Assembly (NCBI RefSeq): GCF_019599145.1
Contig: NZ_CP080647.1
Coordinates: 7,254,001 to 7,318,000, forward strand
Length of the DNA stretch: 64,000 nucleotides
Direction: 5' to 3'
DNA from: Streptomyces akebiae
GTDB lineage: Bacteria; Actinomycetota; Actinomycetes; Streptomycetales; Streptomycetaceae
Of the stretch, positions 1 through 64,000 are shown one piece after another. The notes below the pieces were generated by a model. That model worked only from the letters and a program-made list of their open reading frames with translations. It made no database searches and was not told where the DNA came from. The translations under genes and the position numbers were made by a program. Positions within the stretch are counted from its first letter, which is position 1. Each line of letters begins with the position of its first letter.

Positions 1-1567
1 CCTGGAAGGCGCCGACCCGGTGGTCACCGAACTCCCCGCCCCCGTCGACGGCGACGCCCTGGCCCGCGAGATCGCCCGCCGCTCCTTCGTCCTCGTCCGC
101 AACGAGGCACCGGACGGCCGGGCGGCCCTCCCTCTGGAGCAGGGCTCGACGGTCGCCCTCATCGGTGCCGCGGCCCGCGACGCCCGCGTCCTCGGCGGCG
201 GTTCGGCCACCGTCTTCCCCGCCCACATCGTCTCCCCGCTCGACGGCCTCACCGCGGCCCTCCCCGAGGGCACGCTGACGTACGCCGTGGGCGCGGACCC
301 CAACGAGGAACTGGGCGTGGCCGACAAGGGATTCACCCTGGAGGCCGTCTGCCGTGACATCTCCGGCACGGTCATCGGCACCCGCTCCTCGCCCAGCGGC
401 CACATCCAGTGGATGGGTTCGGACCTCCCCGACGGCGTCACCCACACGACCCTGCACACCGTCGAGGTGACCGGCACCTTCGTCCCGCGCGAGACCGGCA
501 CGCACACCTTCGGCATCAAGGGCCTCGGCACCTACACCCTCACCGTCGACGGCACCACCCACTTCGACGGCGTCCGGAGCACCGACACGGACGACCCCTT
601 CGTGTCGTTCTTCGGCGCCCCCGTCCCGCTGGCCCAGGTCGAACTGACCGAGGGCACACCGGTGCGGGTCTCCCTCACCCATGTCGTGGAACTCGCCGCC
701 GACGCTCCCCTCACGATGCTCGCCTTCTCGCTCTGCCACCAGGGCCCCCAGCGCGACCCCGACGACCTGATCGCCGAGGCCGTCGAGGCCGCCCGTGCCG
801 CCGACACGGCCGTCGTCGTGGTCGCCACCACCGAGCGGGTCGAGTCCGAGGGCTTCGACCGCAAGGACCTCCGCCTTCCCGGCCGTCAGGACGACCTGGT
901 CCGCGCGGTGGCCGCCGCCAACCCCGCCACGATCGTGGTCGTCAACGCGGGCTCCCCGGTGGAACTCCCGTGGCGCGACGACGTGGCCGCCGTCCTCCTC
1001 ACCTGGTTCCCCGGCCAGGAGGGCGGCGCCGCCCTCGCCGACGTCCTCACCGGCACCCACGAGCCCGGCGGCCGCCTTCCCACCACGTGGGGCACCCTGT
1101 CCGAGGCCCCCGTCACCCGGGTCGCCCCCACCGCCGGCGAACTCACCTACGGCGAGGACGTCTTCATCGGCTACCGAGCCTGGGACAAGGAGGCCAGGAC
1201 CCCCACGTACCCCTTCGGTCACGGCCTCGGCTACACCGACTGGACGTACGAGTCCCTCGACGTCAGCGGCACGACGGCGACGGTACGGGTACGCAACTCG
1301 GGCACCCGCGAGGGCCGGGAGACCATCCAGCTCTACCTGGCGCCCACCACCCCGGACGAGAACCGCCCGACCCGCTGGCTGGCGGGCTTCGCGACGGTGG
1401 AGGCGGCCCCGGGCGAGACCACCGAAGCCGTCATCCGACTCCCGCGCCGCGCCTTCGAGATCTGGGACGAGACGGCCGGCTCATGGGCGTACGTGAAGGG
1501 TGCGTACGAGGTGGCGGCGGCCCGCTCCCTCGACGACCCCCGCGTCACGGTGACGATCGAGGTCTAG
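1..1567 (+). CDS. Beta-glucosidase, glycoside hydrolase family 3 (5' end outside window)
   Basis: C-terminal part of a GH3 enzyme hydrolysing terminal beta-linked glucose or related sugars. The frame is open from base 2, so the gene begins upstream and the first ATG at 20 is not a real start. Visible are the GH3 C-terminal domain, split by an inserted PA14-like carbohydrate-binding module (about residues 108-235 counted from base 20; typical TGTFVPRETGTHTFGIKG), then the rest of the GH3_C fold with its WFPGQEGG and YPFGHGLGYT stretches, and a fibronectin-III-like cap at the end. The nucleophile Asp of the N-terminal barrel would lie outside the window, so activity cannot be judged. It converges on galM, fitting sugar use. 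Confidence 0.9.
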   Translation, partial: LEGADPVVTELPAPVDGDALAREIARRSFVLVRNEAPDGRAALPLEQGSTVALIGAAARDARVLGGGSATVFPAHIVSPLDGLTAALPEGTLTYAVGADPNEELGVADKGFTLEAVCRDISGTVIGTRSSPSGHIQWMGSDLPDGVTHTTLHTVEVTGTFVPRETGTHTFGIKGLGTYTLTVDGTTHFDGVRSTDTDDPFVSFFGAPVPLAQVELTEGTPVRVSLTHVVELAADAPLTMLAFSLCHQGPQRDPDDLIAEAVEAARAADTAVVVVATTERVESEGFDRKDLRLPGRQDDLVRAVAAANPATIVVVNAGSPVELPWRDDVAAVLLTWFPGQEGGAALADVLTGTHEPGGRLPTTWGTLSEAPVTRVAPTAGELTYGEDVFIGYRAWDKEARTPTYPFGHGLGYTDWTYESLDVSGTTATVRVRNSGTREGRETIQLYLAPTTPDENRPTRWLAGFATVEAAPGETTEAVIRLPRRAFEIWDETAGSWAYVKGAYEVAAARSLDDPRVTVTIEV

Positions 1568-1603
1568 GAGCGCCGCGGATCCTGGGGACGGGGTGCGCGT
1601 CGA

Positions 1604-2593
1604 CTACGCGCGCACCCCGAACCCGTACACCGTCTCCGAGCGATGGACGCCGCCCGGCCGCAGTTCCGTACTCGGAAAGCGCGGCCGGTTCGGCGCATCG
1701 GGAAAGTGCTGCGTCTCCAGCGCGACCCCGTCCCCGGGCCCGAAGGGCCCCTCCAGATGATCCGCCGTGTAGAGCTGCATCCCCGGCTCGGTCGTCGCCA
1801 CGCTCAACACCCGCCCCGACCCCGGCTCCCACAGCTCGGCCACCACCTCCGGGCTCGCCGTGACCCCCTTGTCGAGCACGAAGTTGTGGTCGTACCCGCT
1901 CCCCACCTTCCGGGCCGTCCGGAAGTCGAACCGGGTCCCCTCCACCTCCGCGAACTCGCCGGTCGGAATCAGATCCGCGTCCACCGGCGTCATGCGCGAC
2001 GCGTCGATGCGCAGCTCGTGCCCACCGGCGCTGCCCGACGTCGCACCGCCCAGGTTCCAGTACGAGTGATTGGTCAGGTTGACCACGGTCGGCGCGTCCG
2101 TGACCGCCTCGTACGCGATCCGCAGCGCGCCCCCGTCCTCCTCCAGCGTGTACGTGGCGGAGACCTCCAGCCGCCCGGGGAAACCCTCCTCCCCGTCCGG
2201 GCTCACCCGGGACAGCCGCACCCCGGCCCCGTCCGCGACGCCCTCCGCCTCCCACACCCGCTTGTCGAACCCGAGCGGACCGCCGTGCAACGAGTTCGGC
2301 GGGTTGTTGCGCACCAGCTCGTACACCCGCCCGTCGAGGGTGAACCGCCCGGCGGCGATCCGGTTGGCGTACCGGCCGATGAGCGCCCCGAAGAACGGCC
2401 CCTGATGGCGCAGGTACCCGTCGAGGCCGGCGAACCCCAGCACCACGTCGGCCGTCCGCCCGTCCCGGTCGGGAAACTCCACGGACTGCACGATCCCGCC
2501 GTACGTCAGGATCCGCACCCGCGTGCCGCCCCGCTCCAGCGTCCATCGGTGCACGGGCGTGCCGTCGGAAAGTGTGCCGAACAGTTCGCTCAT
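1604..2593 (-). CDS. galM: Aldose 1-epimerase (galactose mutarotase)
   Basis: Interconverts alpha and beta anomers of aldohexoses such as galactose or glucose in the cytoplasm. The 329-residue length is normal. The family landmarks are present: LHGGPLGFDKRVW and NLTNHSYWNLGG, each carrying one of the conserved histidines, DHNFVLD, and LETQHFPDAPN with the catalytic Glu near the C-terminus. The ATG start is preceded by a weak AGGG. It is convergent with the GH3 beta-glucosidase and separated from it by about 35 bp, which suggests a sugar-use neighbourhood rather than an operon. Confidence 0.93.
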   Translation of the reverse strand: MSELFGTLSDGTPVHRWTLERGGTRVRILTYGGIVQSVEFPDRDGRTADVVLGFAGLDGYLRHQGPFFGALIGRYANRIAAGRFTLDGRVYELVRNNPPNSLHGGPLGFDKRVWEAEGVADGAGVRLSRVSPDGEEGFPGRLEVSATYTLEEDGGALRIAYEAVTDAPTVVNLTNHSYWNLGGATSGSAGGHELRIDASRMTPVDADLIPTGEFAEVEGTRFDFRTARKVGSGYDHNFVLDKGVTASPEVVAELWEPGSGRVLSVATTEPGMQLYTADHLEGPFGPGDGVALETQHFPDAPNRPRFPSTELRPGGVHRSETVYGFGVRA

Positions 2594-2626
2594 GAGCGAA
2601 ACCCTAGGTCACGACGGAACCCCCGG

Positions 2627-3526
2627 TCACGACTCCTCGGCGCTGACGATCCGGTACGCGATCTCCGCGAGCCGCGCCTGCCCGTCCACGCTCGGATGGA
2701 ACCAGTCCCACTGGCTGAGCTGGGCCTGCCCGAAGCGGTAGTCGAAGACGGCGTCCCCGTCGTAACGGCAGTGGCGGTCCTTCTCGCAGACCTCGCGCAG
2801 GACGTCGTTGTACGCCTCCACCCGGTCCTGGACGGCGTCGCGCCGCTCTCCGGCCGCCGTGGTGAGGGCGTCCGGGTCGGCCAGCATGGACGGGCAGATG
2901 CCCAGCTTCCACACCTGCTTGCCGACCGGGTTGGCGCGGCCCTCGGACCACAGCCGCTTCAGATCCGGCACACTCGCCACGAACACCTGCGCCTTCGGCA
3001 GGCTGTCCCGCAGCGTCGCCATCGAGTCCTCGAAGTCCGCGCGGAAGTCGGCGACCGGCGTCATGGCGTCGACGGTCGCGCGGCACGCGTCGTTCGCGCC
3101 GACCATCACCGTGACCAACTCGGGCTCACGGGTCACCGCCCGGGCCATCTGGTTCGGCAGGTCGGCCATCCGGGCGCCGGTGACCGCGTAGTTCCAGCTC
3201 TGCCGCTGCGCGCCGGAGCGGCCCAGCAGCCGTACGGCGAGACTGTCGACGGAGGCGTCGGTGCCGGTCGCCCAGGACACCTCGGGGCAGTCGGAGAGGA
3301 CCTTGCACGCGTCGAAGCCCCGGGTGATGGAATCACCCACCGCGACGAGCGACTCGGGGGTGCTGTCCCAGGCGGGAGTGGGCGTGGGCGAGGCGGCGGC
3401 ACGCGGCCCGGTCCCCTCGGGGCCGGGAGAGTCGCCACCGGTGGCGTCGCACCCGGTCACGGCCAGCAGGAACGCCGCCGAGACCGCGCCCCACACCGCC
3501 CTCGAACGGTGGCGTCGCTTCCGCAT
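2627..3526 (-). CDS. SGNH/GDSL-family esterase lipoprotein
   Basis: Secreted, membrane-anchored hydrolase of the SGNH superfamily. The N-terminus has a basic stretch, a hydrophobic core and the lipobox LAVTGC, so the mature protein should begin at the lipidated Cys. Block I is GDSITRGFD with the nucleophile Ser, the block with the catalytic Asn is GAND, and the C-terminal Asp/His block is WDWFHPSVDG. Several Cys residues (CKVLSDC, CRATVD, CPSM, CEKDRHC) suggest disulphides outside the cell. The substrate is unknown; an acyl ester in lipid or polysaccharide is likely. It lies 33 bp upstream of galM on the same strand and may be co-transcribed with it. Confidence 0.85.
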   Translation of the reverse strand: MRKRRHRSRAVWGAVSAAFLLAVTGCDATGGDSPGPEGTGPRAAASPTPTPAWDSTPESLVAVGDSITRGFDACKVLSDCPEVSWATGTDASVDSLAVRLLGRSGAQRQSWNYAVTGARMADLPNQMARAVTREPELVTVMVGANDACRATVDAMTPVADFRADFEDSMATLRDSLPKAQVFVASVPDLKRLWSEGRANPVGKQVWKLGICPSMLADPDALTTAAGERRDAVQDRVEAYNDVLREVCEKDRHCRYDGDAVFDYRFGQAQLSQWDWFHPSVDGQARLAEIAYRIVSAEES

Positions 3527-3802
3527 CCCCTGGTCCCCTCGTCGGTCCTACACGTGCAAGTTCCCACCCATGACAACGCGCGGGAGTTCCCGACACGGGG
3601 ACCGACGGGAACGCTGCGGCCAAAGGTGCAACTGTTCCGTACCGCACACGCGTCCCCCCGGGTGAAACAGCGCCGCGTCCTGGCGTCGGCTCCGACGGTA
3701 CGTCACACTCCTTGCCCCGCCGCACGGTAGCCTCGCCACGTGGCCGCCCTGCCACTGCCGTTCCGTCGAATGACAAGACGCCCTGCTCTGTGGAGGCCCT
3801 CG

Positions 3803-4297
3803 GTGACGACACGTGGAGTCCTGTACGTGCACTCCGCGCCGCGTGCGCTGTGCCCGCACGTCGAGTGGGCCGTCGCCGGTGTCCTCGGGACCCGCGTGAA
3901 CCTCGACTGGATCCGGCAGCCGGCCGCACCGGGCACCTGGCGCTCCGAGTTCTCCTGGCAGGGCCAGGCAGGTACCGCCTCCAAGCTGGCGTCGGCACTG
4001 CGCGGCTGGCACCTCCTGCGCTTCGAGGTCACCGCCGAGCCCTGCGCCACCGCCGAGGGCGAGCGCTACAGCTGCACCCCCGAGCTGGGCATCTTCCACG
4101 CCGTCACCGGCATCCACGGCGACATCCTCATCCCCGAGGACCGCCTGCGCGCCGCCCTCACCCGCTCCCAGCGCGGTGAGACCGACCTGGAGGCCGAGAT
4201 CGCCAAGCTCCTGGGCAAGCCCTGGGACGACGAGTTGGAGCCCTTCAGATACGCGGGAGAGGGCGCCCCGGTCCGCTGGCTGCACCAGGTGGTGTGA
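3803..4297 (+). CDS. DUF3145 domain-containing protein
   Basis: Conserved actinobacterial protein of 164 residues with no established function. The GTG at 3803 (VTTRGVLYVHSAPRALCPHVEW) is chosen because GGAGG ends 6 bases upstream and the family begins at this motif; the longer reading from 3740 adds residues unlike the family. No membrane segment is visible. In Streptomyces this gene habitually sits beyond fabF, and here it is convergent with the fab operon and shares its bidirectional terminator. A link with lipid synthesis is only guilt by association. Confidence 0.85.
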   Translation: MTTRGVLYVHSAPRALCPHVEWAVAGVLGTRVNLDWIRQPAAPGTWRSEFSWQGQAGTASKLASALRGWHLLRFEVTAEPCATAEGERYSCTPELGIFHAVTGIHGDILIPEDRLRAALTRSQRGETDLEAEIAKLLGKPWDDELEPFRYAGEGAPVRWLHQVV

Positions 4298-4312
4298 CGG
4301 CCGCTCAGCACA

Positions 4313-4348
4313 CGTGAAGGCCCCCACCGTCCGGTGGGGGCCTTCACG
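4313..4348. terminator. Bidirectional terminator between DUF3145 and fabF
   Basis: A perfect inverted repeat: 17-bp arms (4313-4329 and 4332-4348, arm ending GGCCCCCACCG) with a 2-base loop. It lies between two convergent genes, 16 bases after the DUF3145 stop and 20 bases after the fabF stop, so it probably ends both transcripts. Confidence 0.85.
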
Positions 4349-4368
4349 TTCGTACGACCGCGACGGTG

Positions 4369-5640
4369 TCAGACCGTCCGGAACGCCAGCACCACGTTGT
4401 GCCCACCGAACCCGAACGAGTCGTTGAGAGCGGCGATGCGCCCCTCGACCGGCAGCTTGCGCGCCTCGCCCCGCACGATGTCGGCGTTGGCCTCCGCCTC
4501 GGGGTCCAGGTCGTTCACATTGATCGTCGGCGGAGCCACCCGGTGGTACAGCGCGAGCACCGTCGCCACGGTCTCCACCCCGCCGGCCCCGCCCAGCAGA
4601 TGTCCGGTCATCGACTTCGTCGCCGACACCGCGAAGTGGTCGGTGTCGTCACCGAACACCTTGCGCAGCGCCTTCAGCTCCGCGATGTCACCGGCCGGCG
4701 TCGACGTCCCGTGCGCGTTGACGTGCACGATCTCCGCCGGGTCCAGGTCGGTGCGGTCCAGCAGGTTCTGCAGGGCGTGGGCGATGCCACGCCCCTCCGG
4801 CTCCGGCTGCACGATGTCGTGGCCGTCGGCGGAGATGCCCTGGCCCACGGCCTCGGCGTAGACCCGGGCACCCCGCGCCGCCGCGTGCTCCGCCGACTCC
4901 AGGACGACGACACCGGCACCCTCGCCGAGGACGAAGCCGTCACGGCCGGTGTCGTACGGACGGGACGCGCCCTGCGGGTCCTCGTTGTTCTTGGACATCG
5001 CCATCATGTTGCCGAACGCGGCGATCGGCAGCGGGTGGATGGCGGCCTCGGTACCACCGGCGACCACGACATCGGCGCGGCCGGTGCGGATCATCTCGAT
5101 GGCGTAGCCGATGGCCTCGGCGCCCGACGCGCAGGCGGAGACCGGGGTGTGCACACCGGCGCGCGCGCCGACGTACAGACCGACGTTGGCCGACGGGCCG
5201 TTGGGCATCAGCATCGGCACGGTGTGCGGGGAGACGCGGCGTACGCCCTTCTCCTTCAGCACGTCGTACTGGTCGAGCAGGGTCGTCACACCACCGATGC
5301 CGGAGGCGATGACCGCGCCCACACGGTCGGCGTCGACGGTGCCGTCGTCGGCCGAGGTCTCCGTGTAACCGGCGTCCGCCCACGCCTCCTTGGCCGCGAT
5401 CAGCGCGAACTGCGCCGAGCGGTCCAGTCGACGGGCCTGCGGCCGGGGGATGACCTCGGTCGGCTCCACGGCGATCTGCGCCGCGATACGGACCGCCTGG
5501 TCGGCGGCCCACTCCTGCTCCAGGGGGCCCACACCGGACTTGCCGGCGATCAGCCCCTCCCAGGTGGAAGTCGCGTCGCCACCCAGCGGTGTGGTTGCGC
5601 CGATACCGGTGACGACCACGGTGCGATTGGTCGAGCTCAC
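4369..5640 (-). CDS. fabF: 3-oxoacyl-ACP synthase II (KAS II)
   Basis: Elongating condensing enzyme of type II fatty-acid synthesis: condenses malonyl-ACP with acyl-ACP in the cytoplasm. The Cys-His-His triad is visible: nucleophile in VSACASGAEA, His in NAHGTSTPAGD, His in KSMTGHLLGGAGG. The GTG at 5640 (VSSTNRTVVVTGIG) is preferred over an in-frame TTG at 5655 because GGAG lies about 9 bases upstream and the family begins here, giving 423 residues. It is the last gene of fabD-fabH-acpP-fabF and ends at the shared terminator. The operon is expected to be activated by FasR. Confidence 0.96.
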   Translation of the reverse strand: MSSTNRTVVVTGIGATTPLGGDATSTWEGLIAGKSGVGPLEQEWAADQAVRIAAQIAVEPTEVIPRPQARRLDRSAQFALIAAKEAWADAGYTETSADDGTVDADRVGAVIASGIGGVTTLLDQYDVLKEKGVRRVSPHTVPMLMPNGPSANVGLYVGARAGVHTPVSACASGAEAIGYAIEMIRTGRADVVVAGGTEAAIHPLPIAAFGNMMAMSKNNEDPQGASRPYDTGRDGFVLGEGAGVVVLESAEHAAARGARVYAEAVGQGISADGHDIVQPEPEGRGIAHALQNLLDRTDLDPAEIVHVNAHGTSTPAGDIAELKALRKVFGDDTDHFAVSATKSMTGHLLGGAGGVETVATVLALYHRVAPPTINVNDLDPEAEANADIVRGEARKLPVEGRIAALNDSFGFGGHNVVLAFRTV

Positions 5641-5739
5641 GGGAATTTTCTCCAACGGTTACGAGGATTCAGCGGCGCCACCGCCGGGTGGCGGGGCAAC
5701 GGACCGGTCCGCGGACCGGGTCCGGACCCGATCCGGGGA

Positions 5740-5988
5740 TCAGGCCTGGTGCTTGAGGATGTAGTCGGTCGCGTCGCCGACCGTCTTGAGGTTCTTGACG
5801 TCGTCGTCCGGGATCTTGACGTCGAAGCGCTCTTCGGCGGCGACGACGACCTCGACCATGGACAGCGAGTCGACGTCCAGGTCGTCGGTGAAGGACTTGT
5901 CCAGCTGGACGTCCTCGACCGGGATGCCGGCGATCTCGTTCACGATGTCGGCGAGACCGGCGACGATCTCTTCCTGGGTGGCGGCCAT
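5740..5988 (-). CDS. acpP: Acyl carrier protein
   Basis: Carries growing acyl chains as thioesters on 4'-phosphopantetheine for FabD, FabH and FabF. The 82 residues include the attachment Ser in DLDVDSLSMVEVV and the expected acidic helix II. Position between fabH and fabF is the standard streptomycete order and marks it as the primary-metabolism ACP rather than a polyketide ACP. A 111-bp gap separates it from fabH, and a good RBS (AAGGAGCG) precedes the ATG. Confidence 0.96.
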   Translation of the reverse strand: MAATQEEIVAGLADIVNEIAGIPVEDVQLDKSFTDDLDVDSLSMVEVVVAAEERFDVKIPDDDVKNLKTVGDATDYILKHQA

Positions 5989-6099
5989 GTCAGGCGCTCC
6001 TTCGTAGTTTCAGACGGTTTCGAGAGGGTGGGGCGGCCCGCCGCGTCAGCGGCAGGTTGTGCTGTTCCCGCGCCGGACCACAAGATCCGGCGCGGGTGC

Positions 6100-7131
6100 C
6101 TAGGGGAGGGTAACGACCGTCGCGGCGTACACGAGACCCGCCCCGAAGCCGATGACGAGCGCGGTGTCGCCGCTCTTCGCCTCGCCGGTCGCCAGGAGCC
6201 GCTCCATCGCGAGCGGGATCGAGGCGGCCGAGGTGTTGCCGGTGGTGCGCACGTCACGCGCGACCGTGACGTGCTCCGGCAGCTTGAGTGTCTTCACCAT
6301 CGAGTCGATGATCCGCTCGTTGGCCTGGTGGGGAATGAAGACGTCCAGGTCGTCCGAGCTGATCCCGGCCGCGTCCAGCGCCTGCTGAGCGACCTTCGCC
6401 ATCTCGAACACGGCCCAGCGGAACACCGCTTGGCCCTCCTGCGTGATCGCGGGGAACTTGACGTTGCCCTCGCTGTCGAGCGGGAGCTTCTCCAGGTCGC
6501 CGACCCGGTACTCGTTCCACGGGACCGTCTGCTTGATCGTCCCCGCCTTGTCGCCCTCGGAGCCCCACACCGTCGGGCCGATGTGCGGTTCCTCGGAGGG
6601 ACCGACGACGACCGCGCCGGCGCCGTCACCGAAGAGGAAGGCCGTGGCCCGGTCCTCCAGGTCGGTCAGGTCGGACAGCCGCTCGACACCGATGACGAGG
6701 ACGTACTCGGCCGAGCCCTCGACGACCATGCCCTTGGCGAGGGTGAGGCCGTAGCCGAAGCCCGCGCAGCCGGCCGAGATGTCGAAGGCGGCGGCCTTGG
6801 CCGTGCCCAGCTTGTCGGCGATCTCGGTGGCGACGGCCGGGGTCTGGCTGAAGTGCGAGACCGTCGAGACGACGACCGCGCCGATCTGCTCGGCGGTGAT
6901 CCCGGCGTCGGCGATCGCCTTGCCGGACGCCTCGATCGACATGGCGGCGACGGTCTCCTCGTCGTTCGCCCAGTGCCGGGTCTCGATGCCGGACCGGGAG
7001 CGGATCCACTCGTCGGACGAGTCGATCTTCTCCAGGATCACGTCGTTGGGTACCACCCGGACCGGGCGGTAGCCACCCACACCGAGGATGCGCGCGTACG
7101 GGGCGCCCTTGCTAGGCCTGATCTTCGACAT
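6100..7131 (-). CDS. fabH: 3-oxoacyl-ACP synthase III (KAS III)
   Basis: Initiates fatty-acid synthesis by condensing a short acyl-CoA primer with malonyl-ACP. In Streptomyces it accepts branched primers, which give iso and anteiso fatty acids. The Cys-His-Asn triad is visible: DISAGCAGFGYG, IPHQANERI and TTGNTSAASIP. The 343-residue length is typical. GGAG precedes the ATG, and the gene follows fabD by 13 bp, so the two are probably translated from one transcript. Confidence 0.96.
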   Translation of the reverse strand: MSKIRPSKGAPYARILGVGGYRPVRVVPNDVILEKIDSSDEWIRSRSGIETRHWANDEETVAAMSIEASGKAIADAGITAEQIGAVVVSTVSHFSQTPAVATEIADKLGTAKAAAFDISAGCAGFGYGLTLAKGMVVEGSAEYVLVIGVERLSDLTDLEDRATAFLFGDGAGAVVVGPSEEPHIGPTVWGSEGDKAGTIKQTVPWNEYRVGDLEKLPLDSEGNVKFPAITQEGQAVFRWAVFEMAKVAQQALDAAGISSDDLDVFIPHQANERIIDSMVKTLKLPEHVTVARDVRTTGNTSAASIPLAMERLLATGEAKSGDTALVIGFGAGLVYAATVVTLP

Positions 7132-7144
7132 AGCTCCAGGGCTC

Positions 7145-8065
7145 CTAGTTCCGGTGCTCGGCGATGAGCGCGCGAGCGGCGTCGAGGTCGTCCGGTGTCT
7201 TCAGCGCCACCGTCGCCACACCCGGCAGCGCGCGCTTGGCGAGACCGGTGAGCGTGCCGCCGGGGCACACCTCGACCAGCGCGGTCACGCCCAGCTCCTT
7301 GAAGGTCTCCATGCACAGGTCCCAGCGGACCGGGTTGGCGACCTGACCGACGAGACGGGAGAGCACCTCGGCGCCGGTGGCGACGGCCTGCCCGTCCTTG
7401 TTCGAGACGTAGGTGAGCTTCGGGTCCCCGGGGGCCAGCTCCTCGGCGGCCTTGGCGAGGGTGTCCACGGCGGGGGCCATGTGGTGCGTGTGGAAGGCGC
7501 CCGCGACCTTGAGGGCCACCACGCGGCGGACGCCCTCGGGCTTGTCCGCCTCCAGCGCGGCCAGTTGCTCCAGGGTGCCGGCGGCGACGACCTGGCCCGC
7601 GCCGTTCACGTTGGCCGGGGTCAGCCCCAGCTTCTCCAGGTGCGGGATCGTCACCTCGGGGTCGCCGCCGAGCAGCGCCGACATACCGGTCTCGGTGATC
7701 GCGGCGGCCTCGGCCATGGCCAGGCCCCGCTTGCGGACGAGGGTCAGCGCGGCCGTGTCGTCGAGGACACCGGCGAACGCCGCGGCGGTGATCTCACCGA
7801 CGCTGTGCCCGGCGACCGCGCCGGGCACGACGTCGCCCAGGGCGGCGGCGGACAGCAGTCCGGCCGCCACGAGCAGCGGCTGGGCCACGGCGGTGTCGCG
7901 GATCGCGTCGGCGTCGGCCTCGGTGCCGTAGTGGGCGAGGTCCAGCCCGATGGCGTCCGACCACGCGCCGAGGCGGTCGGCGGCACCGGGGAGGTCGAGC
8001 CAAGGAGTCAGGAAGCCGGGCGTCTGGGCGCCCTGGCCGGGAGCGACGAGTACGAGCACTCTCAC
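7145..8065 (-). CDS. fabD: Malonyl-CoA:ACP transacylase
   Basis: Loads malonyl groups from CoA onto AcpP, feeding FabH and FabF; in Streptomyces it may also serve polyketide synthases. The nucleophile elbow GHSVGEITA and the N-terminal PGQGAQTPGF motif are clear. It is first in the operon. The start at 8065 is GTG behind GAGAGAG; a second GTG at 8059 gives the shorter N-terminus seen in relatives and cannot be excluded. The upstream inverted repeat at 8123-8149 probably mediates control by FasR. Confidence 0.95.
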   Translation of the reverse strand: MRVLVLVAPGQGAQTPGFLTPWLDLPGAADRLGAWSDAIGLDLAHYGTEADADAIRDTAVAQPLLVAAGLLSAAALGDVVPGAVAGHSVGEITAAAFAGVLDDTAALTLVRKRGLAMAEAAAITETGMSALLGGDPEVTIPHLEKLGLTPANVNGAGQVVAAGTLEQLAALEADKPEGVRRVVALKVAGAFHTHHMAPAVDTLAKAAEELAPGDPKLTYVSNKDGQAVATGAEVLSRLVGQVANPVRWDLCMETFKELGVTALVEVCPGGTLTGLAKRALPGVATVALKTPDDLDAARALIAEHRN

Positions 8066-8122
8066 ACTCTCTCTTGGGGACGGCTCGGGCCGCCCGTGGG
8101 GACAGGGACGAAGAACACGAGG

Positions 8123-8149
8123 GGGTTTTGTAGCCCTCCGACAAAACCC
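8123..8149. promoter_or_regulatory. Inverted repeat, putative FasR operator of the fab operon
   Basis: Perfect 9-bp arms GGGTTTTGT (8123-8131) and ACAAAACCC (8141-8149) with a 9-base spacer, 58 bp upstream of the fabD start and touching the fasR stop codon. FasR of S. coelicolor is known to activate fabDHPF from the promoter between the two genes, so this is the best candidate site. The same hairpin could also end the fasR transcript. Confidence 0.6.
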
Positions 8150-9369
8150 TAGAGCTGGGGATCCCCATCCACCAGACGCCCCAGGATCAGCGCGATCCTC
8201 AAGGTGAAGGCCGAGCGTACATCGGAAGGCGACCAGCCGGTGACGTCAGTCACACGTCGAAGCCGGTAGCGCACGGTGTTGGGATGGACGAACAGCATCC
8301 GGGCCGCGCCCTCCAGGCTTGAGGCCTGTTCGAGATAGACGCTGAGCGTCTCCAGAAGAGCGGAACCAGCCTCCTCCAGCGGTCTGTAGATCTCCTCCAC
8401 CAACTGCTCGCGCGCACTGGGATCACCAGCGATCGCGCGCTCCGGAAGCAGATCGTCCGCCAGAACGGGGCGCGGCGCGTCCTGCCACGCCGAACACGCC
8501 TTGAGTCCGGCGGCGGCGGCCTGCGCGGACCGGGTCGCGGCCAGCAGGTCGGGCACGATCGGCCCGGCCACCACCGGCCCCGCCGCGTACGGTCCGATCA
8601 GCGACTTCGCCACCTGCAGCGGGTCGTTGTTCCCGCCGGCGATCACCACGAGGCGGTCGCCCAGCACCCCGGTGAGCACCTGGAGCTTGGCGTGCCGGGC
8701 GGCGCGCCGGATGGCCTCCACGGTCAGTTCGCTGTCCCCGTCCGGGGCGGTGCCGAGGACCACACACACATGGTCGGGGGAGTTCCAGCCGAGCGCGGCG
8801 GCCCTGCTCACGGCGCCCTCGTCGGCCTCGCCGCTGAGCACCGCGTTGACGACCAGGGACTCCAGCCGGGCGTCCCAGGCACCGCGTGCCTCGGCGGCCT
8901 GCGCGTACACCTGCGCGGTGGCGAAGGCGATCTCCCGCGCGTAGACGAGCAGGGCCTCGCGGAGCACGCTCTCGTCGCCGGGGGCGGCGACCTCGTCGAT
9001 GGCGGACTCCATCACCTCGATGGTCGTGCGCACCATCTCCACGGTCTGCCGGAGCGTGATCGCCCGGGTCAGTTCACGCGGCGCCGTCCCGAACACGTCC
9101 GTCGAGATGGCCTGCGGGGCGTCCGGATGCCTGAACCACTCGGTGAAGGCGGCGATACCGGCCTGGGCGACCAGCCCGATCCACGACCGGTTCTCCGGTG
9201 GCATCGCCCGGTACCAGGGCAACGTCTCGTCCATCCGCGCGATGGCCTGCGCGGCGAGGCTTCCGGACGACTTCTCCAGCCGCTTCAACGTCGCGGAGTG
9301 CGAATGGACGTACGGCGCGGTTGCGGATTTGCTGGTTTCGGGTTCGGGCACGGGACAAGACTGCCTCAT
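8149..9369 (-). CDS. fasR: PucR-family transcriptional activator of fatty-acid synthesis
   Basis: Matches FasR by position (directly upstream of fabD) and by sequence: a long N-terminal effector region and a C-terminal PucR-type HTH (AARMLFVHPNTVRYRLRRV, residues about 360-380). It is expected to bind the fabD promoter and activate fabDHPF. The start is either the ATG at 9369, behind AGGTG, or the GTG at 9351 (VPEPETSKSATAPY), which is the usual N-terminus of the family. The stop codon overlaps the inverted repeat in front of fabD. Confidence 0.92.
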   Translation of the reverse strand: MRQSCPVPEPETSKSATAPYVHSHSATLKRLEKSSGSLAAQAIARMDETLPWYRAMPPENRSWIGLVAQAGIAAFTEWFRHPDAPQAISTDVFGTAPRELTRAITLRQTVEMVRTTIEVMESAIDEVAAPGDESVLREALLVYAREIAFATAQVYAQAAEARGAWDARLESLVVNAVLSGEADEGAVSRAAALGWNSPDHVCVVLGTAPDGDSELTVEAIRRAARHAKLQVLTGVLGDRLVVIAGGNNDPLQVAKSLIGPYAAGPVVAGPIVPDLLAATRSAQAAAAGLKACSAWQDAPRPVLADDLLPERAIAGDPSAREQLVEEIYRPLEEAGSALLETLSVYLEQASSLEGAARMLFVHPNTVRYRLRRVTDVTGWSPSDVRSAFTLRIALILGRLVDGDPQL

Positions 9370-9438
9370 CAGGACACCTGCGTGCGGCGCGGGGGCGTAC
9401 CCGTTTCCTACCCGGCGCCGCTTACCGTGGAGTACGTG

Positions 9439-10098
9439 ATGGACCTACGGCGCGCCGGTACGCGCTACCCCGGTGGGGACCCGGAAGCCGGGATCGCCTC
9501 GCTGCACGCCTTCTCCTTCGGTGCGCACTACGACCCGGACAACCTGCGGTTCGGCCCGGTGATCGCCTGCAACGAGGAGCGGCTCGCGCCCGGCGCGGGG
9601 TTCGACGAGCACCCCCACAGCCACACCGAGATCGTCACCTGGGTCGTCGAGGGCGAGCTGACCCACCGCGACACCACGGGCCACGAGACGGTCGTCCGCC
9701 CCGGGGACGTCCAGCGCCTCAGTTCGGCGGGCGGGGTACGGCACGTCGAGCGCAACGACGGCTCCGCGCCGCTCACCTTCGTGCAGATGTGGCTGGCCCC
9801 GCTGGACCCGGGCGGCGACCCCGCGTACGAGATCGTGCGCGGCATCGCCGACTCCACCCCGTACGCCGTTCCCGAGGCCGGGGCCATGCTGCACGTCCGG
9901 CGGCTGGGCAGGACGGGGGAGCGGACCGCGGTGCCGGACGCGGCACGGGCGTATGTGCACGTCGTCCGGGGTGTGGTGCGGCTCGGGCCGCACGAACTGG
10001 AGCCCGGGGACGCGGTGCGGGCCGAGGACGAGAAGGGGCTGGAGCTGGTCGCCGTCGCCGCCCCGGTCGAGGTGCTGGTGTGGGAGCTGGGGGAGTGA
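9439..10098 (+). CDS. Pirin-like cupin protein
   Basis: Bicupin of the pirin/YhhW family, 219 residues. The N-terminal cupin holds the metal-binding motif HPHSHTEIVTWVVEGELTHRD (His-x-His and Glu), as in pirins that bind a divalent metal; some members act as quercetin 2,3-dioxygenases. The C-terminal cupin (YVHVVRGVVRLGPHELEPGDAV) is degenerate. The ATG at 9439 has GGAG 6 bases upstream, so the reading frame further upstream is non-coding. It is divergent from fasR and tail-to-tail with the kinase, 7 bp apart. Physiological role unknown. Confidence 0.85.
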   Translation: MDLRRAGTRYPGGDPEAGIASLHAFSFGAHYDPDNLRFGPVIACNEERLAPGAGFDEHPHSHTEIVTWVVEGELTHRDTTGHETVVRPGDVQRLSSAGGVRHVERNDGSAPLTFVQMWLAPLDPGGDPAYEIVRGIADSTPYAVPEAGAMLHVRRLGRTGERTAVPDAARAYVHVVRGVVRLGPHELEPGDAVRAEDEKGLELVAVAAPVEVLVWELGE

Positions 10099-10105
10099 CA
10101 GGCGG

Positions 10106-11890
10106 TCAGTTGTCGGTGGGCTCCTCCGCGTTGCGCCAGATCGTGAGGTCCACGGCGACGTAGTCGCTGGGGTCGTTCTCCGGGGCGGTGCCCCGGAAGG
10201 TGACCAGCGCGATGTGGCCGGAACTGTGTACACAAAGCTGGGTGCCCTTGGAAAGCTGGGAGAGCGAGACGTCGTCGGCGTACCGGGTCTCCCCTCGGCA
10301 TGTCTTCAGGGAGCCCTTCTGGGCGTTGTTCAGCAGGACGATCTTGGCTCCCCGGCTGGCCAACGCTTCCCCGTAGACGTCGTCGTAGTAGAGGTCGGCG
10401 TCGTTGTTGTTGTCCGGGCTGCGGTCCTGGATCGGCTTCGGCGGGGAGTCTGCGAACCGGATGTAGTAGTCGAGCGGGATGTTGATCCCCTTGTACGTCA
10501 CCGGCTTCGGATCCGGAAGCGGCTTGGCGCTCACGGAGCCCGTGTCTCCGGAGCGGTTGGCGGAGTCACCCGACGAGCCCTCGAACGAACTCAGGAATGC
10601 GAAGCAACCCCCGAGTGTCATCAGGGCGGACAGCGTCCCGACGCCGATGCCCAGCCACTTGCCCGCGGTGTTCTTGGGAGGGCGTAGGGGGAGTGGGCGT
10701 GGCTGTGGAAGCGGGTGCCAGGTCTGCGGCTGCTGTGGGTGCGGTGTCTGGTGGTACGGCGGCACGGTGTTCGGCACCGACTGCGCGGCGTACGGCCCCG
10801 GGTGGGCTGGGGAGGGCAGAGGTGGTGGGACCGGCCCCGCGAACGCGGTCGGCGCCGCGTGCACCGGCGGTGTGGCCTGACCAGCGGCCCGGACGTCCGG
10901 CTGGGTCACCGGGGCGGTGGGCGGGACGGGCGCGGGCACCGCGGTCGGTGCCTCTGCCGTCTTGCTCCGCGCGGCCAGCAGCTCCGCCGACGCCGAGACC
11001 CGCCGGGTGATGTCGACGCCGATCACCTCCGGCAGCCAGGAACCGGACTGGATCAGCGGGGCGTGCGAGGCCTCCTGGCACAGTGTGATGACCTCTTCCG
11101 GCGTGGGCCGGTCCTCGGGGTTCTTCGCCAGACAGCGAGCGATGAAGCGGAGTGCGTCCGGGAGACCGGTCAGGTCCGGCTCCTCGTGGACGATGCGGTA
11201 CAGCACGGCGTGCGAGGGCCCGTCGCCGTACGCGCCGCTGCCCCGCCCCGCGTACGCCGCCACCTGACCCAGCGTGAACACGTCCGACGCGGGCGTGATC
11301 GGCTTCCCAGCTGCCTGCTCCGGTGACATGAACGCCGGGGTGCCGATGGAAACGCCGGTGCCGGTCAGGGCAGTCGCGTCGGCGGCGCGCGCGATGCCGA
11401 AGTCGATGACGCGGGGCCCGTCGGCGGCGAGCAGCACGTTCGAGGGCTTCAGGTCGCGGTGCACGATGCCGGCGGAGTGGATCACCTTCAGGGCCTCGGC
11501 TACCCCGGCGAGCAGCAACAGGACAGAGGAGACCGGCAGCGCGCCGTGCGCGGCGACCGCCGTCTGCAGCGACGGACCGGGCACATAGGCGGTGGCCAGC
11601 CACGGCTGGGCGCCCTCGGTGTCGTAGTCGATGACCGGCGCCGTGTGGAGGCCCTGTACGCGCTGGGCAGCCTGCACCTCCTGTCGGAACCTGCGGCGGA
11701 ACTCGGGGTCCTCGCTCAGCTCCGGCCGGATCGTCTTGAGAGCGATGGGGTGCCCGCCAGGCGTGTACGACAGATACACGGTGCCCATGCCGCCCGAGCC
11801 GAGCCGCGCCGCGAGCCGGTAGCTCGCCACGGTCTTGGGATCGCTGTCGTCCAGCGGACGGAACTGCCCGCCCGGTCGTACCTCGCCCAT
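10106..11890 (-). CDS. Membrane Ser/Thr protein kinase
   Basis: Hanks-type (PknB-like) receptor kinase, 594 residues. The kinase domain (about 25-280) has the glycine loop LGSGGMGTVY, the ATP Lys in ALKTIRPE, the catalytic loop HRDLKPSN and a DFG metal motif. A long Pro/Ala/Gln-rich juxtamembrane linker follows (about 310-400), then one membrane span (GIGVGTLSALMTLGGCFAFL) and an extracellular sensor region of about 160 residues with no recognisable PASTA repeats. The ligand is unknown. Its start has GGGGGA upstream. The upstream palindrome at 11925-11936 may be an operator. Confidence 0.9.
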   Translation of the reverse strand: MGEVRPGGQFRPLDDSDPKTVASYRLAARLGSGGMGTVYLSYTPGGHPIALKTIRPELSEDPEFRRRFRQEVQAAQRVQGLHTAPVIDYDTEGAQPWLATAYVPGPSLQTAVAAHGALPVSSVLLLLAGVAEALKVIHSAGIVHRDLKPSNVLLAADGPRVIDFGIARAADATALTGTGVSIGTPAFMSPEQAAGKPITPASDVFTLGQVAAYAGRGSGAYGDGPSHAVLYRIVHEEPDLTGLPDALRFIARCLAKNPEDRPTPEEVITLCQEASHAPLIQSGSWLPEVIGVDITRRVSASAELLAARSKTAEAPTAVPAPVPPTAPVTQPDVRAAGQATPPVHAAPTAFAGPVPPPLPSPAHPGPYAAQSVPNTVPPYHQTPHPQQPQTWHPLPQPRPLPLRPPKNTAGKWLGIGVGTLSALMTLGGCFAFLSSFEGSSGDSANRSGDTGSVSAKPLPDPKPVTYKGINIPLDYYIRFADSPPKPIQDRSPDNNNDADLYYDDVYGEALASRGAKIVLLNNAQKGSLKTCRGETRYADDVSLSQLSKGTQLCVHSSGHIALVTFRGTAPENDPSDYVAVDLTIWRNAEEPTDN

Positions 11891-11924
11891 CGTTTCCCCC
11901 GAGGCCCTGCGCCTGCTGTGGCGT

Positions 11925-11936
11925 GCGTGTACACGC
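11925..11936. promoter_or_regulatory. Palindrome upstream of the Ser/Thr kinase gene
   Basis: GCGTGTACACGC is a perfect 12-bp palindrome, 35 bases before the kinase ATG, where a repressor site would sit. No regulator is assigned and chance cannot be excluded in such GC-rich DNA. Confidence 0.3.
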
Positions 11937-12003
11937 GTGCAGGGGGAGGCTATACGAAAGGACCAACTGCGCTCCTACAGGGCGCGGTTACCCTCCGACC
12001 TCG

Positions 12004-12026
12004 GCGAGCACCGCGTCCGTGAACGG
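12004..12026. repeat. Left copy of 23-bp direct repeat bracketing the defence island
   Basis: Identical over 23 bases (starting GCGAGCACCGCGTCC) to 23054-23076. Read on the minus strand it encodes PFTDAVLA, and the frame continues to a stop as FTDAVLAEVGG, like the C-terminus FTDAVLAELRG of the serine hydrolase at 23038. This is therefore a remnant of the 3' end of such a gene, now alone between the kinase and hsdR. Similarity fades outside the core but EAMTVPFTDAVLAE versus EAWTPFTDAVLAE is still recognisable. The surrounding gap 11891-12199 holds no other gene. Confidence 0.75.
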
Positions 12027-12199
12027 CACGGTCATCGCCTCCGTGACCGTACGCGGAGGCACGAACCCGGGCGAGCTGCTGTTGGGAAACGACGGTCAGG
12101 TGAATGACGCGGTGGTAGGGCCGCAGGGTCGGCCTGATCCCTTTGGTCGATTCCGCTGTTCGGGCACCGTTGTCAGAGGCATGAAGTACACCTGTCTTT

Positions 12200-14701
12200 A
12201 TGGGGATCGATGCGTACCAGTTGAACGAGGACGAGACGTGCAAGAGGTTCGTCCTTCCTGCTCTGCGGGCAGCGGGGTGGAGTGAGAAGCAGATCCGTCC
12301 GCAGTACCGGATCAACGACGGCCGGTTGGTACCGACGCGCAGGCGCCACAAGCGGGGGGCGGCACTCGCCGCTGACTACGTGCTCGAGTACATCGCCGAT
12401 GTGCCGATCGCTGTGGTGGAGGCCAAGCGCTACCGGCTGAGCGAGGAGAACGGGGTGGAACAGGCGCGCCGTTACGCGCGCAAGCTGGGCCTGTCCTTTG
12501 CGTACGCCACCAACGGCCGCAACATCGTGGAGATCGACTTCAGCGGAGACAAGCCTGTCATCCGGCCTGTCGACCGGTTCCCGTCGCCCGACGACCTGTG
12601 GGCGCGCTTCCTGCGCGATCAGGGCGTCCGTGGCACCGAGGCGGGCGAGGAGTTGATGTCGGCGCCGTACGACTACACCCTCCGGAACACCGACAACTCC
12701 GTGAAGCGCCCGCGCTACTACCAGCGGCTCGCCATCACCCGGGCACTCGCGGCGCTTGCCCGTGACGAGCGCCGCATCCTGCTGGTACTGGCCACCGGGA
12801 CGGGCAAGACCATGCTCGCACTCCAGTTGGTGGCCCGGCTCTCCAAGGCTCCGGGGGCCTTCGGTGGACGCAAGCCCCGGGTGCTCTACCTTGCCGACCG
12901 CAACATGCTGGTCGACGACCCAAAGGACCGCTACTTCCTGCCGGTCTTCGGCGAGGACGACGTCCACAAGATCGGTGGCGGCGAGGCCAAGCGCGGTCGG
13001 AAGATCTACTTCGCGCTCTATCAGTCACTGGAACAGGGGGAGGCCCAGGCCGAGTTGTTCCGGGAGTACGAGCCGGACTACTTCGACCTGGTCATCGTCG
13101 ACGAGTGTCACAGGGGCAGTGCGAGCAGCGACTCTCGATGGCGCAAGGTACTGGAGCACTTCAAGCCCGCCGTGCAGATCGGGCTGACCGCTACGCCGAT
13201 CAGGGACAGCGGCAAGAAGACCGACACCTTCGAGTACTTCGGAAACCCCGTCTACACGTATTCGCTCCGAGACGGCATCGAGGACGGTTTCCTCTCGCCC
13301 TACCGGGTGCGCAGGGTCCGGCTGAACGTGGACGTGGAGGGCTACCGTCCCGAGCCGGGCAAGAAGGACGTCTACGGCCGGGAGATCCCCGACGATCTCT
13401 ACGGGCCCAAGGAGTTCGAGCGGGTCATGGTGATCCTGGAACGGACCGAGACGGCGGCGCACTATCTCATCGACTACCTTCGGAAGAACGCCGAGGACGG
13501 GCGGTTGGGCAAGACGCTCGTCTTCTGCGAGAACAACGAACACGCCGGCCGGATGCGCACCGCGTTGCACAACATCGCCTCCGAGGAGGTCGCAGTCCTG
13601 CCGGACTTCGTCAAGCGGATCACCAGCGCCGACGTGTCCGACGCGGGGGAGTCCCTGGAGGAGTTCCGGAAGGCGGACTCCAGCCAGCCGGTCATCGCCG
13701 TGACGTCCAAGCTGCTGTCAACCGGTGTGGATCTGCCTGCGGTGCGGAACGTGGTGCTGTTCCGGCGGATGGCCTCCATGCCCGAGTTCAAGCAGGTCAT
13801 CGGGCGCGGCACCCGGCTGTGTCCGGAGATCGGCAAGGAGTCGTTCGACATCATCGACTTCGTGGAGGCGACCCGTCTCTTCGAGGACAAGGCGTTCGAC
13901 GGCCCACCCCTGAAGCTGCTCCAGGAGACGGCTGACGAGCAGGGTGAGCTGGTGGATGTCGAGGACATCACTCCGCCGGCCGAGGAGATGGGTGGCGATG
14001 ACGGGGACTCGGTCGCCGAGCCGCAGGCGGAGTACGAGCAGCAGGAGGGCGGCTCGTTCGACCTGGGCGGGGACGACGGCGACACGGTCACCGACCAGGA
14101 CGAGGTCGATCGCATCCAGGCGCGAGGCAAGCGCTACCGGGTGCGTGGTGTCGATGTCTACAAGTTGGGCGAGCGGCGCTATCAGCTCGCTGACGACGGT
14201 GTGACGATGCGGCTGGTGAGCGTCGAGCAGTGGGTGCACAACCAGGTGCTCGAACTGGATCTGGACCCGGCCCAGTTGCGTACCCAGTGGGCACGGGCCA
14301 AGAGCCGTGCCGTCCTCATGGAAGCGCTGCGGGAGGCCGACATCGACGTGGAGGAACTGCCGGAGGAACTGGGCAAGCCGGACGTGGACCCGGTGGACCT
14401 GCTGGTCAGCGCGGCCTGGGAGGGACTCGCCGTCGTGAGTCGGGATGAGCGGCTGACCTGGTTCCGCCGGGAACACGGAGATTTCCTGGACTCCTTCGGG
14501 GAGCAGGCTCGTGAGGTGTTGGAGGCGATGCTGGTGAAGTTCTCCGAAGCGGGCTCGCCCCAGCTGAAAGTAGACACGCTGAAGGTTCCGCCCTTCGACG
14601 CGATGGGCCGTGTGGTGGACCTGACCCTGCGGTTTGGTGGGCCCCGCGAGGCGCGCGAGGCCATAGACCAGCTGGCCGCCCGGCTGCTGTCGGTCGTGTA
14701 G
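12200..14701 (+). CDS. hsdR: Type I restriction enzyme, R (motor/nuclease) subunit
   Basis: Restriction subunit of a type I system: translocates DNA and cuts it when HsdS recognition sites are unmethylated. The N-terminal nuclease core is visible (Asp59 with Glu74-Ala-Lys76 in AVVEAKRY). The helicase follows: Walker A ATGTGKT near residue 200, Walker B DECH near 299, LTATPIRD, and motif VI QVIGRGTRLCPE. An acidic linker (about 590-640) leads to an EcoEI-type C-terminal domain. At 833 residues it is shorter than EcoKI HsdR and resembles the EcoEI class. No RBS precedes the ATG, so the start is less certain. Its M and S partners lie 1.6 kb downstream, beyond abiEi/abiEii. Confidence 0.92.
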   Translation: MGIDAYQLNEDETCKRFVLPALRAAGWSEKQIRPQYRINDGRLVPTRRRHKRGAALAADYVLEYIADVPIAVVEAKRYRLSEENGVEQARRYARKLGLSFAYATNGRNIVEIDFSGDKPVIRPVDRFPSPDDLWARFLRDQGVRGTEAGEELMSAPYDYTLRNTDNSVKRPRYYQRLAITRALAALARDERRILLVLATGTGKTMLALQLVARLSKAPGAFGGRKPRVLYLADRNMLVDDPKDRYFLPVFGEDDVHKIGGGEAKRGRKIYFALYQSLEQGEAQAELFREYEPDYFDLVIVDECHRGSASSDSRWRKVLEHFKPAVQIGLTATPIRDSGKKTDTFEYFGNPVYTYSLRDGIEDGFLSPYRVRRVRLNVDVEGYRPEPGKKDVYGREIPDDLYGPKEFERVMVILERTETAAHYLIDYLRKNAEDGRLGKTLVFCENNEHAGRMRTALHNIASEEVAVLPDFVKRITSADVSDAGESLEEFRKADSSQPVIAVTSKLLSTGVDLPAVRNVVLFRRMASMPEFKQVIGRGTRLCPEIGKESFDIIDFVEATRLFEDKAFDGPPLKLLQETADEQGELVDVEDITPPAEEMGGDDGDSVAEPQAEYEQQEGGSFDLGGDDGDTVTDQDEVDRIQARGKRYRVRGVDVYKLGERRYQLADDGVTMRLVSVEQWVHNQVLELDLDPAQLRTQWARAKSRAVLMEALREADIDVEELPEELGKPDVDPVDLLVSAAWEGLAVVSRDERLTWFRREHGDFLDSFGEQAREVLEAMLVKFSEAGSPQLKVDTLKVPPFDAMGRVVDLTLRFGGPREAREAIDQLAARLLSVV

Positions 14702-14727
14702 GAAGAGGTCTCCGAAGCGAAGCGTGA

Positions 14728-14752
14728 AAAACTAAAAGAATGCTTTAGTTTT
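14728..14752. promoter_or_regulatory. AT-rich inverted repeat upstream of abiEi (putative AbiEi operator)
   Basis: Perfect 9-bp arms AAAACTAAA (14728-14736) and TTTAGTTTT (14744-14752) with a 7-base spacer, in conspicuously AT-rich DNA. AbiEi antitoxins are known to repress their own operon by binding inverted repeats in the promoter, so an operator is likely. It could alternatively be a weak terminator for hsdR. Confidence 0.55.
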
Positions 14753-14780
14753 GTGCAAGATGGAGTCGTGTAACTGAAGT

Positions 14781-14809
14781 CAACTTTGAGTTTTTCGCTC
14801 TGCTAGAAT
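14781..14809 (+). promoter_or_regulatory. Putative abiE promoter, leaderless start
   Basis: A good -10 TAGAAT (14804-14809) with a weak -35 CAACTT (14781-14786) at 17-base spacing. The -10 ends only 6 bases before the GTG of abiEi at 14816, so transcription would start at or next to the start codon and give a leaderless mRNA. No ribosome binding site is visible to contradict this. Confidence 0.45.
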
Positions 14810-14815
14810 GATGGA

Positions 14816-15415
14816 GTGCTCAGAGACCGTACGGACAGTCGCGCAGCCCTCTGGCGGACCGCCGCTGGGCAGCGCGGCTACTTCACCGCCGCGCAGGCGC
14901 TTGAAGCCGGATATTCCTACCAGGCTCAGCGCTATCACGCCCAGCATGGCAACTGGCTGGTGATCGACCGAGCCCTCTACCGGTTCCGGGAGTTCAATGA
15001 CCTGCCAGGCGAGGGTGATGAGCAATTGGTGCGCTGGTCGCTGTGGAGCAAGGGGAGGGCGGTCGTCTCGCACGCCACCGCGCTCGCCGTCCATGATCTC
15101 GGTACGGCCAACCCCTCCCGTATCCACCTCACCGTGCCGCACGGCTTCCGCCAGAAGTCGGACGCGGTGATCCTGCACCGTGCCGAGCTGACGGAGTCGG
15201 ATGTCGAGGATCGGACGGGGTACCGGGTGACGGCCCCGCTGCGCGCGATCGCGGAGTGCGCGGCGGACGGTGACGACCAGGACGTAATCGACGGGGCCGT
15301 GGCCGACGCACTGGAGCAGGGCATCGTGACCCGCCGAAAGCTGCTGCATGCGGCTCAACTGTTGGGCGCACGTGCCGAACTGGGTGTGGAGCGGGCATTG
15401 GGGGCACTATCGTGA
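14816..15415 (+). CDS. abiEi: Type IV antitoxin, AbiEi family
   Basis: Antitoxin of an AbiE system, 199 residues. The N-terminal winged-helix region (QRGYFTAAQALEAGYSYQ) fits DNA-binding autorepression. The rest carries the AbiEi antitoxin fold (YRFREF, VSHATALAVHDLG, IHLTVPHGFR, RVTAPLRAIAE). AbiEi is known to counter AbiEii without binding it, and to repress the operon. The stop overlaps the toxin start by 4 bases, so the pair is translationally coupled. It sits inside the type I R-M locus between hsdR and hsdM. Confidence 0.88.
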   Translation: MLRDRTDSRAALWRTAAGQRGYFTAAQALEAGYSYQAQRYHAQHGNWLVIDRALYRFREFNDLPGEGDEQLVRWSLWSKGRAVVSHATALAVHDLGTANPSRIHLTVPHGFRQKSDAVILHRAELTESDVEDRTGYRVTAPLRAIAECAADGDDQDVIDGAVADALEQGIVTRRKLLHAAQLLGARAELGVERALGALS

Positions 15416-16293
15416 CCGGCCGCTACCGCGACGCCACGGACCTGCGCCGGGCGCTGGAGGCGCGGCTGAAACACGACGCGGACGAGTCCGGCACCGACCT
15501 GGCCCGTCGCCGTCGCCTTGTCGTTTTCGATCGCATGGCGGCACGCCTCGCGGAGGACCCGGCCGGCGGCTGGGTCCTCAAGGGTGGGGCCGCGATGGAG
15601 TTCCGCCTGACCGGCCGCGCCCGCACCACCAAAGACCTGGATCTGGCCTTGCGGCCCGAGGGCGGCTCAGACGCCGATGGCGACGAAGTCCGGGAGCTGC
15701 TGATCGAGGCCCTGTCCGTCGACCTCGACCGGGACTGGTTCCGCTTCCGTGTCGGTGTGCCCGTCTCGTTGACCGCAGACACGGCAGGGCGGGGCGGCTG
15801 GCGGTTCTCCGTCGAGGCCCACCTCGCGGGGAAGCTCTTCGCGGGCGTCCGTGTGGACGTGGTGGACCGGGGCGAGGAGATCGCGCGGACGGAGCGCCTT
15901 CCGCTCCCCAACTCCCTGGCGTTCGCCGGAACTCCGCAGCGGACGGTGGAAGCCGTCGACCGCCGCCAGCACTTCGCGGAGAAGCTGCATGCCTTCACCC
16001 GTGACTACGGTGACCGGCCCAACACGCGGGTCAAGGACCTGGTGGACCTAGTCCTACTGACCGAGGATGGCTTGACTGGGGACACGGCGCTGGTGTCGGC
16101 CGTACGGCACGTCTTCGCCGTCCGAGACACCCACGATGTCCCGGACGAACTCCCCGATCCGCCGCCGCTGTGGCGTGACACCTACCCGGACCTGGCGAGG
16201 GAGCTGACCACGGACATCCCGCCGACGCTGGACGCGGCACTCGCGCTGGTGCGTGGGTTGTGGGCGGGGGCCCTCGCGGATGAAGCACGTTGA
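15412..16293 (+). CDS. abiEii: Type IV toxin, AbiEii/AbiGii nucleotidyltransferase
   Basis: Nucleotidyltransferase-fold toxin of the AbiE system, 293 residues. The motif GGAAMEFRLTGRARTTKDLD (about 57-76) gives the Gly-rich loop and the Asp-x-Asp metal site. The conserved FAEKLHAF and RVKDLVDLVLL stretches follow. Members of this family transfer nucleotides, in mycobacterial homologues to tRNA, and cause growth arrest or phage abortive infection. The GTG start overlaps the antitoxin stop. hsdM follows after 57 bp, so read-through from the abiE promoter could express M and S. Confidence 0.9.
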   Translation: MTGRYRDATDLRRALEARLKHDADESGTDLARRRRLVVFDRMAARLAEDPAGGWVLKGGAAMEFRLTGRARTTKDLDLALRPEGGSDADGDEVRELLIEALSVDLDRDWFRFRVGVPVSLTADTAGRGGWRFSVEAHLAGKLFAGVRVDVVDRGEEIARTERLPLPNSLAFAGTPQRTVEAVDRRQHFAEKLHAFTRDYGDRPNTRVKDLVDLVLLTEDGLTGDTALVSAVRHVFAVRDTHDVPDELPDPPPLWRDTYPDLARELTTDIPPTLDAALALVRGLWAGALADEAR

Positions 16294-16350
16294 CTCATTG
16301 ACTCATTACCCACCTCTTCCCCACCGAACAGAGAGACCGGCATAGCTGAC

Positions 16351-17859
16351 ATGGCAGCGACCACGAAGAAAACGGCGGAGAAGTCCCCCGCTACATCCCA
16401 GGCGCGCCTCGCGTCCCTGATCAAGTCCGCGCGCGACACGATGCGCAAGGACGCGGGGATGAACGGCGACCTGGACCGTTTGCCCCAGCTCTCCTGGCTG
16501 CTTTTCCTCAAGGCGTTCGACGAGCGTGTCGAACAAGAGGGCGAGGCCCTGGACCCGGATGGTTATCGGCGGGCGATTGAGGAGCCGTACCGGTGGGAGG
16601 ACTGGGCTACCAACCCGGACTTCAGCGGCAACGAGCTGAAGACGTTCGTCAACGAGAAGCTCATCCCGCACCTGGCGGGACTCGTCGGTGACGACGCAGA
16701 GGACCCGCGCAACGTCATCTCGACCATTTTCAAGAACGTCGTCAACCGCATGCAGTCGGGCACGCTGCTACGTGACCTGGTCAGCATTGTGAACCAGATC
16801 CACTTCGTCTCGACCAACGACATCCACACCATGGCGTTCGTCTACGAGTCGATCCTCAGGGAGATGCGGGATGCGGCCGGCGACTCGGGTGAGTTCTACA
16901 CCCCGCGCCCGGTCAACCGGTTCATGGTCCAGCAGTCCTTCCTGGAGCTGGACGAGGCGATCCTCGACCCGGCGAGCGGGACGGGCGGTTTCCTGGTCCA
17001 GGCGTACGAGGACTTGAAAGGTCGGGTCAACACGGACACCCAGCGCAGGCGGCTGCACAAGAACATCCGGGGCATCGAGAAGAAGCCGCTGCCGTATCTG
17101 TTGGGCGCCATGAACCTGCTGCTGCACGGGATCGACACACCGCACGTCACACGTGCCAACTCGTTGCTGGAGATGCGGAACTTTAACGCCTCCGACAAGG
17201 TGGAGGTCGTTCTCACTAATCCGCCCTTCGGCGGTGAGGAGGAATCGACGGTCGTCAAGGCGTTCCCGGACGGCTTCCGGACCCAGGAGACGGCCTGGCT
17301 CTTCCTCTACTCGATTCTCGATCAGCTCAAGCTGGGTGGTCGGTGCGCGATCGTTCTGCCGAACGGCAGTCTGTTCGCCACGGGGGAGAACTCCATCGGC
17401 GCGAAGATCAAGAAGAAGCTGATGAAGGACTGCAACCTGCACACGATCGTCCGCCTCCCGCAGGGCGTTTTCGCGCCCTACACGCAGATCCCGTCCAACA
17501 TTCTTTTCTTCGAGAAGACCGGTCCGACGCAGGAGGTCTGGTTCTACGAGATCCCGCTGCCGGAGGGGCGGCGGGGCTACACCAAGACGAAGCCGATGCG
17601 GATCGAGGAGTTCGAGCCGTGCGTCGATTGGTGGGGCGGCAAGGAGCGTGAGGGCCGCGAGGCGGGTGAACAGGCGTGGGTCGTCCCCGCATCAGACATC
17701 ATCGCCTCCGGCTTCAACCTCGATATCGCCAACCCGCACATGGGTGACGAACTGGCCCACCGGACGCCGGAAGAACTGGTGGACGAGCTGGTGCAGACGG
17801 AGACGGAGATCCTTGAATTGCTGAAGGAACTGCGTGCGGGTCTGGGTGAGCAGCGATGA
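16351..17859 (+). CDS. hsdM: Type I restriction-modification, DNA methyltransferase subunit
   Basis: Adenine-N6 methyltransferase of the type I system, 502 residues. The order is an HsdM N-terminal helical domain (about 15-150), the SAM-binding motif LDPASGTGGFL (about 206) and the catalytic NPPF (about 290, preceded by EVVLT). It works with HsdS to methylate the target site and with HsdR to restrict. Its stop overlaps the hsdS start by 4 bases (ATGA). It has its own upstream GAGAGA, but no clear promoter is seen in the 57 bp after abiEii. Confidence 0.95.
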   Translation: MAATTKKTAEKSPATSQARLASLIKSARDTMRKDAGMNGDLDRLPQLSWLLFLKAFDERVEQEGEALDPDGYRRAIEEPYRWEDWATNPDFSGNELKTFVNEKLIPHLAGLVGDDAEDPRNVISTIFKNVVNRMQSGTLLRDLVSIVNQIHFVSTNDIHTMAFVYESILREMRDAAGDSGEFYTPRPVNRFMVQQSFLELDEAILDPASGTGGFLVQAYEDLKGRVNTDTQRRRLHKNIRGIEKKPLPYLLGAMNLLLHGIDTPHVTRANSLLEMRNFNASDKVEVVLTNPPFGGEEESTVVKAFPDGFRTQETAWLFLYSILDQLKLGGRCAIVLPNGSLFATGENSIGAKIKKKLMKDCNLHTIVRLPQGVFAPYTQIPSNILFFEKTGPTQEVWFYEIPLPEGRRGYTKTKPMRIEEFEPCVDWWGGKEREGREAGEQAWVVPASDIIASGFNLDIANPHMGDELAHRTPEELVDELVQTETEILELLKELRAGLGEQR

Positions 17860-18995
17860 CTCTCACCGATTACGCTGTGGGCGATGTGATCACCCTGGTG
17901 CGCCGGCCGGTCCTTCCCGAGGAGGGCAAGGAGTACCGCGAGATTGGTATCCGTTCCTTCGGCAACGGGATCTTTCATAAAGATCCCGTTGCGGGCCGGG
18001 AGATCATTGCCAAAAAGGTGTTCAGTATTGAACCGGGCGACCTTGTTTTCAGCAACATCTTCGCGTGGGAGGGCGCAGTTGCGCTTGCTGCCGACAGTGA
18101 AAAGGGTATGATCGGTTCACACCGGTTCATGACGTATTGCGTTAACCAGGAGATTGCGGATGTGCGGTATTTGCTTCCGTACTTTTATGGAGGGCCGGGG
18201 CTGGATGTGATCCGCCAGGCGTCTCCAGGATCGGCCGGGCGTAACCGGACTCTCGGTATCAAGACGTTTGGTGTAAAGCGCGTGGTTCTCCCTAATCTGG
18301 CTGAGCAGCGTCGCGTCGCTGACAAGCTCGACGCAGCGATGGACCGCATGGCCTTTGCGTTGTCTCTGCGTGCCAAGGCCAAAAAGACGTCGTTGGCTCT
18401 CTACGATTCCTTGCTCGGCCAAGTGAAGCATTGGAGAGATCTCGGCGATGGGTTGAATCTCAGTATTGAGGAAGTAGCTGTCTCGGGAGACGATAACTAT
18501 CCGATGGCAGGTGTCTACGGGTTCGGTCGAGGTCTCATCGACCGCGGAACGATTTCTGGTTCCGATACCAAATATTCGAAGTTTCACCGGCTTCAGAAAG
18601 GCAAATTGGTCATGAGTCGCCTCAAGGCTTTTGAAGGGGCATTGACTATGGTTCCGGGGGAGTTCGAAGGGCGTCACGTCTCCCCGGAGTTCCCTACTTT
18701 TGCTGTTGATCCGGATGTTCTGGATCCTGCCTATCTGGGACACTTGTGTAAGTGGCCGCGCTTCTGGGCACTCCTCAGCAAGGAGTCCAAGGGCGTCGGC
18801 GCAAGGCGAGAACGAGTAGCAGCGTCGCGCTTGCTCGCGACGAGCGTCCCATTCCCTGACTTGCACTCGCAGCGCGAGATCGCAGCTCAACTCAGCAAGG
18901 CTGAAGCCGCAGATCAGCTTGGCCGTCAACAGGATGCAGTTTTGACCTCACTGCGCCCCGCACTACTCGACGCCGCTTTCGGAGGACGCTTGTAG
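17856..18995 (+). CDS. hsdS: Type I restriction-modification, specificity subunit
   Basis: Determines the bipartite DNA target. Two target-recognition domains are seen: about 1-130 and about 185-330, each followed by a conserved helical spacer (PNLAEQRRVADKLDAAMDRM and PDLHSQREIAAQLSKAEAAD). At 379 residues it is at the short end for the family. The codon choice is less GC-rich than in hsdM or the flanking core genes (for example AAA, TTT and ATT codons are frequent around 17950-18720), a common sign of TRD exchange. The recognition sequence cannot be read from the sequence. Confidence 0.9.
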   Translation: MTLTDYAVGDVITLVRRPVLPEEGKEYREIGIRSFGNGIFHKDPVAGREIIAKKVFSIEPGDLVFSNIFAWEGAVALAADSEKGMIGSHRFMTYCVNQEIADVRYLLPYFYGGPGLDVIRQASPGSAGRNRTLGIKTFGVKRVVLPNLAEQRRVADKLDAAMDRMAFALSLRAKAKKTSLALYDSLLGQVKHWRDLGDGLNLSIEEVAVSGDDNYPMAGVYGFGRGLIDRGTISGSDTKYSKFHRLQKGKLVMSRLKAFEGALTMVPGEFEGRHVSPEFPTFAVDPDVLDPAYLGHLCKWPRFWALLSKESKGVGARRERVAASRLLATSVPFPDLHSQREIAAQLSKAEAADQLGRQQDAVLTSLRPALLDAAFGGRL

Positions 18996-19007
18996 CCTCA
19001 CCCCAGC

Positions 19008-19679
19008 TCACTCGCGCGAAACCCGCCGCCACCCCCCATCCGTAACCACCACATGGTCCAGGAACCGCAGACCGACCGCCGCCGCCCCCGCCGCCAGGCG
19101 GGTCGTGGCGCGGCGGTCGGCCTCGCTTGGGTCGGTGCAACCCGTGGGGTGGTTGTGGGCGACGCCGAACGACGTGCCGCCCGCCGCGAGGACCAGGGCC
19201 AGGACGTCGCGGACCGGGAGCAGGCTGCGGTCCGTCGCGCCTTCCGTGAGGACGGTCGTGCGGATGACCGAGCCCGACCCGTCGCAGACGACCACGACGA
19301 CGCGTTCGTGTCGCAGGCCGTGGAGGTGGGGAGCCGCGATCGTCGCCAAGTCGGCCGATCCGCGTACCCGTTGGCGGGCTGAGGACGGTGGCGGCGCCAC
19401 TCGGCGGCCCAGCTGGAACGCCGCCGCGACCCGTGCCGCCTTAGCCGGACCGATCCCGGCCAGGCCCGCCGCCAGCTCATGCGCGGGGAGCCGGGACAGT
19501 GCGTACAAGCCGCCGTGCCGGTGGATCAGCTGCCCGGCCAGCTCCACCGCATCCTGGCCGGGGAGCCCCGCGCCCAGCAGCAGCGCCAGAAGCTCACGAT
19601 CGGACAACGCCTCCGCGCCGCGCGCCAACAGCCGTTCGCGTGGTCGGTCCCGGGCCGGTACGTCCCGCATCCGTACCAC
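19008..19679 (-). CDS. radC: RadC-like JAB-domain protein
   Basis: 223 residues: an N-terminal UPF0758 helix-hairpin-helix region (PRERLLARGAEALSDRELLALLLGAG, GIGPAKAARVAAAF) and a C-terminal JAB/MPN-type metalloprotease fold with the motif HNHPTGCTDPSEAD (His-x-His and Asp). Despite the name, a role in DNA repair is unproven and such genes cluster with mobile and defence DNA. It follows the DUF262 gene on the same strand with a 14-bp gap and converges on hsdS. Confidence 0.88.
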   Translation of the reverse strand: MVRMRDVPARDRPRERLLARGAEALSDRELLALLLGAGLPGQDAVELAGQLIHRHGGLYALSRLPAHELAAGLAGIGPAKAARVAAAFQLGRRVAPPPSSARQRVRGSADLATIAAPHLHGLRHERVVVVVCDGSGSVIRTTVLTEGATDRSLLPVRDVLALVLAAGGTSFGVAHNHPTGCTDPSEADRRATTRLAAGAAAVGLRFLDHVVVTDGGWRRVSRE

Positions 19680-19693
19680 CGCCCCACACCCCC

Positions 19694-21397
19694 TCAGTCC
19701 ACCGAGTCGCGGTCGAGAGGTTCTGAGTCAGTGGCTACCGGGGGGTCGGGCTCCGGGTCGGGCGAGGGGGCGAACGGCTCTGCGTCTGCGCTGCTTCCCG
19801 CCGCCGAGCCGATGAGCTCCATGAGCCGCCGGTGCAGTGTCTCCGAGCGGGCCCGCAGAAACGCGTCGTAGTCGTCGCGCAACGCGGCCTGGTACGCGTC
19901 CTCTTCGATCAGGCAGGTGCGCAGCCGTTCCCGCAGCTTGTCCTCGCCGTGCCAGTTGGCCAGGTCCCTCAAGTAGGCGGAGGGACGGCGGTCGGAGATC
20001 CAGTTGTTGGTGATCGCGCTGAGCATGATCAGGTTGCCGCAGACGTTGTCCTTCCCCGCCTTCACCCCCTCCTTCCTCAGGTACGCACGCGGGAAGAAGT
20101 GGTGGAACTGCTTCCCGTTCTGCCAGGAGAGCGCGTCGGCCACATCGATGACGAGACCCGTGTTCAGATCGACGGGCTTCTCGTACGACATCAGGAGCAC
20201 CAGAAGCTTGCTGGGCGCGTTCTGCCGGGAGAACTGCGCGCGCTGCCACAGGACGCTTCGAGGCAGTGCGGCCGCTGTCTCGACCTCCGTCGAGCGGCCC
20301 GCCGCGAACTCCGTCACGGCCGTCAGGTCAGGCCCCATCTGGGACTCACGCCAGCCCTTGAAGTACTCGCCGCTCGCCGTCAGCCAGAACCAGCGCGTCA
20401 CGGCCTCGTACTGGGCCGCCGTCGGCTTGGGCAGTTGCCTGAACAGCTCGACCAGGACGGCGAACTGGTTGTAGTACGGCAGCGCTTCGGCCTGTGGGGT
20501 GTGGATCTGGGTGGAGAGGAAGTCGACTGCCCGCGCAGCCGCCTTGCCCGCGTCGCTGACGGCTGCCTGGAGCTGCTGACGGTCCAGCCCGCGCAGTTCG
20601 TGGATGGATTTGGTGGAAAAGCCGAAGCCCGCTGCCGCCGAGATCGTCCGCAACATGGTCTTGGCGTCGACCCGGCCGTACTTCTTGGCGTCGAGGACCT
20701 GGAGAAGCTGCTCGATCTCGTCCTTGAGGTCGAAGTCCTTCGACCAGGTGCCGGCCCGGATCAGATCGACGATGTCCATGGACGTGCCCGTACTGTTGAT
20801 CCGCTCGAAAATCCGGGCCGAGTCCTCTTCGGAGACGTCGAGCAGTGTCACCAACGGCACCTGATAGTGCGCGAACTGTTCGCTCAGCGCTTGTGCGCGA
20901 CGCTGAAGCTCGGCGCTCGGCTTGTCCCGCTGGATCCACGACAGGATCGCGCCGACCGAGGTGAGATCCCGGACCGGGATGATGTGCGGCCCTGTCGGGG
21001 TCTCCTCCGTGAGGTGCAGGAACTCCTCGCGCTCCAAGTCGTACGCGATCTCCCAGATCGCCCCGGAGCCGTGCAGCGCGCCGACCAGGCTTGCCAGTCG
21101 CTGCTGACCGTCGAGGACGTAGTGCACCGGGGCGCCCTCGTGCTGCGGCACGGTGTCCAGGCCCGCGATCTCGTGTCCGCTGGCCAACTTGGCCGTTGTG
21201 CGCCACATGAGCAGGCTGCCGATGGGGTAGTTGCGGCGCACTGAGTCGAGCAGATACAGGATCTGTTGCGGGGTCCAGACGAACGCCCGCTGGAACTTGG
21301 GTAAAACGATGTCGCCGCTCAGGACCCGCGAAGCGAGTGAGGTGATCGGTGCGATCGTCGGCTCGGGCGCGCGCATCTTCGCCGATGACGTCCCCAT
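19694..21397 (-). CDS. DUF262 and DUF1524-like protein (GmrSD/SspE-type)
   Basis: 567 residues. The N-terminal DUF262 region (about 10-210) has the ParB/sulfiredoxin-like motif VLDGQQRLASLVGAL, used in relatives for nucleotide hydrolysis. A helical middle follows. The C-terminal part (about 430-520) resembles DUF1524, an HNH nuclease: FHHFFPRAYL with its His, then NLIMLSAITNNWISDRRP. This architecture is that of single-chain GmrSD-type enzymes that restrict modified DNA, and of SspE. It fits the defence setting. The exact modification sensed, if any, cannot be told. Confidence 0.75.
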   Translation of the reverse strand: MGTSSAKMRAPEPTIAPITSLASRVLSGDIVLPKFQRAFVWTPQQILYLLDSVRRNYPIGSLLMWRTTAKLASGHEIAGLDTVPQHEGAPVHYVLDGQQRLASLVGALHGSGAIWEIAYDLEREEFLHLTEETPTGPHIIPVRDLTSVGAILSWIQRDKPSAELQRRAQALSEQFAHYQVPLVTLLDVSEEDSARIFERINSTGTSMDIVDLIRAGTWSKDFDLKDEIEQLLQVLDAKKYGRVDAKTMLRTISAAAGFGFSTKSIHELRGLDRQQLQAAVSDAGKAAARAVDFLSTQIHTPQAEALPYYNQFAVLVELFRQLPKPTAAQYEAVTRWFWLTASGEYFKGWRESQMGPDLTAVTEFAAGRSTEVETAAALPRSVLWQRAQFSRQNAPSKLLVLLMSYEKPVDLNTGLVIDVADALSWQNGKQFHHFFPRAYLRKEGVKAGKDNVCGNLIMLSAITNNWISDRRPSAYLRDLANWHGEDKLRERLRTCLIEEDAYQAALRDDYDAFLRARSETLHRRLMELIGSAAGSSADAEPFAPSPDPEPDPPVATDSEPLDRDSVD

Positions 21398-21487
21398 TGC
21401 GTACCCCCTGATCGCAGGACCCGACAGCTGGAACAGCTGCGAGACCGATCGTAGGGGGCACCACTGACAATCGAACGAGCCTGCCTT

Positions 21488-21682
21488 CTACCGGAGCCCG
21501 TCCACGAACGCCCGCCAGGCGTCAAGGCCGACGATCAGGACAGCGCCGCTGACGTTCTTGCTGTCGCGCACGGGGACGGTACCGGGGAAGCCGTCGGCCA
21601 CCTCGACACAGTCGCCGCCGGTGCTTCCGCTGTAGCTGGACTTACGCCACCGCGCGTTCTCCAGGTGCGGGCTGTTCTCCAT
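21488..21682 (-). CDS. DUF397 domain-containing small protein
   Basis: 64 residues with the hallmarks WRKSSYSGSTGGDCVEVAD and VPVRDSKNVSGAVLIV, and a C-terminal AWRAFVDGLR. DUF397 proteins pair with the WhiJ-type XRE regulator encoded directly upstream, and such pairs have been described as regulators, and in some cases as toxin-antitoxin-like, in Streptomyces. Its start overlaps the end of the XRE gene by 41 bp, so the two are translationally coupled. Confidence 0.9.
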   Translation of the reverse strand: MENSPHLENARWRKSSYSGSTGGDCVEVADGFPGTVPVRDSKNVSGAVLIVGLDAWRAFVDGLR

Positions 21683-22490
21683 AACGCTCCTCCATCACGC
21701 GGGTGATCAGTGTCGCCGAATCCTCAACGGAGAGAGCGGCGGCCTGGAGATGAGCGTAACGGCGTGCGGCTTCCCTGATGGTCTCAGGGTTGGCGGTCAT
21801 ATGACCGGAGATGAGGTCCTCCGTGTAGATGATGTCTGGGTCACTATCGAAGCGAAGAAGGTTGAACGCGCCGTCCAGGCTCGTGTGTTCACCGGCCCTG
21901 AACGGCAACACCTGGATCCGCATCCACCGGTGCTCGGCGAACTCCAACAGCCGGGCCAGTTGCCCTCGCATGACCTCCCGGCCACCGACGGGCCGGTGCA
22001 GTACGGCCTCGTCCAGGATCGCCCAGGCCAGCGGGGGCTGCTCCCGCTCCAGGATGCGCTGGCGCTCCATCCGGGCCGCGACCAGCCCGTCGAGATCGTC
22101 GGGCATGCCGGTGGCCAGCACCGCCCGCGCGTACTCCTCCGTCTGCAGCAGTCCATACACCAACTGTGCCTGGTACGTGGAGATGTACGTGGCCTTCGCC
22201 TCCATCTCCGCGTACGGCTGGAACCAGTTGGGCAGTTGACTGCGGAGCACGAGGCCGATCAGTCGGGAGAACACCCCGTCCGTGCCGAGCGCCGCGTCCA
22301 CCCGCTCGGAGAAGTCGCGGGTGGGAATCTTCTTCGTGGTCTCGATCTGACCGACCAACGAGCCTGTGCAGAAGATGATCTCGCCGAGCTGGCCCTGCTT
22401 GAGGCCGTGCGCCTCGCGCTGTCGGCGCAACTCCCAGCCGTAGTAGTCGAGCGGGGAAGCGCTGGGGTCGAGTGATTGGATGTTGGCCAC
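21642..22490 (-). CDS. XRE-family regulator with DUF5753 (WhiJ-like)
   Basis: 282 residues: N-terminal XRE HTH (LKQGQLGEIIFCTGSLVGQIE, about 25-50) and a C-terminal DUF5753 sensor domain (ATYISTYQAQLVYGLLQTEEYARAV). The GTG at 22490 (VANIQSLDPSASPLDYYGWEL) has GGAGG 8 bases upstream and is preferred over a TTG at 22511. It is transcribed with DUF397 and divergently from the ATPase gene. The repeats at 22535-22559 may be its binding region. Confidence 0.9.
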   Translation of the reverse strand: MANIQSLDPSASPLDYYGWELRRQREAHGLKQGQLGEIIFCTGSLVGQIETTKKIPTRDFSERVDAALGTDGVFSRLIGLVLRSQLPNWFQPYAEMEAKATYISTYQAQLVYGLLQTEEYARAVLATGMPDDLDGLVAARMERQRILEREQPPLAWAILDEAVLHRPVGGREVMRGQLARLLEFAEHRWMRIQVLPFRAGEHTSLDGAFNLLRFDSDPDIIYTEDLISGHMTANPETIREAARRYAHLQAAALSVEDSATLITRVMEERYGEQPAPGERAVA

Positions 22491-22534
22491 TGCGGTACCT
22501 CCGGCTTCCAACGCCTCGTGGCGTTCGTTTCTTT

Positions 22535-22559
22535 GCGTAGTCGAGCGTAAGCGAAGCGT
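22535..22559. promoter_or_regulatory. Triple GCGT direct repeats between XRE and ATPase genes
   Basis: GCGT occurs at 22535, 22545 and 22556, that is every 10-11 bases (one helical turn), in the short divergent intergenic region. This spacing suggests cooperative binding by the adjacent XRE protein on one face of the helix. No -10/-35 pair is unambiguous. Confidence 0.35.
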
Positions 22560-22573
22560 TGCACTCTGGTGAT

Positions 22574-23014
22574 GTGAATCACGTAACCGATCCGTCGACG
22601 GCGGACATGACGGACATCGAGAACGAGTACTGCGCCGAGTTCGCGCTGGGCGAGCACTCGGCTCGGCATCTTCGCCGCATTCTGCGGCTCTGCCTCACCG
22701 GCGCGGGCATGCCGGAGGTGGTCGACGCTGCCGAGCTGGCGCTGACAGAGCTCGTTGCCAACGTCGTCCGGCACGTACCAGATCGCCGCTGCCGTATCTG
22801 TTTCCTGCTCCGACGCGGCGGCGTGCGGGTGGAGATCGCCGACAGTTGCTCGCGACTGCCCGTACCTGCAACCGGAGACGCACTCGCCGAAGGCGGGCGT
22901 GGTCTGCTCCTCGTCGAGGCGGTCACCGACCGGTGGGGGGTGGAGCCGTACCCCGACAGGAGGGGCAAGACGGTGTGGTTCGAGTGCCTGGCCAAGGCGT
23001 CGGGCGGAGGGTGA
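22574..23014 (+). CDS. Anti-sigma-factor-like ATP-binding protein (HATPase_c_2)
   Basis: About 146 residues of the RsbW-like GHKL kinase family. The N box is ELALTELVANVVRHV and the G-box-like stretch is GGRGLLLVEAVTDRWGV. Such proteins often accompany XRE/DUF397 pairs in Streptomyces. A sigma-factor partner is not encoded nearby. The start is uncertain: GTG at 22574 or ATG at 22607, neither with a strong RBS. It converges on the serine hydrolase gene, 23 bp apart. Confidence 0.85.
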   Translation: MNHVTDPSTADMTDIENEYCAEFALGEHSARHLRRILRLCLTGAGMPEVVDAAELALTELVANVVRHVPDRRCRICFLLRRGGVRVEIADSCSRLPVPATGDALAEGGRGLLLVEAVTDRWGVEPYPDRRGKTVWFECLAKASGGG

Positions 23015-23037
23015 GGCCCCCGGTGGTCAGAAGTACC

Positions 23038-23859
23038 TCAGCCCCGCAGCTCCGCGAGCACCGCGTCCGTGAACGGGGTCCACGCCTCGACCGCCCACGG
23101 CCCGAACGCCCGGTCCGTCAACGCGACGCACGCCAGTCCGGCGACGGGGTCGATCCACAGGAACGTCCCCGACTGCCCGAAGTGCCCGAAGGTCCCCGGC
23201 GACGACGAAGTGCCCGTCCAGTGCGGCGACTTGGAGTCCCGGATCTCGAAGCCGAGCCCCCAGTCGTTGGGGTTCTGGTGCCCGTAGCCCGGCAGGACGC
23301 CCTTCGTGCCCGGGTACTGCACGGTCATCGCCGCCGCGACCGTCCGGGGGTCCAGCAGCCGGGGCGCCTGCACCTCGGCGGCGAACCGCACCAGGTCCTC
23401 GACGGTCGAGACGCCGTCCTTCGCCGGGGAGCCGTCCAGCGAGGTGGACGTCATCCCGAGCGGTTCGAGCACCGCCTGCCGCGCGTACTCCGCAAACGGG
23501 ATGTCCGCCGCCTTGGCCACATGGTCCCCGAGCACCTCGAAACCGGCGTTGGAGTACAGCCGCCGTTCCCCGGGCGGGGCCGTCACCCGGTGCTCGTCGA
23601 AGGCCAGCCCCGAGGTGTGCGCCAGCAGATGCCGCACGGTCGACCCCGCCGGCCCCGCCGCCTCGTCCAGCTCGATCGCCCCCTCCTCGTACGCGACCAG
23701 CACGGCGTACGCGGCGAGCGGCTTGGTGACCGAGGCCAGCGGGAAGCGGTGCCCGAGGGGTCCGTGGGTCCCGAGGACGGTGCCGTCCGCCCGCACGACA
23801 GCGGCGGCGGCGGTGGGAACCGGCCAGTTCTCGATCAGGGCGAGGCTCTGCAGTGACAT
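23038..23859 (-). CDS. Serine hydrolase, beta-lactamase/class C-like
   Basis: 273 residues of the beta-lactamase/penicillin-binding fold. The SxxK motif is SVTK (in PLASVTKPLAAYAV), a YSN motif follows (RRLYSNAGFEVLG) and HxG-like residues occur near the end. No signal peptide is seen, so a cytoplasmic esterase or peptidase is more likely than a true beta-lactamase. The ATG at 23859 is used; a GTG two codons upstream is possible. Its last codons contain the right copy of the island's 23-bp repeat. Confidence 0.85.
   Translation of the reverse strand: MSLQSLALIENWPVPTAAAAVVRADGTVLGTHGPLGHRFPLASVTKPLAAYAVLVAYEEGAIELDEAAGPAGSTVRHLLAHTSGLAFDEHRVTAPPGERRLYSNAGFEVLGDHVAKAADIPFAEYARQAVLEPLGMTSTSLDGSPAKDGVSTVEDLVRFAAEVQAPRLLDPRTVAAAMTVQYPGTKGVLPGYGHQNPNDWGLGFEIRDSKSPHWTGTSSSPGTFGHFGQSGTFLWIDPVAGLACVALTDRAFGPWAVEAWTPFTDAVLAELRG
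23054..23076. repeat. Right copy of 23-bp direct repeat bracketing the defence island
   Basis: Same 23 bases as 12004-12026, here inside the 3' end of the serine hydrolase gene (codons for PFTDAVLA). Position in the last codons of an intact gene is what is expected where an element integrates into a gene end and restores it. Confidence 0.75.
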
Positions 23860-23878
23860 GCCCACGAGCCTAAGCGGC

Positions 23879-24355
23879 TCAGAGGTTCAGCTGCATCAAG
23901 GGGTCGGGGCGGCGCCGGAAGCCCATCGACGCGTACAGGGGCTCGGCCTCGGCGGAGGCGGTCAGGTGGACGTGTCCGGCGCCGACCTCGCGGAACCACT
24001 CGACGAGGGCCTCCATGCAGGCGCGGGCGTACCCCCGGCGCCGGCAGTCCGGGTCGGTGGCCACGCTGAAGACGTGCCCGACCGCGCCCCGCGGGTTGCC
24101 CGGCTTCCCGATCCGGTAGTCGATCGTCCCCACCACCAGCGCCGCCAGCGCGTCGGGCCGCTCCGGATGGTCGACGACGAAGGCCGCGAACTCCCCTTCG
24201 GAACCGCCGAGTCGGCGCCGCAGGACCGGCAGGGACTCCGTGTGCCAGCCGGTGGGACCGCCCACTCCCGGGGGCCCCATCGAGTCGATCATCACCTGGC
24301 GCAGCCGGAGCACTTCCGCCGCGTCCGCGGCCGTGGCACGTCGTACGAGACTCAT
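23879..24355 (-). CDS. GNAT-family N-acetyltransferase
   Basis: 158 residues. Acetyl-CoA motif A is VFSVATDPDCRRRGYARACMEALVEWF with the R-x-x-G-x-A pyrophosphate loop, and the C-terminal strand is AEPLYASMGFRRR. Substrate unknown. It lies 19 bp upstream of the serine hydrolase on the same strand, so the two are likely one transcript. It is divergent from the MerR gene. Confidence 0.88.
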   Translation of the reverse strand: MSLVRRATAADAAEVLRLRQVMIDSMGPPGVGGPTGWHTESLPVLRRRLGGSEGEFAAFVVDHPERPDALAALVVGTIDYRIGKPGNPRGAVGHVFSVATDPDCRRRGYARACMEALVEWFREVGAGHVHLTASAEAEPLYASMGFRRRPDPLMQLNL

Positions 24356-24412
24356 GTCCGCACGCTAACCAGCGAGTTCACGTCACGTCCTCGCGTTTTC
24401 TCACCTGATTCG

Positions 24413-24434
24413 CTTGCTTCGAGCGCGCTCCAAG
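24413..24434. promoter_or_regulatory. Imperfect MerR-type palindrome
   Basis: CTTG (24413-24416) and CAAG (24431-24434) enclose a partly symmetrical 22-bp site immediately before the merR start. MerR proteins bind such dyads between -35 and -10 of their target promoter, so this is a candidate site controlling the merR-aldo/keto reductase operon and perhaps the divergent GNAT gene. Confidence 0.35.
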
Positions 24435-24451
24435 GTTTTAGCGTGGTGGTC

Positions 24452-24946
24452 ATGACGGTGATGGAGACCACGAGTACGACGAGTGTCGAGAGTGCCACGA
24501 GTACTGCCGGTACCGACAGTTGCGCCGGTCCGCCGCTCAAGCCGCGTCGGCCGGACGGGCAGGACAGATACACGATCAGCGAGGTGGTCGACCTCACCGG
24601 GCTGACGGCGCACACCCTGCGCTGGTACGAGCGGATCGGGCTGATGCCCCACATCGACCGCTCCCACACCGGCCAGCGCCGCTACCGCAACCGTGACCTC
24701 GACTGGCTCGACCTCGTCGGCAAGCTCCGGCTCACCGGTATGCCGGTCGCCGACATGGTCCGCTACGCCGAGCTGGTGCGCGAGGGCGACCACACCTACA
24801 CCGAGCGCTTCGACCTGCTCAAGTCGACCCGGGACGACGTCCTGTCCCGGATCGCCGAGCTGCAGGACACCCTGAGCGTGCTCGACCGAAAGATCAACTT
24901 CTACGCTGACGCCGGGCGGGCCCTGGCGTCTGAGAGGGCTTCATGA
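24452..24946 (+). CDS. MerR-family transcriptional regulator
   Basis: About 164 residues. After a Ser/Thr-rich N-terminal tail, the winged HTH (YTISEVVDLTGLTAHTLRWYERIGLM, about 40-66) and a coiled-coil dimerisation helix (DDVLSRIAELQDTLSVLDRKINFY) are clear. No metal-binding cysteines are seen at the C-terminus, so the effector is probably organic or redox, as in AdhR-like members. The start among the ATGs at 24452 and 24461 is uncertain because the N-terminal tail is not conserved. The stop overlaps the next start (ATGA). Confidence 0.85.
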   Translation: MTVMETTSTTSVESATSTAGTDSCAGPPLKPRRPDGQDRYTISEVVDLTGLTAHTLRWYERIGLMPHIDRSHTGQRRYRNRDLDWLDLVGKLRLTGMPVADMVRYAELVREGDHTYTERFDLLKSTRDDVLSRIAELQDTLSVLDRKINFYADAGRALASERAS

Positions 24947-25968
24947 CGGACGGCAGGACGAACGGCGGCATCGCCAAGGCACGGCTGGGCGCCGACGGCC
25001 CCGAGGTCGGGGTGCAGGGCCTCGGCTGCATGGGCATGAGCTTCGCGTACGGCCCCTCGGACGCGGCGGAGTCCAGGGCCACCCTGGAGCGCGCGCTGGA
25101 ACTGGGCGTGACGCTGTACGACACGGCCCACGCGTACGGCGCCGGGGAGAACGAGAGGTTCCTGTCCCCCTTCTTCAAGGCGCACCGGGACGAGGTCGTC
25201 GTCGCCACCAAGTTCGGCCTGGCCATCGACCCCGACGACCCGACGAAACGGATCATCCGCAACGACGCCGCCCACATCCGGGAGTCCGTCGAGGGAAGCC
25301 TGCGCCGTCTCGACGTCGATGTGATCGACCTCTACTACATGCACCGCCGCGACGTGAGCGTGCCCATCGAGGAGGCCGTCGGCGTCATGGCCGACCTGGT
25401 CCGCGAGGGCAAGGTCAAGCAGCTGGGCCTGAGCGAGGTCACGGCCGCCGAGCTACGCACCGCCCACACCGTGCACCCCATCGCGGCCCTGCAGTCCGAG
25501 TGGTCGCTCTTCAGCCGTGACATCGAGGCGAACGTGGTCCCCACGGCCCGCGAGCTCGACGTCACCCTCGTCGCCTACTCTCCGCTCGGCCGCGGCTTCC
25601 TCACCGGCTCCTTCGCCAAGGCGGAGGACCTCACCGCCGACGACTTCCGTCGTCAGCAGCCCCGCTTCACCGGCGACAACGCCGCCGCCAACGCGGCCCT
25701 CCTGGACCCCGTCCGCAAGGTCGCCGAGGCCCACGGCGCCACCCTCGGCCAGACGGCCCTGGCCTGGGTCCACCAGCAGTCGGCGGTGCACGGCCTCCCG
25801 GTCGTCCCGATCCCGGGCACCCGCAAGCCGGCAAGGGTGGAGGAGAACGCGGCGGCGACGAGGATCGTCCTGGGCGAGGAGGACATGGCCCTGCTGGAAC
25901 CGATAGCGGCAAAGGTGGCAGGCGACCGCTACGCGGACATGCGCTTCGCTTCCGCAGGCAGGGAGTAG
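24943..25968 (+). CDS. Aldo/keto reductase
   Basis: NADPH-dependent oxidoreductase, 341 residues, AKR13-like. The tetrad is visible: Asp and Tyr in LYDTAHAYGAGENE, Lys in VVATKFGLA, His in YYMHRRD. The cofactor-binding end reads VPIPGTRKPARVEENAAAT. It is translationally coupled to the upstream MerR regulator, so it is probably induced by the electrophile or carbonyl compound sensed by that regulator. It ends at an interspersed repeat hairpin. Confidence 0.92.
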   Translation: MTDGRTNGGIAKARLGADGPEVGVQGLGCMGMSFAYGPSDAAESRATLERALELGVTLYDTAHAYGAGENERFLSPFFKAHRDEVVVATKFGLAIDPDDPTKRIIRNDAAHIRESVEGSLRRLDVDVIDLYYMHRRDVSVPIEEAVGVMADLVREGKVKQLGLSEVTAAELRTAHTVHPIAALQSEWSLFSRDIEANVVPTARELDVTLVAYSPLGRGFLTGSFAKAEDLTADDFRRQQPRFTGDNAAANAALLDPVRKVAEAHGATLGQTALAWVHQQSAVHGLPVVPIPGTRKPARVEENAAATRIVLGEEDMALLEPIAAKVAGDRYADMRFASAGRE

Positions 25969-26033
25969 CGCAGCGCGCCCCAAAGGGGAGCGGGGAACTG
26001 CGCGACGAGCCACGACGCACCCGCAGCCGCACA
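25968..26033. repeat. Interspersed GCGCAGTTCCCCGC repeat, copy A (hairpin)
   Basis: GCGCAG (25968-25973, overlapping the reductase stop) pairs with CTGCGC (25998-26003) around an inner hairpin GCCCC/GGGG. It is followed by GAGCCACGACGCACCCGCAG. The sequence recurs near 31313, 35978 and, in part, 46015. It probably terminates transcription between the reductase and the convergent DUF4429 gene. Confidence 0.7.
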
Positions 26034-26059
26034 CATCGCGCTCCCTGAACGGCGGTCGG

Positions 26060-26920
26060 CTAAAGCTCAGCCAACAACTCCGCCTTCTTCACACTGAACT
26101 CCTCATCAGTGACCAGCCCCGCCTCATGCAACTCCCCGAGGTGCCGGATCCGGTCGGCGATGTCGGCCGGATCCCGCCGGGCCCCGGCGTCGGCGGGTGC
26201 CGCCCCCGCCCCCGCACCTCCGGCGGAGCGCACCGCGGCGAGGACCGCGGCGGCGAACGGCAACGACTCGTGCACCGGCCCGTACCCGAGCCCGAACACG
26301 ACCGCGGCCGGGTCATGGTCCGGCTGAGCCGGCCGCTCCCCGGACGCGTCGCGGCGCAGCAACCGCAGATACCCCTCGAACAGCTCCGGCGACCGCCACT
26401 CGACCCCAGCCAGCGCACTCACCGGAAAACTCTGGTCCCCCGCCTTCCACTTCGCCGACGACGCCCCCGTCCAGAACCACCGGAACGACACCGACCGCCC
26501 GTCGAACGACGCCTTGCCGTCGTACGCCTTGAACTGCAGCGGCACCTCCGGAGCCGCCACCAGGAAGCGATCGACGGGATCCGACCCGGTCAGCCGGGCC
26601 CGCAGTTCGTCGGCGTAGTACTCCGCGAGCGTCTCCCGTTCGGCCGGCAGCACCAGCCGGTACGGGTCGGAGCCCTCCTTGAGCTGGTCGGCCGCCGCCT
26701 CCATCAGCGGATCGGCGCCCGGTCGCGGTACGGCACGCAGTACGACGGTGCCCCGCTTCCCGGGTGTCAGTGAAACCCCCGCGATCGCCTCCAGGGGGAT
26801 GCGCCGCTCACCGAGCGCCTGGAAGAGCTTCGGCGTGCGTATCCCCCGTTCGAAGCGGATGAGCACGGAGTCGGACTCGAACTCCCAGGCGGCATGAAAT
26901 CCGGCCAGTACGTCACCCAT
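26060..26920 (-). CDS. DUF4429 protein with SHOCT domain
   Basis: 286 residues from MGDVLAGFHAAWEFESDS, the usual start of this family; upstream ATGs at 26929 and further are in frame. Two DUF4429 modules (about 1-110 and 115-220, with FERGIRTPKLFQAL and VSFRWFWTGASSAKW) are followed by a Gly/Ala linker and a C-terminal SHOCT segment (ADIADRIRHLGELHEAGLVTDEEFSVKKAELLAEL). The fold is PH-like in predictions for relatives. Function unknown. Confidence 0.85.
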   Translation of the reverse strand: MGDVLAGFHAAWEFESDSVLIRFERGIRTPKLFQALGERRIPLEAIAGVSLTPGKRGTVVLRAVPRPGADPLMEAAADQLKEGSDPYRLVLPAERETLAEYYADELRARLTGSDPVDRFLVAAPEVPLQFKAYDGKASFDGRSVSFRWFWTGASSAKWKAGDQSFPVSALAGVEWRSPELFEGYLRLLRRDASGERPAQPDHDPAAVVFGLGYGPVHESLPFAAAVLAAVRSAGGAGAGAAPADAGARRDPADIADRIRHLGELHEAGLVTDEEFSVKKAELLAEL

Positions 26921-26995
26921 GCGGCTCATCGTATGCGGGTGACGCGGGGAAGTCCCGACCGAGGCGAACCGCACTTTTACCCTCCTCTACGCGCG

Positions 26996-28204
26996 TCAGG
27001 CCGCAGCGCTGTCGGACAGACCTGTCAGACACGCGTCGTTCTCCCGCGCGCACCGCACCGACTCGTACGCGCCGATGCCGATCTCGGCGAAGTTGTGGAG
27101 GCTCTCGGTGCCCGGCTCGAAGTAGCCGCTGTGCCCCCGGGCGTCGGCCGCCGACAGAATGCGCGCCCCGAACTCCGAGGAGACCGGGTCGGCGCCGTGA
27201 CCGAGCCCGCCGACCTCCAGGTAGGGCACGTCCTGGACCCAGTCGTCGGCGTCCCGCATGGCCCACACCCGGGCCGCCGTCCGCAGCTGGCCGACCGTCT
27301 CGGCACGCATGCCGGGGCTGCCCGCGACCGCGATGTCGGTGACCCGCGACGGCAGCGAGCGCGCGGCGACCCCGCACACCACGGAGCCGTAGCTGTGGCA
27401 CACCAGCGCGACCGTGGAGTCGCCCGGCAGGCTCCGCACCAACGCGTTCAGCCGGACCGAGCCCTGTTCGGCCCGCAGCGCGGTCGCCGAGTCCAGGCCG
27501 AGGCCGTCGGGTGCGGTGTAGTCGGCCCAGGCGATGACGGCCGTACGCGTCCCGCGGCTCGCCGCGCGCTCCGCGTCGTAGAGCGATTCGGCCATGCCGA
27601 CGGGGGCCGAGTACCGGCGGTTGGTGCGCTGGAAGTTGATCACGTTGGTGTCGACGCCGGGGACGACGACCGAGACGCGCTCGGCCTTGTCGAGGTTGCC
27701 GAAGACCTCGGCGACCCGGCCGTTGCCCTCGGGGTCGAAGGCGAGGATGCGCCGTTTCTGCACGGCCAGCATGTCGAAGCGGTGCATCCGGCGGCCGGCC
27801 TCGAACCGGCCGGTCTCGGAGAGCCGTTTGTCGTGCGTGCGTTCCCGTTCGTGCCGGCTCTGCTGCTTCAGCGCGATGCGGTTGGCCCGGTAACGCAGTT
27901 CGACGGGCGCGCCGTTCATGTTGCCGACCGCGAGCGGGTAGCGGTGGACGAGCCGGGTGCGCTGCTGCGCGGTGAGCGAGGCGAAGAAGGCCGCCAGGCG
28001 GTGCGGGGGCGATTCGGCGTCCGGCAGTTCACGGCCGTCGAGGTGTCCGCTCCGCCACGCGGAGAGCGACGCCTGGAGCGGCGACTTGTCTCTGTGGCTG
28101 CGGATCGCGGTCCAGCCGGTGGTCGCCAGCATCACGAAAACCACGGCCAGCGCCAGTAGTGCGCGCCAGACGTTCAGTTGCGGGGAGGAGTCGAAGGAAG
28201 TCAC
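26996..28204 (-). CDS. Alpha/beta hydrolase (DUF1023), membrane-anchored
   Basis: 402 residues. One N-terminal hydrophobic segment (WRALLALAVVFVMLATTGWTA) acts as signal or anchor. The C-terminal DUF1023 hydrolase domain has the nucleophile elbow VCHSYGSVVCG and ends near SLHNFAEIGIGAYESV, the region where the catalytic His lies in the family. The middle has GVDTNVINFQRTNRRYSAPVGMAESLYD, typical of actinobacterial DUF1023 proteins. Substrate unknown. Confidence 0.85.
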   Translation of the reverse strand: MTSFDSSPQLNVWRALLALAVVFVMLATTGWTAIRSHRDKSPLQASLSAWRSGHLDGRELPDAESPPHRLAAFFASLTAQQRTRLVHRYPLAVGNMNGAPVELRYRANRIALKQQSRHERERTHDKRLSETGRFEAGRRMHRFDMLAVQKRRILAFDPEGNGRVAEVFGNLDKAERVSVVVPGVDTNVINFQRTNRRYSAPVGMAESLYDAERAASRGTRTAVIAWADYTAPDGLGLDSATALRAEQGSVRLNALVRSLPGDSTVALVCHSYGSVVCGVAARSLPSRVTDIAVAGSPGMRAETVGQLRTAARVWAMRDADDWVQDVPYLEVGGLGHGADPVSSEFGARILSAADARGHSGYFEPGTESLHNFAEIGIGAYESVRCARENDACLTGLSDSAAA

Positions 28205-28328
28205 TGAAAGGACACACTAAGAGAACGGAAGGGTCTCGCGTTAACCGAGTGAGGGGGATCACGTTTCGATCACGCCCGTTCCGTGCGGTGCGCAGAGAAG
28301 CTCCCGATGACGCCTTCGCTGACGCGTT

Positions 28329-28976
28329 TCAGTCAGTACGCCACTTTTCGGCCAGTGAGGGTCGCAGGGCGTCCAGATGCGCGGCCGTCAGCTCGCGCAT
28401 CGCCTCCATGCTGAGGTCGTCGCCCAGCGCCCACAGCCGTTCGGTGACGCGCATGACGCCGGCGAACACCGCCACCGCCACGCGCGGCCGGGGGTCGGCC
28501 TCGTCGAGCCCCTCGCGCTCGGCGATGATCCGCTCGATCTGCCGCCCCACCTCGTCCGCCCGGCGCAGATGCGCGGCCAGCAGTGCGGGCGTCGACTCGA
28601 CCATGCCGTACGCGCGCAGATGGAGGTCGAGCGGCACGACCTGGTCGACGACCGCGCCGAAGGCGTCCCAGCCCTCCAGGACGGCGTTGCGCATCGCCTC
28701 CAGCGGGGCCTCGTGCGCCGGCCGGGCGCGCACCGCCGCCAGGAAGTGGTCGTGGGTGAGGCTCAGGACCGCGAGCGCGGCCTCCTCCTTGCCCGCGAAG
28801 TAGCGGAAGAAGGTGCGTTGCGACACATCGACGGCCTCGGCGATCTCGTCGACCGTCGTGGCCTCGTACCCCCGCGTCGTGAACAGTTCCAGAGCCGCCC
28901 GCAGCAGCGCGTCATGCGTGCGCTGCTTCTTGCGTTCGCGCAGTCCGGGCTGCTCCTGTGGCGCCGCCGTCTCCAT
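28329..28976 (-). CDS. TetR-family transcriptional regulator
   Basis: 215 residues, N-terminal HTH about 15-60 (TTVDEIAEAVDVSQRTFFRYFAGKEEAAL), C-terminal ligand domain. It is divergent from the DHA2 efflux gene, with operator-like repeats between them, so it most likely represses the pump and itself until an effector binds. Confidence 0.9.
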   Translation of the reverse strand: METAAPQEQPGLRERKKQRTHDALLRAALELFTTRGYEATTVDEIAEAVDVSQRTFFRYFAGKEEAALAVLSLTHDHFLAAVRARPAHEAPLEAMRNAVLEGWDAFGAVVDQVVPLDLHLRAYGMVESTPALLAAHLRRADEVGRQIERIIAEREGLDEADPRPRVAVAVFAGVMRVTERLWALGDDLSMEAMRELTAAHLDALRPSLAEKWRTD

Positions 28977-29010
28977 GAACCCTCGTTTCCGCCCGCTCCT
29001 GCGGGTGACG

Positions 29011-29066
29011 TGACAGTTACCGACTTGTGAATTGGTTTGTCAACTGTCAGTGGCTGTCATTAGCCT
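29011..29066. promoter_or_regulatory. Operator-promoter region between tetR and efflux pump
   Basis: TGACAGTT (29011-29018) and AACTGTCA (29042-29049) form an inverted repeat. A further CTGTCA at 29054 lies 10 bases after the one at 29044. TTGTCA (29037-29042) and TAGCCT (29061-29066) can serve as -35 and -10 with an 18-base spacer. The -10 is 7 bases from the ATG at 29074, which has no RBS, so a leaderless mRNA is likely. Confidence 0.45.
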
Positions 29067-29073
29067 CGCACGC

Positions 29074-30699
29074 ATGACTAGTCAGACCACTGTCGACAAG
29101 ACGGGACCGGGGGACAAGGCGCCAGGCGTCCCGTCGGACCCGACGACGAACCAGGGCCGGGGCCTGCGCGGCCATCCCTGGTTCACCCTCCTCACCGTGG
29201 CCGTCGGCGTCATGATGGTCGCCCTCGACGGCACCATCGTGGCCATCGCCAACCCGGCCATCGCCAAGGATCTGGGTGCCACCTGGGCCGATGTCCAGTG
29301 GATCACCAACGCGTACTTCCTCGCCCTCGCCGTCACGCTCATCACCGCGGGCAAGCTGGGCGACCGCTTCGGCCACCGCCAGACCTTCCTGATAGGCGTG
29401 GTCGGCTTCGCCGCCGCCTCCGGGGCCATCGGCCTGTCGAACTCGGTCGCCTTCGTGGTGACCTTCCGTGTCTTCCAGGGCCTGTTCGGCGCGCTGCTGA
29501 TGCCGGCCGCGCTCGGCCTGCTGCGTGCCACGTTCCCCGCCGAGAAGCTGAACATGGCGATCGGCATCTGGGGCATGGTCATCGGCGCCTCCACCGCGGG
29601 CGGCCCGATCCTCGGCGGCTTCCTGGTGGAGAACGTCAGCTGGCAGTCGGTGTTCTGGATCAACGTCCCGGTCGGCGTCCTCGCCGTGGCCCTCGGTGCC
29701 TGGATCCTGCTGGACCACCGCGCCGAGAACGCCCCGCGCTCCTTCGACGTCCTGGGCATCGCCCTGCTCTCCGGCGCCATGTTCTGCCTGGTCTGGGCGC
29801 TCATCAAGGCCCCGGAGTGGGGCTGGGGCGACGGCCAGACCTGGACCTTCCTGGTCGTCTCCGTCGTCGGCTTCGTCCTCTTCGCCTTCTGGGAGACGAA
29901 GGTGAAGGAGCCGCTCATCCCGCTGGCCCTCTTCCGTTCCGTACCGCTCTCGGCGGGTGTCGTCCTGATGGTCCTGATGGCCATCGCCTTCATGGGCGGC
30001 CTGTTCTTCGTGACGTTCTACCTCCAGAACGTGCACGGCATGAGCCCCATCGACGCGGGTCTGCACCTGCTCCCGCTCACCGGCATGATGATCGTCGGCT
30101 CGCCGCTCGCCGGCGCGCTGATCACCAAGGCCGGACCGCGTATCCCGCTGGCGGGCGGCATGGCCCTCACCGCGATCGCGATGTACGGCATGTCGACGCT
30201 TCAGACCGACACCGGCAGCGCCGTGATGTCCCTCTGGTTCGCCCTCCTCGGCCTGGGCCTGGCCCCGGTGATGGTCGGCGCCACCGAGGTGATCGTCGGC
30301 AACGCGCCCCTGGAGCTGTCCGGTGTCGCGGGCGGTCTCCAGCAGGCCGCGATGCAGATCGGCGGCAGCCTCGGTACGGCCGTGCTGGGCGCCGTGATGA
30401 CGTCCAAGGTGGACAGCGACTTCGCGGGCAACTGGAAGGACGCGGGACTTCCGCCGCTCGACGAGGCGCAGCTCGCCCAGGCCAAGCAGGCCGTCCAGCA
30501 GGGCGCCGCGCCGGTCGCCGAGGGCACCCCGGCGGAGATCGCCGCGAAGATCACCACGGTCGCGCACGACACGTTCATCTCCGGCATGAGCCTGGCGTCC
30601 CTCGTCGCCGCCGGGGTCGCCGCGGTCGCCGTCCTCGTGGCGTTCCTGACCAAGCGCGGCGTCAACGCCGAGGCGGGTGCCGGAGCGGCGCACATCTAA
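29074..30699 (+). CDS. DHA2-family MFS drug efflux transporter
   Basis: 541 residues with 14 predicted membrane segments. Motif A in loop 2-3 is GKLGDRFGHRQTFLIG, motif C in helix 5 is GIWGMVIGASTAGGPILGGFLV, and the early DGTIVAIANPAI belongs to this EmrB/QacA class. It should export drugs or toxic compounds by proton antiport. The ATG at 29074 (MTSQTTVDK) is used; the frame further upstream covers the promoter. Regulated by the divergent TetR gene. Confidence 0.92.
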   Translation: MTSQTTVDKTGPGDKAPGVPSDPTTNQGRGLRGHPWFTLLTVAVGVMMVALDGTIVAIANPAIAKDLGATWADVQWITNAYFLALAVTLITAGKLGDRFGHRQTFLIGVVGFAAASGAIGLSNSVAFVVTFRVFQGLFGALLMPAALGLLRATFPAEKLNMAIGIWGMVIGASTAGGPILGGFLVENVSWQSVFWINVPVGVLAVALGAWILLDHRAENAPRSFDVLGIALLSGAMFCLVWALIKAPEWGWGDGQTWTFLVVSVVGFVLFAFWETKVKEPLIPLALFRSVPLSAGVVLMVLMAIAFMGGLFFVTFYLQNVHGMSPIDAGLHLLPLTGMMIVGSPLAGALITKAGPRIPLAGGMALTAIAMYGMSTLQTDTGSAVMSLWFALLGLGLAPVMVGATEVIVGNAPLELSGVAGGLQQAAMQIGGSLGTAVLGAVMTSKVDSDFAGNWKDAGLPPLDEAQLAQAKQAVQQGAAPVAEGTPAEIAAKITTVAHDTFISGMSLASLVAAGVAAVAVLVAFLTKRGVNAEAGAGAAHI

Positions 30700-30720
30700 C
30701 AGCTCCGCCACTGCTTCACG

Positions 30721-30738
30721 CGCGGGTTTCCGCCCGCG
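30721..30738 (+). terminator. Hairpin after the efflux transporter
   Basis: CGCGGG (30721-30726) and CCCGCG (30733-30738) with a 6-base loop, followed by TT; 22 bases after the stop codon. A plausible terminator without a U-tract, as usual in streptomycetes. Confidence 0.5.
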
Positions 30739-30858
30739 TTCGCCTATCAGGGTGACAATGCTAAAGATCGCTTCCACCCGGTACGCGCCGCAGGTCACAG
30801 TGGGTCAAGTCCTCCGCACGGCATGGTCGTTCGACCGCGGAGCGACCGGGGGTCTGCG

Positions 30859-30885
30859 GCGCGCTGCCGGAGGGGGGCAGCGCGC
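30859..30885. repeat. Strong hairpin upstream of small membrane protein gene
   Basis: Perfect 10-bp arms GCGCGCTGCC (30859-30868) and GGCAGCGCGC (30876-30885), 7-base loop. It lies 100 bp before the ATG at 30986, within a 286-bp stretch that holds no convincing gene. It may terminate read-through or act in the leader of the small gene. Confidence 0.5.
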
Positions 30886-30985
30886 GCAGGTCGGCTCCGC
30901 CAACCTTCCCTGGTTTCAACCACTCCGCAGGGGTACTCGCCACGTCGTACTCGAACTGACCGCGAGGTTCAGGGAGTTGTTGACT

Positions 30986-31291
30986 ATGGCGGGCTTCGGA
31001 CACGGTACGCGCAGGCACCCCCGATCACGTGGCCGGACGTGGTCATGGACCGGGCCGGATCGCGCGACCCTCGGGATCATCGGAGTCATCTGCGCGATCG
31101 CCGGATTCTTCGTCCTGGGCATCGTCCTGGGGCCCGTGGCGGTCCTCTGCGGCTGGCTGGCCATGAACCGCACCTGGTCCGGCGCCCGCCCCGTCCCTGC
31201 GATCATCGCGGTCGTTCTGGGTGCGATCGACACGATCCTGGCCATCATCTGGCTCGCGGGAGTGACCGGGCCGGGAACGGGTCTCGTCTGA
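30986..31291 (+). CDS. Small membrane protein (DUF4190-like)
   Basis: 101 residues. A basic N-terminus is followed by two hydrophobic helices (LGIIGVICAIAGFFVLGIVLGPVAVLCGWLAM and AIIAVVLGAIDTILAIIWLAGV) separated by a short polar loop, the usual form of small actinobacterial DUF4190-like proteins. The ATG at 30986 has GGGAG 9 bases upstream, so the longer frame from 30677 is not needed. Function unknown. Confidence 0.7.
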   Translation: MAGFGHGTRRHPRSRGRTWSWTGPDRATLGIIGVICAIAGFFVLGIVLGPVAVLCGWLAMNRTWSGARPVPAIIAVVLGAIDTILAIIWLAGVTGPGTGLV

Positions 31292-31312
31292 GCGTGCGGC
31301 CCGGTGGGGCTT

Positions 31313-31433
31313 CTCGCGCAGTTCCCCGCGCCCCTGAAAGACCAGGCCCTGCGGGCCTGAAAGGGCGCGGGGCCGCAGGGTGAAAAGCACGGGGCGCAGC
31401 CCTGCTTTTCAGGGGCGCGGGGAACTGCGCGAG
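31313..31433. repeat. Interspersed GCGCAGTTCCCCGC repeat, copy B (long inverted repeat)
   Basis: Perfect 27-bp arms (31313-31339 and 31407-31433; core GCGCAGTTCCCCGCGCCCCT) enclose 67 bases that themselves form a hairpin with AAAAGCA/TGCTTTT ends. It is followed by AACCACGACGCACCCGCACCC, as in copy A. It lies between two convergent genes. Confidence 0.85.
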
Positions 31434-31489
31434 CAACCACGACGCACCCGCACCCGCCGACGCACCCCAACCCCCCACCCTCACCACCC

Positions 31490-32245
31490 TCACCGGCGTC
31501 TCTCCGGCACCCCTTCCACCGACTTCAACGACGCCACCTCCGCCCGCAACAACCGAACCTCCTCGGCCAGTTCCGCTATCGCGGCCGTCTGCCGCCGCTC
31601 CTCCGCGTCGTCCTTCTCGAACCGCGCTATGAACCACGCCGCGATGTTCGCGGTCACCACACCCAGCAGGGCGATCCCGGACAGCATGAGCCCGACCGCC
31701 AGCACCCGCCCCAGCCCGGTCGTCGGCGCGTGGTCCCCGTACCCCACGGTCGTCATCGTCGTGAACGACCACCACACCGCGTCGTCCAGCGTGTCGATGT
31801 TCCCGCCGGGAGCGTCCCGTTCCACGGACAGCACCGCCAGGGACCCGAACATCAGCAGCCCGACGACCGCCCCGCCGACATACGTGGTGAGCTTTATCTG
31901 CGAGGCCATCCGCGCGCGCTGCCCCACCAGCAGCAGCGTCGCCACCACCCGCAGCAGCCGCAGCGGCTGGATCACGGGCAGCACCACGGCCGCCAGGTCC
32001 AGCCACCGCGACCGTACGAACTCCCACCGCCGCTCCGTGAGGAAGAGCCGGATGAGGTAGTCGAGGGCGAACGCGCCCCACACCCCCCACTCGGCGACCT
32101 CGCACCACCACTTCACGTCCGCGCTCGCGTCCGGCCGGACGATCGGCACGGCGTACGCGACGGCGAACACCAGGGCCAGGCCGAGCAGGGGCCGCTGTGT
32201 GCGCTGTTCCCAGTGGAGCTGTGCCGATACCGATCGCTGCTTCAT
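31490..32245 (-). CDS. Voltage-gated-like potassium channel
   Basis: 251 residues from MKQRSVSAQLHW at 32245; the frame upstream lies inside the aceE terminator and is not coding. Several N-terminal membrane segments include an Arg-containing stretch (PLRLLRVVATLLLVGQRARM) like a voltage sensor. The pore has the selectivity filter TTVGYGD in FTTMTTVGYGDHAPTT, then a last helix and a C-terminal coiled coil (AAIAELAEEVRLLRAEVASLKS) that may drive tetramerisation. No RCK domain. Confidence 0.88.
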   Translation of the reverse strand: MKQRSVSAQLHWEQRTQRPLLGLALVFAVAYAVPIVRPDASADVKWWCEVAEWGVWGAFALDYLIRLFLTERRWEFVRSRWLDLAAVVLPVIQPLRLLRVVATLLLVGQRARMASQIKLTTYVGGAVVGLLMFGSLAVLSVERDAPGGNIDTLDDAVWWSFTTMTTVGYGDHAPTTGLGRVLAVGLMLSGIALLGVVTANIAAWFIARFEKDDAEERRQTAAIAELAEEVRLLRAEVASLKSVEGVPERRR

Positions 32246-32266
32246 GGCGGCATCGTAGGAAACGTG

Positions 32267-32300
32267 AAGGGGTGGTGAACCCACCGGTTCACCACCCCTT
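32267..32300 (-). terminator. Terminator of aceE
   Basis: Perfect 15-bp arms (32267-32281 and 32286-32300, arm ending GGTGGTGAACC) with a 4-base loop, 18 bases after the aceE stop. It separates aceE from the channel gene on the same strand. Confidence 0.85.
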
Positions 32301-32317
32301 GACACAGGGACCGAATG

Positions 32318-35065
32318 CTACGCGTCGCCGCCGGCGGCCCCAGGGTCCGCCGCGGCCACGTCGAGCAGCTGGTAGCGGTCGATGGCCTGCTTCAGCACCG
32401 AGCGGTCGACCTTGCCCTCACGCGCCAGCTCGGTCAGCACCGCGACCACGATCGACTGCGCGTCGATGTGGAAGAAGCGCCGGGCCGCGCCCCGGGTGTC
32501 CGCGAAGCCGAAGCCGTCCGCGCCCAGCGACTGGTACGTGCCCGGCACCCAGCGCGAGATCTGGTCCGGCACCGACCGCATCCAGTCCGAGACGGCCACG
32601 AAGGGCCCCTCGGCGCCGCTCAGCTTCTGCGTCACGTACGGGACCTGCTGCTCCTCCTCGGGGTGCAGCAGGTTGTGCCGCTCCACCTCGACCGCCTCAC
32701 GGCGCAGCTCGTTCCAGGAGGTCGCCGACCAGACGTCCGCCTTGACGTTCCAGTCGGCGGCGAGGATCGCCTGCGCCTCGACCGCCCACGGCACCGCGAC
32801 ACCGGAGGCGATGATCTGCGCGGGGATGGAGCCCGCCTCGCCGGCCCGGTAGCGGTGGATGCCCTTGAGGATGCCCTCGACGTCCACGTCCGCCGGCTCG
32901 GCCGGGTGCTGGATGGGCTCGTTGTAGACGGTGAGGTAGTAGAAGACGTCCTCGCCCGGCTTGCCGTCCGCGGTCTCGCCGTACATCCGGCGCAGACCGT
33001 CCTGCACGATGTGCGCGATCTCGTACCCGAACGCCGGGTCGTACGCCACGCAGCCCGGGTTGGTGGACGCCAGCAGCTGCGAGTGCCCGTCCGCGTGCTG
33101 CAGACCCTCACCGGTCAGGGTCGTGCGCCCGGCGGTCGCGCCCAGGACGAAACCGCGTGCCAGCTGGTCGGACATCTGCCAGAACTGGTCACCGGTGCGC
33201 TGGAAACCGAACATCGAGTAGAAGACGTAGACCGGGATGAGCGGTTCGCCGTGCGTGGCGTAGGCCGAACCGGCGGCGATCAGCGACGCCGTGCAGCCCG
33301 CCTCCGAGATGCCGTCGTGCAGCATCTGCCCGGTCGGGGACTCCTTGTACGCGAGCAGCAGATCACGGTCGACCGCCTCGTACTGCTGGCCGAGCGGGTT
33401 GTAGATCTTCGCGCTCGGGAAGAACGAGTCCATGCCGAAGGTGCGGTACTCATCGGGCGCGATCAGCACGAAGCGCTTGCCGATCTCCTTGTCCCGCATG
33501 AGGTCCTTCAGTAGCCGGACGAACGCCATGGTCGTGGCGATCGACTGCTGACCGGATCCCTTCTTCACAGTCGCGTACGTCTTGTCGTCCGGCAGGGCCA
33601 GCGGCTTCGCCCGCACGACCCGGGTCGGCACGTACCCGCCGAGCGCCTTGCGGCGGTCGTGCATGTACTGGATCTCCTCGGAGTCCCGCCCGGGGTGGTA
33701 GTACGGCGGGGCCCCGCTCTCCAGCTCCTTGTCGGAGATCGGCAGGTGCAGCCGGTCCCGGAAGCGCTTGAGGTCGTCGACCGTCAGCTTCTTCATCTGG
33801 TGCGTGGCGTTGCGGCCCTCGAAGTTCGGCCCCAGGGTCCAGCCCTTGACCGTCTTCGCCAGGATGACCGTCGGCTGGCCCTTGTGCTCGTAGGCCGCCT
33901 TGTACGCCGCGTAGATCTTGCGGTGGTCGTGACCGCCGCGGCCCAGGTGCAGGATCTGGTCGTCGGTCATGTTCTCGACCATCGCGCGCAGCCGGTGGTC
34001 GTCACCGAAGAAGTGGTCGCGGATGTACGCGCCGGTCTCCGTGGCGTACGTCTGGTACTGGCCGTCCGGCGTGGTGTTCATCCGGTTGACCAGCACACCG
34101 TCGCGGTCCTGCGCGAGCAGCGGGTCCCAGGAACGGTCCCAGACCAGCTTGATCACGTTCCAGCCGGCGCCCCGGAAGACCGACTCCAGTTCCTGGATGA
34201 CCTTGCCGTTGCCGCGCACCGGGCCGTCGAGGCGCTGGAGGTTGCAGTTCACCACGAAGGTCAGGTTGTCGAGGCCCTCACGGGCGGCGATCGTCAGCTG
34301 GCCGAGTGATTCCGGCTCGTCCATCTCGCCGTCGCCGAGGAACGCCCAGACATGGGACTTGGAGGTGTCGGCGATGCCGCGCGCCTCCATGTACCGGTTC
34401 ATCCGCGCCTGGTAGATCGCGCCCAGCGGACCGAGGCCCATGGACACGGTCGGGAACTCCCAGAAGTCCGGCATCAGCCGCGGGTGCGGGTAGCTGGACA
34501 GGCCGTACGGCGCCTTCGACTTCTCCTGGCGGAAGGCGTCCAGCTGCTGGTCGTCGAGCCGGTCCAGCATGTACGCGCGGGCGTAGATGCCCGGGGAGGC
34601 GTGACCCTGGAAGAAGATCTGGTCGCCGCCGTCGCCCTCGTCCTTGCCGCGGAAGAAGTGGTTGAAGCCCACGTCGTAGAGGGAGGCGGAGGACGCGAAG
34701 GTCGCGATGTGACCGCCGACGCCGATCCCGGGCCGCTGGGCGCGCGAGACCATCACGGCGGCGTTCCAGCGAGTCGCGTTGAGGATCTTCCGCTCGATCT
34801 CCTCGTTGCCGGGGAAGAACGGCTCGGCCTTGGTCGGGATGGTGTTGACGTAGTCCGTGCTGCGCATCTCGGGCACGGCCACGCGCTTCTCGCGGGCCCG
34901 CTCGATGAGCCGGAGCATCAGGTAGCGCGCGCGCTCACGGCCGCGCTCGTCCACGGCGGCGTCGAGCGAGTCGAGCCACTCCTGGGTCTCCTCGGGATCG
35001 AAGTCAGGGACCTGACTCGGAAGGCCGCCAATGATGATCGGATTGCGATCGGATCCGGAAGCCAC
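32318..35065 (-). CDS. aceE: Pyruvate dehydrogenase E1 component, homodimeric type
   Basis: Decarboxylates pyruvate with thiamine diphosphate and passes the acetyl group to the lipoyl domain of E2, linking glycolysis to acetyl-CoA and so to the fab genes of this window. The 915-residue length is that of the fused, homodimeric AceE. The ThDP motif is visible from [12 protein letters not shown] (about 245) to VVNCN. The GTG at 35065 has AAGGA upstream. It ends at a strong terminator. Monocistronic. Confidence 0.96.
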
Positions 35066-35488
35066 GCTGTTCCTTAGCTGTCAGAGGGCCGCTCTTCAGT
35101 GGTTCTGCAGGGGTTCTTCAGGAGGTTCTCTAGTTGCCTGCACCGTCCCCCATCGTGTACCTCGGGGACGCAAACGTCATCTCTACCGAGAGGTAACCAG
35201 GGCGATTACCCGCTCGACAAAGGTAGTAAAGGTATTCGATGCTCGTACCCCCGGATGGTTGCCGAATGCGCAAAACGGGCAGAACGGTGTGGCGTGCGTC
35301 ACGGGAGGCTGTGAATCCGCGTAGAGAGTTGCGGTGACACAGCCCGGATCGTCACCGTTTCGGCGGTCTCGAAGGCTGGGTACTTGCGCGATCCGTCCCG
35401 CCCGTGTGGACTACGGCCAATGCTTCGCGCACGCGCGTGGCTCATTCCCAGGGGGCGACCCCACCCGAACATGATCAGGAGGCAACCC
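35066..35488. other. Divergent promoter region of aceE and DUF3052
   Basis: 423 bp with no convincing gene on either strand. It must contain both promoters. TACCTCGG near 35158 and an imperfect complement CCGAGAGGTA at 35186-35195 may form an operator. A -10-like element is not unambiguous on either strand. Confidence 0.4.
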
Positions 35489-35929
35489 GTGAGCGCGACC
35501 GCGGACCACGCGGAGGAGCGGACGAACCCTGCCGCGAGGCTGGGGTTCCAGCCCGAGCAGGTGGTCCAGGAGATCGGCTACGACGACGATGTCGACCAGG
35601 AGCTCCGCGAGTCCATCGAGGAAGTCGTAGGCAGTGAGCTCGTCGACGAGGACTACGACGACGTGGCCGATGCCGTCGTGCTGTGGTTCCGAGACGACGA
35701 CGGCGACCTGACGGATGTGCTGGTGGACGCCACCACGTACATCGAGGAAGGTGGCTCGATCCTGCTGCTGACGCCCAAGACCGGGCGCGACGGCTATGTG
35801 GAGCCCAGCGACATTTCGGAGGCCGCGACGACTGCGGGGTTGTCCGCGTCGAAGAGTGTCAGCGTGGGCAAGGACTGGAGCGGCAGCCGGCTGGTGACGC
35901 CGAAGGCCGCCAAGTCCGGTAAGAGGTGA
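35489..35929 (+). CDS. DUF3052 domain-containing protein
   Basis: 146 residues, highly acidic (EEVVGSELVDEDYDDVADAVVLWFRDDDGDL), a small conserved actinobacterial protein without known function. The GTG at 35489 has AGGAGG 6 bases upstream, excluding the longer frame from 35384. The position next to aceE and peroxiredoxin is the usual one in Streptomyces. Confidence 0.88.
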   Translation: MSATADHAEERTNPAARLGFQPEQVVQEIGYDDDVDQELRESIEEVVGSELVDEDYDDVADAVVLWFRDDDGDLTDVLVDATTYIEEGGSILLLTPKTGRDGYVEPSDISEAATTAGLSASKSVSVGKDWSGSRLVTPKAAKSGKR

Positions 35930-35977
35930 CGCTCGCCTAGGAGCTCGGTGGGTTCTGTGCGAGGGCGGCCGCGCGTA

Positions 35978-36042
35978 CGTCGTGGCTTGTCGCGCAGTTC
36001 CCCGCGCCCCTCGAAGGTGCCCCTGCGGGGCCCTTCGAGGGG
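35978..36042. repeat. Interspersed GCGCAGTTCCCCGC repeat, copy C with terminator hairpin
   Basis: CGTCGTGGCTTGTCGCGCAG... (35978-36011) matches the repeat in reverse order relative to copies A and B. It runs into perfect 11-bp arms CCCCTCGAAGG (36007-36017) and CCTTCGAGGGG (36032-36042), followed by CGTCGTTTT, so it is a good terminator for DUF3052. Confidence 0.8.
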
Positions 36043-36095
36043 CGTCGTTTTAGGCTGGGTCACCCGAACAGTCCATGAAGGGACTCAGGTAGATC

Positions 36096-36554
36096 ATGGC
36101 GATCCAGGTCGGCGACAAGGCCCCCGACTTCGAGCTCAAGGACAACCACGGCGCCACCGTGAAGCTCTCGGACTTCCGCGGCGAGAAGAACGTGGTGGTG
36201 CTCTTCTACCCGTTCGCGTTCACCGGGGTGTGCACGGGCGAGCTGTGCGAGCTGCGGGACAACCTCCCGAAGTTCGTCAACGACGACGTGCAGCTGCTGG
36301 CCGTGTCGAACGACTCGATCCACACGCTGCGGGTCTTCGCCGAGCAGGAGGGCCTGGAGTACCCGCTGCTGTCGGACTTCTGGCCGCACGGCGAGGTCTC
36401 CCGGGCGTACGGCGTGTTCGACGCCGACAAGGGCTGCGCGGTGCGCGGCACCTTCATCGTCGACAAGGAGGGCCTCGTCCGCTGGTCGGTCGTCAACGCC
36501 CTGCCCGACGCCCGCGACCTGAACGAGTACCTCGCGGCGCTCGACACCTTGTGA
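36096..36554 (+). CDS. Peroxiredoxin, AhpE type
   Basis: 152 residues of the AhpC/TSA thioredoxin fold. The peroxidatic Cys lies in [19 protein letters not shown], and the later Cys in that motif could resolve it. The segment [17 protein letters not shown] is close to mycobacterial AhpE. It reduces organic and hydrogen peroxides. The ATG is preceded by AGGGACTCAGG. It lies directly upstream of the terD genes, which suits a stress role, but the 113-bp gap with a GGTTCC/GGAACC dyad suggests separate transcription. Confidence 0.92.
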
Positions 36555-36667
36555 TTCTTCGGTTCCACACCCTGCGGGGAACGGGAACCCGTCACTAGGA
36601 TCGACACGTTGATCCGACACCAACGCACGACGGGGCTCCCCGCCCCTGAAACCAAACGGAGGACTTC

Positions 36668-37243
36668 GTGGGAGTCAGCCTCAGCAAGGGCGGCAACGTA
36701 TCGCTGACCAAGGAGGCGCCGGGCCTGACCGCGGTCATCGTGGGTCTGGGGTGGGACATCCGCACCACGACCGGCACCGACTTCGACCTGGACGCCAGCG
36801 CCCTGCTGCTGGACTCGTCGGGCAAGGTCAGCAGCGACGCCAACTTCATCTTCTTCAACAACCTGAAGAGCCCCGACGGTTCGGTCGAGCACACCGGCGA
36901 CAACCTCACCGGTGAGGGCGAGGGCGACGACGAGCAGATCAAGGTCAACCTCGCGACCGTCCCGGCCGAGATCGAGAAGATCGTCTTCCCGGTCTCCATC
37001 TACGACGCCGAGAACCGTCAGCAGTCCTTCGGCCAGGTCCGCAACGCCTTCATCCGCGTGGTGAACCAGGCGGGCGAGGCGGAGATCGCCCGCTACGACC
37101 TCTCCGAGGACGCCTCCACCGAGACCGCCATGGTCTTCGGTGAGCTCTACCGGCACGGGGCCGAGTGGAAGTTCCGCGCCATCGGCCAGGGCTACGCCTC
37201 GGGCCTGCGCGGTATCGCCCAGGACTTCGGTGTGAACGTCTGA
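36668..37243 (+). CDS. TerD-family protein (first of tandem pair)
   Basis: 191-residue TerD/CABP domain. The calcium-binding segments are [18 protein letters not shown] and [23 protein letters not shown], rich in Asp. The protein is cytoplasmic. TerD proteins form a Ca2+-dependent membrane-associated stress complex with TerC-type proteins and were first known from tellurite resistance. The GTG or ATG start is behind GGAGG (ACGGAGGACTTCGTG). A TAGGAT at 36596-36601 may be a -10. A near copy follows at 37413. Confidence 0.92.
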
Positions 37244-37412
37244 GTCGCGGGGGAAGACCCCCGTGCACCACCGACTCACCACGTCCGGCGCCGCTGTCGA
37301 CACCGACCGCGGCGCCGGACGCGCTCGTACGACGGGGGCGGGCCGCCCTCGTCGTACGGAACAACTGAACAGTTGAGCCACTGAAGCTCGAAAATCGGGG
37401 AGGACCAGCACC

Positions 37413-37988
37413 ATGGGCGTCACACTCGCCAAGGGAGGCAATGTCTCCCTCTCCAAGGCCGCGCCGAACCTCACGCAAGTGTTGGTCGGACTCGGCTGGG
37501 ACGTCCGGACCACCACCGGAGCCCCCTTCGACCTCGACGCCAGCGCGCTGCTGTGCCAGGGCGGCAGGGTGCTGGGGGACGAGTGGTTCGTCTTCTACAA
37601 CAACCTCAAGAGCCCGGACGGCTCGGTCGAGCACACCGGCGACAACCTCACCGGTGAGGGCGACGGCGACGACGAGTCGCTGATCATCGACCTCTCCCGG
37701 GTGCCGGCCGCCGTCGACAAGATCGTCTTTCCGGTCTCCATCCACGACGCCGAGAACCGCGGCCAGGCGTTCGGCCAGGTCAGCAACGCCTTCATCCGTG
37801 TGGTCAACCAGGCCGACGGCCAGGAACTCGCCCGCTACGACCTCTCCGAGGACGCCTCCACCGAGACCGCGATGATCTTCGGCGAGGTCTACCGCTACGG
37901 CGGGGAGTGGAAGTTCCGAGCGGTGGGACAGGGGTACGCGTCCGGCCTGCGGGGCATCGCTCTCGACTTCGGGGTGAACGTCTCGTAG
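37413..37988 (+). CDS. TerD-family protein (second of tandem pair)
   Basis: 191 residues, closely similar to the preceding gene along its whole length (for example identical [17 protein letters not shown] and AIIFGE-like ends), so the pair arose by tandem duplication. The largest difference is in the first calcium segment ([19 protein letters not shown]). GGGGAGGA precedes the ATG. The 169-bp gap to the first copy allows independent control. Confidence 0.92.
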
Positions 37989-38113
37989 CGCTATATGCGC
38001 AAAAGCCGGGGGCGTGTGGGGTGCGAGGGGTACCCGACTAGACTTCGGGTTCAAAGTTTCGTAAAGCCGCGCGCGGCGCGGGGGAACCCCGTACACACAC
38101 GATTGGGTAGCCA

Positions 38114-39259
38114 GTGGTTCTGAAAACCTTCGGCTGGTCGTTCGCGGTCACCGCGCTCGGCTTGGTAGCAGCTGTTCTCTACGACGGATGGACGGCGCTC
38201 GGGCTCGTCGCGATCCTGTGCGTCCTGGAGATCTCGCTGTCGTTCGACAACGCGGTGGTCAACGCCGGGATCGTGAAGAAGATGAATGCCTTCTGGCAGA
38301 AGATCTTCCTCACCATCGGCATCCTGATCGCCGTCTTCGGTATGCGGCTGGTCTTCCCCGTCGTCATCGTCGCCATCAGTGCCAAGCTCGGGCCGATCGA
38401 GGCCGTCGACCTGGCGCTGACCGACAAGGACCAGTACCAGCAGTACGTGACCGACGCGCACCCGTCGATCGCGGCCTTCGGCGGTATGTTCCTGCTGATG
38501 ATCTTCCTGGACTTCATCTTCGAGGACCGGGACATCAAGTGGCTGGGCTGGCTGGAGCGTCCGCTGGCCAAGCTGGGCAAGATCGACATGCTGTCGGCCT
38601 GCATTGCGATGATCATCCTGCTGATCACCTCGATGACCTTCGCGACCCAGGCCCACCAGCACGGCGGCACCCATGCCGACAAGGCGCAGACGGTCCTGAT
38701 CTCCGGACTCGCGGGTCTGATCACCTATCTCATCGTCGGTGGTCTCTCCGGCTACTTCGAGAACAAGCTGGAGGAGGACGAGGAGCGCGAGCACGAGGAG
38801 GAGGAAGAGGCGGCGCGCGCCGGCAAGCCGCGCTCGGCCGTCGCCCTCGCCGGCAAGGCCGCGTTCTTCATGTTCCTCTACCTGGAGGTCCTGGACGCGT
38901 CCTTCTCCTTCGACGGTGTCATCGGCGCCTTCGCCATCACCAACGACATCGTCCTGATGGCGCTGGGCCTCGGTGTCGGCGCGATGTACGTCCGGTCGCT
39001 GACCGTGTACCTGGTCCGCCAGGGCACCCTCGACGACTACGTCTACCTGGAGCACGGCGCGCACTACGCGATCGGCGCGCTCGCGGCGATCCTCCTCGTC
39101 ACCATCCAGTACGAGATCAACGAGTTCATCACCGGTTCCATCGGTGTCATCCTGATCGCCTGGTCCTTCTGGTCCTCCGTGCGCCGCAACAAGGCGCTGG
39201 CGGCCGAAGAGGGAAAAGCTGACGCCGCCGACAAGGCGGAGGTCACCTCAGGGGTGTGA
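38114..39259 (+). CDS. DUF475/TerC-like integral membrane protein
   Basis: 381 residues with about nine membrane segments. The acidic intramembrane motifs EISLSFDNAVVNAGIV and LDASFSFDGVIGAFAIT, typical of the TerC/DUF475 superfamily, suggest metal-ion handling. A strongly charged loop (about residues 215-235, EDEEREHEEEEEAARAG) separates the two halves. The GTG at 38114 gives VVLKTFGWSF. It is the membrane partner expected for the TerD proteins around it. Confidence 0.9.
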   Translation: MVLKTFGWSFAVTALGLVAAVLYDGWTALGLVAILCVLEISLSFDNAVVNAGIVKKMNAFWQKIFLTIGILIAVFGMRLVFPVVIVAISAKLGPIEAVDLALTDKDQYQQYVTDAHPSIAAFGGMFLLMIFLDFIFEDRDIKWLGWLERPLAKLGKIDMLSACIAMIILLITSMTFATQAHQHGGTHADKAQTVLISGLAGLITYLIVGGLSGYFENKLEEDEEREHEEEEEAARAGKPRSAVALAGKAAFFMFLYLEVLDASFSFDGVIGAFAITNDIVLMALGLGVGAMYVRSLTVYLVRQGTLDDYVYLEHGAHYAIGALAAILLVTIQYEINEFITGSIGVILIAWSFWSSVRRNKALAAEEGKADAADKAEVTSGV

Positions 39260-39368
39260 CCACCCGTGAGGTGAGGGCAGGCTCTGGGCGGGGCGGCCGA
39301 CGAGGACGCATCCTCGTCGGCCGCCCCGCTGGTGGTTGACGCGACGACACGGCAGGTGTGGGGCGGGC

Positions 39369-40109
39369 ATGAGTTTTCTGGACAACCTGTGGCGCGGGCG
39401 GGCCTCGGAGTTCGACGCGGGCAACGCGGCGACCAACGCGATCGAGCTGACCAAGCGGCACCAGAAGGTGTCCCTCTCCAAGCAGAACGCGGCGGCCGGC
39501 CATCTGCGCGTCAACCTGTCCTGGCGGATGCGGACGTCCGACATCGGCGGCCCCAAACGGCAGAGCGTGCTGCGGCACCCCTTCAAGGCCCTCAGGCCGG
39601 AGGAGGTGCAGGCGCACAGCCAGAGCATGGTGAACGTCGACCTCGACCTCGGCTGCCTCTACGAGCTGGCCGACGGCACCAAGGGGGTCGTACAGCCGCT
39701 GGGCGGCTTCCTCGGCGACATCAACGAAGCGCCGTACATGCGGCTGAGCGGGGACGACCGGTTCGGTTCCGGGTCCGGCGAGACGATGTACATCAACCTC
39801 GATCACCGGGACCAGTTCAAGCGGATGCTGGTCTTCGTCTACATCTACGACCAGACGCCGGCGTTCGACCGTACGCACGCGATCGTGACGCTGTACCCGA
39901 GCAACGGGCCGCGGATCGAGATAGGCCTGGACGAGCGGCATCCGCAGGCTCGCTCGTGTGCGGTGGTGATGATCGAGAACGTCAAGGGGGAGATCACCGT
40001 GCGCCGGGAGGTGAAGTTCGTCTACGGCTTCCAGGCCGAGCTCGACCGGTTGTACGGGTGGGGCTTGCAGTGGGGCCGGGGATACAAGACCAGGACCGAG
40101 CAGCGCTGA
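39369..40109 (+). CDS. TerA-like tellurium resistance protein
   Basis: 246 residues of the TerA group of the TerD superfamily. It begins MSFLDNLWRGRASEFD and shows VDLDLGCLYELADGTKGVVQPLG and NINLDHRDQ-like strands with acidic residues. It has the C-terminal FVYGFQAELDRLYGWGLQW. The ATG at 39369 has a weak RBS. It is convergent with the next TerD gene, 41 bp apart. Confidence 0.85.
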   Translation: MSFLDNLWRGRASEFDAGNAATNAIELTKRHQKVSLSKQNAAAGHLRVNLSWRMRTSDIGGPKRQSVLRHPFKALRPEEVQAHSQSMVNVDLDLGCLYELADGTKGVVQPLGGFLGDINEAPYMRLSGDDRFGSGSGETMYINLDHRDQFKRMLVFVYIYDQTPAFDRTHAIVTLYPSNGPRIEIGLDERHPQARSCAVVMIENVKGEITVRREVKFVYGFQAELDRLYGWGLQWGRGYKTRTEQR

Positions 40110-40150
40110 CCCGGCTCCTGGCACCCCCGAGCCCCTTCACGGGGCGCTGC

Positions 40151-40987
40151 TCAGCGGCCGATGAACTGCGGGCCCTGCGGGGGCAGGCGGAAGTTCGGGT
40201 CCAGGGCCGCCGCCGTGGGCTGGGGGTAACCGTAGGCCGGACCGTTCGTGGTGGCGGGGGTCGGCTGCGGGTGGGGATAGCCGTAGCCCGACTGCTGGGT
40301 CGGGGCCGCCGGGGGATAGCCGTACGCGGGCTGGGTCGGGACGCCCGTCGGGGGCTGCTCCGGGGGCAGAGGGGCCGAGATCTCCGGGGCCGGAGCCGGG
40401 GTCTGGGTCGTGTCGGTCTCGTCGGCCGCCGCGGCCGCCGCCTCCGACTCGTCGACGGAGATGCCGAAGTCCACGGCGAGGCCCTGGAGGCCGTTGGTGT
40501 ACCCCTCGCCCAGGGCACGGAACTTCCAGCCGCCGCCCCGGCGGTAGAGCTCGCCGCAGATGAGGGCGGTCTCGTCGCCCGTCTCGGGCTTGATGTCGAA
40601 GTACGCCAGCGGCTCGGCGTCGGAGACGGTGGCGTCGTACAGCAGGATGCGCAGGGACCGTACGCGGTCGAAGGAGACGCCCTCGGCGGAGGCCACGAGC
40701 AGAATCTGGCTGATGGGGGACTCGACACCGGCCAGGTCGGTCTGGATGGTGTCCGTGAGGCCTTCGGCCACTCGCTTCTGGCCGAGTCGCCACACCTTGC
40801 CCGAGGGGTGGCGTGGCTGGTTGTAGAAGACGAAGTCCTCGTCGGACCGTACGCGACCGTCAGGACCGAGGAGCAGCGCCGAGGCGTCGACCACCGGGAC
40901 GCCCTGTCCGGGCGCCCAGCGCAGCACGGCGCGGACCGCCGTGGCTTCGATCGGGACGTTCGACCCCTTCAGCATCGCGTGCGTCAT
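40151..40987 (-). CDS. TerD-family protein with Pro/Tyr/Gly-rich tail
   Basis: 278 residues. The N-terminal TerD domain (about 1-170) is followed by an Ala/Pro/Glu linker and a low-complexity tail with repeated YGYP motifs ([22 protein letters not shown]), ending [14 protein letters not shown]. Such tails tend to be disordered and mediate association. Its calcium motifs are less complete than in the tandem terD genes. It is the only Ter gene here on the minus strand and is divergent from the HpcH/HpaI gene. Confidence 0.85.
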
Positions 40988-41099
40988 GCGGTCATCCTGC
41001 CCTCTCGGTCCTGATCACGACAACGCGGGGGCGGCGAACCGCCGGGGAAATCGTTCAGCGCCCGACATGGCTGGGTTACCAGAACTTCACGCCTGGCGG

Positions 41100-41125
41100 G
41101 AACTGATGTCACACATTTGTACGTA
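41100..41125 (+). promoter_or_regulatory. Possible ECF-type promoter of the Ter biosynthetic operon
   Basis: GGAACT (41100-41105), 17 bases, then CGT (41123-41125), 52 bp before the HpcH/HpaI start. This resembles GGAAC-N16/17-CGT promoters of ECF sigma factors responding to envelope stress. A palindrome GTACGTAC overlaps the -10 side. Confidence 0.35.
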
Positions 41126-41177
41126 CTATTACCGGCCACAATCGTGACCGGACGCCGAGCAGCCACGGGGGAATCAC

Positions 41178-42344
41178 ATGCGTCATTTCGGGCACATCGC
41201 CCCTGAGGAGCGGCAGCGGCTCTTCTACCGGGAGCCCGGCGTCTTCGACGCCGACTCCCCGGCCCGTGTGCTCGCCGCCGCACTCGGTGCCACGCTCTAC
41301 AGCCCGGCGACCCGCGAGCGGCTGGCCGACGACATCGTCAAGCAGGCCGGGCGCGGTGTGGTCTCCATGGTGCTGTGCCTGGAGGACTCCATCGACGACG
41401 CGGAGGTCGCGGGCGCCGAGGAGAACCTCGTGCGGCAGTTCACCGACCTCGCCGGCCGGCCGGACGCCGAGCTTCCGCTGCTCTTCATCCGAGTCCGTCA
41501 TCCCGAGCAGATACCCGACCTGGTCAGCCGGTTCGGTCCGGCCGCACGGCTGCTGTCCGGTTTCGTGTTCCCCAAGTTCACCGAGGAACGAGGCGTGGCC
41601 TTCCTGGAGGCCCTCACCGCCGCCGAGGCCGCGAGCGGACGGCGGCTGTTCGGGATGCCGGTCCTCGAGTCGCCCGAGCTGATGTACAGGGAGACGCGCG
41701 TAGAGGCGCTCCAGGGCATCGCCCACACCGTCGACAAGTACCGCGACCGGGTCCTCGCGCTGCGCCTCGGCGTCACCGACTTCTGCTCCTCCTACGCGCT
41801 GCGCCGGGCGCCGGACATGACGGCGTACGACGTCCAGATCGTCGCCTCCGTGATCGCGGACGTGGTGAACGTGCTGGGGCGCGCCGACGGCACCGGGTTC
41901 ACGGTGACCGGGCCGGTGTGGGAGTACTTCCGGGTCCAGGAGCGCATGTTCAAGCCACAGCTGCGCAGCAGCCCCTTCCTGGCGAACCGGGCCGTGGAAC
42001 TGCGCGAGTCGCTCATCGAGCACGCGCTGGACGGTCTGCTGCGCGAGATCTCCCTCGACCAGGCCAACGGGCTGCTCGGCAAGACCTGCATCCATCCCTC
42101 GCACGTCCTGCCGGTGCACGCGCTGTCCGTGGTCAGCCATGAGGAGTTCTGCGACGCCCAGGACATCGTGCGGCCGGACCGCAACGGGGGCGGGGTCCTG
42201 CGGTCCGCCTCCCGCAACAAGATGAACGAGGTCAAGCCGCACCGGGCCTGGGCGGAAAGGGTCCTGCAGCGCGCCGAGGTGTTCGGTGTCGCCAACGAGG
42301 ACATCGGGTTCGTGGACCTGTTGGCCGCGGGCCTGCCCGACTGA
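41178..42344 (+). CDS. HpcH/HpaI aldolase/citrate lyase family protein (Ter-associated)
   Basis: 388 residues of the citrate-lyase-beta/HpcH fold. Acidic metal ligands are seen in VLCLEDSIDDAEV and in PVLESPELMYRETR, and the barrel end CIHPSHVLPVHALSVVSHEEF is typical. In Ter systems this enzyme is known by context to work with a phosphoribosyltransferase, a StiP protein and a HAD phosphatase in making an unknown, probably nucleoside-like, metabolite. All three follow immediately here. Confidence 0.88.
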   Translation: MRHFGHIAPEERQRLFYREPGVFDADSPARVLAAALGATLYSPATRERLADDIVKQAGRGVVSMVLCLEDSIDDAEVAGAEENLVRQFTDLAGRPDAELPLLFIRVRHPEQIPDLVSRFGPAARLLSGFVFPKFTEERGVAFLEALTAAEAASGRRLFGMPVLESPELMYRETRVEALQGIAHTVDKYRDRVLALRLGVTDFCSSYALRRAPDMTAYDVQIVASVIADVVNVLGRADGTGFTVTGPVWEYFRVQERMFKPQLRSSPFLANRAVELRESLIEHALDGLLREISLDQANGLLGKTCIHPSHVLPVHALSVVSHEEFCDAQDIVRPDRNGGGVLRSASRNKMNEVKPHRAWAERVLQRAEVFGVANEDIGFVDLLAAGLPD

Positions 42345-42375
42345 CCATCCACTCGCCGTACCGACTAAGGAATCG

Positions 42376-45138
42376 ATGATTAACGCAGCGAACGACATGA
42401 CCGGGACGTCCGGCGAGGTTTGGTCCGGGGTCTGGGTCCGTGAGCGGCTCGGGGTCGAACTGGTCGGGGACGAGGAGCTGACCGGTCTGCTGGGGCTCGC
42501 GCTGCGCCGCAACCCCAAGCGGGCGCATCTGCTGGTGTCGAACGTCCTCGGCAAGCATGTGCCGCAGTCCCCGGCCGTCGTGCACGGGCACGGGTACGCG
42601 CTGGGCCGCCGGGTGCGCGAGCTGCTGGGGGAGGACGGGGCGCGGGCCGCGGTCGTCCTCGGGTACGCCGAGACGGCCACCGGGCTCGGCCACTCGGTCG
42701 CGGACGGGGTGGGCGAGGCGCCCTACCTGCACTCCACCCGGCGTCCCGTCGAAGGCGTCGCCCAGGCCGGGGGCTTCGAGGAGTCCCACTCCCACGCGAC
42801 CTCGCACCTGCTGCTGCCGGAGGACCCCACGCTGCTCGCGGGACCGGGGCCGCTGGTGCTCGTCGACGACGAGTTCTCCACCGGGAACACGGTCCTCAAC
42901 ACCGTTCGCGCGCTGCACGAGCGGTATCCGCGGGAGCGGTACGTCGTGGTGGCACTGGTCGACATGCGCTCGACCGCCGACCAGGGACGGCTGTCCGCGT
43001 TCGCCCGGGAGATCGGGGCGCGGGTCGACCTGGTGACCGCCGCGAAGGGGACCGTGCGGCTGCCGGAGGGCGTGCTGGAGAAGGGGCAGGCGCTCGTGGC
43101 GGAGCACGAAGGGGCGGCGCAGGCCGCGCCGGGGCGTGCGGCCGGTGCCGTGCCCGGCTCTTCGGGGACGGCCACGGGCGCCGGTGCGACCGGGGCTCCG
43201 GCGGCCGGGGTCACCCGGGTCGAGCTGGGGTGGCCCGCCGGAGTGCCCGACGGGGGCCGGCACGGCTTCACCCCCGCGCACCGCTCGCGGCTGGAGTGCG
43301 CGCTGCCCGCCATGGCCGCACGCCTCGCCGAGGCCCTGCCGCCGGGCGCCCGCCGGGTGCTCGTGCTCGGCTTCGAAGAGCTGATGTACGCCCCGCTGGC
43401 GCTCGCGCGGGAGCTGGAGAAGTCGGCCGCGAAGGGGCTGGAGATACGGTTCTCCACCACCACACGGTCGCCCGTCCTCGCCGTCGACGACCCCGGTTAC
43501 GCGATACGCAGCCGCATCGTCTTCCCCGCTCACGACGACCCCGCGGACGGGCCGGGGGAGCGCTACGCCTACAACGTGGCCGGCGGTGGCTTCGACGCGG
43601 TGGTCGCGGTCGTGGACTCGGTCGCGGACACTCCCGCACTGCACGCCCCCGACGGCCTCCTGGCCACCCTCGCTGCACACACCCCTGGCGTGCTGCTCGC
43701 CGTCGTGCCGTCGTACAGACCGTCGTACGTGCCCCCCGTCGGGCACCGTCGGGACGCGCCGACTCCGGGCGCCGCCTTCGCTGTGGGTGAGGGGGACCGG
43801 CGTCTCGAGGCGGCCACGGCGAGTGGGCTCGCTTCGGAGGCGGAGGTCGCGGCCGGAGAGCCCGTGTCCGCCGGGGCGGCCGCCCCGGGCTCTCCGGCCG
43901 TACCACCGCCCCTTCGGCCGCCGACGCCCCTCGCCACCGTCGCCCACACCCCCGAGCAGCCCCTCCCCGAAAGGCCATCCATGCTCCCCGAGCCCCTCCG
44001 CGGCCCCGACTTCTCCTCCTACGCGGCCGACGAGGTGGGGTGGCTGTTGCAGGACCTCTCGGACGTGACGCTGGAGGCGCCCACCGAGGAGCGGGAGGAG
44101 GCCATCCAGAGCGGGGGCGCGCACTACGCGGAGTCGCTGCCGGTCGAGTACCAGCCGAGCGAGCAGTACCAGGCCCTCTTCCACAGCGCCCTCGACATCT
44201 CCGCCGAGCGCATCGCCGTCGCCGTGGGCGTGGTGACCGAGACCGTGCTGGCCGAGCGGTCGGCGCGGCCCGTCCTCGTGTCACTGGCCCGGGCCGGGAC
44301 GCCGGTCGGCGTGCTGATGCGACGGTGGGCCCGGCACCGGCACGGGATCGAGGTGCCGCACTACGCCGTCTCGATCGTGCGGGGCCGCGGCATCGACGCC
44401 AACGCGCTGCGCTGGCTCGCCGCCCATCACGACCCCGCCGACGTCGTGTTCGTCGACGGATGGACCGGCAAGGGCGCGATCACCCGGGAACTCGCCGCCG
44501 CGATCGAGGAGTTCGAGGCGTCCGACAAGATCACCGGGTTCGACCCCGAGATCGCCGTACTCGCCGACCCGGGCTCGTGCGTGCGCACGTACGGCACGCG
44601 CGAGGACTTCCTCATTCCCTCCGCCTGCCTCAACTCCACCGTCTCCGGGCTGATCTCACGGACCGTGCTGCGCGCGGACCTAGTCGGGCCCGACGACTTC
44701 CACGGGGCCAAGTTCTACCGGGAGTTGGCCGGCGTCGATGTGTCGGTGGACTTCCTGGACGCCGTGTCCGAGCGGTTCGACGAGGTCGTGGACGCGGTGG
44801 ACTCCCGTACCAAGGAACTGCTCGCCGCCGACCGCACCCCCACCTGGGAGGGCTGGGCGGCCGTCGAGCGGATCAGCGAGGAGTACGGGATCCATGACGT
44901 CAACCTGGTCAAGCCCGGTGTCGGTGAGACCACTCGGGTGCTGCTGCGCCGGGTACCGTGGAAGATCCTCGCGCGGGCCGGGGCGGGCGCGGACCTCGAC
45001 CACGTACGTCTGCTCGCCGAACAGAGAGGGGTACCGGTGCAAGAGGTGGCCGAACTGCCGTACACGTGCGTGGGGTTGATCCACCCGAAGTTCACGCGGG
45101 GCGCCACCGGCGCCGACGGCAAGGCGGTGACGGTCTGA
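42376..45138 (+). CDS. Phosphoribosyltransferase-TRSP fused to StiP-type protein with PELOTA domain
   Basis: 920 residues in one open frame. Part 1 (about 1-450) is an orotate-PRTase-like domain with the PRPP loop LVLVDDEFSTGNTVLNT (about 160) and a TRSP domain (LGWPAGVPDGGRHGFTPAHR onward). A Pro/Ala/Gly-rich linker (about 450-535) follows. Part 2 begins at MLPEPLRGPDFSSY (ATG at 43981) and is a StiP protein (DPGSCVRTYGTREDFLIPSA) ending in a PELOTA RNA-binding domain (GETTRVLLRRVPWKILAR). The ATG at 42376 has AAGGA just upstream. An internal start at 43981 behind GAAAGG is possible, so both a fusion and a free StiP could be made. The stop overlaps the HAD gene start (TGATG). Confidence 0.85.
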   Translation: MINAANDMTGTSGEVWSGVWVRERLGVELVGDEELTGLLGLALRRNPKRAHLLVSNVLGKHVPQSPAVVHGHGYALGRRVRELLGEDGARAAVVLGYAETATGLGHSVADGVGEAPYLHSTRRPVEGVAQAGGFEESHSHATSHLLLPEDPTLLAGPGPLVLVDDEFSTGNTVLNTVRALHERYPRERYVVVALVDMRSTADQGRLSAFAREIGARVDLVTAAKGTVRLPEGVLEKGQALVAEHEGAAQAAPGRAAGAVPGSSGTATGAGATGAPAAGVTRVELGWPAGVPDGGRHGFTPAHRSRLECALPAMAARLAEALPPGARRVLVLGFEELMYAPLALARELEKSAAKGLEIRFSTTTRSPVLAVDDPGYAIRSRIVFPAHDDPADGPGERYAYNVAGGGFDAVVAVVDSVADTPALHAPDGLLATLAAHTPGVLLAVVPSYRPSYVPPVGHRRDAPTPGAAFAVGEGDRRLEAATASGLASEAEVAAGEPVSAGAAAPGSPAVPPPLRPPTPLATVAHTPEQPLPERPSMLPEPLRGPDFSSYAADEVGWLLQDLSDVTLEAPTEEREEAIQSGGAHYAESLPVEYQPSEQYQALFHSALDISAERIAVAVGVVTETVLAERSARPVLVSLARAGTPVGVLMRRWARHRHGIEVPHYAVSIVRGRGIDANALRWLAAHHDPADVVFVDGWTGKGAITRELAAAIEEFEASDKITGFDPEIAVLADPGSCVRTYGTREDFLIPSACLNSTVSGLISRTVLRADLVGPDDFHGAKFYRELAGVDVSVDFLDAVSERFDEVVDAVDSRTKELLAADRTPTWEGWAAVERISEEYGIHDVNLVKPGVGETTRVLLRRVPWKILARAGAGADLDHVRLLAEQRGVPVQEVAELPYTCVGLIHPKFTRGATGADGKAVTV

Positions 45139-45956
45139 TGCCGGGCCCTCGGGTTCTCGTCGCGAGCGATCTCGACCGTACGCTCATCTACTCGTCCGCC
45201 GCGCTCGCGCTGACCATGCCGGACGCCCGGGCGCCCCGGCTGCTCACCGTCGAGGTGCACGAGAGCAAGCCGCTGTCGTACATGACGGAGACGGCCGCGC
45301 GGCTGCTCGCCGAGCTGGGGGACACGGCGGTGTTCGTGCCGACCACGACCCGGACGCGCAAGCAGTACCAGCGGATCAATCTCCCGGGCCCGGAGCCGAC
45401 GTACGCGATCTGCGCCAACGGCGGGCACCTGCTGGTGGACGGTGTCACGGACGTCGCCTGGCACGAGCGGGTGACGGCCCGGCTCGCCCAGGAGTGCGCG
45501 CCGCTCGCCGAGGTGCGCGACCACCTGGAGGCCACGGCGCACCCGGCGTGGGTGCGCAAGCACCGCGTCGCCGAGGAACTGTTCGTCTATCTCGTCGTCG
45601 AGCGTGAGCTGCTCCCCGAGGAGTGGGTGAAGGACCTCGCGGTGTGGGCCGAGAACCGGGGCTGGACCGTGTCCCTGCAGGGGCGCAAGCTCTACGCCGT
45701 GCCGAAGCCGCTCACCAAGTCGGCGGCCATGCGGGAGGTCGCGCGGCGGACCGGGGTGGAGTCGACCCTGGCCGCCGGGGATTCGTTGCTCGACGCGGAT
45801 CTGTTGCTCGCGGCGGATCGGGCCTGGCGGCCCGGGCACGGTGAGCTGGCGGAAGCGGGGTTCGTGGGGCCGGGGGTGAGCGCGCTGCCCGAGCGGGGTG
45901 TGCTGGCCGGGGAGCGGATTCTGCGGGAGTTCTTGCGGGCCTCGCGGGAGCGGTGA
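45138..45956 (+). CDS. HAD-superfamily phosphatase (Ter-associated)
   Basis: 272 residues. Motif I is ASDLDRTLIYS with the nucleophile Asp, motif II the TTTRTRKQYQRI region, motif III the Lys in KPLTKSAAMREVARRTG, and motif IV AAGDSLLDADLL. The cap contains CANGGHLLVDG, like Cof/SPP-type phosphatases. It is translationally coupled to the PRTase-StiP gene and would dephosphorylate an intermediate of that pathway. The longer frame from 44958 overlaps the previous gene and is not used. Confidence 0.88.
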   Translation: MPGPRVLVASDLDRTLIYSSAALALTMPDARAPRLLTVEVHESKPLSYMTETAARLLAELGDTAVFVPTTTRTRKQYQRINLPGPEPTYAICANGGHLLVDGVTDVAWHERVTARLAQECAPLAEVRDHLEATAHPAWVRKHRVAEELFVYLVVERELLPEEWVKDLAVWAENRGWTVSLQGRKLYAVPKPLTKSAAMREVARRTGVESTLAAGDSLLDADLLLAADRAWRPGHGELAEAGFVGPGVSALPERGVLAGERILREFLRASRER

Positions 45957-45975
45957 GGTTTTTCGGCCGTTCCGG

Positions 45976-46704
45976 TCAGGGGGTGGGGGTGCTGTGCGGT
46001 TCGGGCTGTGGGTCCGTCGTGGTTCGTCGCGCCCGCGCGGCGGAGCCGCCTGTGTCAGCGCCCCGCGCCCCGGAGGAGCGGGCCCTCCTCAGGATGCGGG
46101 CCAGGACGAAGAGCAGGACCGCCACGGCTGCTCCCCCCAGCACGATCTTCGAGTACGTCGAGACGATCGCCGTGACCTCCGTCCAGTTGGCGCCCAGGAA
46201 GTAGCCGGCCAGGACGAAGACCGTGTTCCAGATGGCGCTGCCCAGGGTCGTGAGGAGGGTGAAGACGGGCAGGGGCATGCGTTCCACGCCGGCCGGGACC
46301 GAGATGAGGCTGCGGAAGACGGGGATCATACGGCCGAAGAAGATCGCCTTGGTGCCGTGCCGGAGGAACCAGGCCTCCGTCCGCTCGATGTCCGAGACCT
46401 TGACCAGGGGCAGCCTGGCCGCGATGGCGACCGTGCGGTCGCGGCCGAGGAGGGCGCCGACGCCGTAGAGGGCGAGGGCGCCGACGACGGAGCCCGCGGT
46501 GGTCCACAGCAGGGCGGCGAAGAGGTTCATCTGGCCGGTGCTCGCGGCGAAGCCGGCCAGGGGGAGGATGACCTCGCTGGGGATCGGCGGGAAGAGGTTC
46601 TCCAGCGCGACGGCGAGGCCCGCGCCCGGCGCCCCCAGCAGATCCATCAGACCGATGATCCACAGGGGCGCGCCGCTCATCGACTCCGCTTGCATGGCTG
46701 TCAT
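45976..46704 (-). CDS. DedA-family membrane protein
   Basis: 242 residues, four to five membrane helices, with the DedA signature FPPIPSEVILPLAGFAA and FGRMIPVFRSLISVPAGVERM (G/F-x-R-x-x-P). DedA proteins are lipid scramblases/flippases or transporters of the VTT superfamily. The start is one of three ATGs (46704, 46695, 46680); 46680 has GGAG close upstream. The C-terminal tail (ARARRTTTDPQPEPHSTPTP) is encoded by part of the interspersed repeat and looks appended. Confidence 0.88.
   Translation of the reverse strand: MTAMQAESMSGAPLWIIGLMDLLGAPGAGLAVALENLFPPIPSEVILPLAGFAASTGQMNLFAALLWTTAGSVVGALALYGVGALLGRDRTVAIAARLPLVKVSDIERTEAWFLRHGTKAIFFGRMIPVFRSLISVPAGVERMPLPVFTLLTTLGSAIWNTVFVLAGYFLGANWTEVTAIVSTYSKIVLGGAAVAVLLFVLARILRRARSSGARGADTGGSAARARRTTTDPQPEPHSTPTP
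46015..46032. repeat. Interspersed repeat, partial copy D, inside dedA
   Basis: CGTCGTGGTTCGTCGCGC matches the conserved flank of copy C (CGTCGTGGCTTGTCGCGC) with two changes, after which the GTTCCCC part is missing. It lies within the dedA reading frame near its 3' end. Confidence 0.6.
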
Positions 46705-46792
46705 GGGGGCACGCTAGGCGGGCGAAGCTGAAGGGAGCCTGAGGCGGGGGTGAACGTTCGGGACGCGGGGGCCGTTGATCGAAGTGTGTTGA

Positions 46793-47020
46793 TCAACCGC
46801 AGCAGCCGCCACCGCAGCACCCGCCGCCACCACCACCTCCGCCCGCCCGGGGCGCCGGGGCGGACGCGGCGGCCGAACCGCCGACGGCGACCGTCGACAG
46901 AAGTTTGACCGTGTCGGAGTGGCCGTCGGGGCAGTCCGCGGGGGCGGAGGACTCGGCCATCGGACGGCTCAGTTCGAAGGTGTCGCCGCAGGTCCGGCAG
47001 CGGTATTCGTAGCGAGGCAT
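46793..47020 (-). CDS. FmdB-type zinc-ribbon protein
   Basis: 75 residues. The start MPRYEYRCRTCGDTFELSRPM carries the first CxxC of the ribbon; the second half is CPDGH in place of the usual CxxC, so the metal site may be altered. A Gly/Cys-rich end (GGGGGGGCCGGGCCG) is typical of actinobacterial members. Possibly regulatory; function unknown. Confidence 0.85.
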   Translation of the reverse strand: MPRYEYRCRTCGDTFELSRPMAESSAPADCPDGHSDTVKLLSTVAVGGSAAASAPAPRAGGGGGGGGCCGGGCCG

Positions 47021-47381
47021 GGAGTCAGGCTAACCGGCGTCAGGGGGGCGGCAAGGGTGCCGCGTTTTGCCTGGTCGGTCACACTGGCGAAATTTTCACG
47101 CTACCGACAGAAGCAGTTGTGAAAGCGACTGATAATTTGTGGTCGTCGTGTGGAGGCTGGAAGGCCGGGGGAGCCGGGGGCTCACTGCTGCGGGTGTGGC
47201 GGCTGTGACCATCCGCGCGGCGATGCCAAGTGGGGAGGGGGGACAGTAGTGACCGCTGTCCTTTGTCGATCGGGAGCCACGTGTCCCGGTCGCATAGTCG
47301 CCGTGCGCGGGCGAAAGGTTGCCGCGCACCGCCTAATCGTTGCTGGGCATCGCTCGGGCCGTCCGCACCAGGGGGTCCGCC
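47021..47381. other. Intergenic region upstream of the PBP gene
   Basis: 361 bp between divergent genes. TTTCAC (47094-47099) and GTGAAA (47119-47124) form an inverted repeat with a 19-base spacer, and GATAAT lies at about 47130, so the promoters are probably here. No gene with convincing codon bias is seen; a short frame at 47150-47389 has none of the family features of a protein. Confidence 0.4.
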
Positions 47382-49565
47382 GTGGCTAGCCGGGGGAAGG
47401 GGCAGGAGGAGGGGGTGCCGGAGGAGTCCGACCTCACCATGCAGCTGAAGCTCCCGCCGGCCCCGGCGGACGAGACCATGCAGCTGCGGGTGCCCGAGCC
47501 GGGCACGTTCGACCTCCCGCAGGAGCCGTCGGCATCGGGCAGGCGCGGCAGACGCAAGGCGCCCAGGCCGTCCGTTCTGGCCAGGTTCACCACCGTGGCC
47601 GGCGCGCGACTGTCCCCGTTCGCCCCCTTCGCCCGCCGTCTGCGTCCGCAGTACCCCCGTCCGGGCCGCGCCGACTGGCGCCGCTGGGTGCCGTCCTGGC
47701 GGCAGTCGCTGGGGGCCGCCGGGCTGGCCGTGGGCGTCAGCGGGATGTTCCTGTCCGTCGCCTACGCCGCCACGGACATACCCGAGGACCTCAACACCTT
47801 CGCCACCCAGCAGGACAACGTCTACTTCTGGTCCGACGGCACCCCCATGGCCCGCACCGGCTGGGTGCGACGCCAGGCGATGCCCCTGAAGGACGTCCCC
47901 GAGGACGTGCGCTGGGCGGTCCTCGCGGCGGAGAACGCGAGCTTCTACTCCGACCCCGGCATCTCCGTGAGCGGCATCACCCGCGCGCTGGTGCGCACCG
48001 TCGGTGAGGGGGACACCCAGGGCGGCTCCACCATCACCCAGCAGTACGTCAAGAACGTCTATCTGACCCAGGACCGCTCGCTCGGCCGCAAGTTCGACGA
48101 GGCGCTGCTCGCCCTCAAGCTCGACAACCAGATGAGCAAGGACGAGATCCTGGAGGGCTACCTCAACACCAGTTGGTTCGGCCGGGGCACCTACGGCATC
48201 CAGCGGGCCTCCCAGGCGTACTACGGCAAGGACGTCAGCCGGCTCAACGTCAGCGAGGCCGCGGTGCTCGCCTCCCTCCTCAAGGGCGCGGGCCTCTACG
48301 ACCCCACCCTGAGCAAGGCCAACCGTGAGCGGGCGGTCGAGCGCTGGGAGTGGATCCTGGACCGGATGGTGGACATCGGGAAGCTGTCGAAGACCGAGCG
48401 CGCCACGTACACGAAGTTCCCCGAGCCGATCGAACAGTCGAACCAGTACGACACCGGCAAGCAGAGCGACTACCTGGTGGAGCTGGCCTCCCAGTACGCG
48501 AAGAAGGCGGCGAACCTCACCGATCAGGAGTTCGACCGGGGTGGCTACCAGATCTACACGACCTTCGACAAGGACCGGCAGAACGAGCTGACCGACGCGG
48601 TCACCGAGGCGCGCAAGGACGTGCGCGAGGACAACCCGAAGAAGGCGAAGACCGCGCACATCGGGGCCTCCTCGGTCGCCGCCGACGGGCGGATCCTCGC
48701 CGTCTACGGCGGCCCCGACCACCGCAGACAGGGCTTCAACGAGTCGAACGCGACCACCGTCCCGGCCGGCTCGGCCTTCCTCCCCTTCGTCTACGCGGCG
48801 GGGCTGGAACACGGTGTCGTCAAGGAGCGCGGCGGCGAGGCTACACCTGTCACTCCGCAGACGATCTACGACGGCAACGACGCCGTGCCGGTGACCACCC
48901 CCGAGGGGCCCTACTGGGACCGGGACGGCGACCAGGTCTCCGCCCACAACGACGGCAAGAAGTCCTGGGGCCCGATCACCCTGCACGACGCGCTCGCCGG
49001 ATCGGTGAACACCCCGTTCATGCAGCTCGGCATGGACACCGGGCTGGCCAAGGTGCGCGGCACCGCCGAGGCGGCCGGACTGCTCCCCTCCAGCTTCGGC
49101 GCACAGGTGCCGGCGCTGTCCGTGGGCAGCGCCACGCCCAGCGCGATCCGTATGGCCAGCGGCTACAGCACCTTCGCCGCGCTGGGCAAGCACACCGAGC
49201 CGTACTCCGTGCGGAAGGTGACCCACAACGGGTCCCCGGTCGCCCTGAACACCCCGAAGCCCAAGCGCGCGATGAGCGGCAAGGTGGCCGCCGCGGTCAC
49301 CTCGGCACTCACCGACGCCTACCGCACCGCCCACCCCACGTCGCCCGGCGCCGCGTCCTACGAGGTGGCCGCCAAGGGCGGGACCACTCAGGACGACAAG
49401 GCCGCCTGGTACGTGGGAACGGCCGACGACGTGTCGACCGCCGTCGTCGTCTACCGCATCGACCTGGCCAAGAGCCTGGAGCCGCTGCAGCTCGACGGGA
49501 TCGCCGGAACACCCAATGCCGGGGTCCCCTACGACATCTGGTCCAGTGCGATGAGGATCGGCTGA
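47382..49565 (+). CDS. Bifunctional penicillin-binding protein (GT51 plus degenerate transpeptidase)
   Basis: 727 residues: cytoplasmic N-terminus, one membrane span (about 108-130), a GT51 glycosyltransferase domain (AAENASFYSDPGIS, GGSTITQQYVKNVY, ILEGYLNTSWFGRG) and a transpeptidase domain. The first two active-site blocks differ in status: the SxxK serine block reads AGSAFLPFVYAA (about 463), so Lys is replaced by Leu; SVN (about 540) is intact; the KTG block reads AAKGGTTQDDKAAWYVG (about 664). It can therefore polymerise glycan but transpeptidation is doubtful. The GTG at 47382 has AGGGGG upstream. It is followed 47 bp later by a polysaccharide-deacetylase-like gene. Confidence 0.88.
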   Translation: MASRGKGQEEGVPEESDLTMQLKLPPAPADETMQLRVPEPGTFDLPQEPSASGRRGRRKAPRPSVLARFTTVAGARLSPFAPFARRLRPQYPRPGRADWRRWVPSWRQSLGAAGLAVGVSGMFLSVAYAATDIPEDLNTFATQQDNVYFWSDGTPMARTGWVRRQAMPLKDVPEDVRWAVLAAENASFYSDPGISVSGITRALVRTVGEGDTQGGSTITQQYVKNVYLTQDRSLGRKFDEALLALKLDNQMSKDEILEGYLNTSWFGRGTYGIQRASQAYYGKDVSRLNVSEAAVLASLLKGAGLYDPTLSKANRERAVERWEWILDRMVDIGKLSKTERATYTKFPEPIEQSNQYDTGKQSDYLVELASQYAKKAANLTDQEFDRGGYQIYTTFDKDRQNELTDAVTEARKDVREDNPKKAKTAHIGASSVAADGRILAVYGGPDHRRQGFNESNATTVPAGSAFLPFVYAAGLEHGVVKERGGEATPVTPQTIYDGNDAVPVTTPEGPYWDRDGDQVSAHNDGKKSWGPITLHDALAGSVNTPFMQLGMDTGLAKVRGTAEAAGLLPSSFGAQVPALSVGSATPSAIRMASGYSTFAALGKHTEPYSVRKVTHNGSPVALNTPKPKRAMSGKVAAAVTSALTDAYRTAHPTSPGAASYEVAAKGGTTQDDKAAWYVGTADDVSTAVVVYRIDLAKSLEPLQLDGIAGTPNAGVPYDIWSSAMRIG

Positions 49566-49612
49566 CCACCGATGAGCACCCGCACCCGCCACCCTCGCAG
49601 AATGAGCCGTAC

Positions 49613-50899
49613 ATGAAGTCTGGCAGCAAGCCGCACAAAGGCCGCCGTCGCAAGGCGCGCCCGCCGCGCCGCACCACCCGTCCGCAGTTCCTGACGGTGG
49701 CCGCGCTGCTCGTGGTGGCCTCCCTGGTCGGCGGCTACCTGGTGCTGAACCAGTCGGCCGACACCGCGCCGACCGCTTCGTCGGCCGGCAGCGACAGCGA
49801 CAAGGGGGCCACGAAGAAGGAACCCGTCTGGGACGGCAAGACGAAGATCATCGGTGATGGCTCCACCTCCTACACCGGCCCGCAGAAGGGGCGGTTGAAG
49901 GCCGTGCGGCTCAAGAAGGGCGAGAAGCCGCCGCAGTTCGTCGTCTTCTCCTGGGACGGGGCGCTGGCGGGCGACGACAACCTCTTCGAGCACTACCGGC
50001 AGATGGCGAAGAAGTACGACGCCCACATGACGTTCTTCCTCACCGGCATCTATCTGCTGCCCAAGGAGAAGCGGGACCTCTACGACCCGCCGCAGCACGA
50101 CAAGGGCGCCGCCGCCATCAGCTACCCCACCGACGAACACATCCGCACCACCCTGGAGGAGCTCGGCAAGGCGTGGGAGGAGGGCAACGAGATAGGCACC
50201 CACTTCAACGGCCACTTCTGCGGGGACAAGGGCGGCGCCGACTGGAGCGTCGCGGAGTGGAAGCAGGAGATCAAGGAGTTCAACTCCTTCCTCGCCAACT
50301 GGAAGACCAACACCGGCGCCACCGACCTCGACCCGCTGCCCTTCACCGTCGACGCCGTCAAGGGCGGCCGCGCGCCCTGCCTGGAGGGCCAGAACAACCT
50401 CGTCAAGGCCGTCAAGGACTTCGGCTACCGCTACGACGCCAGCTCCCCGGGCGCCTTCCAGGTGTGGCCCGGCAAGAAGAACGGCATCTGGGACTTCCCG
50501 CTGCAGATGCTCCCGTTCAACGACGACTACCAGGCCCTGTCGATGGACTTCAACTTCCTCTACAACCAGTCCGACGGGCAGACCGACGGTGATCCGGCCA
50601 TGTACCCGACCTGGCAGCAGGAGACCATCGACACCTACATGGCGGGCTTCAACCGCGTGTACTACGGCAGCCGGGCGCCCCTGCTCATCGGCAACCACTT
50701 CGAGCAGTGGAACGGCGGCATCTACATGAACGCCGTCGACGAGGTCATCAAGACCGTGTGCGTGAAGAAGGACGTGAAGTGCGTGTCCTTCGACGAACTC
50801 GCCGACTGGATGGACGTCCAGTCCCCGGAGACGCTGGCGAACCTGCGTGGCCTCGACCCCGCCCAGGCCCCGGCCGACTGGGCATCGGTCGTGAAATAG
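49613..50899 (+). CDS. Polysaccharide deacetylase-like secreted protein
   Basis: 428 residues. A basic N-terminus and one hydrophobic helix (FLTVAALLVVASLVGGYLVL) anchor or export it. The NodB-like region is FVVFSWDGALAGDDN, then MTFFLTGIYLLP and EIGTHFNGHFCG, where the His-x-x-x-His metal site of deacetylases would be. The first Asp pair (usually DD) reads WDG, so the metal site is incomplete and activity uncertain. It follows the PBP gene and is probably an envelope protein. Confidence 0.75.
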   Translation: MKSGSKPHKGRRRKARPPRRTTRPQFLTVAALLVVASLVGGYLVLNQSADTAPTASSAGSDSDKGATKKEPVWDGKTKIIGDGSTSYTGPQKGRLKAVRLKKGEKPPQFVVFSWDGALAGDDNLFEHYRQMAKKYDAHMTFFLTGIYLLPKEKRDLYDPPQHDKGAAAISYPTDEHIRTTLEELGKAWEEGNEIGTHFNGHFCGDKGGADWSVAEWKQEIKEFNSFLANWKTNTGATDLDPLPFTVDAVKGGRAPCLEGQNNLVKAVKDFGYRYDASSPGAFQVWPGKKNGIWDFPLQMLPFNDDYQALSMDFNFLYNQSDGQTDGDPAMYPTWQQETIDTYMAGFNRVYYGSRAPLLIGNHFEQWNGGIYMNAVDEVIKTVCVKKDVKCVSFDELADWMDVQSPETLANLRGLDPAQAPADWASVVK

Positions 50900-51014
50900 C
50901 CCCACAGATACCCATGTTGCTCACTTGTTACGCCCCCCGACCTCACTTCGCTTGAGGAGGTCATGTAAAGATTCCCTCCCGGGTACGACCAACTCGGGGT
51001 CAAGGAGATTCCCA

Positions 51015-52157
51015 GTGAGATCAAGGACGTTGAGCCTCGCAGGCTCGACCCTCGCGGCGGCCGTCGTGGCCTCCGCTCTGCTGCCCGTCGCCGCGGCGAA
51101 CGCCACCGCGTCGACGCCGAAGGTCACGAAGGCGACCAAGGACGCCTTCGGTCGCGTCGCGGACAACGTGCTCACGGACCGTACGGCCGTTCTGCTCGGC
51201 GGCAAGGCCGCGCGCAAGTCGCTGAAGCCGACCGGCGGCGTGCAGCTGTCCGCCGGCCAGAAGAAGGCCGAGGACGGCAAGCTGTCCGCCCTGAAGGGCA
51301 CCAAGTCCCGCCTGGCCTCCCTGGACGAGGCCTACACCGCGGCCGACACCAAGGTCACCGTCGACAGCGCCAAGGTCAAGGGCAAGAAGGCCACGGTCAA
51401 GGTCACCGAGACCACGACCCTGAAGTACAAGAAGATACGCGGCGACGAGCCGGCCACCACGGGCTTCGACGCGCACCACGTGCTCACCTTCACCGCCCAG
51501 GCGAACGGCACCTGGCAGCTGACCGCGATGCGCTCCACGGACGGCGGCGCCCCGCGGATCAACGAGCCCGTCACCGCGACCGCGGACACCAAGCTCAGCC
51601 GTACGCCGATGGCCGTCATCCAGGCCCCCAAGGCGGCCACGACGCGCAACCCCGCCCCCAAGCCGAAGACGCTCACCGGCGGCGCCTACGACTACAAGGC
51701 GATGGCGACGTACACCGAGAAGTACTGGAAGAACTACAACCCGGCGTACCGCAAGTACAACTCGCTCGGCGGCGACTGCACCAACTACCTCAGCCAGGGC
51801 CTCCTGGCGGGCGGCTGGAAGCAGATCTCCACGGTGACGCCGGAGGAGTACGACACCTGGTACTACGCCTCCAACGGCACCGCCGACGCCTGGATCGGCG
51901 TGAACGAGTGGTCCTGGTTCACCCAGACCGCCAAGCGGACCACCGCGCTCGCGAACGTCTACCAGATGGACGTCGGTGACGTGCTCCAGGTCGACTTCGA
52001 CAAGGACGGGTCCAAGGACCACTCCATGATGACGACCTACCGCAGCTCCAGCGGTGTCCCGTACCTGACGTACCACGACGCGGACACCTACCGCCGCTCG
52101 GTCGCGAGCATCATCGCCTCGTACCCGACCGCGAACTACTACGCGTACCGCACCTGA
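51015..52157 (+). CDS. Secreted amidase-domain protein (Amidase_6)
   Basis: 380 residues with a signal peptide (VRSRTLSLAGSTLAAAVVASALLPVAAANATA). The C-terminal domain (about 225-380) has LGGDCTNYLSQGLLAGGW with the probable catalytic Cys and KDHSMMTTY with the His, as in Amidase_6 proteins, which are thought to cleave cell-wall amide bonds. A Lys/Ala/Thr-rich middle precedes it. The GTG has AAGGAG 7 bases upstream. Confidence 0.82.
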   Translation: MRSRTLSLAGSTLAAAVVASALLPVAAANATASTPKVTKATKDAFGRVADNVLTDRTAVLLGGKAARKSLKPTGGVQLSAGQKKAEDGKLSALKGTKSRLASLDEAYTAADTKVTVDSAKVKGKKATVKVTETTTLKYKKIRGDEPATTGFDAHHVLTFTAQANGTWQLTAMRSTDGGAPRINEPVTATADTKLSRTPMAVIQAPKAATTRNPAPKPKTLTGGAYDYKAMATYTEKYWKNYNPAYRKYNSLGGDCTNYLSQGLLAGGWKQISTVTPEEYDTWYYASNGTADAWIGVNEWSWFTQTAKRTTALANVYQMDVGDVLQVDFDKDGSKDHSMMTTYRSSSGVPYLTYHDADTYRRSVASIIASYPTANYYAYRT

Positions 52158-52177
52158 GCCCAGCCCTCACGGGTGCC

Positions 52178-52834
52178 TCAACCGGCGCCCTTCCCGTCCT
52201 GCGCGGCCGTGTCCGATCCGGTCTCCGCCGTGGCATCGGGGAGGGCGTCGGCTCGTTCCAGCCGGGCCGTCCCCGCACCAGCCTCGCGCCGCGTCTCACG
52301 CTCCGACTCCTCGGGATGGCGGGCCCGCCAGTACGGGTTGTCGTGCGGCAGCGCCGTGCCGACCCTGCCGTACATCCCGAACGTCATCAGCAGGATGCCG
52401 ACGACAAAGCTGAACAGGACGTTCTGGATCCGGAACGCCAGGAAGTTGGAGTCGGTGTCCAGCAGCGCCATGTTGCCGAAGCCGCTCAGGATGAACAGGA
52501 CGCCCAGGGTCATGTTGAGCGTGGAGGCGAAGTTGCCGCCGATCACCATGCCGACCAGCAGCAGCAGCCCCACGGCGATCGACAGGACGCTCAGCGTGCC
52601 GTTGGTGCTCAGACCCACGACCTCGTCGCCGTTCGTGTCGAACCAGCCCACGTTGTCGGTGAGCCCCAGGATGCCGAAGGCGAGCAGGAACAGACCCATC
52701 AGGCCCGCTCCGATCCGGTAGACCCTGCTGAGGCGGTGGTCGACGGGCAGGTGCTCGTCGATCCTGATCCGCCGCCGGGAACCCGCGTGCCTGCCCTTGC
52801 CCGGACGCAGCGTGTGCGTGGCGTGCGTGGCCAT
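52178..52834 (-). CDS. DUF4383 membrane protein
   Basis: 218 residues with four hydrophobic segments (VYRIGAGLMGLFLLAFGILGL, LSVLSIAVGLLLLVGMVIGG, LNMTLGVLFILSGFG, VLFSFVVGILLMTFGMY) and a charged C-terminal tail. The family is found in actinobacteria, function unknown. Confidence 0.85.
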   Translation of the reverse strand: MATHATHTLRPGKGRHAGSRRRIRIDEHLPVDHRLSRVYRIGAGLMGLFLLAFGILGLTDNVGWFDTNGDEVVGLSTNGTLSVLSIAVGLLLLVGMVIGGNFASTLNMTLGVLFILSGFGNMALLDTDSNFLAFRIQNVLFSFVVGILLMTFGMYGRVGTALPHDNPYWRARHPEESERETRREAGAGTARLERADALPDATAETGSDTAAQDGKGAG

Positions 52835-52981
52835 GTCCGCCTCCCATCGGGTGTGAGCGGAGGCCTGCGTACCCCTTCAGCATCCGCCGGGCGGCTCCGC
52901 CGGGCAACCGGGTCCGGGGGAGGGACAGCGGGACAGCGGGGCGGCGGGAGCGCGGACACGGCGAGGGAAGGGCGAAGGCGA

Positions 52982-54451
52982 TCAGGCCCCCGCCCCGCGC
53001 TCCTTGCGAATCTGGTCCACGACCCGCGCCACCGCCTGCCGCACGGCCTCCGTCTCGCCCAGGAAGTGCCAGTAGTCCGGGTGCCGCCCCTCCAGCGTGG
53101 CGATCGCCCGGTCCAGCCGTGCCACGGACTCGTCCAACGGGCGCGCGTGCCGCGGATCCGGTGTCGACCGCCCGGCCATGGCCAGCCGCTGCGCGTCCCG
53201 GATCGCGAACCGCGTCCGCTCGATCTCCTGCTGGGAGTCCTTCTGCACGGCGTTCAGCCGCCGCAACCGGTCCCCGGCGGCCGAGACCGCCTCGTCGGTG
53301 TGGTTCAGCAGGGCCCGCACGGTCGACAGCAGCGAGGTCGCGTCCGGCCAGCGCTGGGCGTCCCGCGCGGCCCGCGCCTCGCGCAGCTTCAACTGGGCCT
53401 GCTCGACGTCCCGCGCGGCCTGGTCCGGCACCTGCTGGAGGTCCTGCCAGCAGGCCGCCACGAACCGCCGCCGCAGCTCGCTCAGCACCTGCGGCACCTG
53501 CTCCGCCCGGGTGCCGAGCGCCTCCGCGCGGGTACGCAGCGACACGAGCCGGTGGTCGATCTCGGCGGCTCTCTCCGGCAGCCGCTCGGCCTCCGCGCGC
53601 ACCGCCTCCGCCTCGCGCACGACCCGGTCGGCCCGCTCCAGCGTCTCCCGTACGCCGTGCTGCCCGGCCCCCTGGTTCAGTTTGGTCAGCTCGGGGGCGA
53701 GGGCCGCGAGGCGGGCGGCGAGATCGTCGGCCTTCAGCCCCGAACCCCGTACGGCGTCCAGGGCGCCCGAGGCGGCGAGCAGGCCCTGCCGGGCGCGCTC
53801 CACCGCCGGGGCCAGCCGGGCCAGCTCGGTCTCGGCCCTGCCGAGCAGCGGCCCGAGGCCCTGGGCGAACCGGTCCAGCTCCTGCTTGACCCGGTCCAGT
53901 TCGTTCTTGGCGGCCGTCAGCTCGGTGCGGGCCCGGGAGGCCGCGGACGCCTCCAGGTCGTCGCGGTCCAGGTCGTGGGCGTCGACGGCGTTGATGTACT
54001 GGTGGCTGACCTCGTCGATCCGCCGCCCCAGCGCCTCGAAGCCGTCGGCCGCGCGGCGGGCGCCCGGGGAGTCGTCCACCGCCGTGATCGTCTCTATGGA
54101 GATCCGCAGGTCCCGCTGCGCGGTGTCCAGCTCGTAGAACGCGGCCGCCGCCGCGTCCTTCGCCGCCTGCGCCTCCGCCCGCTGTCCCTCGGCGCGCCCT
54201 CCGAACCACCGCCGCGTCCCGCCGCCGGCGAACGCCGCGGGCACCACGAGACCGGCGACGAGGGGAAGAACGAGCAGAACGGCACGGTCCAGCGCCGCCG
54301 CCCGGCGGCGGGCCCGTCGGCTCTGCCGGTCCTGCCGGGCTCCGGGGGCCGGTGGAAACGCGGGGTCGGGGGCTGGTCGTGGTGCACGGCTGTGGGGTTG
54401 TGGTGCGCTCCGCACCCTCGGTGTGTACGGCTCTGCAGGTGTCGCCGTCAC
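52982..54451 (-). CDS. Coiled-coil membrane protein, unrecognised
   Basis: 489 residues. A proline-rich N-terminus, a basic patch and one membrane helix (AVLLVLPLVAGLVVPAAFAGG, about 55-80) are followed by a long Ala/Arg/Glu-rich coiled coil. I do not recognise a family; the coil resembles spectrin-like or septation-ring-type proteins. The GTG at 54451 has GGGAGAGGG just upstream; ATG at 54472 and GTG at 54499 are in-frame alternatives. Confidence 0.7.
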   Translation of the reverse strand: MTATPAEPYTPRVRSAPQPHSRAPRPAPDPAFPPAPGARQDRQSRRARRRAAALDRAVLLVLPLVAGLVVPAAFAGGGTRRWFGGRAEGQRAEAQAAKDAAAAAFYELDTAQRDLRISIETITAVDDSPGARRAADGFEALGRRIDEVSHQYINAVDAHDLDRDDLEASAASRARTELTAAKNELDRVKQELDRFAQGLGPLLGRAETELARLAPAVERARQGLLAASGALDAVRGSGLKADDLAARLAALAPELTKLNQGAGQHGVRETLERADRVVREAEAVRAEAERLPERAAEIDHRLVSLRTRAEALGTRAEQVPQVLSELRRRFVAACWQDLQQVPDQAARDVEQAQLKLREARAARDAQRWPDATSLLSTVRALLNHTDEAVSAAGDRLRRLNAVQKDSQQEIERTRFAIRDAQRLAMAGRSTPDPRHARPLDESVARLDRAIATLEGRHPDYWHFLGETEAVRQAVARVVDQIRKERGAGA

Positions 54452-54550
54452 TTCCCTCTCCCGTGCTGTCATCCACCCTGACCGGTGCCATTCTCCCACC
54501 GGTCAAGGACGAAAACACGGGCCGAGCGGTTCGAGGTTCGCCGCCGCCGC

Positions 54551-55372
54551 TCAGTCGACGTTGCGGACCGTCACCGAGCCGTCCTGGGTGTGGGCGGTCA
54601 CCACATGGGAGCTGCCCTGGTCACGGGGCACCGAGACGTCCACGGAACCGTCGTCGCTCCCGGTCTCGATCCGGTACGACGTGTCCCGCGGCAGCCCGAT
54701 ACTGATCGAACCGTCGTCACTGCGCGATTCCACCAGGTCCGGTACGACCCCGAGTTCGAGCTTGACCGAACCGTCCCGCGTGCTCACCTTGACGCTCCGC
54801 GACGCGACCCCGAGCGCCCGCACGGAAGCGTCGTCGGTGTGCAGCTCCAGCGGCCCGGTGGTGTCGCCGACCCGCACGGCGCCGTCGGCCGACCGGACCT
54901 CCAGCGGTTCGGCGAAGCCCTTCGCGGTCACACTCCCGTCGTCGCTCCGCACGGCGACCGCGACCCCGCGCGGTACCTCGATCCGGTGCTTGGCCGCGCA
55001 GTCGGCGACGAGGCCGTCGCACTTCAGCCGCAGCTCCAGGCGGTCCTCCCGCATCTCCCAGGTCACCCGAGGCTTCCCGCCGACCATGACCCGCCCCTCG
55101 AACCACCGGGTGACCTCGACCTCGTCCACGTCCGCCGCGACCAGTTCCAGCGCGGAGTCGTCCGAGTCGACCGTGAGAGTCCGGCCCTCCAGGGCGAAGC
55201 TCCGGTGCTCCGGATCCCGGTCCTCCCCGGCGTCGGCCCCGCACGCGGCGACGGACGCCATGAGCACGACGGCGAGACCGGCGACCCCCACCGCTCCCGC
55301 GCGGGACCTGCGAGCCGTACGAGCCGTACGGGCGGTATGAACCGGGCGGGCGGTGCGGGCGGTGCGTGTCAT
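54551..55372 (-). CDS. DUF4097-like beta-strand repeat lipoprotein
   Basis: 273 residues. An Arg/Thr-rich N-terminus, a hydrophobic helix and the lipobox region SVAACGAD indicate a lipoprotein. The body is a DUF4097-type beta-helix: repeats of SDDGSV/SADGAV/TRDGSV/TQDGSV recur every 15-30 residues. The ATG at 55372 has GGAG 6 bases upstream. Function unknown; similar proteins lie at the cell envelope. Confidence 0.85.
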   Translation of the reverse strand: MTRTARTARPVHTARTARTARRSRAGAVGVAGLAVVLMASVAACGADAGEDRDPEHRSFALEGRTLTVDSDDSALELVAADVDEVEVTRWFEGRVMVGGKPRVTWEMREDRLELRLKCDGLVADCAAKHRIEVPRGVAVAVRSDDGSVTAKGFAEPLEVRSADGAVRVGDTTGPLELHTDDASVRALGVASRSVKVSTRDGSVKLELGVVPDLVESRSDDGSISIGLPRDTSYRIETGSDDGSVDVSVPRDQGSSHVVTAHTQDGSVTVRNVD

Positions 55373-55566
55373 GACGATCTCCCCCTGGGGCTGGTCCTCC
55401 GCTGTCCTTCGACCGTACGGAGCAAGGGAGTTCGGGGGGATCCGGGCCACGCCCGGATCAAGGGTGGGGATAACCCCCGAGCCGACCCCGGGCGCGGGCC
55501 GGAGCGTTGCCCGATACGGGTTTGCTGGGCACGCCCTCGGGCAATGTAGGCTGTCGACTCGTACTC

Positions 55567-55638
<72 letters not shown>

Positions 55639-55644
55639 CCGAGA

Positions 55645-55678
55645 CGAAGACCCCGGCCGATCACGGCCGGGGTCTTCG
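55645..55678 (+). terminator. Terminator of the tRNA-Val gene
   Basis: Perfect 15-bp arms CGAAGACCCCGGCCG (55645-55659) and its complement (55664-55678) with a 4-base loop ATCA, 6 bases after the tRNA. Confidence 0.88.
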
Positions 55679-55705
55679 CGTATCCGGAGCCCGTGGGCTT
55701 CAGAT

Positions 55706-56122
55706 GTCGTTCTCTTTCGGAAACCTCGTGTGTGGTTTCTGCTGGGCAGGCATGAGATCGCAGTTGTCGCGGGAGTCTCGGTCCGTCGCTGGCCCAGATC
55801 GGCGTGGAGCAGTGTCTGGAGGCGCTGGCGGAGACGGATGCGCCCACCGTGGTGGCCGACGGGTTGTCGCGGAACAAGCTGGCGGGGCCGCGGCGGGCGG
55901 TGCCTCACCGCCAGGACGCGGCCGGAATCGAGGTGCTGTCGGTGGACTACCAGGCGGTCATGGCCGCCGCCCGGGAGGCCGGGGCGGAAGGACTCGGTGC
56001 CCGGAAGGCAGCGGTGGTGCTGGGGTGGGACAGCGCGTCCGCTTCCCGCGTCGAAGGCGCGCGAGCCCGTCTGAAGCGGCCCGCCGGTTCTGCACCAGGG
56101 TGTCCAGGACATTGCCGTTTTG
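55706..56122 (+). repeat. 417-bp inverted repeat, left arm
   Basis: Pairs base for base, without indels, with 59150-59566; mismatches were noticed at 55746 and in AGTGTC versus AGTATC near 55812. The outer end begins GTCGTTCTCTTTCGG. The inner end carries the IS6 transposase codons for QNGNVLDTLVQNRR read on the minus strand. Confidence 0.85.
55756..56079 (+). pseudogene. Transposon-associated protein fragment, left copy
   Basis: Open frame for about 108 codons without a clear start: GSLGPSLAQIGVEQCLEALAE, ADGLSRNKLAGPRR, GLGARKAAVVLGWDSASASR, RVEGARARLKR. It is cut where the IS6 fragment begins. It resembles the C-terminal half of a conserved accessory protein found beside Streptomyces transposases; identification is by memory of the pattern only. 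Confidence 0.45.
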
Positions 56123-56700
56123 CTCGATCCAGCGCAGGGGCGTCGCCTCTCCAACCCCACAAAATCCAACGCACTTCGACAAAACCATTGACCTCCCTAT
56201 GTCCCACCTCTACTTTTTGACCGCTTCCCCGGACCGTGGTCGGCATATCGGACGGCGGTGACAATGCCGGGCAGGCATGTCCTTCACGGGGTCCTGGTTC
56301 GCCGGGCGCCCGTTTCCCGCAGGTCCGTTGGAGAGCAGATGTGCACAAGATCCACTCTTCCCGGACTCGCAGACGCCGCGGGGTGTCCTTTCTGTCGGAT
56401 AGCTACCCGACCCGCTACCTGCGGGCCACCTGGACGTCCTTCGGGTCGAACAACTTCCTGACTGGCACATCACGCACTGAACTACACGCTGCGCATCGAT
56501 CCCATCTCCACCGCCCCCACCGCTCGGACGCCACCTGCTCCATCGTCTACTGATGCCCTGGCTCAACACGGCGCCGCGGGGCCCAACGAACTGGCAGCCG
56601 CAGGCACGTTGGTCCGGCTCCGGCGGAAACCCTTCGGTCTGGGACGCCGTGAGGCCGACCTCCTTTGCCTTTCCCTCCCTTCCCCTCCCTGGAGAGCCGC
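56123..56700. other. Non-coding stretch upstream of the GH27 gene
   Basis: 578 bp with no convincing gene; short frames on both strands lack codon bias and family features. It must hold the GH27 promoter. A pyrimidine-rich tract (CCTTTCCCTCCCTTCCCCTCCC) lies just before the RBS. Confidence 0.5.
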
Positions 56701-58701
56701 ATGTTCCACCCCGCCGTACGAAGATGGACCAGGCGCATCGCCGCCCAGATCCTCGCTGTCGGACTCGCCGTCGCCGGTCTGGCGACCCTCGACCGTCCTG
56801 AGCCGTCGGTGCCCCTGTCCGCCGAACCGGCCGCTGTCAGCACCAGCCAGATCGGTGTCTCCCCGCCGCCGATGGGCTGGGCGTCCTGGAACACCTTCTT
56901 CAGCAGCATCGACCACAACGTGATCAAGCAGCAGGCCGACGCCCTGGTCTCCTCCGGCATGGCCGCCGCCGGCTACGAGTACGTCAACCTGGACGACGGC
57001 TGGTGGCAGGGCGCCCGTGACGCGAACGGCAACATCGTCGTCGACGAGAATCTGTGGCCCGGCGGCATGAAGGCGATCGCCGACTACATCCACAGCAAGG
57101 GCCTGAAGGCCGGCATCTACACCGACGCGGGCAAGGACGGCTGCGGCTACTACTTCCCCACCACCCGCCCCGCCGCCCCCAATACCGGCATGGAGGGCCA
57201 CTACCAGCAGGACCTGGAGACCTTCCAGCGCTGGGGCTTCGACTACGTCAAGATCGACTGGTGCGGCGGCCAGGCGGAGAAGCTGGACCAGGAGACGGCG
57301 TACAAGCAGATCGCCGCCGCGAACGAGGCCGCGTCCGCTGTCACCGGCCGCAAGCTGGTGCTGTCCTTCTGCGAGTGGGGCACCGGACTGCCCTGGAACT
57401 GGGCCACCGGTCACGGCGACCTGTGGCGCACCAGCCACGACGTCTTCCTGCGGGGAGAGACGCCGAGCCTGACGAAGATGTACCGCAACTTCGACGAATC
57501 CCTTCAGCCGGCTGCCCAGCACACCGGCTACTACAACGACCCCGACATGCTGATGGTCGGCCTGAACAGCATGACCGCCCAGCGCAACCGGCTCCACATG
57601 AGCCTGTGGTCCATCTCCGGCGCCCCGCTGCTGGCCGGCAACAACCTGGCCACGATGAGCACCGAGACCCGTGACATCCTCACCAACCCCGAGATCCTCG
57701 CCATCGACCAGGACCCGCGCGGGCTACAGGGCGTCAAGGTCGCCGAGGACACGAGGGGCCTGCAGGTATACGGCAAGGTGCTCTCCGGCACTGGCAAGCG
57801 CGCGGTAATGCTGTTCAACCGCACCGGCTCGGCCGCGAACATCACCGTCCGCTGGGCCGACCTCGGCCTGACCTCGGCCTCCGCCACCGTACGCAACGCC
57901 TGGACCCGTACCGACGCCGGATCGTTCGCCACCGGCTACACCGCCTCCGTCCCGGCCAACGACGCAGTCCTGCTGACCGTCTCCGGCACCGAGGCGTCCG
58001 GCTCCACCTTCGAGGACACCACCACCGCCACCACCCCGACGTTCGGCAACGTCACCGCCTCCACGGCGGGCACCAAGCTCGTCGACATCACCTACGCCAA
58101 CAGCGGCACCACGGCACGCAAGGCCACCATCCAGGTGAACGGCCAGTACACGTACCGCGTGGCCTTCCCGCCGACCGGCTCGGCCACCACCTACCGCACC
58201 GTCTCCGTGCTCGCCCACCTGGCCAAGGGCGCCAACACCGTGAAGTTCGCCGCAGTCTCCGGCAGCACCGCACCCGACATCGACGCCCTCCGCGTCCAGG
58301 GCGTCCCCGGCACCGACGGCGCCGCCCTCGTCGGCTCCGCCTCGGGCCGCTGTGTGGACATCGAGAAGAACACCTACGTCAACGCCACCCAAACACAGCT
58401 GTGGGACTGCTCCGGCGGACGCAACCAGACCTTCCAGCAGACCTCGCGCGGCGAACTCGTCGTCTACGGCAACAAGTGCCTCGACGCCTACAACAACGGC
58501 ACCACCAATGGAACCAAGGTCATCATCTGGGACTGCACAGGCGGCACCAACCAGAAGTGGACCGCCAACTCCAACGGCACCATCACCAACAACCTCTCCG
58601 GGCTCTGCCTGGACGCCTCGAACGCGGCAACCGCCAACGGCACCAAGCTGATCCTGTGGACCTGTAACGGCGGAGCCAACCAGAAGTGGACACTCACCTG
58701 A
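56701..58701 (+). CDS. Secreted GH27 alpha-galactosidase with CBM35-like and ricin-type CBM13 domains
   Basis: 666 residues with a signal peptide (RIAAQILAVGLAVAGLATL). The GH27 barrel (about 50-340) starts PPPMGWASWNTF and has the nucleophile Asp in YVKIDWCGG (about 183) and acid/base Asp in GYYNDPDMLM (about 281). A beta-sandwich follows (about 345-425), then a CBM35-like module (about 433-537) and a ricin-B CBM13 (about 539-666) with QLWDCSGG/IIWDCTGG/ILWTCNGG repeats. It removes terminal alpha-galactose (or beta-arabinopyranose) from plant polymers. ATG at 56701 is behind GGAGAG. It lies in the inverted-repeat cassette and ends at a strong hairpin. Confidence 0.93.
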   Translation: MFHPAVRRWTRRIAAQILAVGLAVAGLATLDRPEPSVPLSAEPAAVSTSQIGVSPPPMGWASWNTFFSSIDHNVIKQQADALVSSGMAAAGYEYVNLDDGWWQGARDANGNIVVDENLWPGGMKAIADYIHSKGLKAGIYTDAGKDGCGYYFPTTRPAAPNTGMEGHYQQDLETFQRWGFDYVKIDWCGGQAEKLDQETAYKQIAAANEAASAVTGRKLVLSFCEWGTGLPWNWATGHGDLWRTSHDVFLRGETPSLTKMYRNFDESLQPAAQHTGYYNDPDMLMVGLNSMTAQRNRLHMSLWSISGAPLLAGNNLATMSTETRDILTNPEILAIDQDPRGLQGVKVAEDTRGLQVYGKVLSGTGKRAVMLFNRTGSAANITVRWADLGLTSASATVRNAWTRTDAGSFATGYTASVPANDAVLLTVSGTEASGSTFEDTTTATTPTFGNVTASTAGTKLVDITYANSGTTARKATIQVNGQYTYRVAFPPTGSATTYRTVSVLAHLAKGANTVKFAAVSGSTAPDIDALRVQGVPGTDGAALVGSASGRCVDIEKNTYVNATQTQLWDCSGGRNQTFQQTSRGELVVYGNKCLDAYNNGTTNGTKVIIWDCTGGTNQKWTANSNGTITNNLSGLCLDASNAATANGTKLILWTCNGGANQKWTLT

Positions 58702-58732
58702 GCCCCCCGGTTACCTGACCACCACGGCACGC

Positions 58733-58772
58733 GTGGGTTCCGGCAGCCCTGCTGACGGCTGCCGGAACCCAC
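58733..58772 (+). terminator. Terminator of the GH27 gene
   Basis: Perfect 16-bp arms GTGGGTTCCGGCAGCC (58733-58748) and complement (58757-58772), 8-base loop, 31 bases after the stop codon. Confidence 0.85.
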
Positions 58773-58792
58773 TGTGCGCAAGCCCTCCTACA

Positions 58793-59197
58793 GGCGCTGT
58801 CACGTTGGCTGACCGGTGGGATGATCTTCTGGTTGATCAGTGGGAAGGGGCGTCCGTGGGGAGCGCGTCGCTGTCGTACGAGGGACACCGGTACCCGGTC
58901 GAGGTCATCTCCCACTGTGTGTGGCTGTATCACCGCTTTCCGCTCAGCTTCCGCGAGGTCGAGGCGCTCATGCTCGAGCGCGGCGTGACCGTCTCCTACG
59001 AGACGATCCGCCGCTGGTGCGGCAAGTTCGGGCAGGCCTACACCAACGCGCTGCGCCGCCGGCAGCCCCGGCCCGGTGACAAGTGGCACCAGGACGAGGT
59101 CTTCATCAAGATCAACGGGCGGTTGCGGTACCTGTGGCGGGCCGTCGACCAAAACGGCAATGTCCTGGACACCCTGGTGCAGAACCGGCGGGCCGCT
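58793..59197 (+). pseudogene. IS6-family transposase, 3'-truncated, with left terminal repeat
   Basis: Starts at a probable IS6-type terminal repeat GGCGCTGTCACGTTGGC (58793). The frame begins at GTG 58856 (VGSASLSYEGHRYPVEVI) and shows the HTH (FREVEALMLERGVTVSYETIRRW) and the first catalytic Asp (KWHQDEVFIKINGRLRYLWRAVD). After LVQNRR, near 59197, it runs into unrelated DNA and lacks the other two DDE residues. About 110 codons of a normal 230 remain, so it is inactive. Confidence 0.85.
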
Positions 59198-59566
59198 TCA
59201 GACGGGCTCGCGCGCCTTCGACGCGGGAAGCGGACGCGCTGTCCCACCCCAGCACCACCGCTGCCTTCCGGGCACCGAGTCCTTCCGCCCCGGCCTCCCG
59301 GGCGGCGGCCATGACCGCCTGGTAGTCCACCGACAGCACCTCGATTCCGGCCGCGTCCTGGCGGTGAGGCACCGCCCGCCGCGGCCCCGCCAGCTTGTTC
59401 CGCGACAACCCGTCGGCCACCACGGTGGGCGCATCCGTCTCCGCCAGCGCCTCCAGATACTGCTCCACGCCGATCTGGGCCAGCGACGGACCGAGACTCC
59501 CGCGACAACTGCGATCTCATGCCTGACCAGCAGAAACCACACACGAGGTTTCCGAAAGAGAACGAC
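59150..59566 (-). repeat. 417-bp inverted repeat, right arm
   Basis: Complement of 55706-56122. Its inner 48 bases belong to the IS6 remnant (codons from QNGNVLDTLVQNRR) and the rest to the second transposon fragment read on the minus strand, so the junction between two elements is duplicated at both ends of the cassette. Confidence 0.85.
59193..59516 (-). pseudogene. Transposon-associated protein fragment, right copy
   Basis: Same frame as the left copy on the opposite strand (VEQYLEALAETDAPTVVADG here, VEQCLEAL in the left copy). Lacks a start and its normal end. Confidence 0.45.
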
Positions 59567-59569
59567 CTC

Positions 59570-59896
59570 TCAGGAATCCCGCGCGTGCTTCAGGTGGGTG
59601 CGGGCCTCGACCCTCTCCTCGGTGGCGATCTCCGACCAGAAGCGGTGGCAGCTCACGAAGACCGCCAGTTCCCGCTCGCGCTCGCGGAGCTTCTCGACCT
59701 CGGCCTGCTCGTCGGGCGTCCAGCCCGGCGAGGCGGGGCGTTCGACCTTCCGCCAGCCGTTGTCGTCGCTGAAACCGTCCAGGGGCTCGACCGACCAGGG
59801 CAGCCGCTTCAGCAGCGCCAGGAGCTCGGCCCGGACCTGATGCAGCTCCTCCTGACCGGCGAGAAGGTCGTCTGGGAAGTCATAGGTCTTAGCCAC
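59570..59896 (-). CDS. Conserved hypothetical protein
   Basis: 108 residues beginning MAKTYDFPDDLLAGQEELHQVRAEL, acidic and mostly helical, with LPWSVEPLDGFSDDNGW. Similar small proteins occur in other Streptomyces, function unknown. Its stop lies 3 bp beyond the end of the right inverted repeat; the insertion may have altered its last codons. Confidence 0.6.
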   Translation of the reverse strand: MAKTYDFPDDLLAGQEELHQVRAELLALLKRLPWSVEPLDGFSDDNGWRKVERPASPGWTPDEQAEVEKLRERERELAVFVSCHRFWSEIATEERVEARTHLKHARDS

Positions 59897-60040
59897 ACGG
59901 CAATGGTACGCCTGTTCGAATTTGGGATGCGAGTTCCTTCTGTCGTTTCGCGGGGGAGTGAGGTCGCGGCGGCGTCATGGCGGGATCCGGCGAGTCCGGG
60001 CGAGATCAGGGTGCGATCAGGCGAGGGGATGGGTCGTGTG

Positions 60041-60060
60041 ACCCAAGCTCGACCTTGGGT
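60041..60060. promoter_or_regulatory. Inverted repeat before the LysR gene
   Basis: ACCCAAG (60041-60047) and CTTGGGT (60054-60060) with a 6-base spacer, 11 bases upstream of the ATG. LysR proteins usually bind such dyads in their own promoters. Confidence 0.4.
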
Positions 60061-60071
60061 ATCGTCCTCGC

Positions 60072-61019
60072 ATGACCCTCGACGATCTCCGTGTCTTCGT
60101 CGCCGTCTGCCGGGCCGGGAGTCTCAGTGCGGTGGCCCGGGAGCTGGGGTGCACCCAGTCGGCGGTGAGCCAGCATGTGCGGCGGCTGGAGCGGGAGGTC
60201 GGCGTCGGGCTGGTGGAGCGGCAGGCCCGTGGGGTCGTGCCCACCCGGGCCGGCCGGGTGCTCCAGGAGGCGGCGGCCGAGGGCATCACCGGGCTCGATG
60301 TCGCGCTGCGCCGGCTGGCCGAGCTGGTGCGCGGTGACGGTGGCGTCGTACGGGTCGCCACCGGCGGCACGACCGTGCGGCACTTCATGGCGCAGGGCAT
60401 CGTCGACTTCCGGCGCTCGTACCCGGACGTGGGCCTGGAGTTCCAGACCGTGCGGTCGAGCGCCGGGTGCTGTGACGCGCTGGCCGACCCGTCCCGGGAC
60501 CTCGACCTGTCCTGGCTGACCCTGGGGCCCGCTGTCCGGGGCATCGAACAGCGGGCCGTGGCAGAGCTGCCCTGGGTGCTCGCCGTGCGTGCCGACGACG
60601 AACTCGCGGGCCGGGAGCGGGTGGAGGGCGGGGAACTGGACGGGATGCGGCTGATCGGGCTGCCGGAGAACTCCACCTCGTACGCCCATCTCGGCGCCGC
60701 CTACCGGGAGTTGGGTATCTCCGTCAGCTCCTCCGGGGCCGGGGTCGCCGACTGGGACACCGCGATCCTCCTCGTCGAGCTCGGCGTCGGTCACGCCGTG
60801 GTCCCCGCGCTCCCGGGCTGGACGGGGCCCGGCCACCCCGGGCTCCGCTTCGTCCCGGTCCCCGACCTGCCCCCGCTCACCGTCGGCTGGGCCGTACGGC
60901 GCTGGGACGCCCTGTCACCGCCGGCCCGCGCCTTCGCCGACACGGTGGCGCGGCACGCGGTGCGGGTGGGGGGTGGGGTGCGGGCGGTCGAGGGAGGAGA
61001 CGGGGTGGGCCGGGGTTGA
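60072..61019 (+). CDS. LysR-family transcriptional regulator
   Basis: 315 residues. N-terminal winged HTH (LDDLRVFVAVCRAGSLSAVARELGCTQSAVSQHVRRLE), C-terminal substrate-binding domain starting about residue 90. The effector is unknown; no clear divergent target gene is present, since the upstream gene is a small conserved protein. The C-terminal 20 residues are Gly/Val/Arg-rich and may be beyond the true domain. Confidence 0.9.
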   Translation: MTLDDLRVFVAVCRAGSLSAVARELGCTQSAVSQHVRRLEREVGVGLVERQARGVVPTRAGRVLQEAAAEGITGLDVALRRLAELVRGDGGVVRVATGGTTVRHFMAQGIVDFRRSYPDVGLEFQTVRSSAGCCDALADPSRDLDLSWLTLGPAVRGIEQRAVAELPWVLAVRADDELAGRERVEGGELDGMRLIGLPENSTSYAHLGAAYRELGISVSSSGAGVADWDTAILLVELGVGHAVVPALPGWTGPGHPGLRFVPVPDLPPLTVGWAVRRWDALSPPARAFADTVARHAVRVGGGVRAVEGGDGVGRG

Positions 61020-61108
61020 CCGGGATCGCCGGGATCGACCGGGGAGGCCCGGTGATGCTCCGTCGGGCGCCGTCGGCTGTTCGCGGTCCGGGCCGACCCT
61101 CCGTCGGC

Positions 61109-62053
61109 TCAGTGGCTCGCCGTTCGGGGTTCTTCGGCCACCCGCCGTTCCTCCGCTGCCCGCAGCTCCGCCACCACCTCCGTCGCCACCGGTACCCGTA
61201 CGCCGTGGCGTTCGGCCGAACGGAGCAACGCGCCGCCGATCGCGTCCAGTTCGAGAGGGCGGCCGGCCTCGGCGTCGCGTTGCATGGACGACTTGGTGGC
61301 GGGTGGGAACGCGTCGTAGCGGCGGAGCGTCTCGGCCGGGTCGACGGGGGCGCCGGCGGCCGTGCTGACCGCGGCCGTCTCCTCGACCAGGGCGGTCAGC
61401 TCCTCGCGGTGGCGGGTGCGGATCTCGCCGAGGGGCAGGCCGTGACGGGTTGTCAACAGGGCGAACGGGGCCAGGAAGGACATCTTCGCCCACAGTACGG
61501 CCGTCTCGTCCGGCAGGACGCGGGTGCCCACGCCTGCCCATTCCAACGCTCCGGCAAGGGAGTTGAGGCGATCGCGCGGCACCCTGTCGCCGGTCAGGTC
61601 GACCTCGGCGAACGGGCTGCCGTGTTCGATGACGCCCGGGGCGAGACGGGTCGACTCGACGCGGATGGTGGCGGGGGCGAGGGGCACGTCGTCGCCGTAG
61701 TGGGCGCGGAGGTGTGCCGGGTGCTCCACGCCGTTCAGGAACGGCACGACCAGGGTGTCGGGGCCGAGGGACGCTGCCGGGAGGCGGTCCAGTGAGGCCG
61801 TCAGCGTGGTCTGCTTGACCGTGATCAGGGCCGCGTCGACCTGTTCGCGGAGCTCGGTCGCGGTCTCGACGCGGGCGGTGAAGTCGCCGAAGCGGGCGCT
61901 GGTGACCTGGATGCCGTCCTGCTCCAGGGCCTCGGCGGTCCGCTCGCCGGCCAGACAGATCACGCGGTTGCCGGCGCGGGCCAGCAGGGCGGCGAGCAGT
62001 CCGCCCACGCCGCCGGGGCCCAGTACCGCCACCGTGAGCCGATCCTTCGTCAT
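61109..62053 (-). CDS. panE: 2-dehydropantoate 2-reductase
   Basis: 314 residues of the ApbA/PanE family: Rossmann motif VAVLGPGGVGGLLAALLA at the N-terminus; ALITVKQTTL, FLNGVEHPAHLRAHYG and ELDAIGGALLRSAERHG (helical C-terminal domain) match. It would reduce ketopantoate to pantoate with NADPH for CoA synthesis, though several paralogues in Streptomyces have other keto-acid substrates. GAGGGG lies next to the ATG. Confidence 0.85.
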   Translation of the reverse strand: MTKDRLTVAVLGPGGVGGLLAALLARAGNRVICLAGERTAEALEQDGIQVTSARFGDFTARVETATELREQVDAALITVKQTTLTASLDRLPAASLGPDTLVVPFLNGVEHPAHLRAHYGDDVPLAPATIRVESTRLAPGVIEHGSPFAEVDLTGDRVPRDRLNSLAGALEWAGVGTRVLPDETAVLWAKMSFLAPFALLTTRHGLPLGEIRTRHREELTALVEETAAVSTAAGAPVDPAETLRRYDAFPPATKSSMQRDAEAGRPLELDAIGGALLRSAERHGVRVPVATEVVAELRAAEERRVAEEPRTASH

Positions 62054-62238
62054 GGTCCCCTCGTTTCCGCCGGGTGGGTCGAGCCGGCTTCGGCGATGAT
62101 CACAAGGGTGCCGGGTGCAGTCAATCCTCGGGGGAACTTGCTGATATCCAAGAGGGTGCTTGGGTCTGCTGGAGCGTCGTGCTGACCTGCCGCCTTCGCG
62201 GACTGGGGTGGGGCGCGCGGACGCGGGAGACTGGGGGC

Positions 62239-62466
62239 ATGTGCCGCAGTATCAAGACGCTTCGACCGCCTGTCCTTCCCGAAGAGGCCACCGAGGACGA
62301 CATCAGGGCTGCCGCCCTGCAGTACGTCCGCAAGGTCTCCGGCTTTCGCGCGCCCGCCGCTCACAACCGTGAGGTCTTCGAGCAGGCGGTGGACGCGGTC
62401 GCGGAGGCCACTGCCGCGTTGTTGGCCGGGTTGGAGGTGCGGGGGGCCGCGCGGCGGGCGGGGTAG
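62239..62466 (+). CDS. DUF2277 protein
   Basis: 75 residues, starting MCRSIKTLRPPVLPEEATEDD and containing AALQYVRKVSGFRAPAAHNREVFEQAV, the full length of the DUF2277 family. GGGAG precedes the ATG. No function known. Confidence 0.9.
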   Translation: MCRSIKTLRPPVLPEEATEDDIRAAALQYVRKVSGFRAPAAHNREVFEQAVDAVAEATAALLAGLEVRGAARRAG

Positions 62467-62582
62467 GTCTTCTCGCCCCCGCCACCCCGCCACCCCGCCA
62501 CCCCCTCCACCCCCGCCGTCCCCGCGCAGCGCGCCGCTGCAACAGCAGGGGCCCGCGCCCCGCGTTTCCCCCGGCGCGGCGG

Positions 62583-63191
62583 TCAGTTGGGCTGCGGGCG
62601 GCGCATGAAGTACGCCGCTGCCGCGCCCGCGCCGAAGAGGGCGGCCAAGGACACCGCCGTCGCGAGCCACGTGGGGCCGAGCCACTGGGCGCCGAAATAG
62701 CCGAGGGCGACGCTGTAGGCGGCCCAGGCGAGCCCGGCGAGGGCGGACCAGGGGAGGAAGTCGCGGGCGCGGTGGCGGGCGGCGCCGGCGCCGAGGGAGA
62801 CGACGGAGCGCCCGGCGGGGGCGAAGCGGGCGACGACGACCAGGAGGCCGCCACCGCGGACGAGCGCGGAGCCGAGACGTTCCTGCGCGGTGGTCAGACG
62901 GCGGGAGCGGGCGATGGCGCGGTCGAGTCGTGCGCTGCCCCGCCAGGCCAGCCGGTATGCCACGAGATCACCGAGCACGGACGCGGTCGCCGCCGAGAGC
63001 ATCAGCACCAGGATGTCGGGGACCTCGCGGGCCATCGCGCCCGCCGCCGTCTCCGCTGCTGCCGCCGTGGCCACCGCGACGACCAGGACGCCGCTCGGGA
63101 GGACCGGGAGGAACACGTCCAGCACGATGGACACGCCCACCACGGCGTAGATCCATGGGCCGGCGGCCAGCCAACCCAGACTCTCAAGCAC
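62583..63191 (-). CDS. DedA-family protein (second)
   Basis: 202 residues with four to five helices; the DedA core is VVARFAPAGRSVVSLGAGAARHRARDFLPWS, where R-x-x-x-x-G replaces the usual F-x-R-x-x-P, and VFLPVLPSGVLVVAVAT corresponds to the first conserved loop. It is more divergent than the DedA at 45976. GTG start behind AGGAG. Confidence 0.82.
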   Translation of the reverse strand: MLESLGWLAAGPWIYAVVGVSIVLDVFLPVLPSGVLVVAVATAAAAETAAGAMAREVPDILVLMLSAATASVLGDLVAYRLAWRGSARLDRAIARSRRLTTAQERLGSALVRGGGLLVVVARFAPAGRSVVSLGAGAARHRARDFLPWSALAGLAWAAYSVALGYFGAQWLGPTWLATAVSLAALFGAGAAAAYFMRRPQPN

Positions 63192-63400
63192 CGAGCACTC
63201 TCCTGTTTTCCCCCGACATCACGGTGACCCGTGACAGCCGAACAGCGTACGCCCCGGGTATGACGGACAGCCGACAGGGGCTCATGTGTCCGTCACACCG
63301 CGTTCATTCGGACGGTTCGCCGACAGAGGGACGACAGAAGGGGCAGCAGGGGGAGGGGGAGTCGGGCGGAGAGGGCTGGGGGGTGGCCGCCGGTATGGGG

Positions 63401-63856
63401 TCAGGCCGTCACGGTGGTCTTGCTCGTGGCGGTTCTGTCGGCGGACGCGGCCTGGCGCTTGGCGAAGAGCTGGTCGAGGCCGAGCGCGCCGGAGCCGGTG
63501 AAGATCAGCAGGAACATGGCCCAGCAGAAGAACGCCGCGGCCTCGCCGCCGTTCTCGGCCGGCCACAGGGCCTGCGGCTGGTGGACCTTGAAGTACGCGT
63601 AGGCCATGGAGCCCGAGGCGACGAACGCCGCGAAGCGGGTGCCGAGGCCGAGGAGCACCAGGGCGCCGCCGACGAGTTGGATGACAGCCGCGTACCAGCC
63701 GGGCCAGGTGCCGGCGGCGACGGTGCCGCCCTGCCCGTCCGCGCCGCCCAGGACGCCGAAGAGGGTCATGGCGCCGTGGCAGGTGAAGAGCAGGCCGATG
63801 ACGATGCGGAAGAGACCGAGGGCGTATGGCTGGGCGCTGTTGAGGCGTCCGGTCAT
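63401..63856 (-). CDS. DoxX-family membrane protein
   Basis: 151 residues, four membrane helices (ALGLFRIVIGLLFTCHGAMTLFG, WYAAVIQLVGGALVLLGLG, FVASGSMAYAYF, AFFCWAMFLLIFTGSGALGLDQLF). DoxX proteins are thought to help sulfur/oxidative homeostasis. The ATG at 63856 has AAGGAG upstream, so the longer frame from 63931 is not used. The iron-box-like site lies 77 bp upstream of its start. Confidence 0.88.
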   Translation of the reverse strand: MTGRLNSAQPYALGLFRIVIGLLFTCHGAMTLFGVLGGADGQGGTVAAGTWPGWYAAVIQLVGGALVLLGLGTRFAAFVASGSMAYAYFKVHQPQALWPAENGGEAAAFFCWAMFLLIFTGSGALGLDQLFAKRQAASADRTATSKTTVTA

Positions 63857-63932
63857 GGTGGGGGACTCCTTCGGTGGTAACCCGGTCCTCGTGAGACCGG
63901 TGGGGACGGTTGTTACCGGTGAGTCACCCACG

Positions 63933-63946
63933 TTAGGCAGACCTAA
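63933..63946. promoter_or_regulatory. Iron-box-like dyad upstream of doxX
   Basis: TTAGGCAGACCTAA matches 12 of 14 bases of the right part of the DmdR/IdeR iron box (TTAGGTTAGGCTAACCTAA); the left five bases do not match. It lies upstream of the DoxX gene where a repressor would act. Confidence 0.4.
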
Positions 63947-64000
63947 TCGATGCTTGCAAGTTCAACATTTGGCCAGCTCTTTACCTGCGCTTGAGGGACT

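Follow-up and report, generated by a model that had tools for sequence, protein, structure and literature searches.

A 23-bp direct repeat at the edges of a Streptomyces restriction-modification island is probably a scar of exchange between neighboring gene ends

We analyzed a 64-kb stretch of a Streptomyces chromosome (the window; all coordinates are positions within it) in which ten cargo genes lie between a pirin family gene (pirin) and a protein kinase gene (kin) on one side and a serine hydrolase gene (hyd) on the other. A 23-bp direct repeat at the edges of this island is probably the scar of DNA exchange between neighboring gene ends, and not the signature of a dedicated mobile element. 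We consider it likely that the hyd-pirin interval is a recombinase-free exchange hotspot and that the island spread by recombination in the flanking genes, through one homologous and one illegitimate joint.

RESULTS

The repeat and the island

The original prediction, made from the same DNA, placed a 23-bp repeat at both island edges and its right copy in the final codons of an intact hydrolase gene. Both statements hold: the copies match exactly in direct orientation, and the right one lies within the end of hyd (Table 1). The window contains just five maximal exact direct repeats of at least 20 bp, this one among them. The left copy translates as FTDAVLAEVGG followed by a stop codon, and the repeat is the best-conserved portion of a left-over hyd end.

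Table 1. Features at and around the island, with positions in the 64-kb window
Feature	Position	Strand	Evidence or remark
Pirin family gene (left conserved neighbor)	9421..10098	+	PF02678 in enclosing frame 8692-10098
Ser/Thr protein kinase (kin)	10106..11890	-	PF00069
hyd-kin spacer	11891..11987	-	Collinear with uninterrupted S. ipomoeae hyd-kin spacer
hyd remnant	11988..12056	-	Residues ~174-183 fused in frame to final codons; TAA stop at 11988-11990
23-bp repeat, left copy	12004..12026		
Pirin 3' tip, island-carrier type	12070..12103	+	hsdR-side alignment into intact pirin 3' ends of carriers; stop codon at 12101-12103
hsdR, type I restriction subunit	12200..14701	+	PF04851, PF08463; PADLOC REase_I 6.1e-182
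AbiEi antitoxin-like	14816..15415	+	PADLOC AbiEi 2.7e-65; no Pfam match
AbiEii nucleotidyltransferase	15412..16293	+	PF08843
hsdM, type I methyltransferase	16351..17859	+	PF02384
hsdS specificity subunit	17856..18995	+	PADLOC Specificity_I
RadC-like	19008..19679	-	PF04002
GmrSD N-terminal (DUF262) protein	19694..21397	-	PF03235; PADLOC PDC-M55C 3.6e-77
DUF397 (BldB-paralogue-like)	21488..21682	-	PF04149
HTH-DUF5753 (WhiJ-like)	21642..22511	-	PF19054, PF13560
HATPase (AbaA-like)	22559..23014	+	PF13581
23-bp repeat, right copy	23054..23076		Adjoins the putative homologous breakpoint
hyd, intact serine hydrolase (beta-lactamase family; right conserved neighbor)	23038..23865	-	PF00144

The type I restriction-modification genes hsdR, hsdM and hsdS are all present, with hsdS the most variable gene among the strains that carry the island (31-58%). 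The earlier label of a defense island fits the restriction, Abi and GmrSD-type genes but not the entire cargo: the RadC-like protein had no PADLOC match, and the HATPase, HTH-DUF5753 and DUF397 genes (3 of the 10 island genes) look, by their domains, like a developmental-regulator trio.

A composite scar left of the island

The left copy had been assigned to an isolated hydrolase 3' remnant. The remnant is real and belongs to no separate gene, a case the original prediction had raised; however, the description understated the scar, in which a hyd 3' piece with an internal gap abuts the 3' tip of a pirin gene. The weak similarity reported beyond the core is also genuine, although it comes from further inside the gene: the next 30 nt (12027-12056) are hyd-like and match a region ~243 nt deeper, reading PRTVTEAMTV where hyd has PRTVAAAMTV, in an in-frame fusion to PFTDAVLAE. 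A 60-nt stretch of the remnant scored 20 against the window's own hyd, a score reached by 0 of 3000 random 60-mers from the window (best, 19), and 27 against the highest-scoring hyd gene overall, with 0 of 300 above 19.5. Among 64 intervals of at least 30 nt (93 loci), an HMM of the hyd 3' end returned a low E-value in the window only, and its shuffled control gave one match, with an E-value of 0.22. The 3' tail of the remnant differs from that of intact hyd.

In comparisons with three other carriers, the alignment upstream of hsdR runs on into the 3' end of an intact pirin gene (to 12053 in G394, 12075 in G387 and 12083 in G013). The pirin tip resembles carrier pirins and is unlike the resident pirin; it is only ~34 nt long, and an HMM of the pirin 3' end did not score it in the window. 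From these alignments, we infer that the tip was joined illegitimately to the hyd remnant at ~12057-12070; they place the joint within this range and not to the base, because its parents lie outside our sample.

Affinities of the flanking genes

Intact hyd looks chimeric in sequence comparisons, with a body of the S. scabiei clade and a 3' tail like that of island carriers. Both the identity profile and the 3' alignment place the shift in affinity within the final ~30 nt; this is a single case with few informative sites. Few nucleotides define the breakpoint, given that AELRG, the donor-like tail, occurs at 18 of 88 loci and is the most frequent C-terminus overall. We considered the resident pirin as a chimeric witness as well and rejected it. 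Its 60-nt identity profile is mostly nearest the S. scabiei clade and native-like up to the stop codon (four-fold-site identity to MNU76, 84%); therefore, pirin supplies no left breakpoint. The kinase protein is 65-67% identical to S. scabiei-clade kinases, 78% to those of L071 and L073, and 86% to that of S. ureilyticus over 317 aa.

Versions of the island in other genomes

In five other genomes (G013, G394, G387, G222 and G081), the hyd-pirin interval holds a version of the island in the same orientation. The boundaries of these versions differ from those in the window, falling at the pirin stop in G387 and G394 and at the kinase 3' end in G013. At four-fold sites, the window and G013 are 90% identical in hsdR and 88% in gmrSD, compared with 65% in hyd, 62% in pucR, 62% in pirin and 76% in fabH. 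For G394, G387 and G081, hsdR identity (78%, 74% and 70%, respectively) exceeds that of hyd and pucR and is level with that of fabH (75%, 75% and 72%), and hsdM stands at 65-70% throughout. By this comparison, the excess similarity of the island over its flanks is clear for G013 only. The island is therefore itself mosaic, and some of the sharing may be old. The closest island copy is that of G013 and the closest kinase alleles lie elsewhere; therefore, no donor strain can be named.

The hyd-pirin interval across Streptomyces

We found hyd in all 199 sampled Streptomyces genomes, each with a single match at E <= 1e-60. In 71 of the 80 named loci, hyd and pirin are both present and converge; the distance between their ends ranges from 6 bp to ~9 kb and exceeds 1 kb in 29 of these loci. 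Cargo differs among the closed intervals of L082, L098 and L074. The original prediction had pointed to strains in which a single hydrolase 3' end adjoins the kinase without an island, and to other cargo at the same gene end. Both exist. In S. ipomoeae (L069), the site is unoccupied, and one hyd 3' end runs directly and continuously into kin. In G163, L073 and L071, an HTH-DUF397 pair lies between hyd and a hyd scar shorter than that in the window, so scar length varies between strains. By itself, the G163-group remnant is not significant with the hyd 3'-end HMM (E-value of 0.83), and its identification rests on collinearity.

DISCUSSION

Competing explanations

According to the original prediction, DNA had integrated into, or been exchanged at, a protein-coding gene's 3' end. 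Exchange is supported by the unoccupied site and the other cargo; site-specific integration is not supported. Such integration would involve an attP bearing a hydrolase 3' end, which restored the gene and displaced its old end, with the recombinase since lost or supplied in trans. It would account for an exact repeat that flanks the island, a restored gene end, an old hyd tail next to the kinase and the existence of an unoccupied site. We nevertheless regard it as improbable. The original prediction had noted the lack of an integrase, and a search of the strain's own genome for PF00589 and PF00239 agrees: the 280 kb around the locus contain neither, and the nearest such gene is 286 kb away. 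Carriers G387, G394 and G013 have different boundaries, scar lengths vary, and the similarity left of the core runs into an internal part of hyd and a pirin tip, a pattern not expected of an att site. Lastly, we scanned the 80 named loci, each with the strain's own core (those of L141 and L143 were misread because of an overextended reading frame). Over the downstream 10 kb, or as far as the contig reached, every second match had at least 5 of 23 mismatches, and we rejected the core as a reused att site. The scan cannot tell short scars from chance: in L073, the top match (7 mismatches) is its actual scar, that in L071 lies elsewhere, and collinear alignment alone revealed both scars.

The meeting of pirin and hydrolase remnants between intact neighbors is what a central deletion would leave after tandem duplication of hyd, or of the whole pirin-to-hyd segment, had the middle copies been lost and the island come to lie between copies by chance. 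This course of events also seems a long shot, given a pirin tip of the island-carrier type, a remnant tail that differs from that of the intact gene, and one hyd match per genome. Arrival by transposition or on an insertion sequence would explain a direct repeat at both island ends as an unusually long target duplication of 23 bp. We find this highly implausible: a search limited to the ten island proteins found no transposase domain, and, unlike a target duplication, the repeat sits in a coding end with extra, non-adjacent homology to the same gene.

Exchange through flanking genes

We therefore favor recombinase-free exchange in the hyd-pirin interval. The two genes converge, so DNA entering between their 3' ends breaks no operon. 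Other strains hold the island in this interval, and it would spread when incoming DNA recombined in the flanking genes. A homologous joint within the final ~30 nt of hyd would have given the resident hydrolase its new 3' tail; at the illegitimate joint, the incoming pirin tip, attached to the island, would have met the inside of a kinase-attached hydrolase 3' piece. The polarity and order of these events are conjectural, as are RecA strand exchange at one joint and end joining through Ku-type NHEJ at the other (the genome has two Ku genes). A 243-nt in-frame deletion within the remnant may have followed. A point against this reading is that a hydrolase piece was added and not replaced, which would require either that a remnant was already there, as it is in G163, or that a second molecule took part. 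The other option in the original prediction, recombination between paralogous gene ends, was nearer the truth in having gene ends recombine. However, because hyd has a single match per genome, these ends look orthologous and would come from other strains.

A further reading, which we hold tentatively and consider rather unlikely, casts the hyd 3' end as a recurrent landing point, used independently at least twice (by the island in the window and by the HTH-DUF397 pair of the G163 group), with cargo carrying the tips of neighboring genes as recombination handles that repair the host gene. If true, cassettes would be exchanged at this site with no recombinase, or the site would bear the trace of an unrecognized recombination activity.

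Under the favored reading of exchange through flanking genes, the locus would show, joint by joint, how a defense island passes from host to host with no integrase involved, and why a neat direct repeat at the end of a gene does not have to be an att site. In Streptomyces genomes, the hyd-pirin interval is readily located and is therefore a practical place to hunt for cargo, such as defense genes and a polymorphic toxin. It also suits tests of what share of the gene exchange in the genus passes through conserved neighbors.

Comparison with known systems

Homology-facilitated illegitimate recombination is said to go back to de Vries and Wackernagel in 2002. As outlined in a later account (PMC2884548), one incoming end is joined by homology and the other illegitimately, in transformable species. 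The locus described here likewise appears to combine one homologous joint (with few informative sites) and one between unrelated sequences; in contrast to that work, the evidence here is a fossil joint. Hoff et al. 2018 (PMC5869714) found five insertions, ranging in size from 30 bp to 18.8 kb, at break-healing sites in S. ambofaciens. That NHEJ-associated capture involved induced breaks and endogenous DNA, whereas here the counterpart is the pair of Ku genes.

The cargo resembles type I restriction-modification systems with an AbiE pair: AbiEi-AbiEii lies inside the operon of hsdR, hsdM and hsdS. It differs in that the convergent radC and gmrSD genes go along in the carriers found, with activity being predicted from sequence. 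As in the abaA-whiJ-bldB paralogue clusters (PMC10294661), HATPase, HTH and DUF397 genes are adjacent; here, they form the hyd-adjoining part of the cargo and are not known as a defense system.

The locus is best read as a further case of an already known type of integrase-free exchange hotspot. In the hotspots characterized by Oliveira et al. 2017 (PMC5635113), conserved flanks likewise enclose a region of high turnover with no integrase nearby, and flanking genes bear signs of recombination. Our use of "hotspot" denotes variable cargo between conserved genes, as distinct from the statistical criterion given there. Unlike that survey, the present analysis traces one locus to its joints, one of which appears to be non-homologous and keeps the tips of both flanking genes.

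Two broken gene ends meet at the left boundary of the island

The original prediction of a 23-bp direct repeat flanking the island was correct: the copies are exact and form one of just five maximal exact direct repeats of at least 20 bp in the window. The right copy lies within the final codons of the serine hydrolase gene (hyd), whose product belongs to PF00144. The left copy lies inside a remnant reading PRTVTEAMTV-PFTDAVLAEVGG to a stop, in which the PRTVTEAMTV part corresponds to hyd about 81 codons upstream of its present position. Alignment of the remnant with the window's own hyd scored 20, a score reached by none of 3000 random 60-mers from the window (best, 19); with the best-matching hyd gene of the whole set the score rose to 27, and none of 300 random 60-mers exceeded 19.5. 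Beside the remnant and oppositely oriented is a pirin 3' tip, into which the alignment from upstream of hsdR extends; it is the end of the pirin gene that adjoins the island in other strains. The left boundary is therefore the meeting point of two broken gene tips.

Elsewhere in the window there are two exact direct repeats, 41 and 43 bp long, whose common spacing of 742 suggests a partial tandem duplication.

Coordinates of features in the window and in loci of other streptomycetes
Feature	Source	Position	Strand
Resident pirin gene	Window	9421-10098	+
Kinase gene	Window	10106-11890	-
Left hyd remnant	Window	11988-12056	
Left repeat copy	Window	12004-12026	
hsd-abiE-radC-gmrSD unit	Window	12200-21397	
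hyd	Window	23038-23865	-
Right repeat copy	Window	23054-23076	
41- and 43-bp repeats	Window	36881-37870	
GmrSD-like gene, two matches	L184 (G081)	13791-15501	
Pirin 3' tip	L072 (S. tailanensis)	15152-15240	
hyd-pirin interval	L082 (S. poonensis)	12847-17781	
AbiEi-AbiEii pair	L094 (Streptomyces sp. SM1)	5808-7282	

Proposed joints at the hyd and pirin ends, and an unoccupied site

Window hyd is nearest to the S. scabiei clade (best overall, strain MNU76, 95.8%), with identity in 60-nt segments staying at 92-100% as far as nt 780. Past the common core (the repeat sequence) and GCGGAG, the tail of window hyd and the bases just beyond it instead track the island carriers G387 and G394. Clade hyd ends EVG[KN][SG]V in the six island-free records checked. 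The AELRG end of window hyd is the commonest C-terminus in the set (18/88), and the claim of a tail switch therefore rests on the clade contrast and the bases after the stop. On the left remnant the tail is of a third kind, EVGG, and its layout is nearest to the spacer of S. ipomoeae and genome G163. The pirin gene beside the kinase is clade-like as far as its stop; the pirin tip on the island is not.

Gene order differs among strains: hyd, kinase, pirin without the island in the S. scabiei clade (G320 and S. scabiei record L065 counted once); hyd, kinase, island, pirin in G013; and the island directly between hyd and the pirin stop in G387 and G394. MNU76 seems to retain the kinase's last bases alone, as an apparent stub just 3' of hyd and before pirin, pointing to probable loss of the kinase in that strain. 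Both an island-free strain and other cargo, looked for on the strength of the original prediction, were found. In S. ipomoeae, hyd end, stop, spacer and kinase are uninterrupted, and over 193 nt this stretch is 74% identical to the left side of the window. In G163 and loci L073 and L071, an HTH-DUF397 pair separates hyd from an 18-nt hyd scar, and beyond the scar come the same spacer and kinase (78-79% across 170 nt). Relatives of the window's kinase allele at the DNA level (E <= 1e-60) were few, in 11/392 genomes, window counted, with G163 the best match (76%).

Island carriers and evidence for transfer

One island strand encodes hsdR, abiEi, abiEii, hsdM and hsdS; the other encodes radC, a GmrSD_N protein, DUF397 and HTH-DUF5753, with a HATPase gene next. 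Carriers were detected by a left-junction search of 392 genomes and then via the GmrSD protein, present at E <= 1e-200 in 9/392 (window counted). The unit, in which radC and gmrSD converge on hsdR, the AbiE pair, hsdM and hsdS, likewise occurs in 9/392 genomes. hyd and pirin flank the island in six of the nine (window, G013, G394, G387, G081 and G222, whose contig starts within pirin); G318, G063 and G182 contain the hsd-radC-gmrSD unit with no hyd within the retrieved stretch. Across carriers, hsdS variability is far above that of hsdR. No match was obtained for the AbiE pair in G394, AbiEii in G318, the HATPase in G222 or HTH-DUF397 in G081.

The GmrSD-like gene of G081 appears as two separate matches, as though split over two frames. 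In S. tailanensis, HATPase-HTH-DUF397 is followed, without an hsdR match, by a pirin 3' tip of the type found in island carriers; this tip may be what a lost island left behind.

At four-fold sites, window and G013 are 90% identical in hsdR and 88% in gmrSD, hsdM (65%) being the exception; the corresponding values outside the island are 65% for hyd, 62% for both pucR and pirin, and 76% for fabH. Against G394, G387 and G081, respectively, hsdR (78, 74 and 70%) is above hyd (55, 58 and 54%) and pucR (57, 57 and 48%) but level with fabH (75, 75 and 72%). These contrasts therefore make cross-lineage transfer well supported for the G013-type island and only suggested for the others.

Proposed gene-end exchange and the att-site alternative

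We propose two joints, a homologous one in hyd and an illegitimate one between the pirin tip and the hydrolase piece, which together would account for both remnants, the new hyd tail and the repeat. PMC2884548 describes joining by homology at one end and illegitimately at the other, and PMC5869714 reports DNA capture by Streptomyces end joining; the S. akebiae genome has two Ku genes. The island may have entered a strain in which a hyd scar already adjoined the kinase; in the other order, a piece carrying hyd and kinase may have entered a strain already holding the island. Layouts resembling each intermediate exist (G163-like and G394-like, respectively).

Alternatively, the repeat could be an att site. 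Against this, a search of the own genome found no PF00589 or PF00239 gene near the island, scar lengths and island boundaries vary between strains, and no reuse of the core was found among 80 named loci (best 80 of 555). A recombinase may have acted in trans or come from another family. The original prediction, which allowed either integration into or exchange at the hydrolase 3' end, is thus half right: gene-end exchange is supported, and att-site integration is not.

The hyd-pirin interval across Streptomyces

hyd has a single match per genome (E <= 1e-60) in 199/199 Streptomyces and is directed toward pirin, itself beside pucR and fabH. Among the 80 named loci (best 80 of 555), 71 contain both genes, with gaps, taken between alignment ends, of <=226 bp in 38, 227-1000 bp in 4 and >1 kb in 29 (largest, 8,992 bp). 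Pirin was not found within the retrieved stretch in the other 9/80; a contig end lies <=3.3 kb from hyd in five of these and <=8.6 kb in one, and 10 kb beyond hyd is covered in L072, L084 and L103. Cargo of closed intervals includes a TPR protein and subtilase (L098), an MMPL transporter (L074) and a large gene resembling polymorphic toxins, with PT-HINT and an RNAse A-type end (L082); in stretches where no pirin was found, genes next to hyd include those for an ATPase and a TPR protein (L084). PADLOC, run on nine proteins from such stretches, gave a match for the subtilase at 1.9e-25 and a weak one for the ATPase at 1.2e-8.

L094 has an AbiEi-AbiEii pair that shares 80-83% identity with that of the window and is located about 4 kb from hyd, with no hsd match above filter in the retrieved contig.

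Comparison with known systems

Among the top-ranked papers of an incomplete literature collection, we found no description of the hyd-pirin interval, which does not establish novelty. The locus records gene-end exchange at an integrase-free hotspot, as an instructive fossil, and does not represent a new mobile element. Hotspots that lack mobile elements and show recombination in the conserved genes flanking them have been described (PMC5635113). XRE-DUF397 is the subject of PMC6262351 and PMC10364602, and the island's DUF397, HTH-DUF5753 and HATPase genes resemble the abaA-whiJ-bldB paralogue clusters described in PMC10294661.
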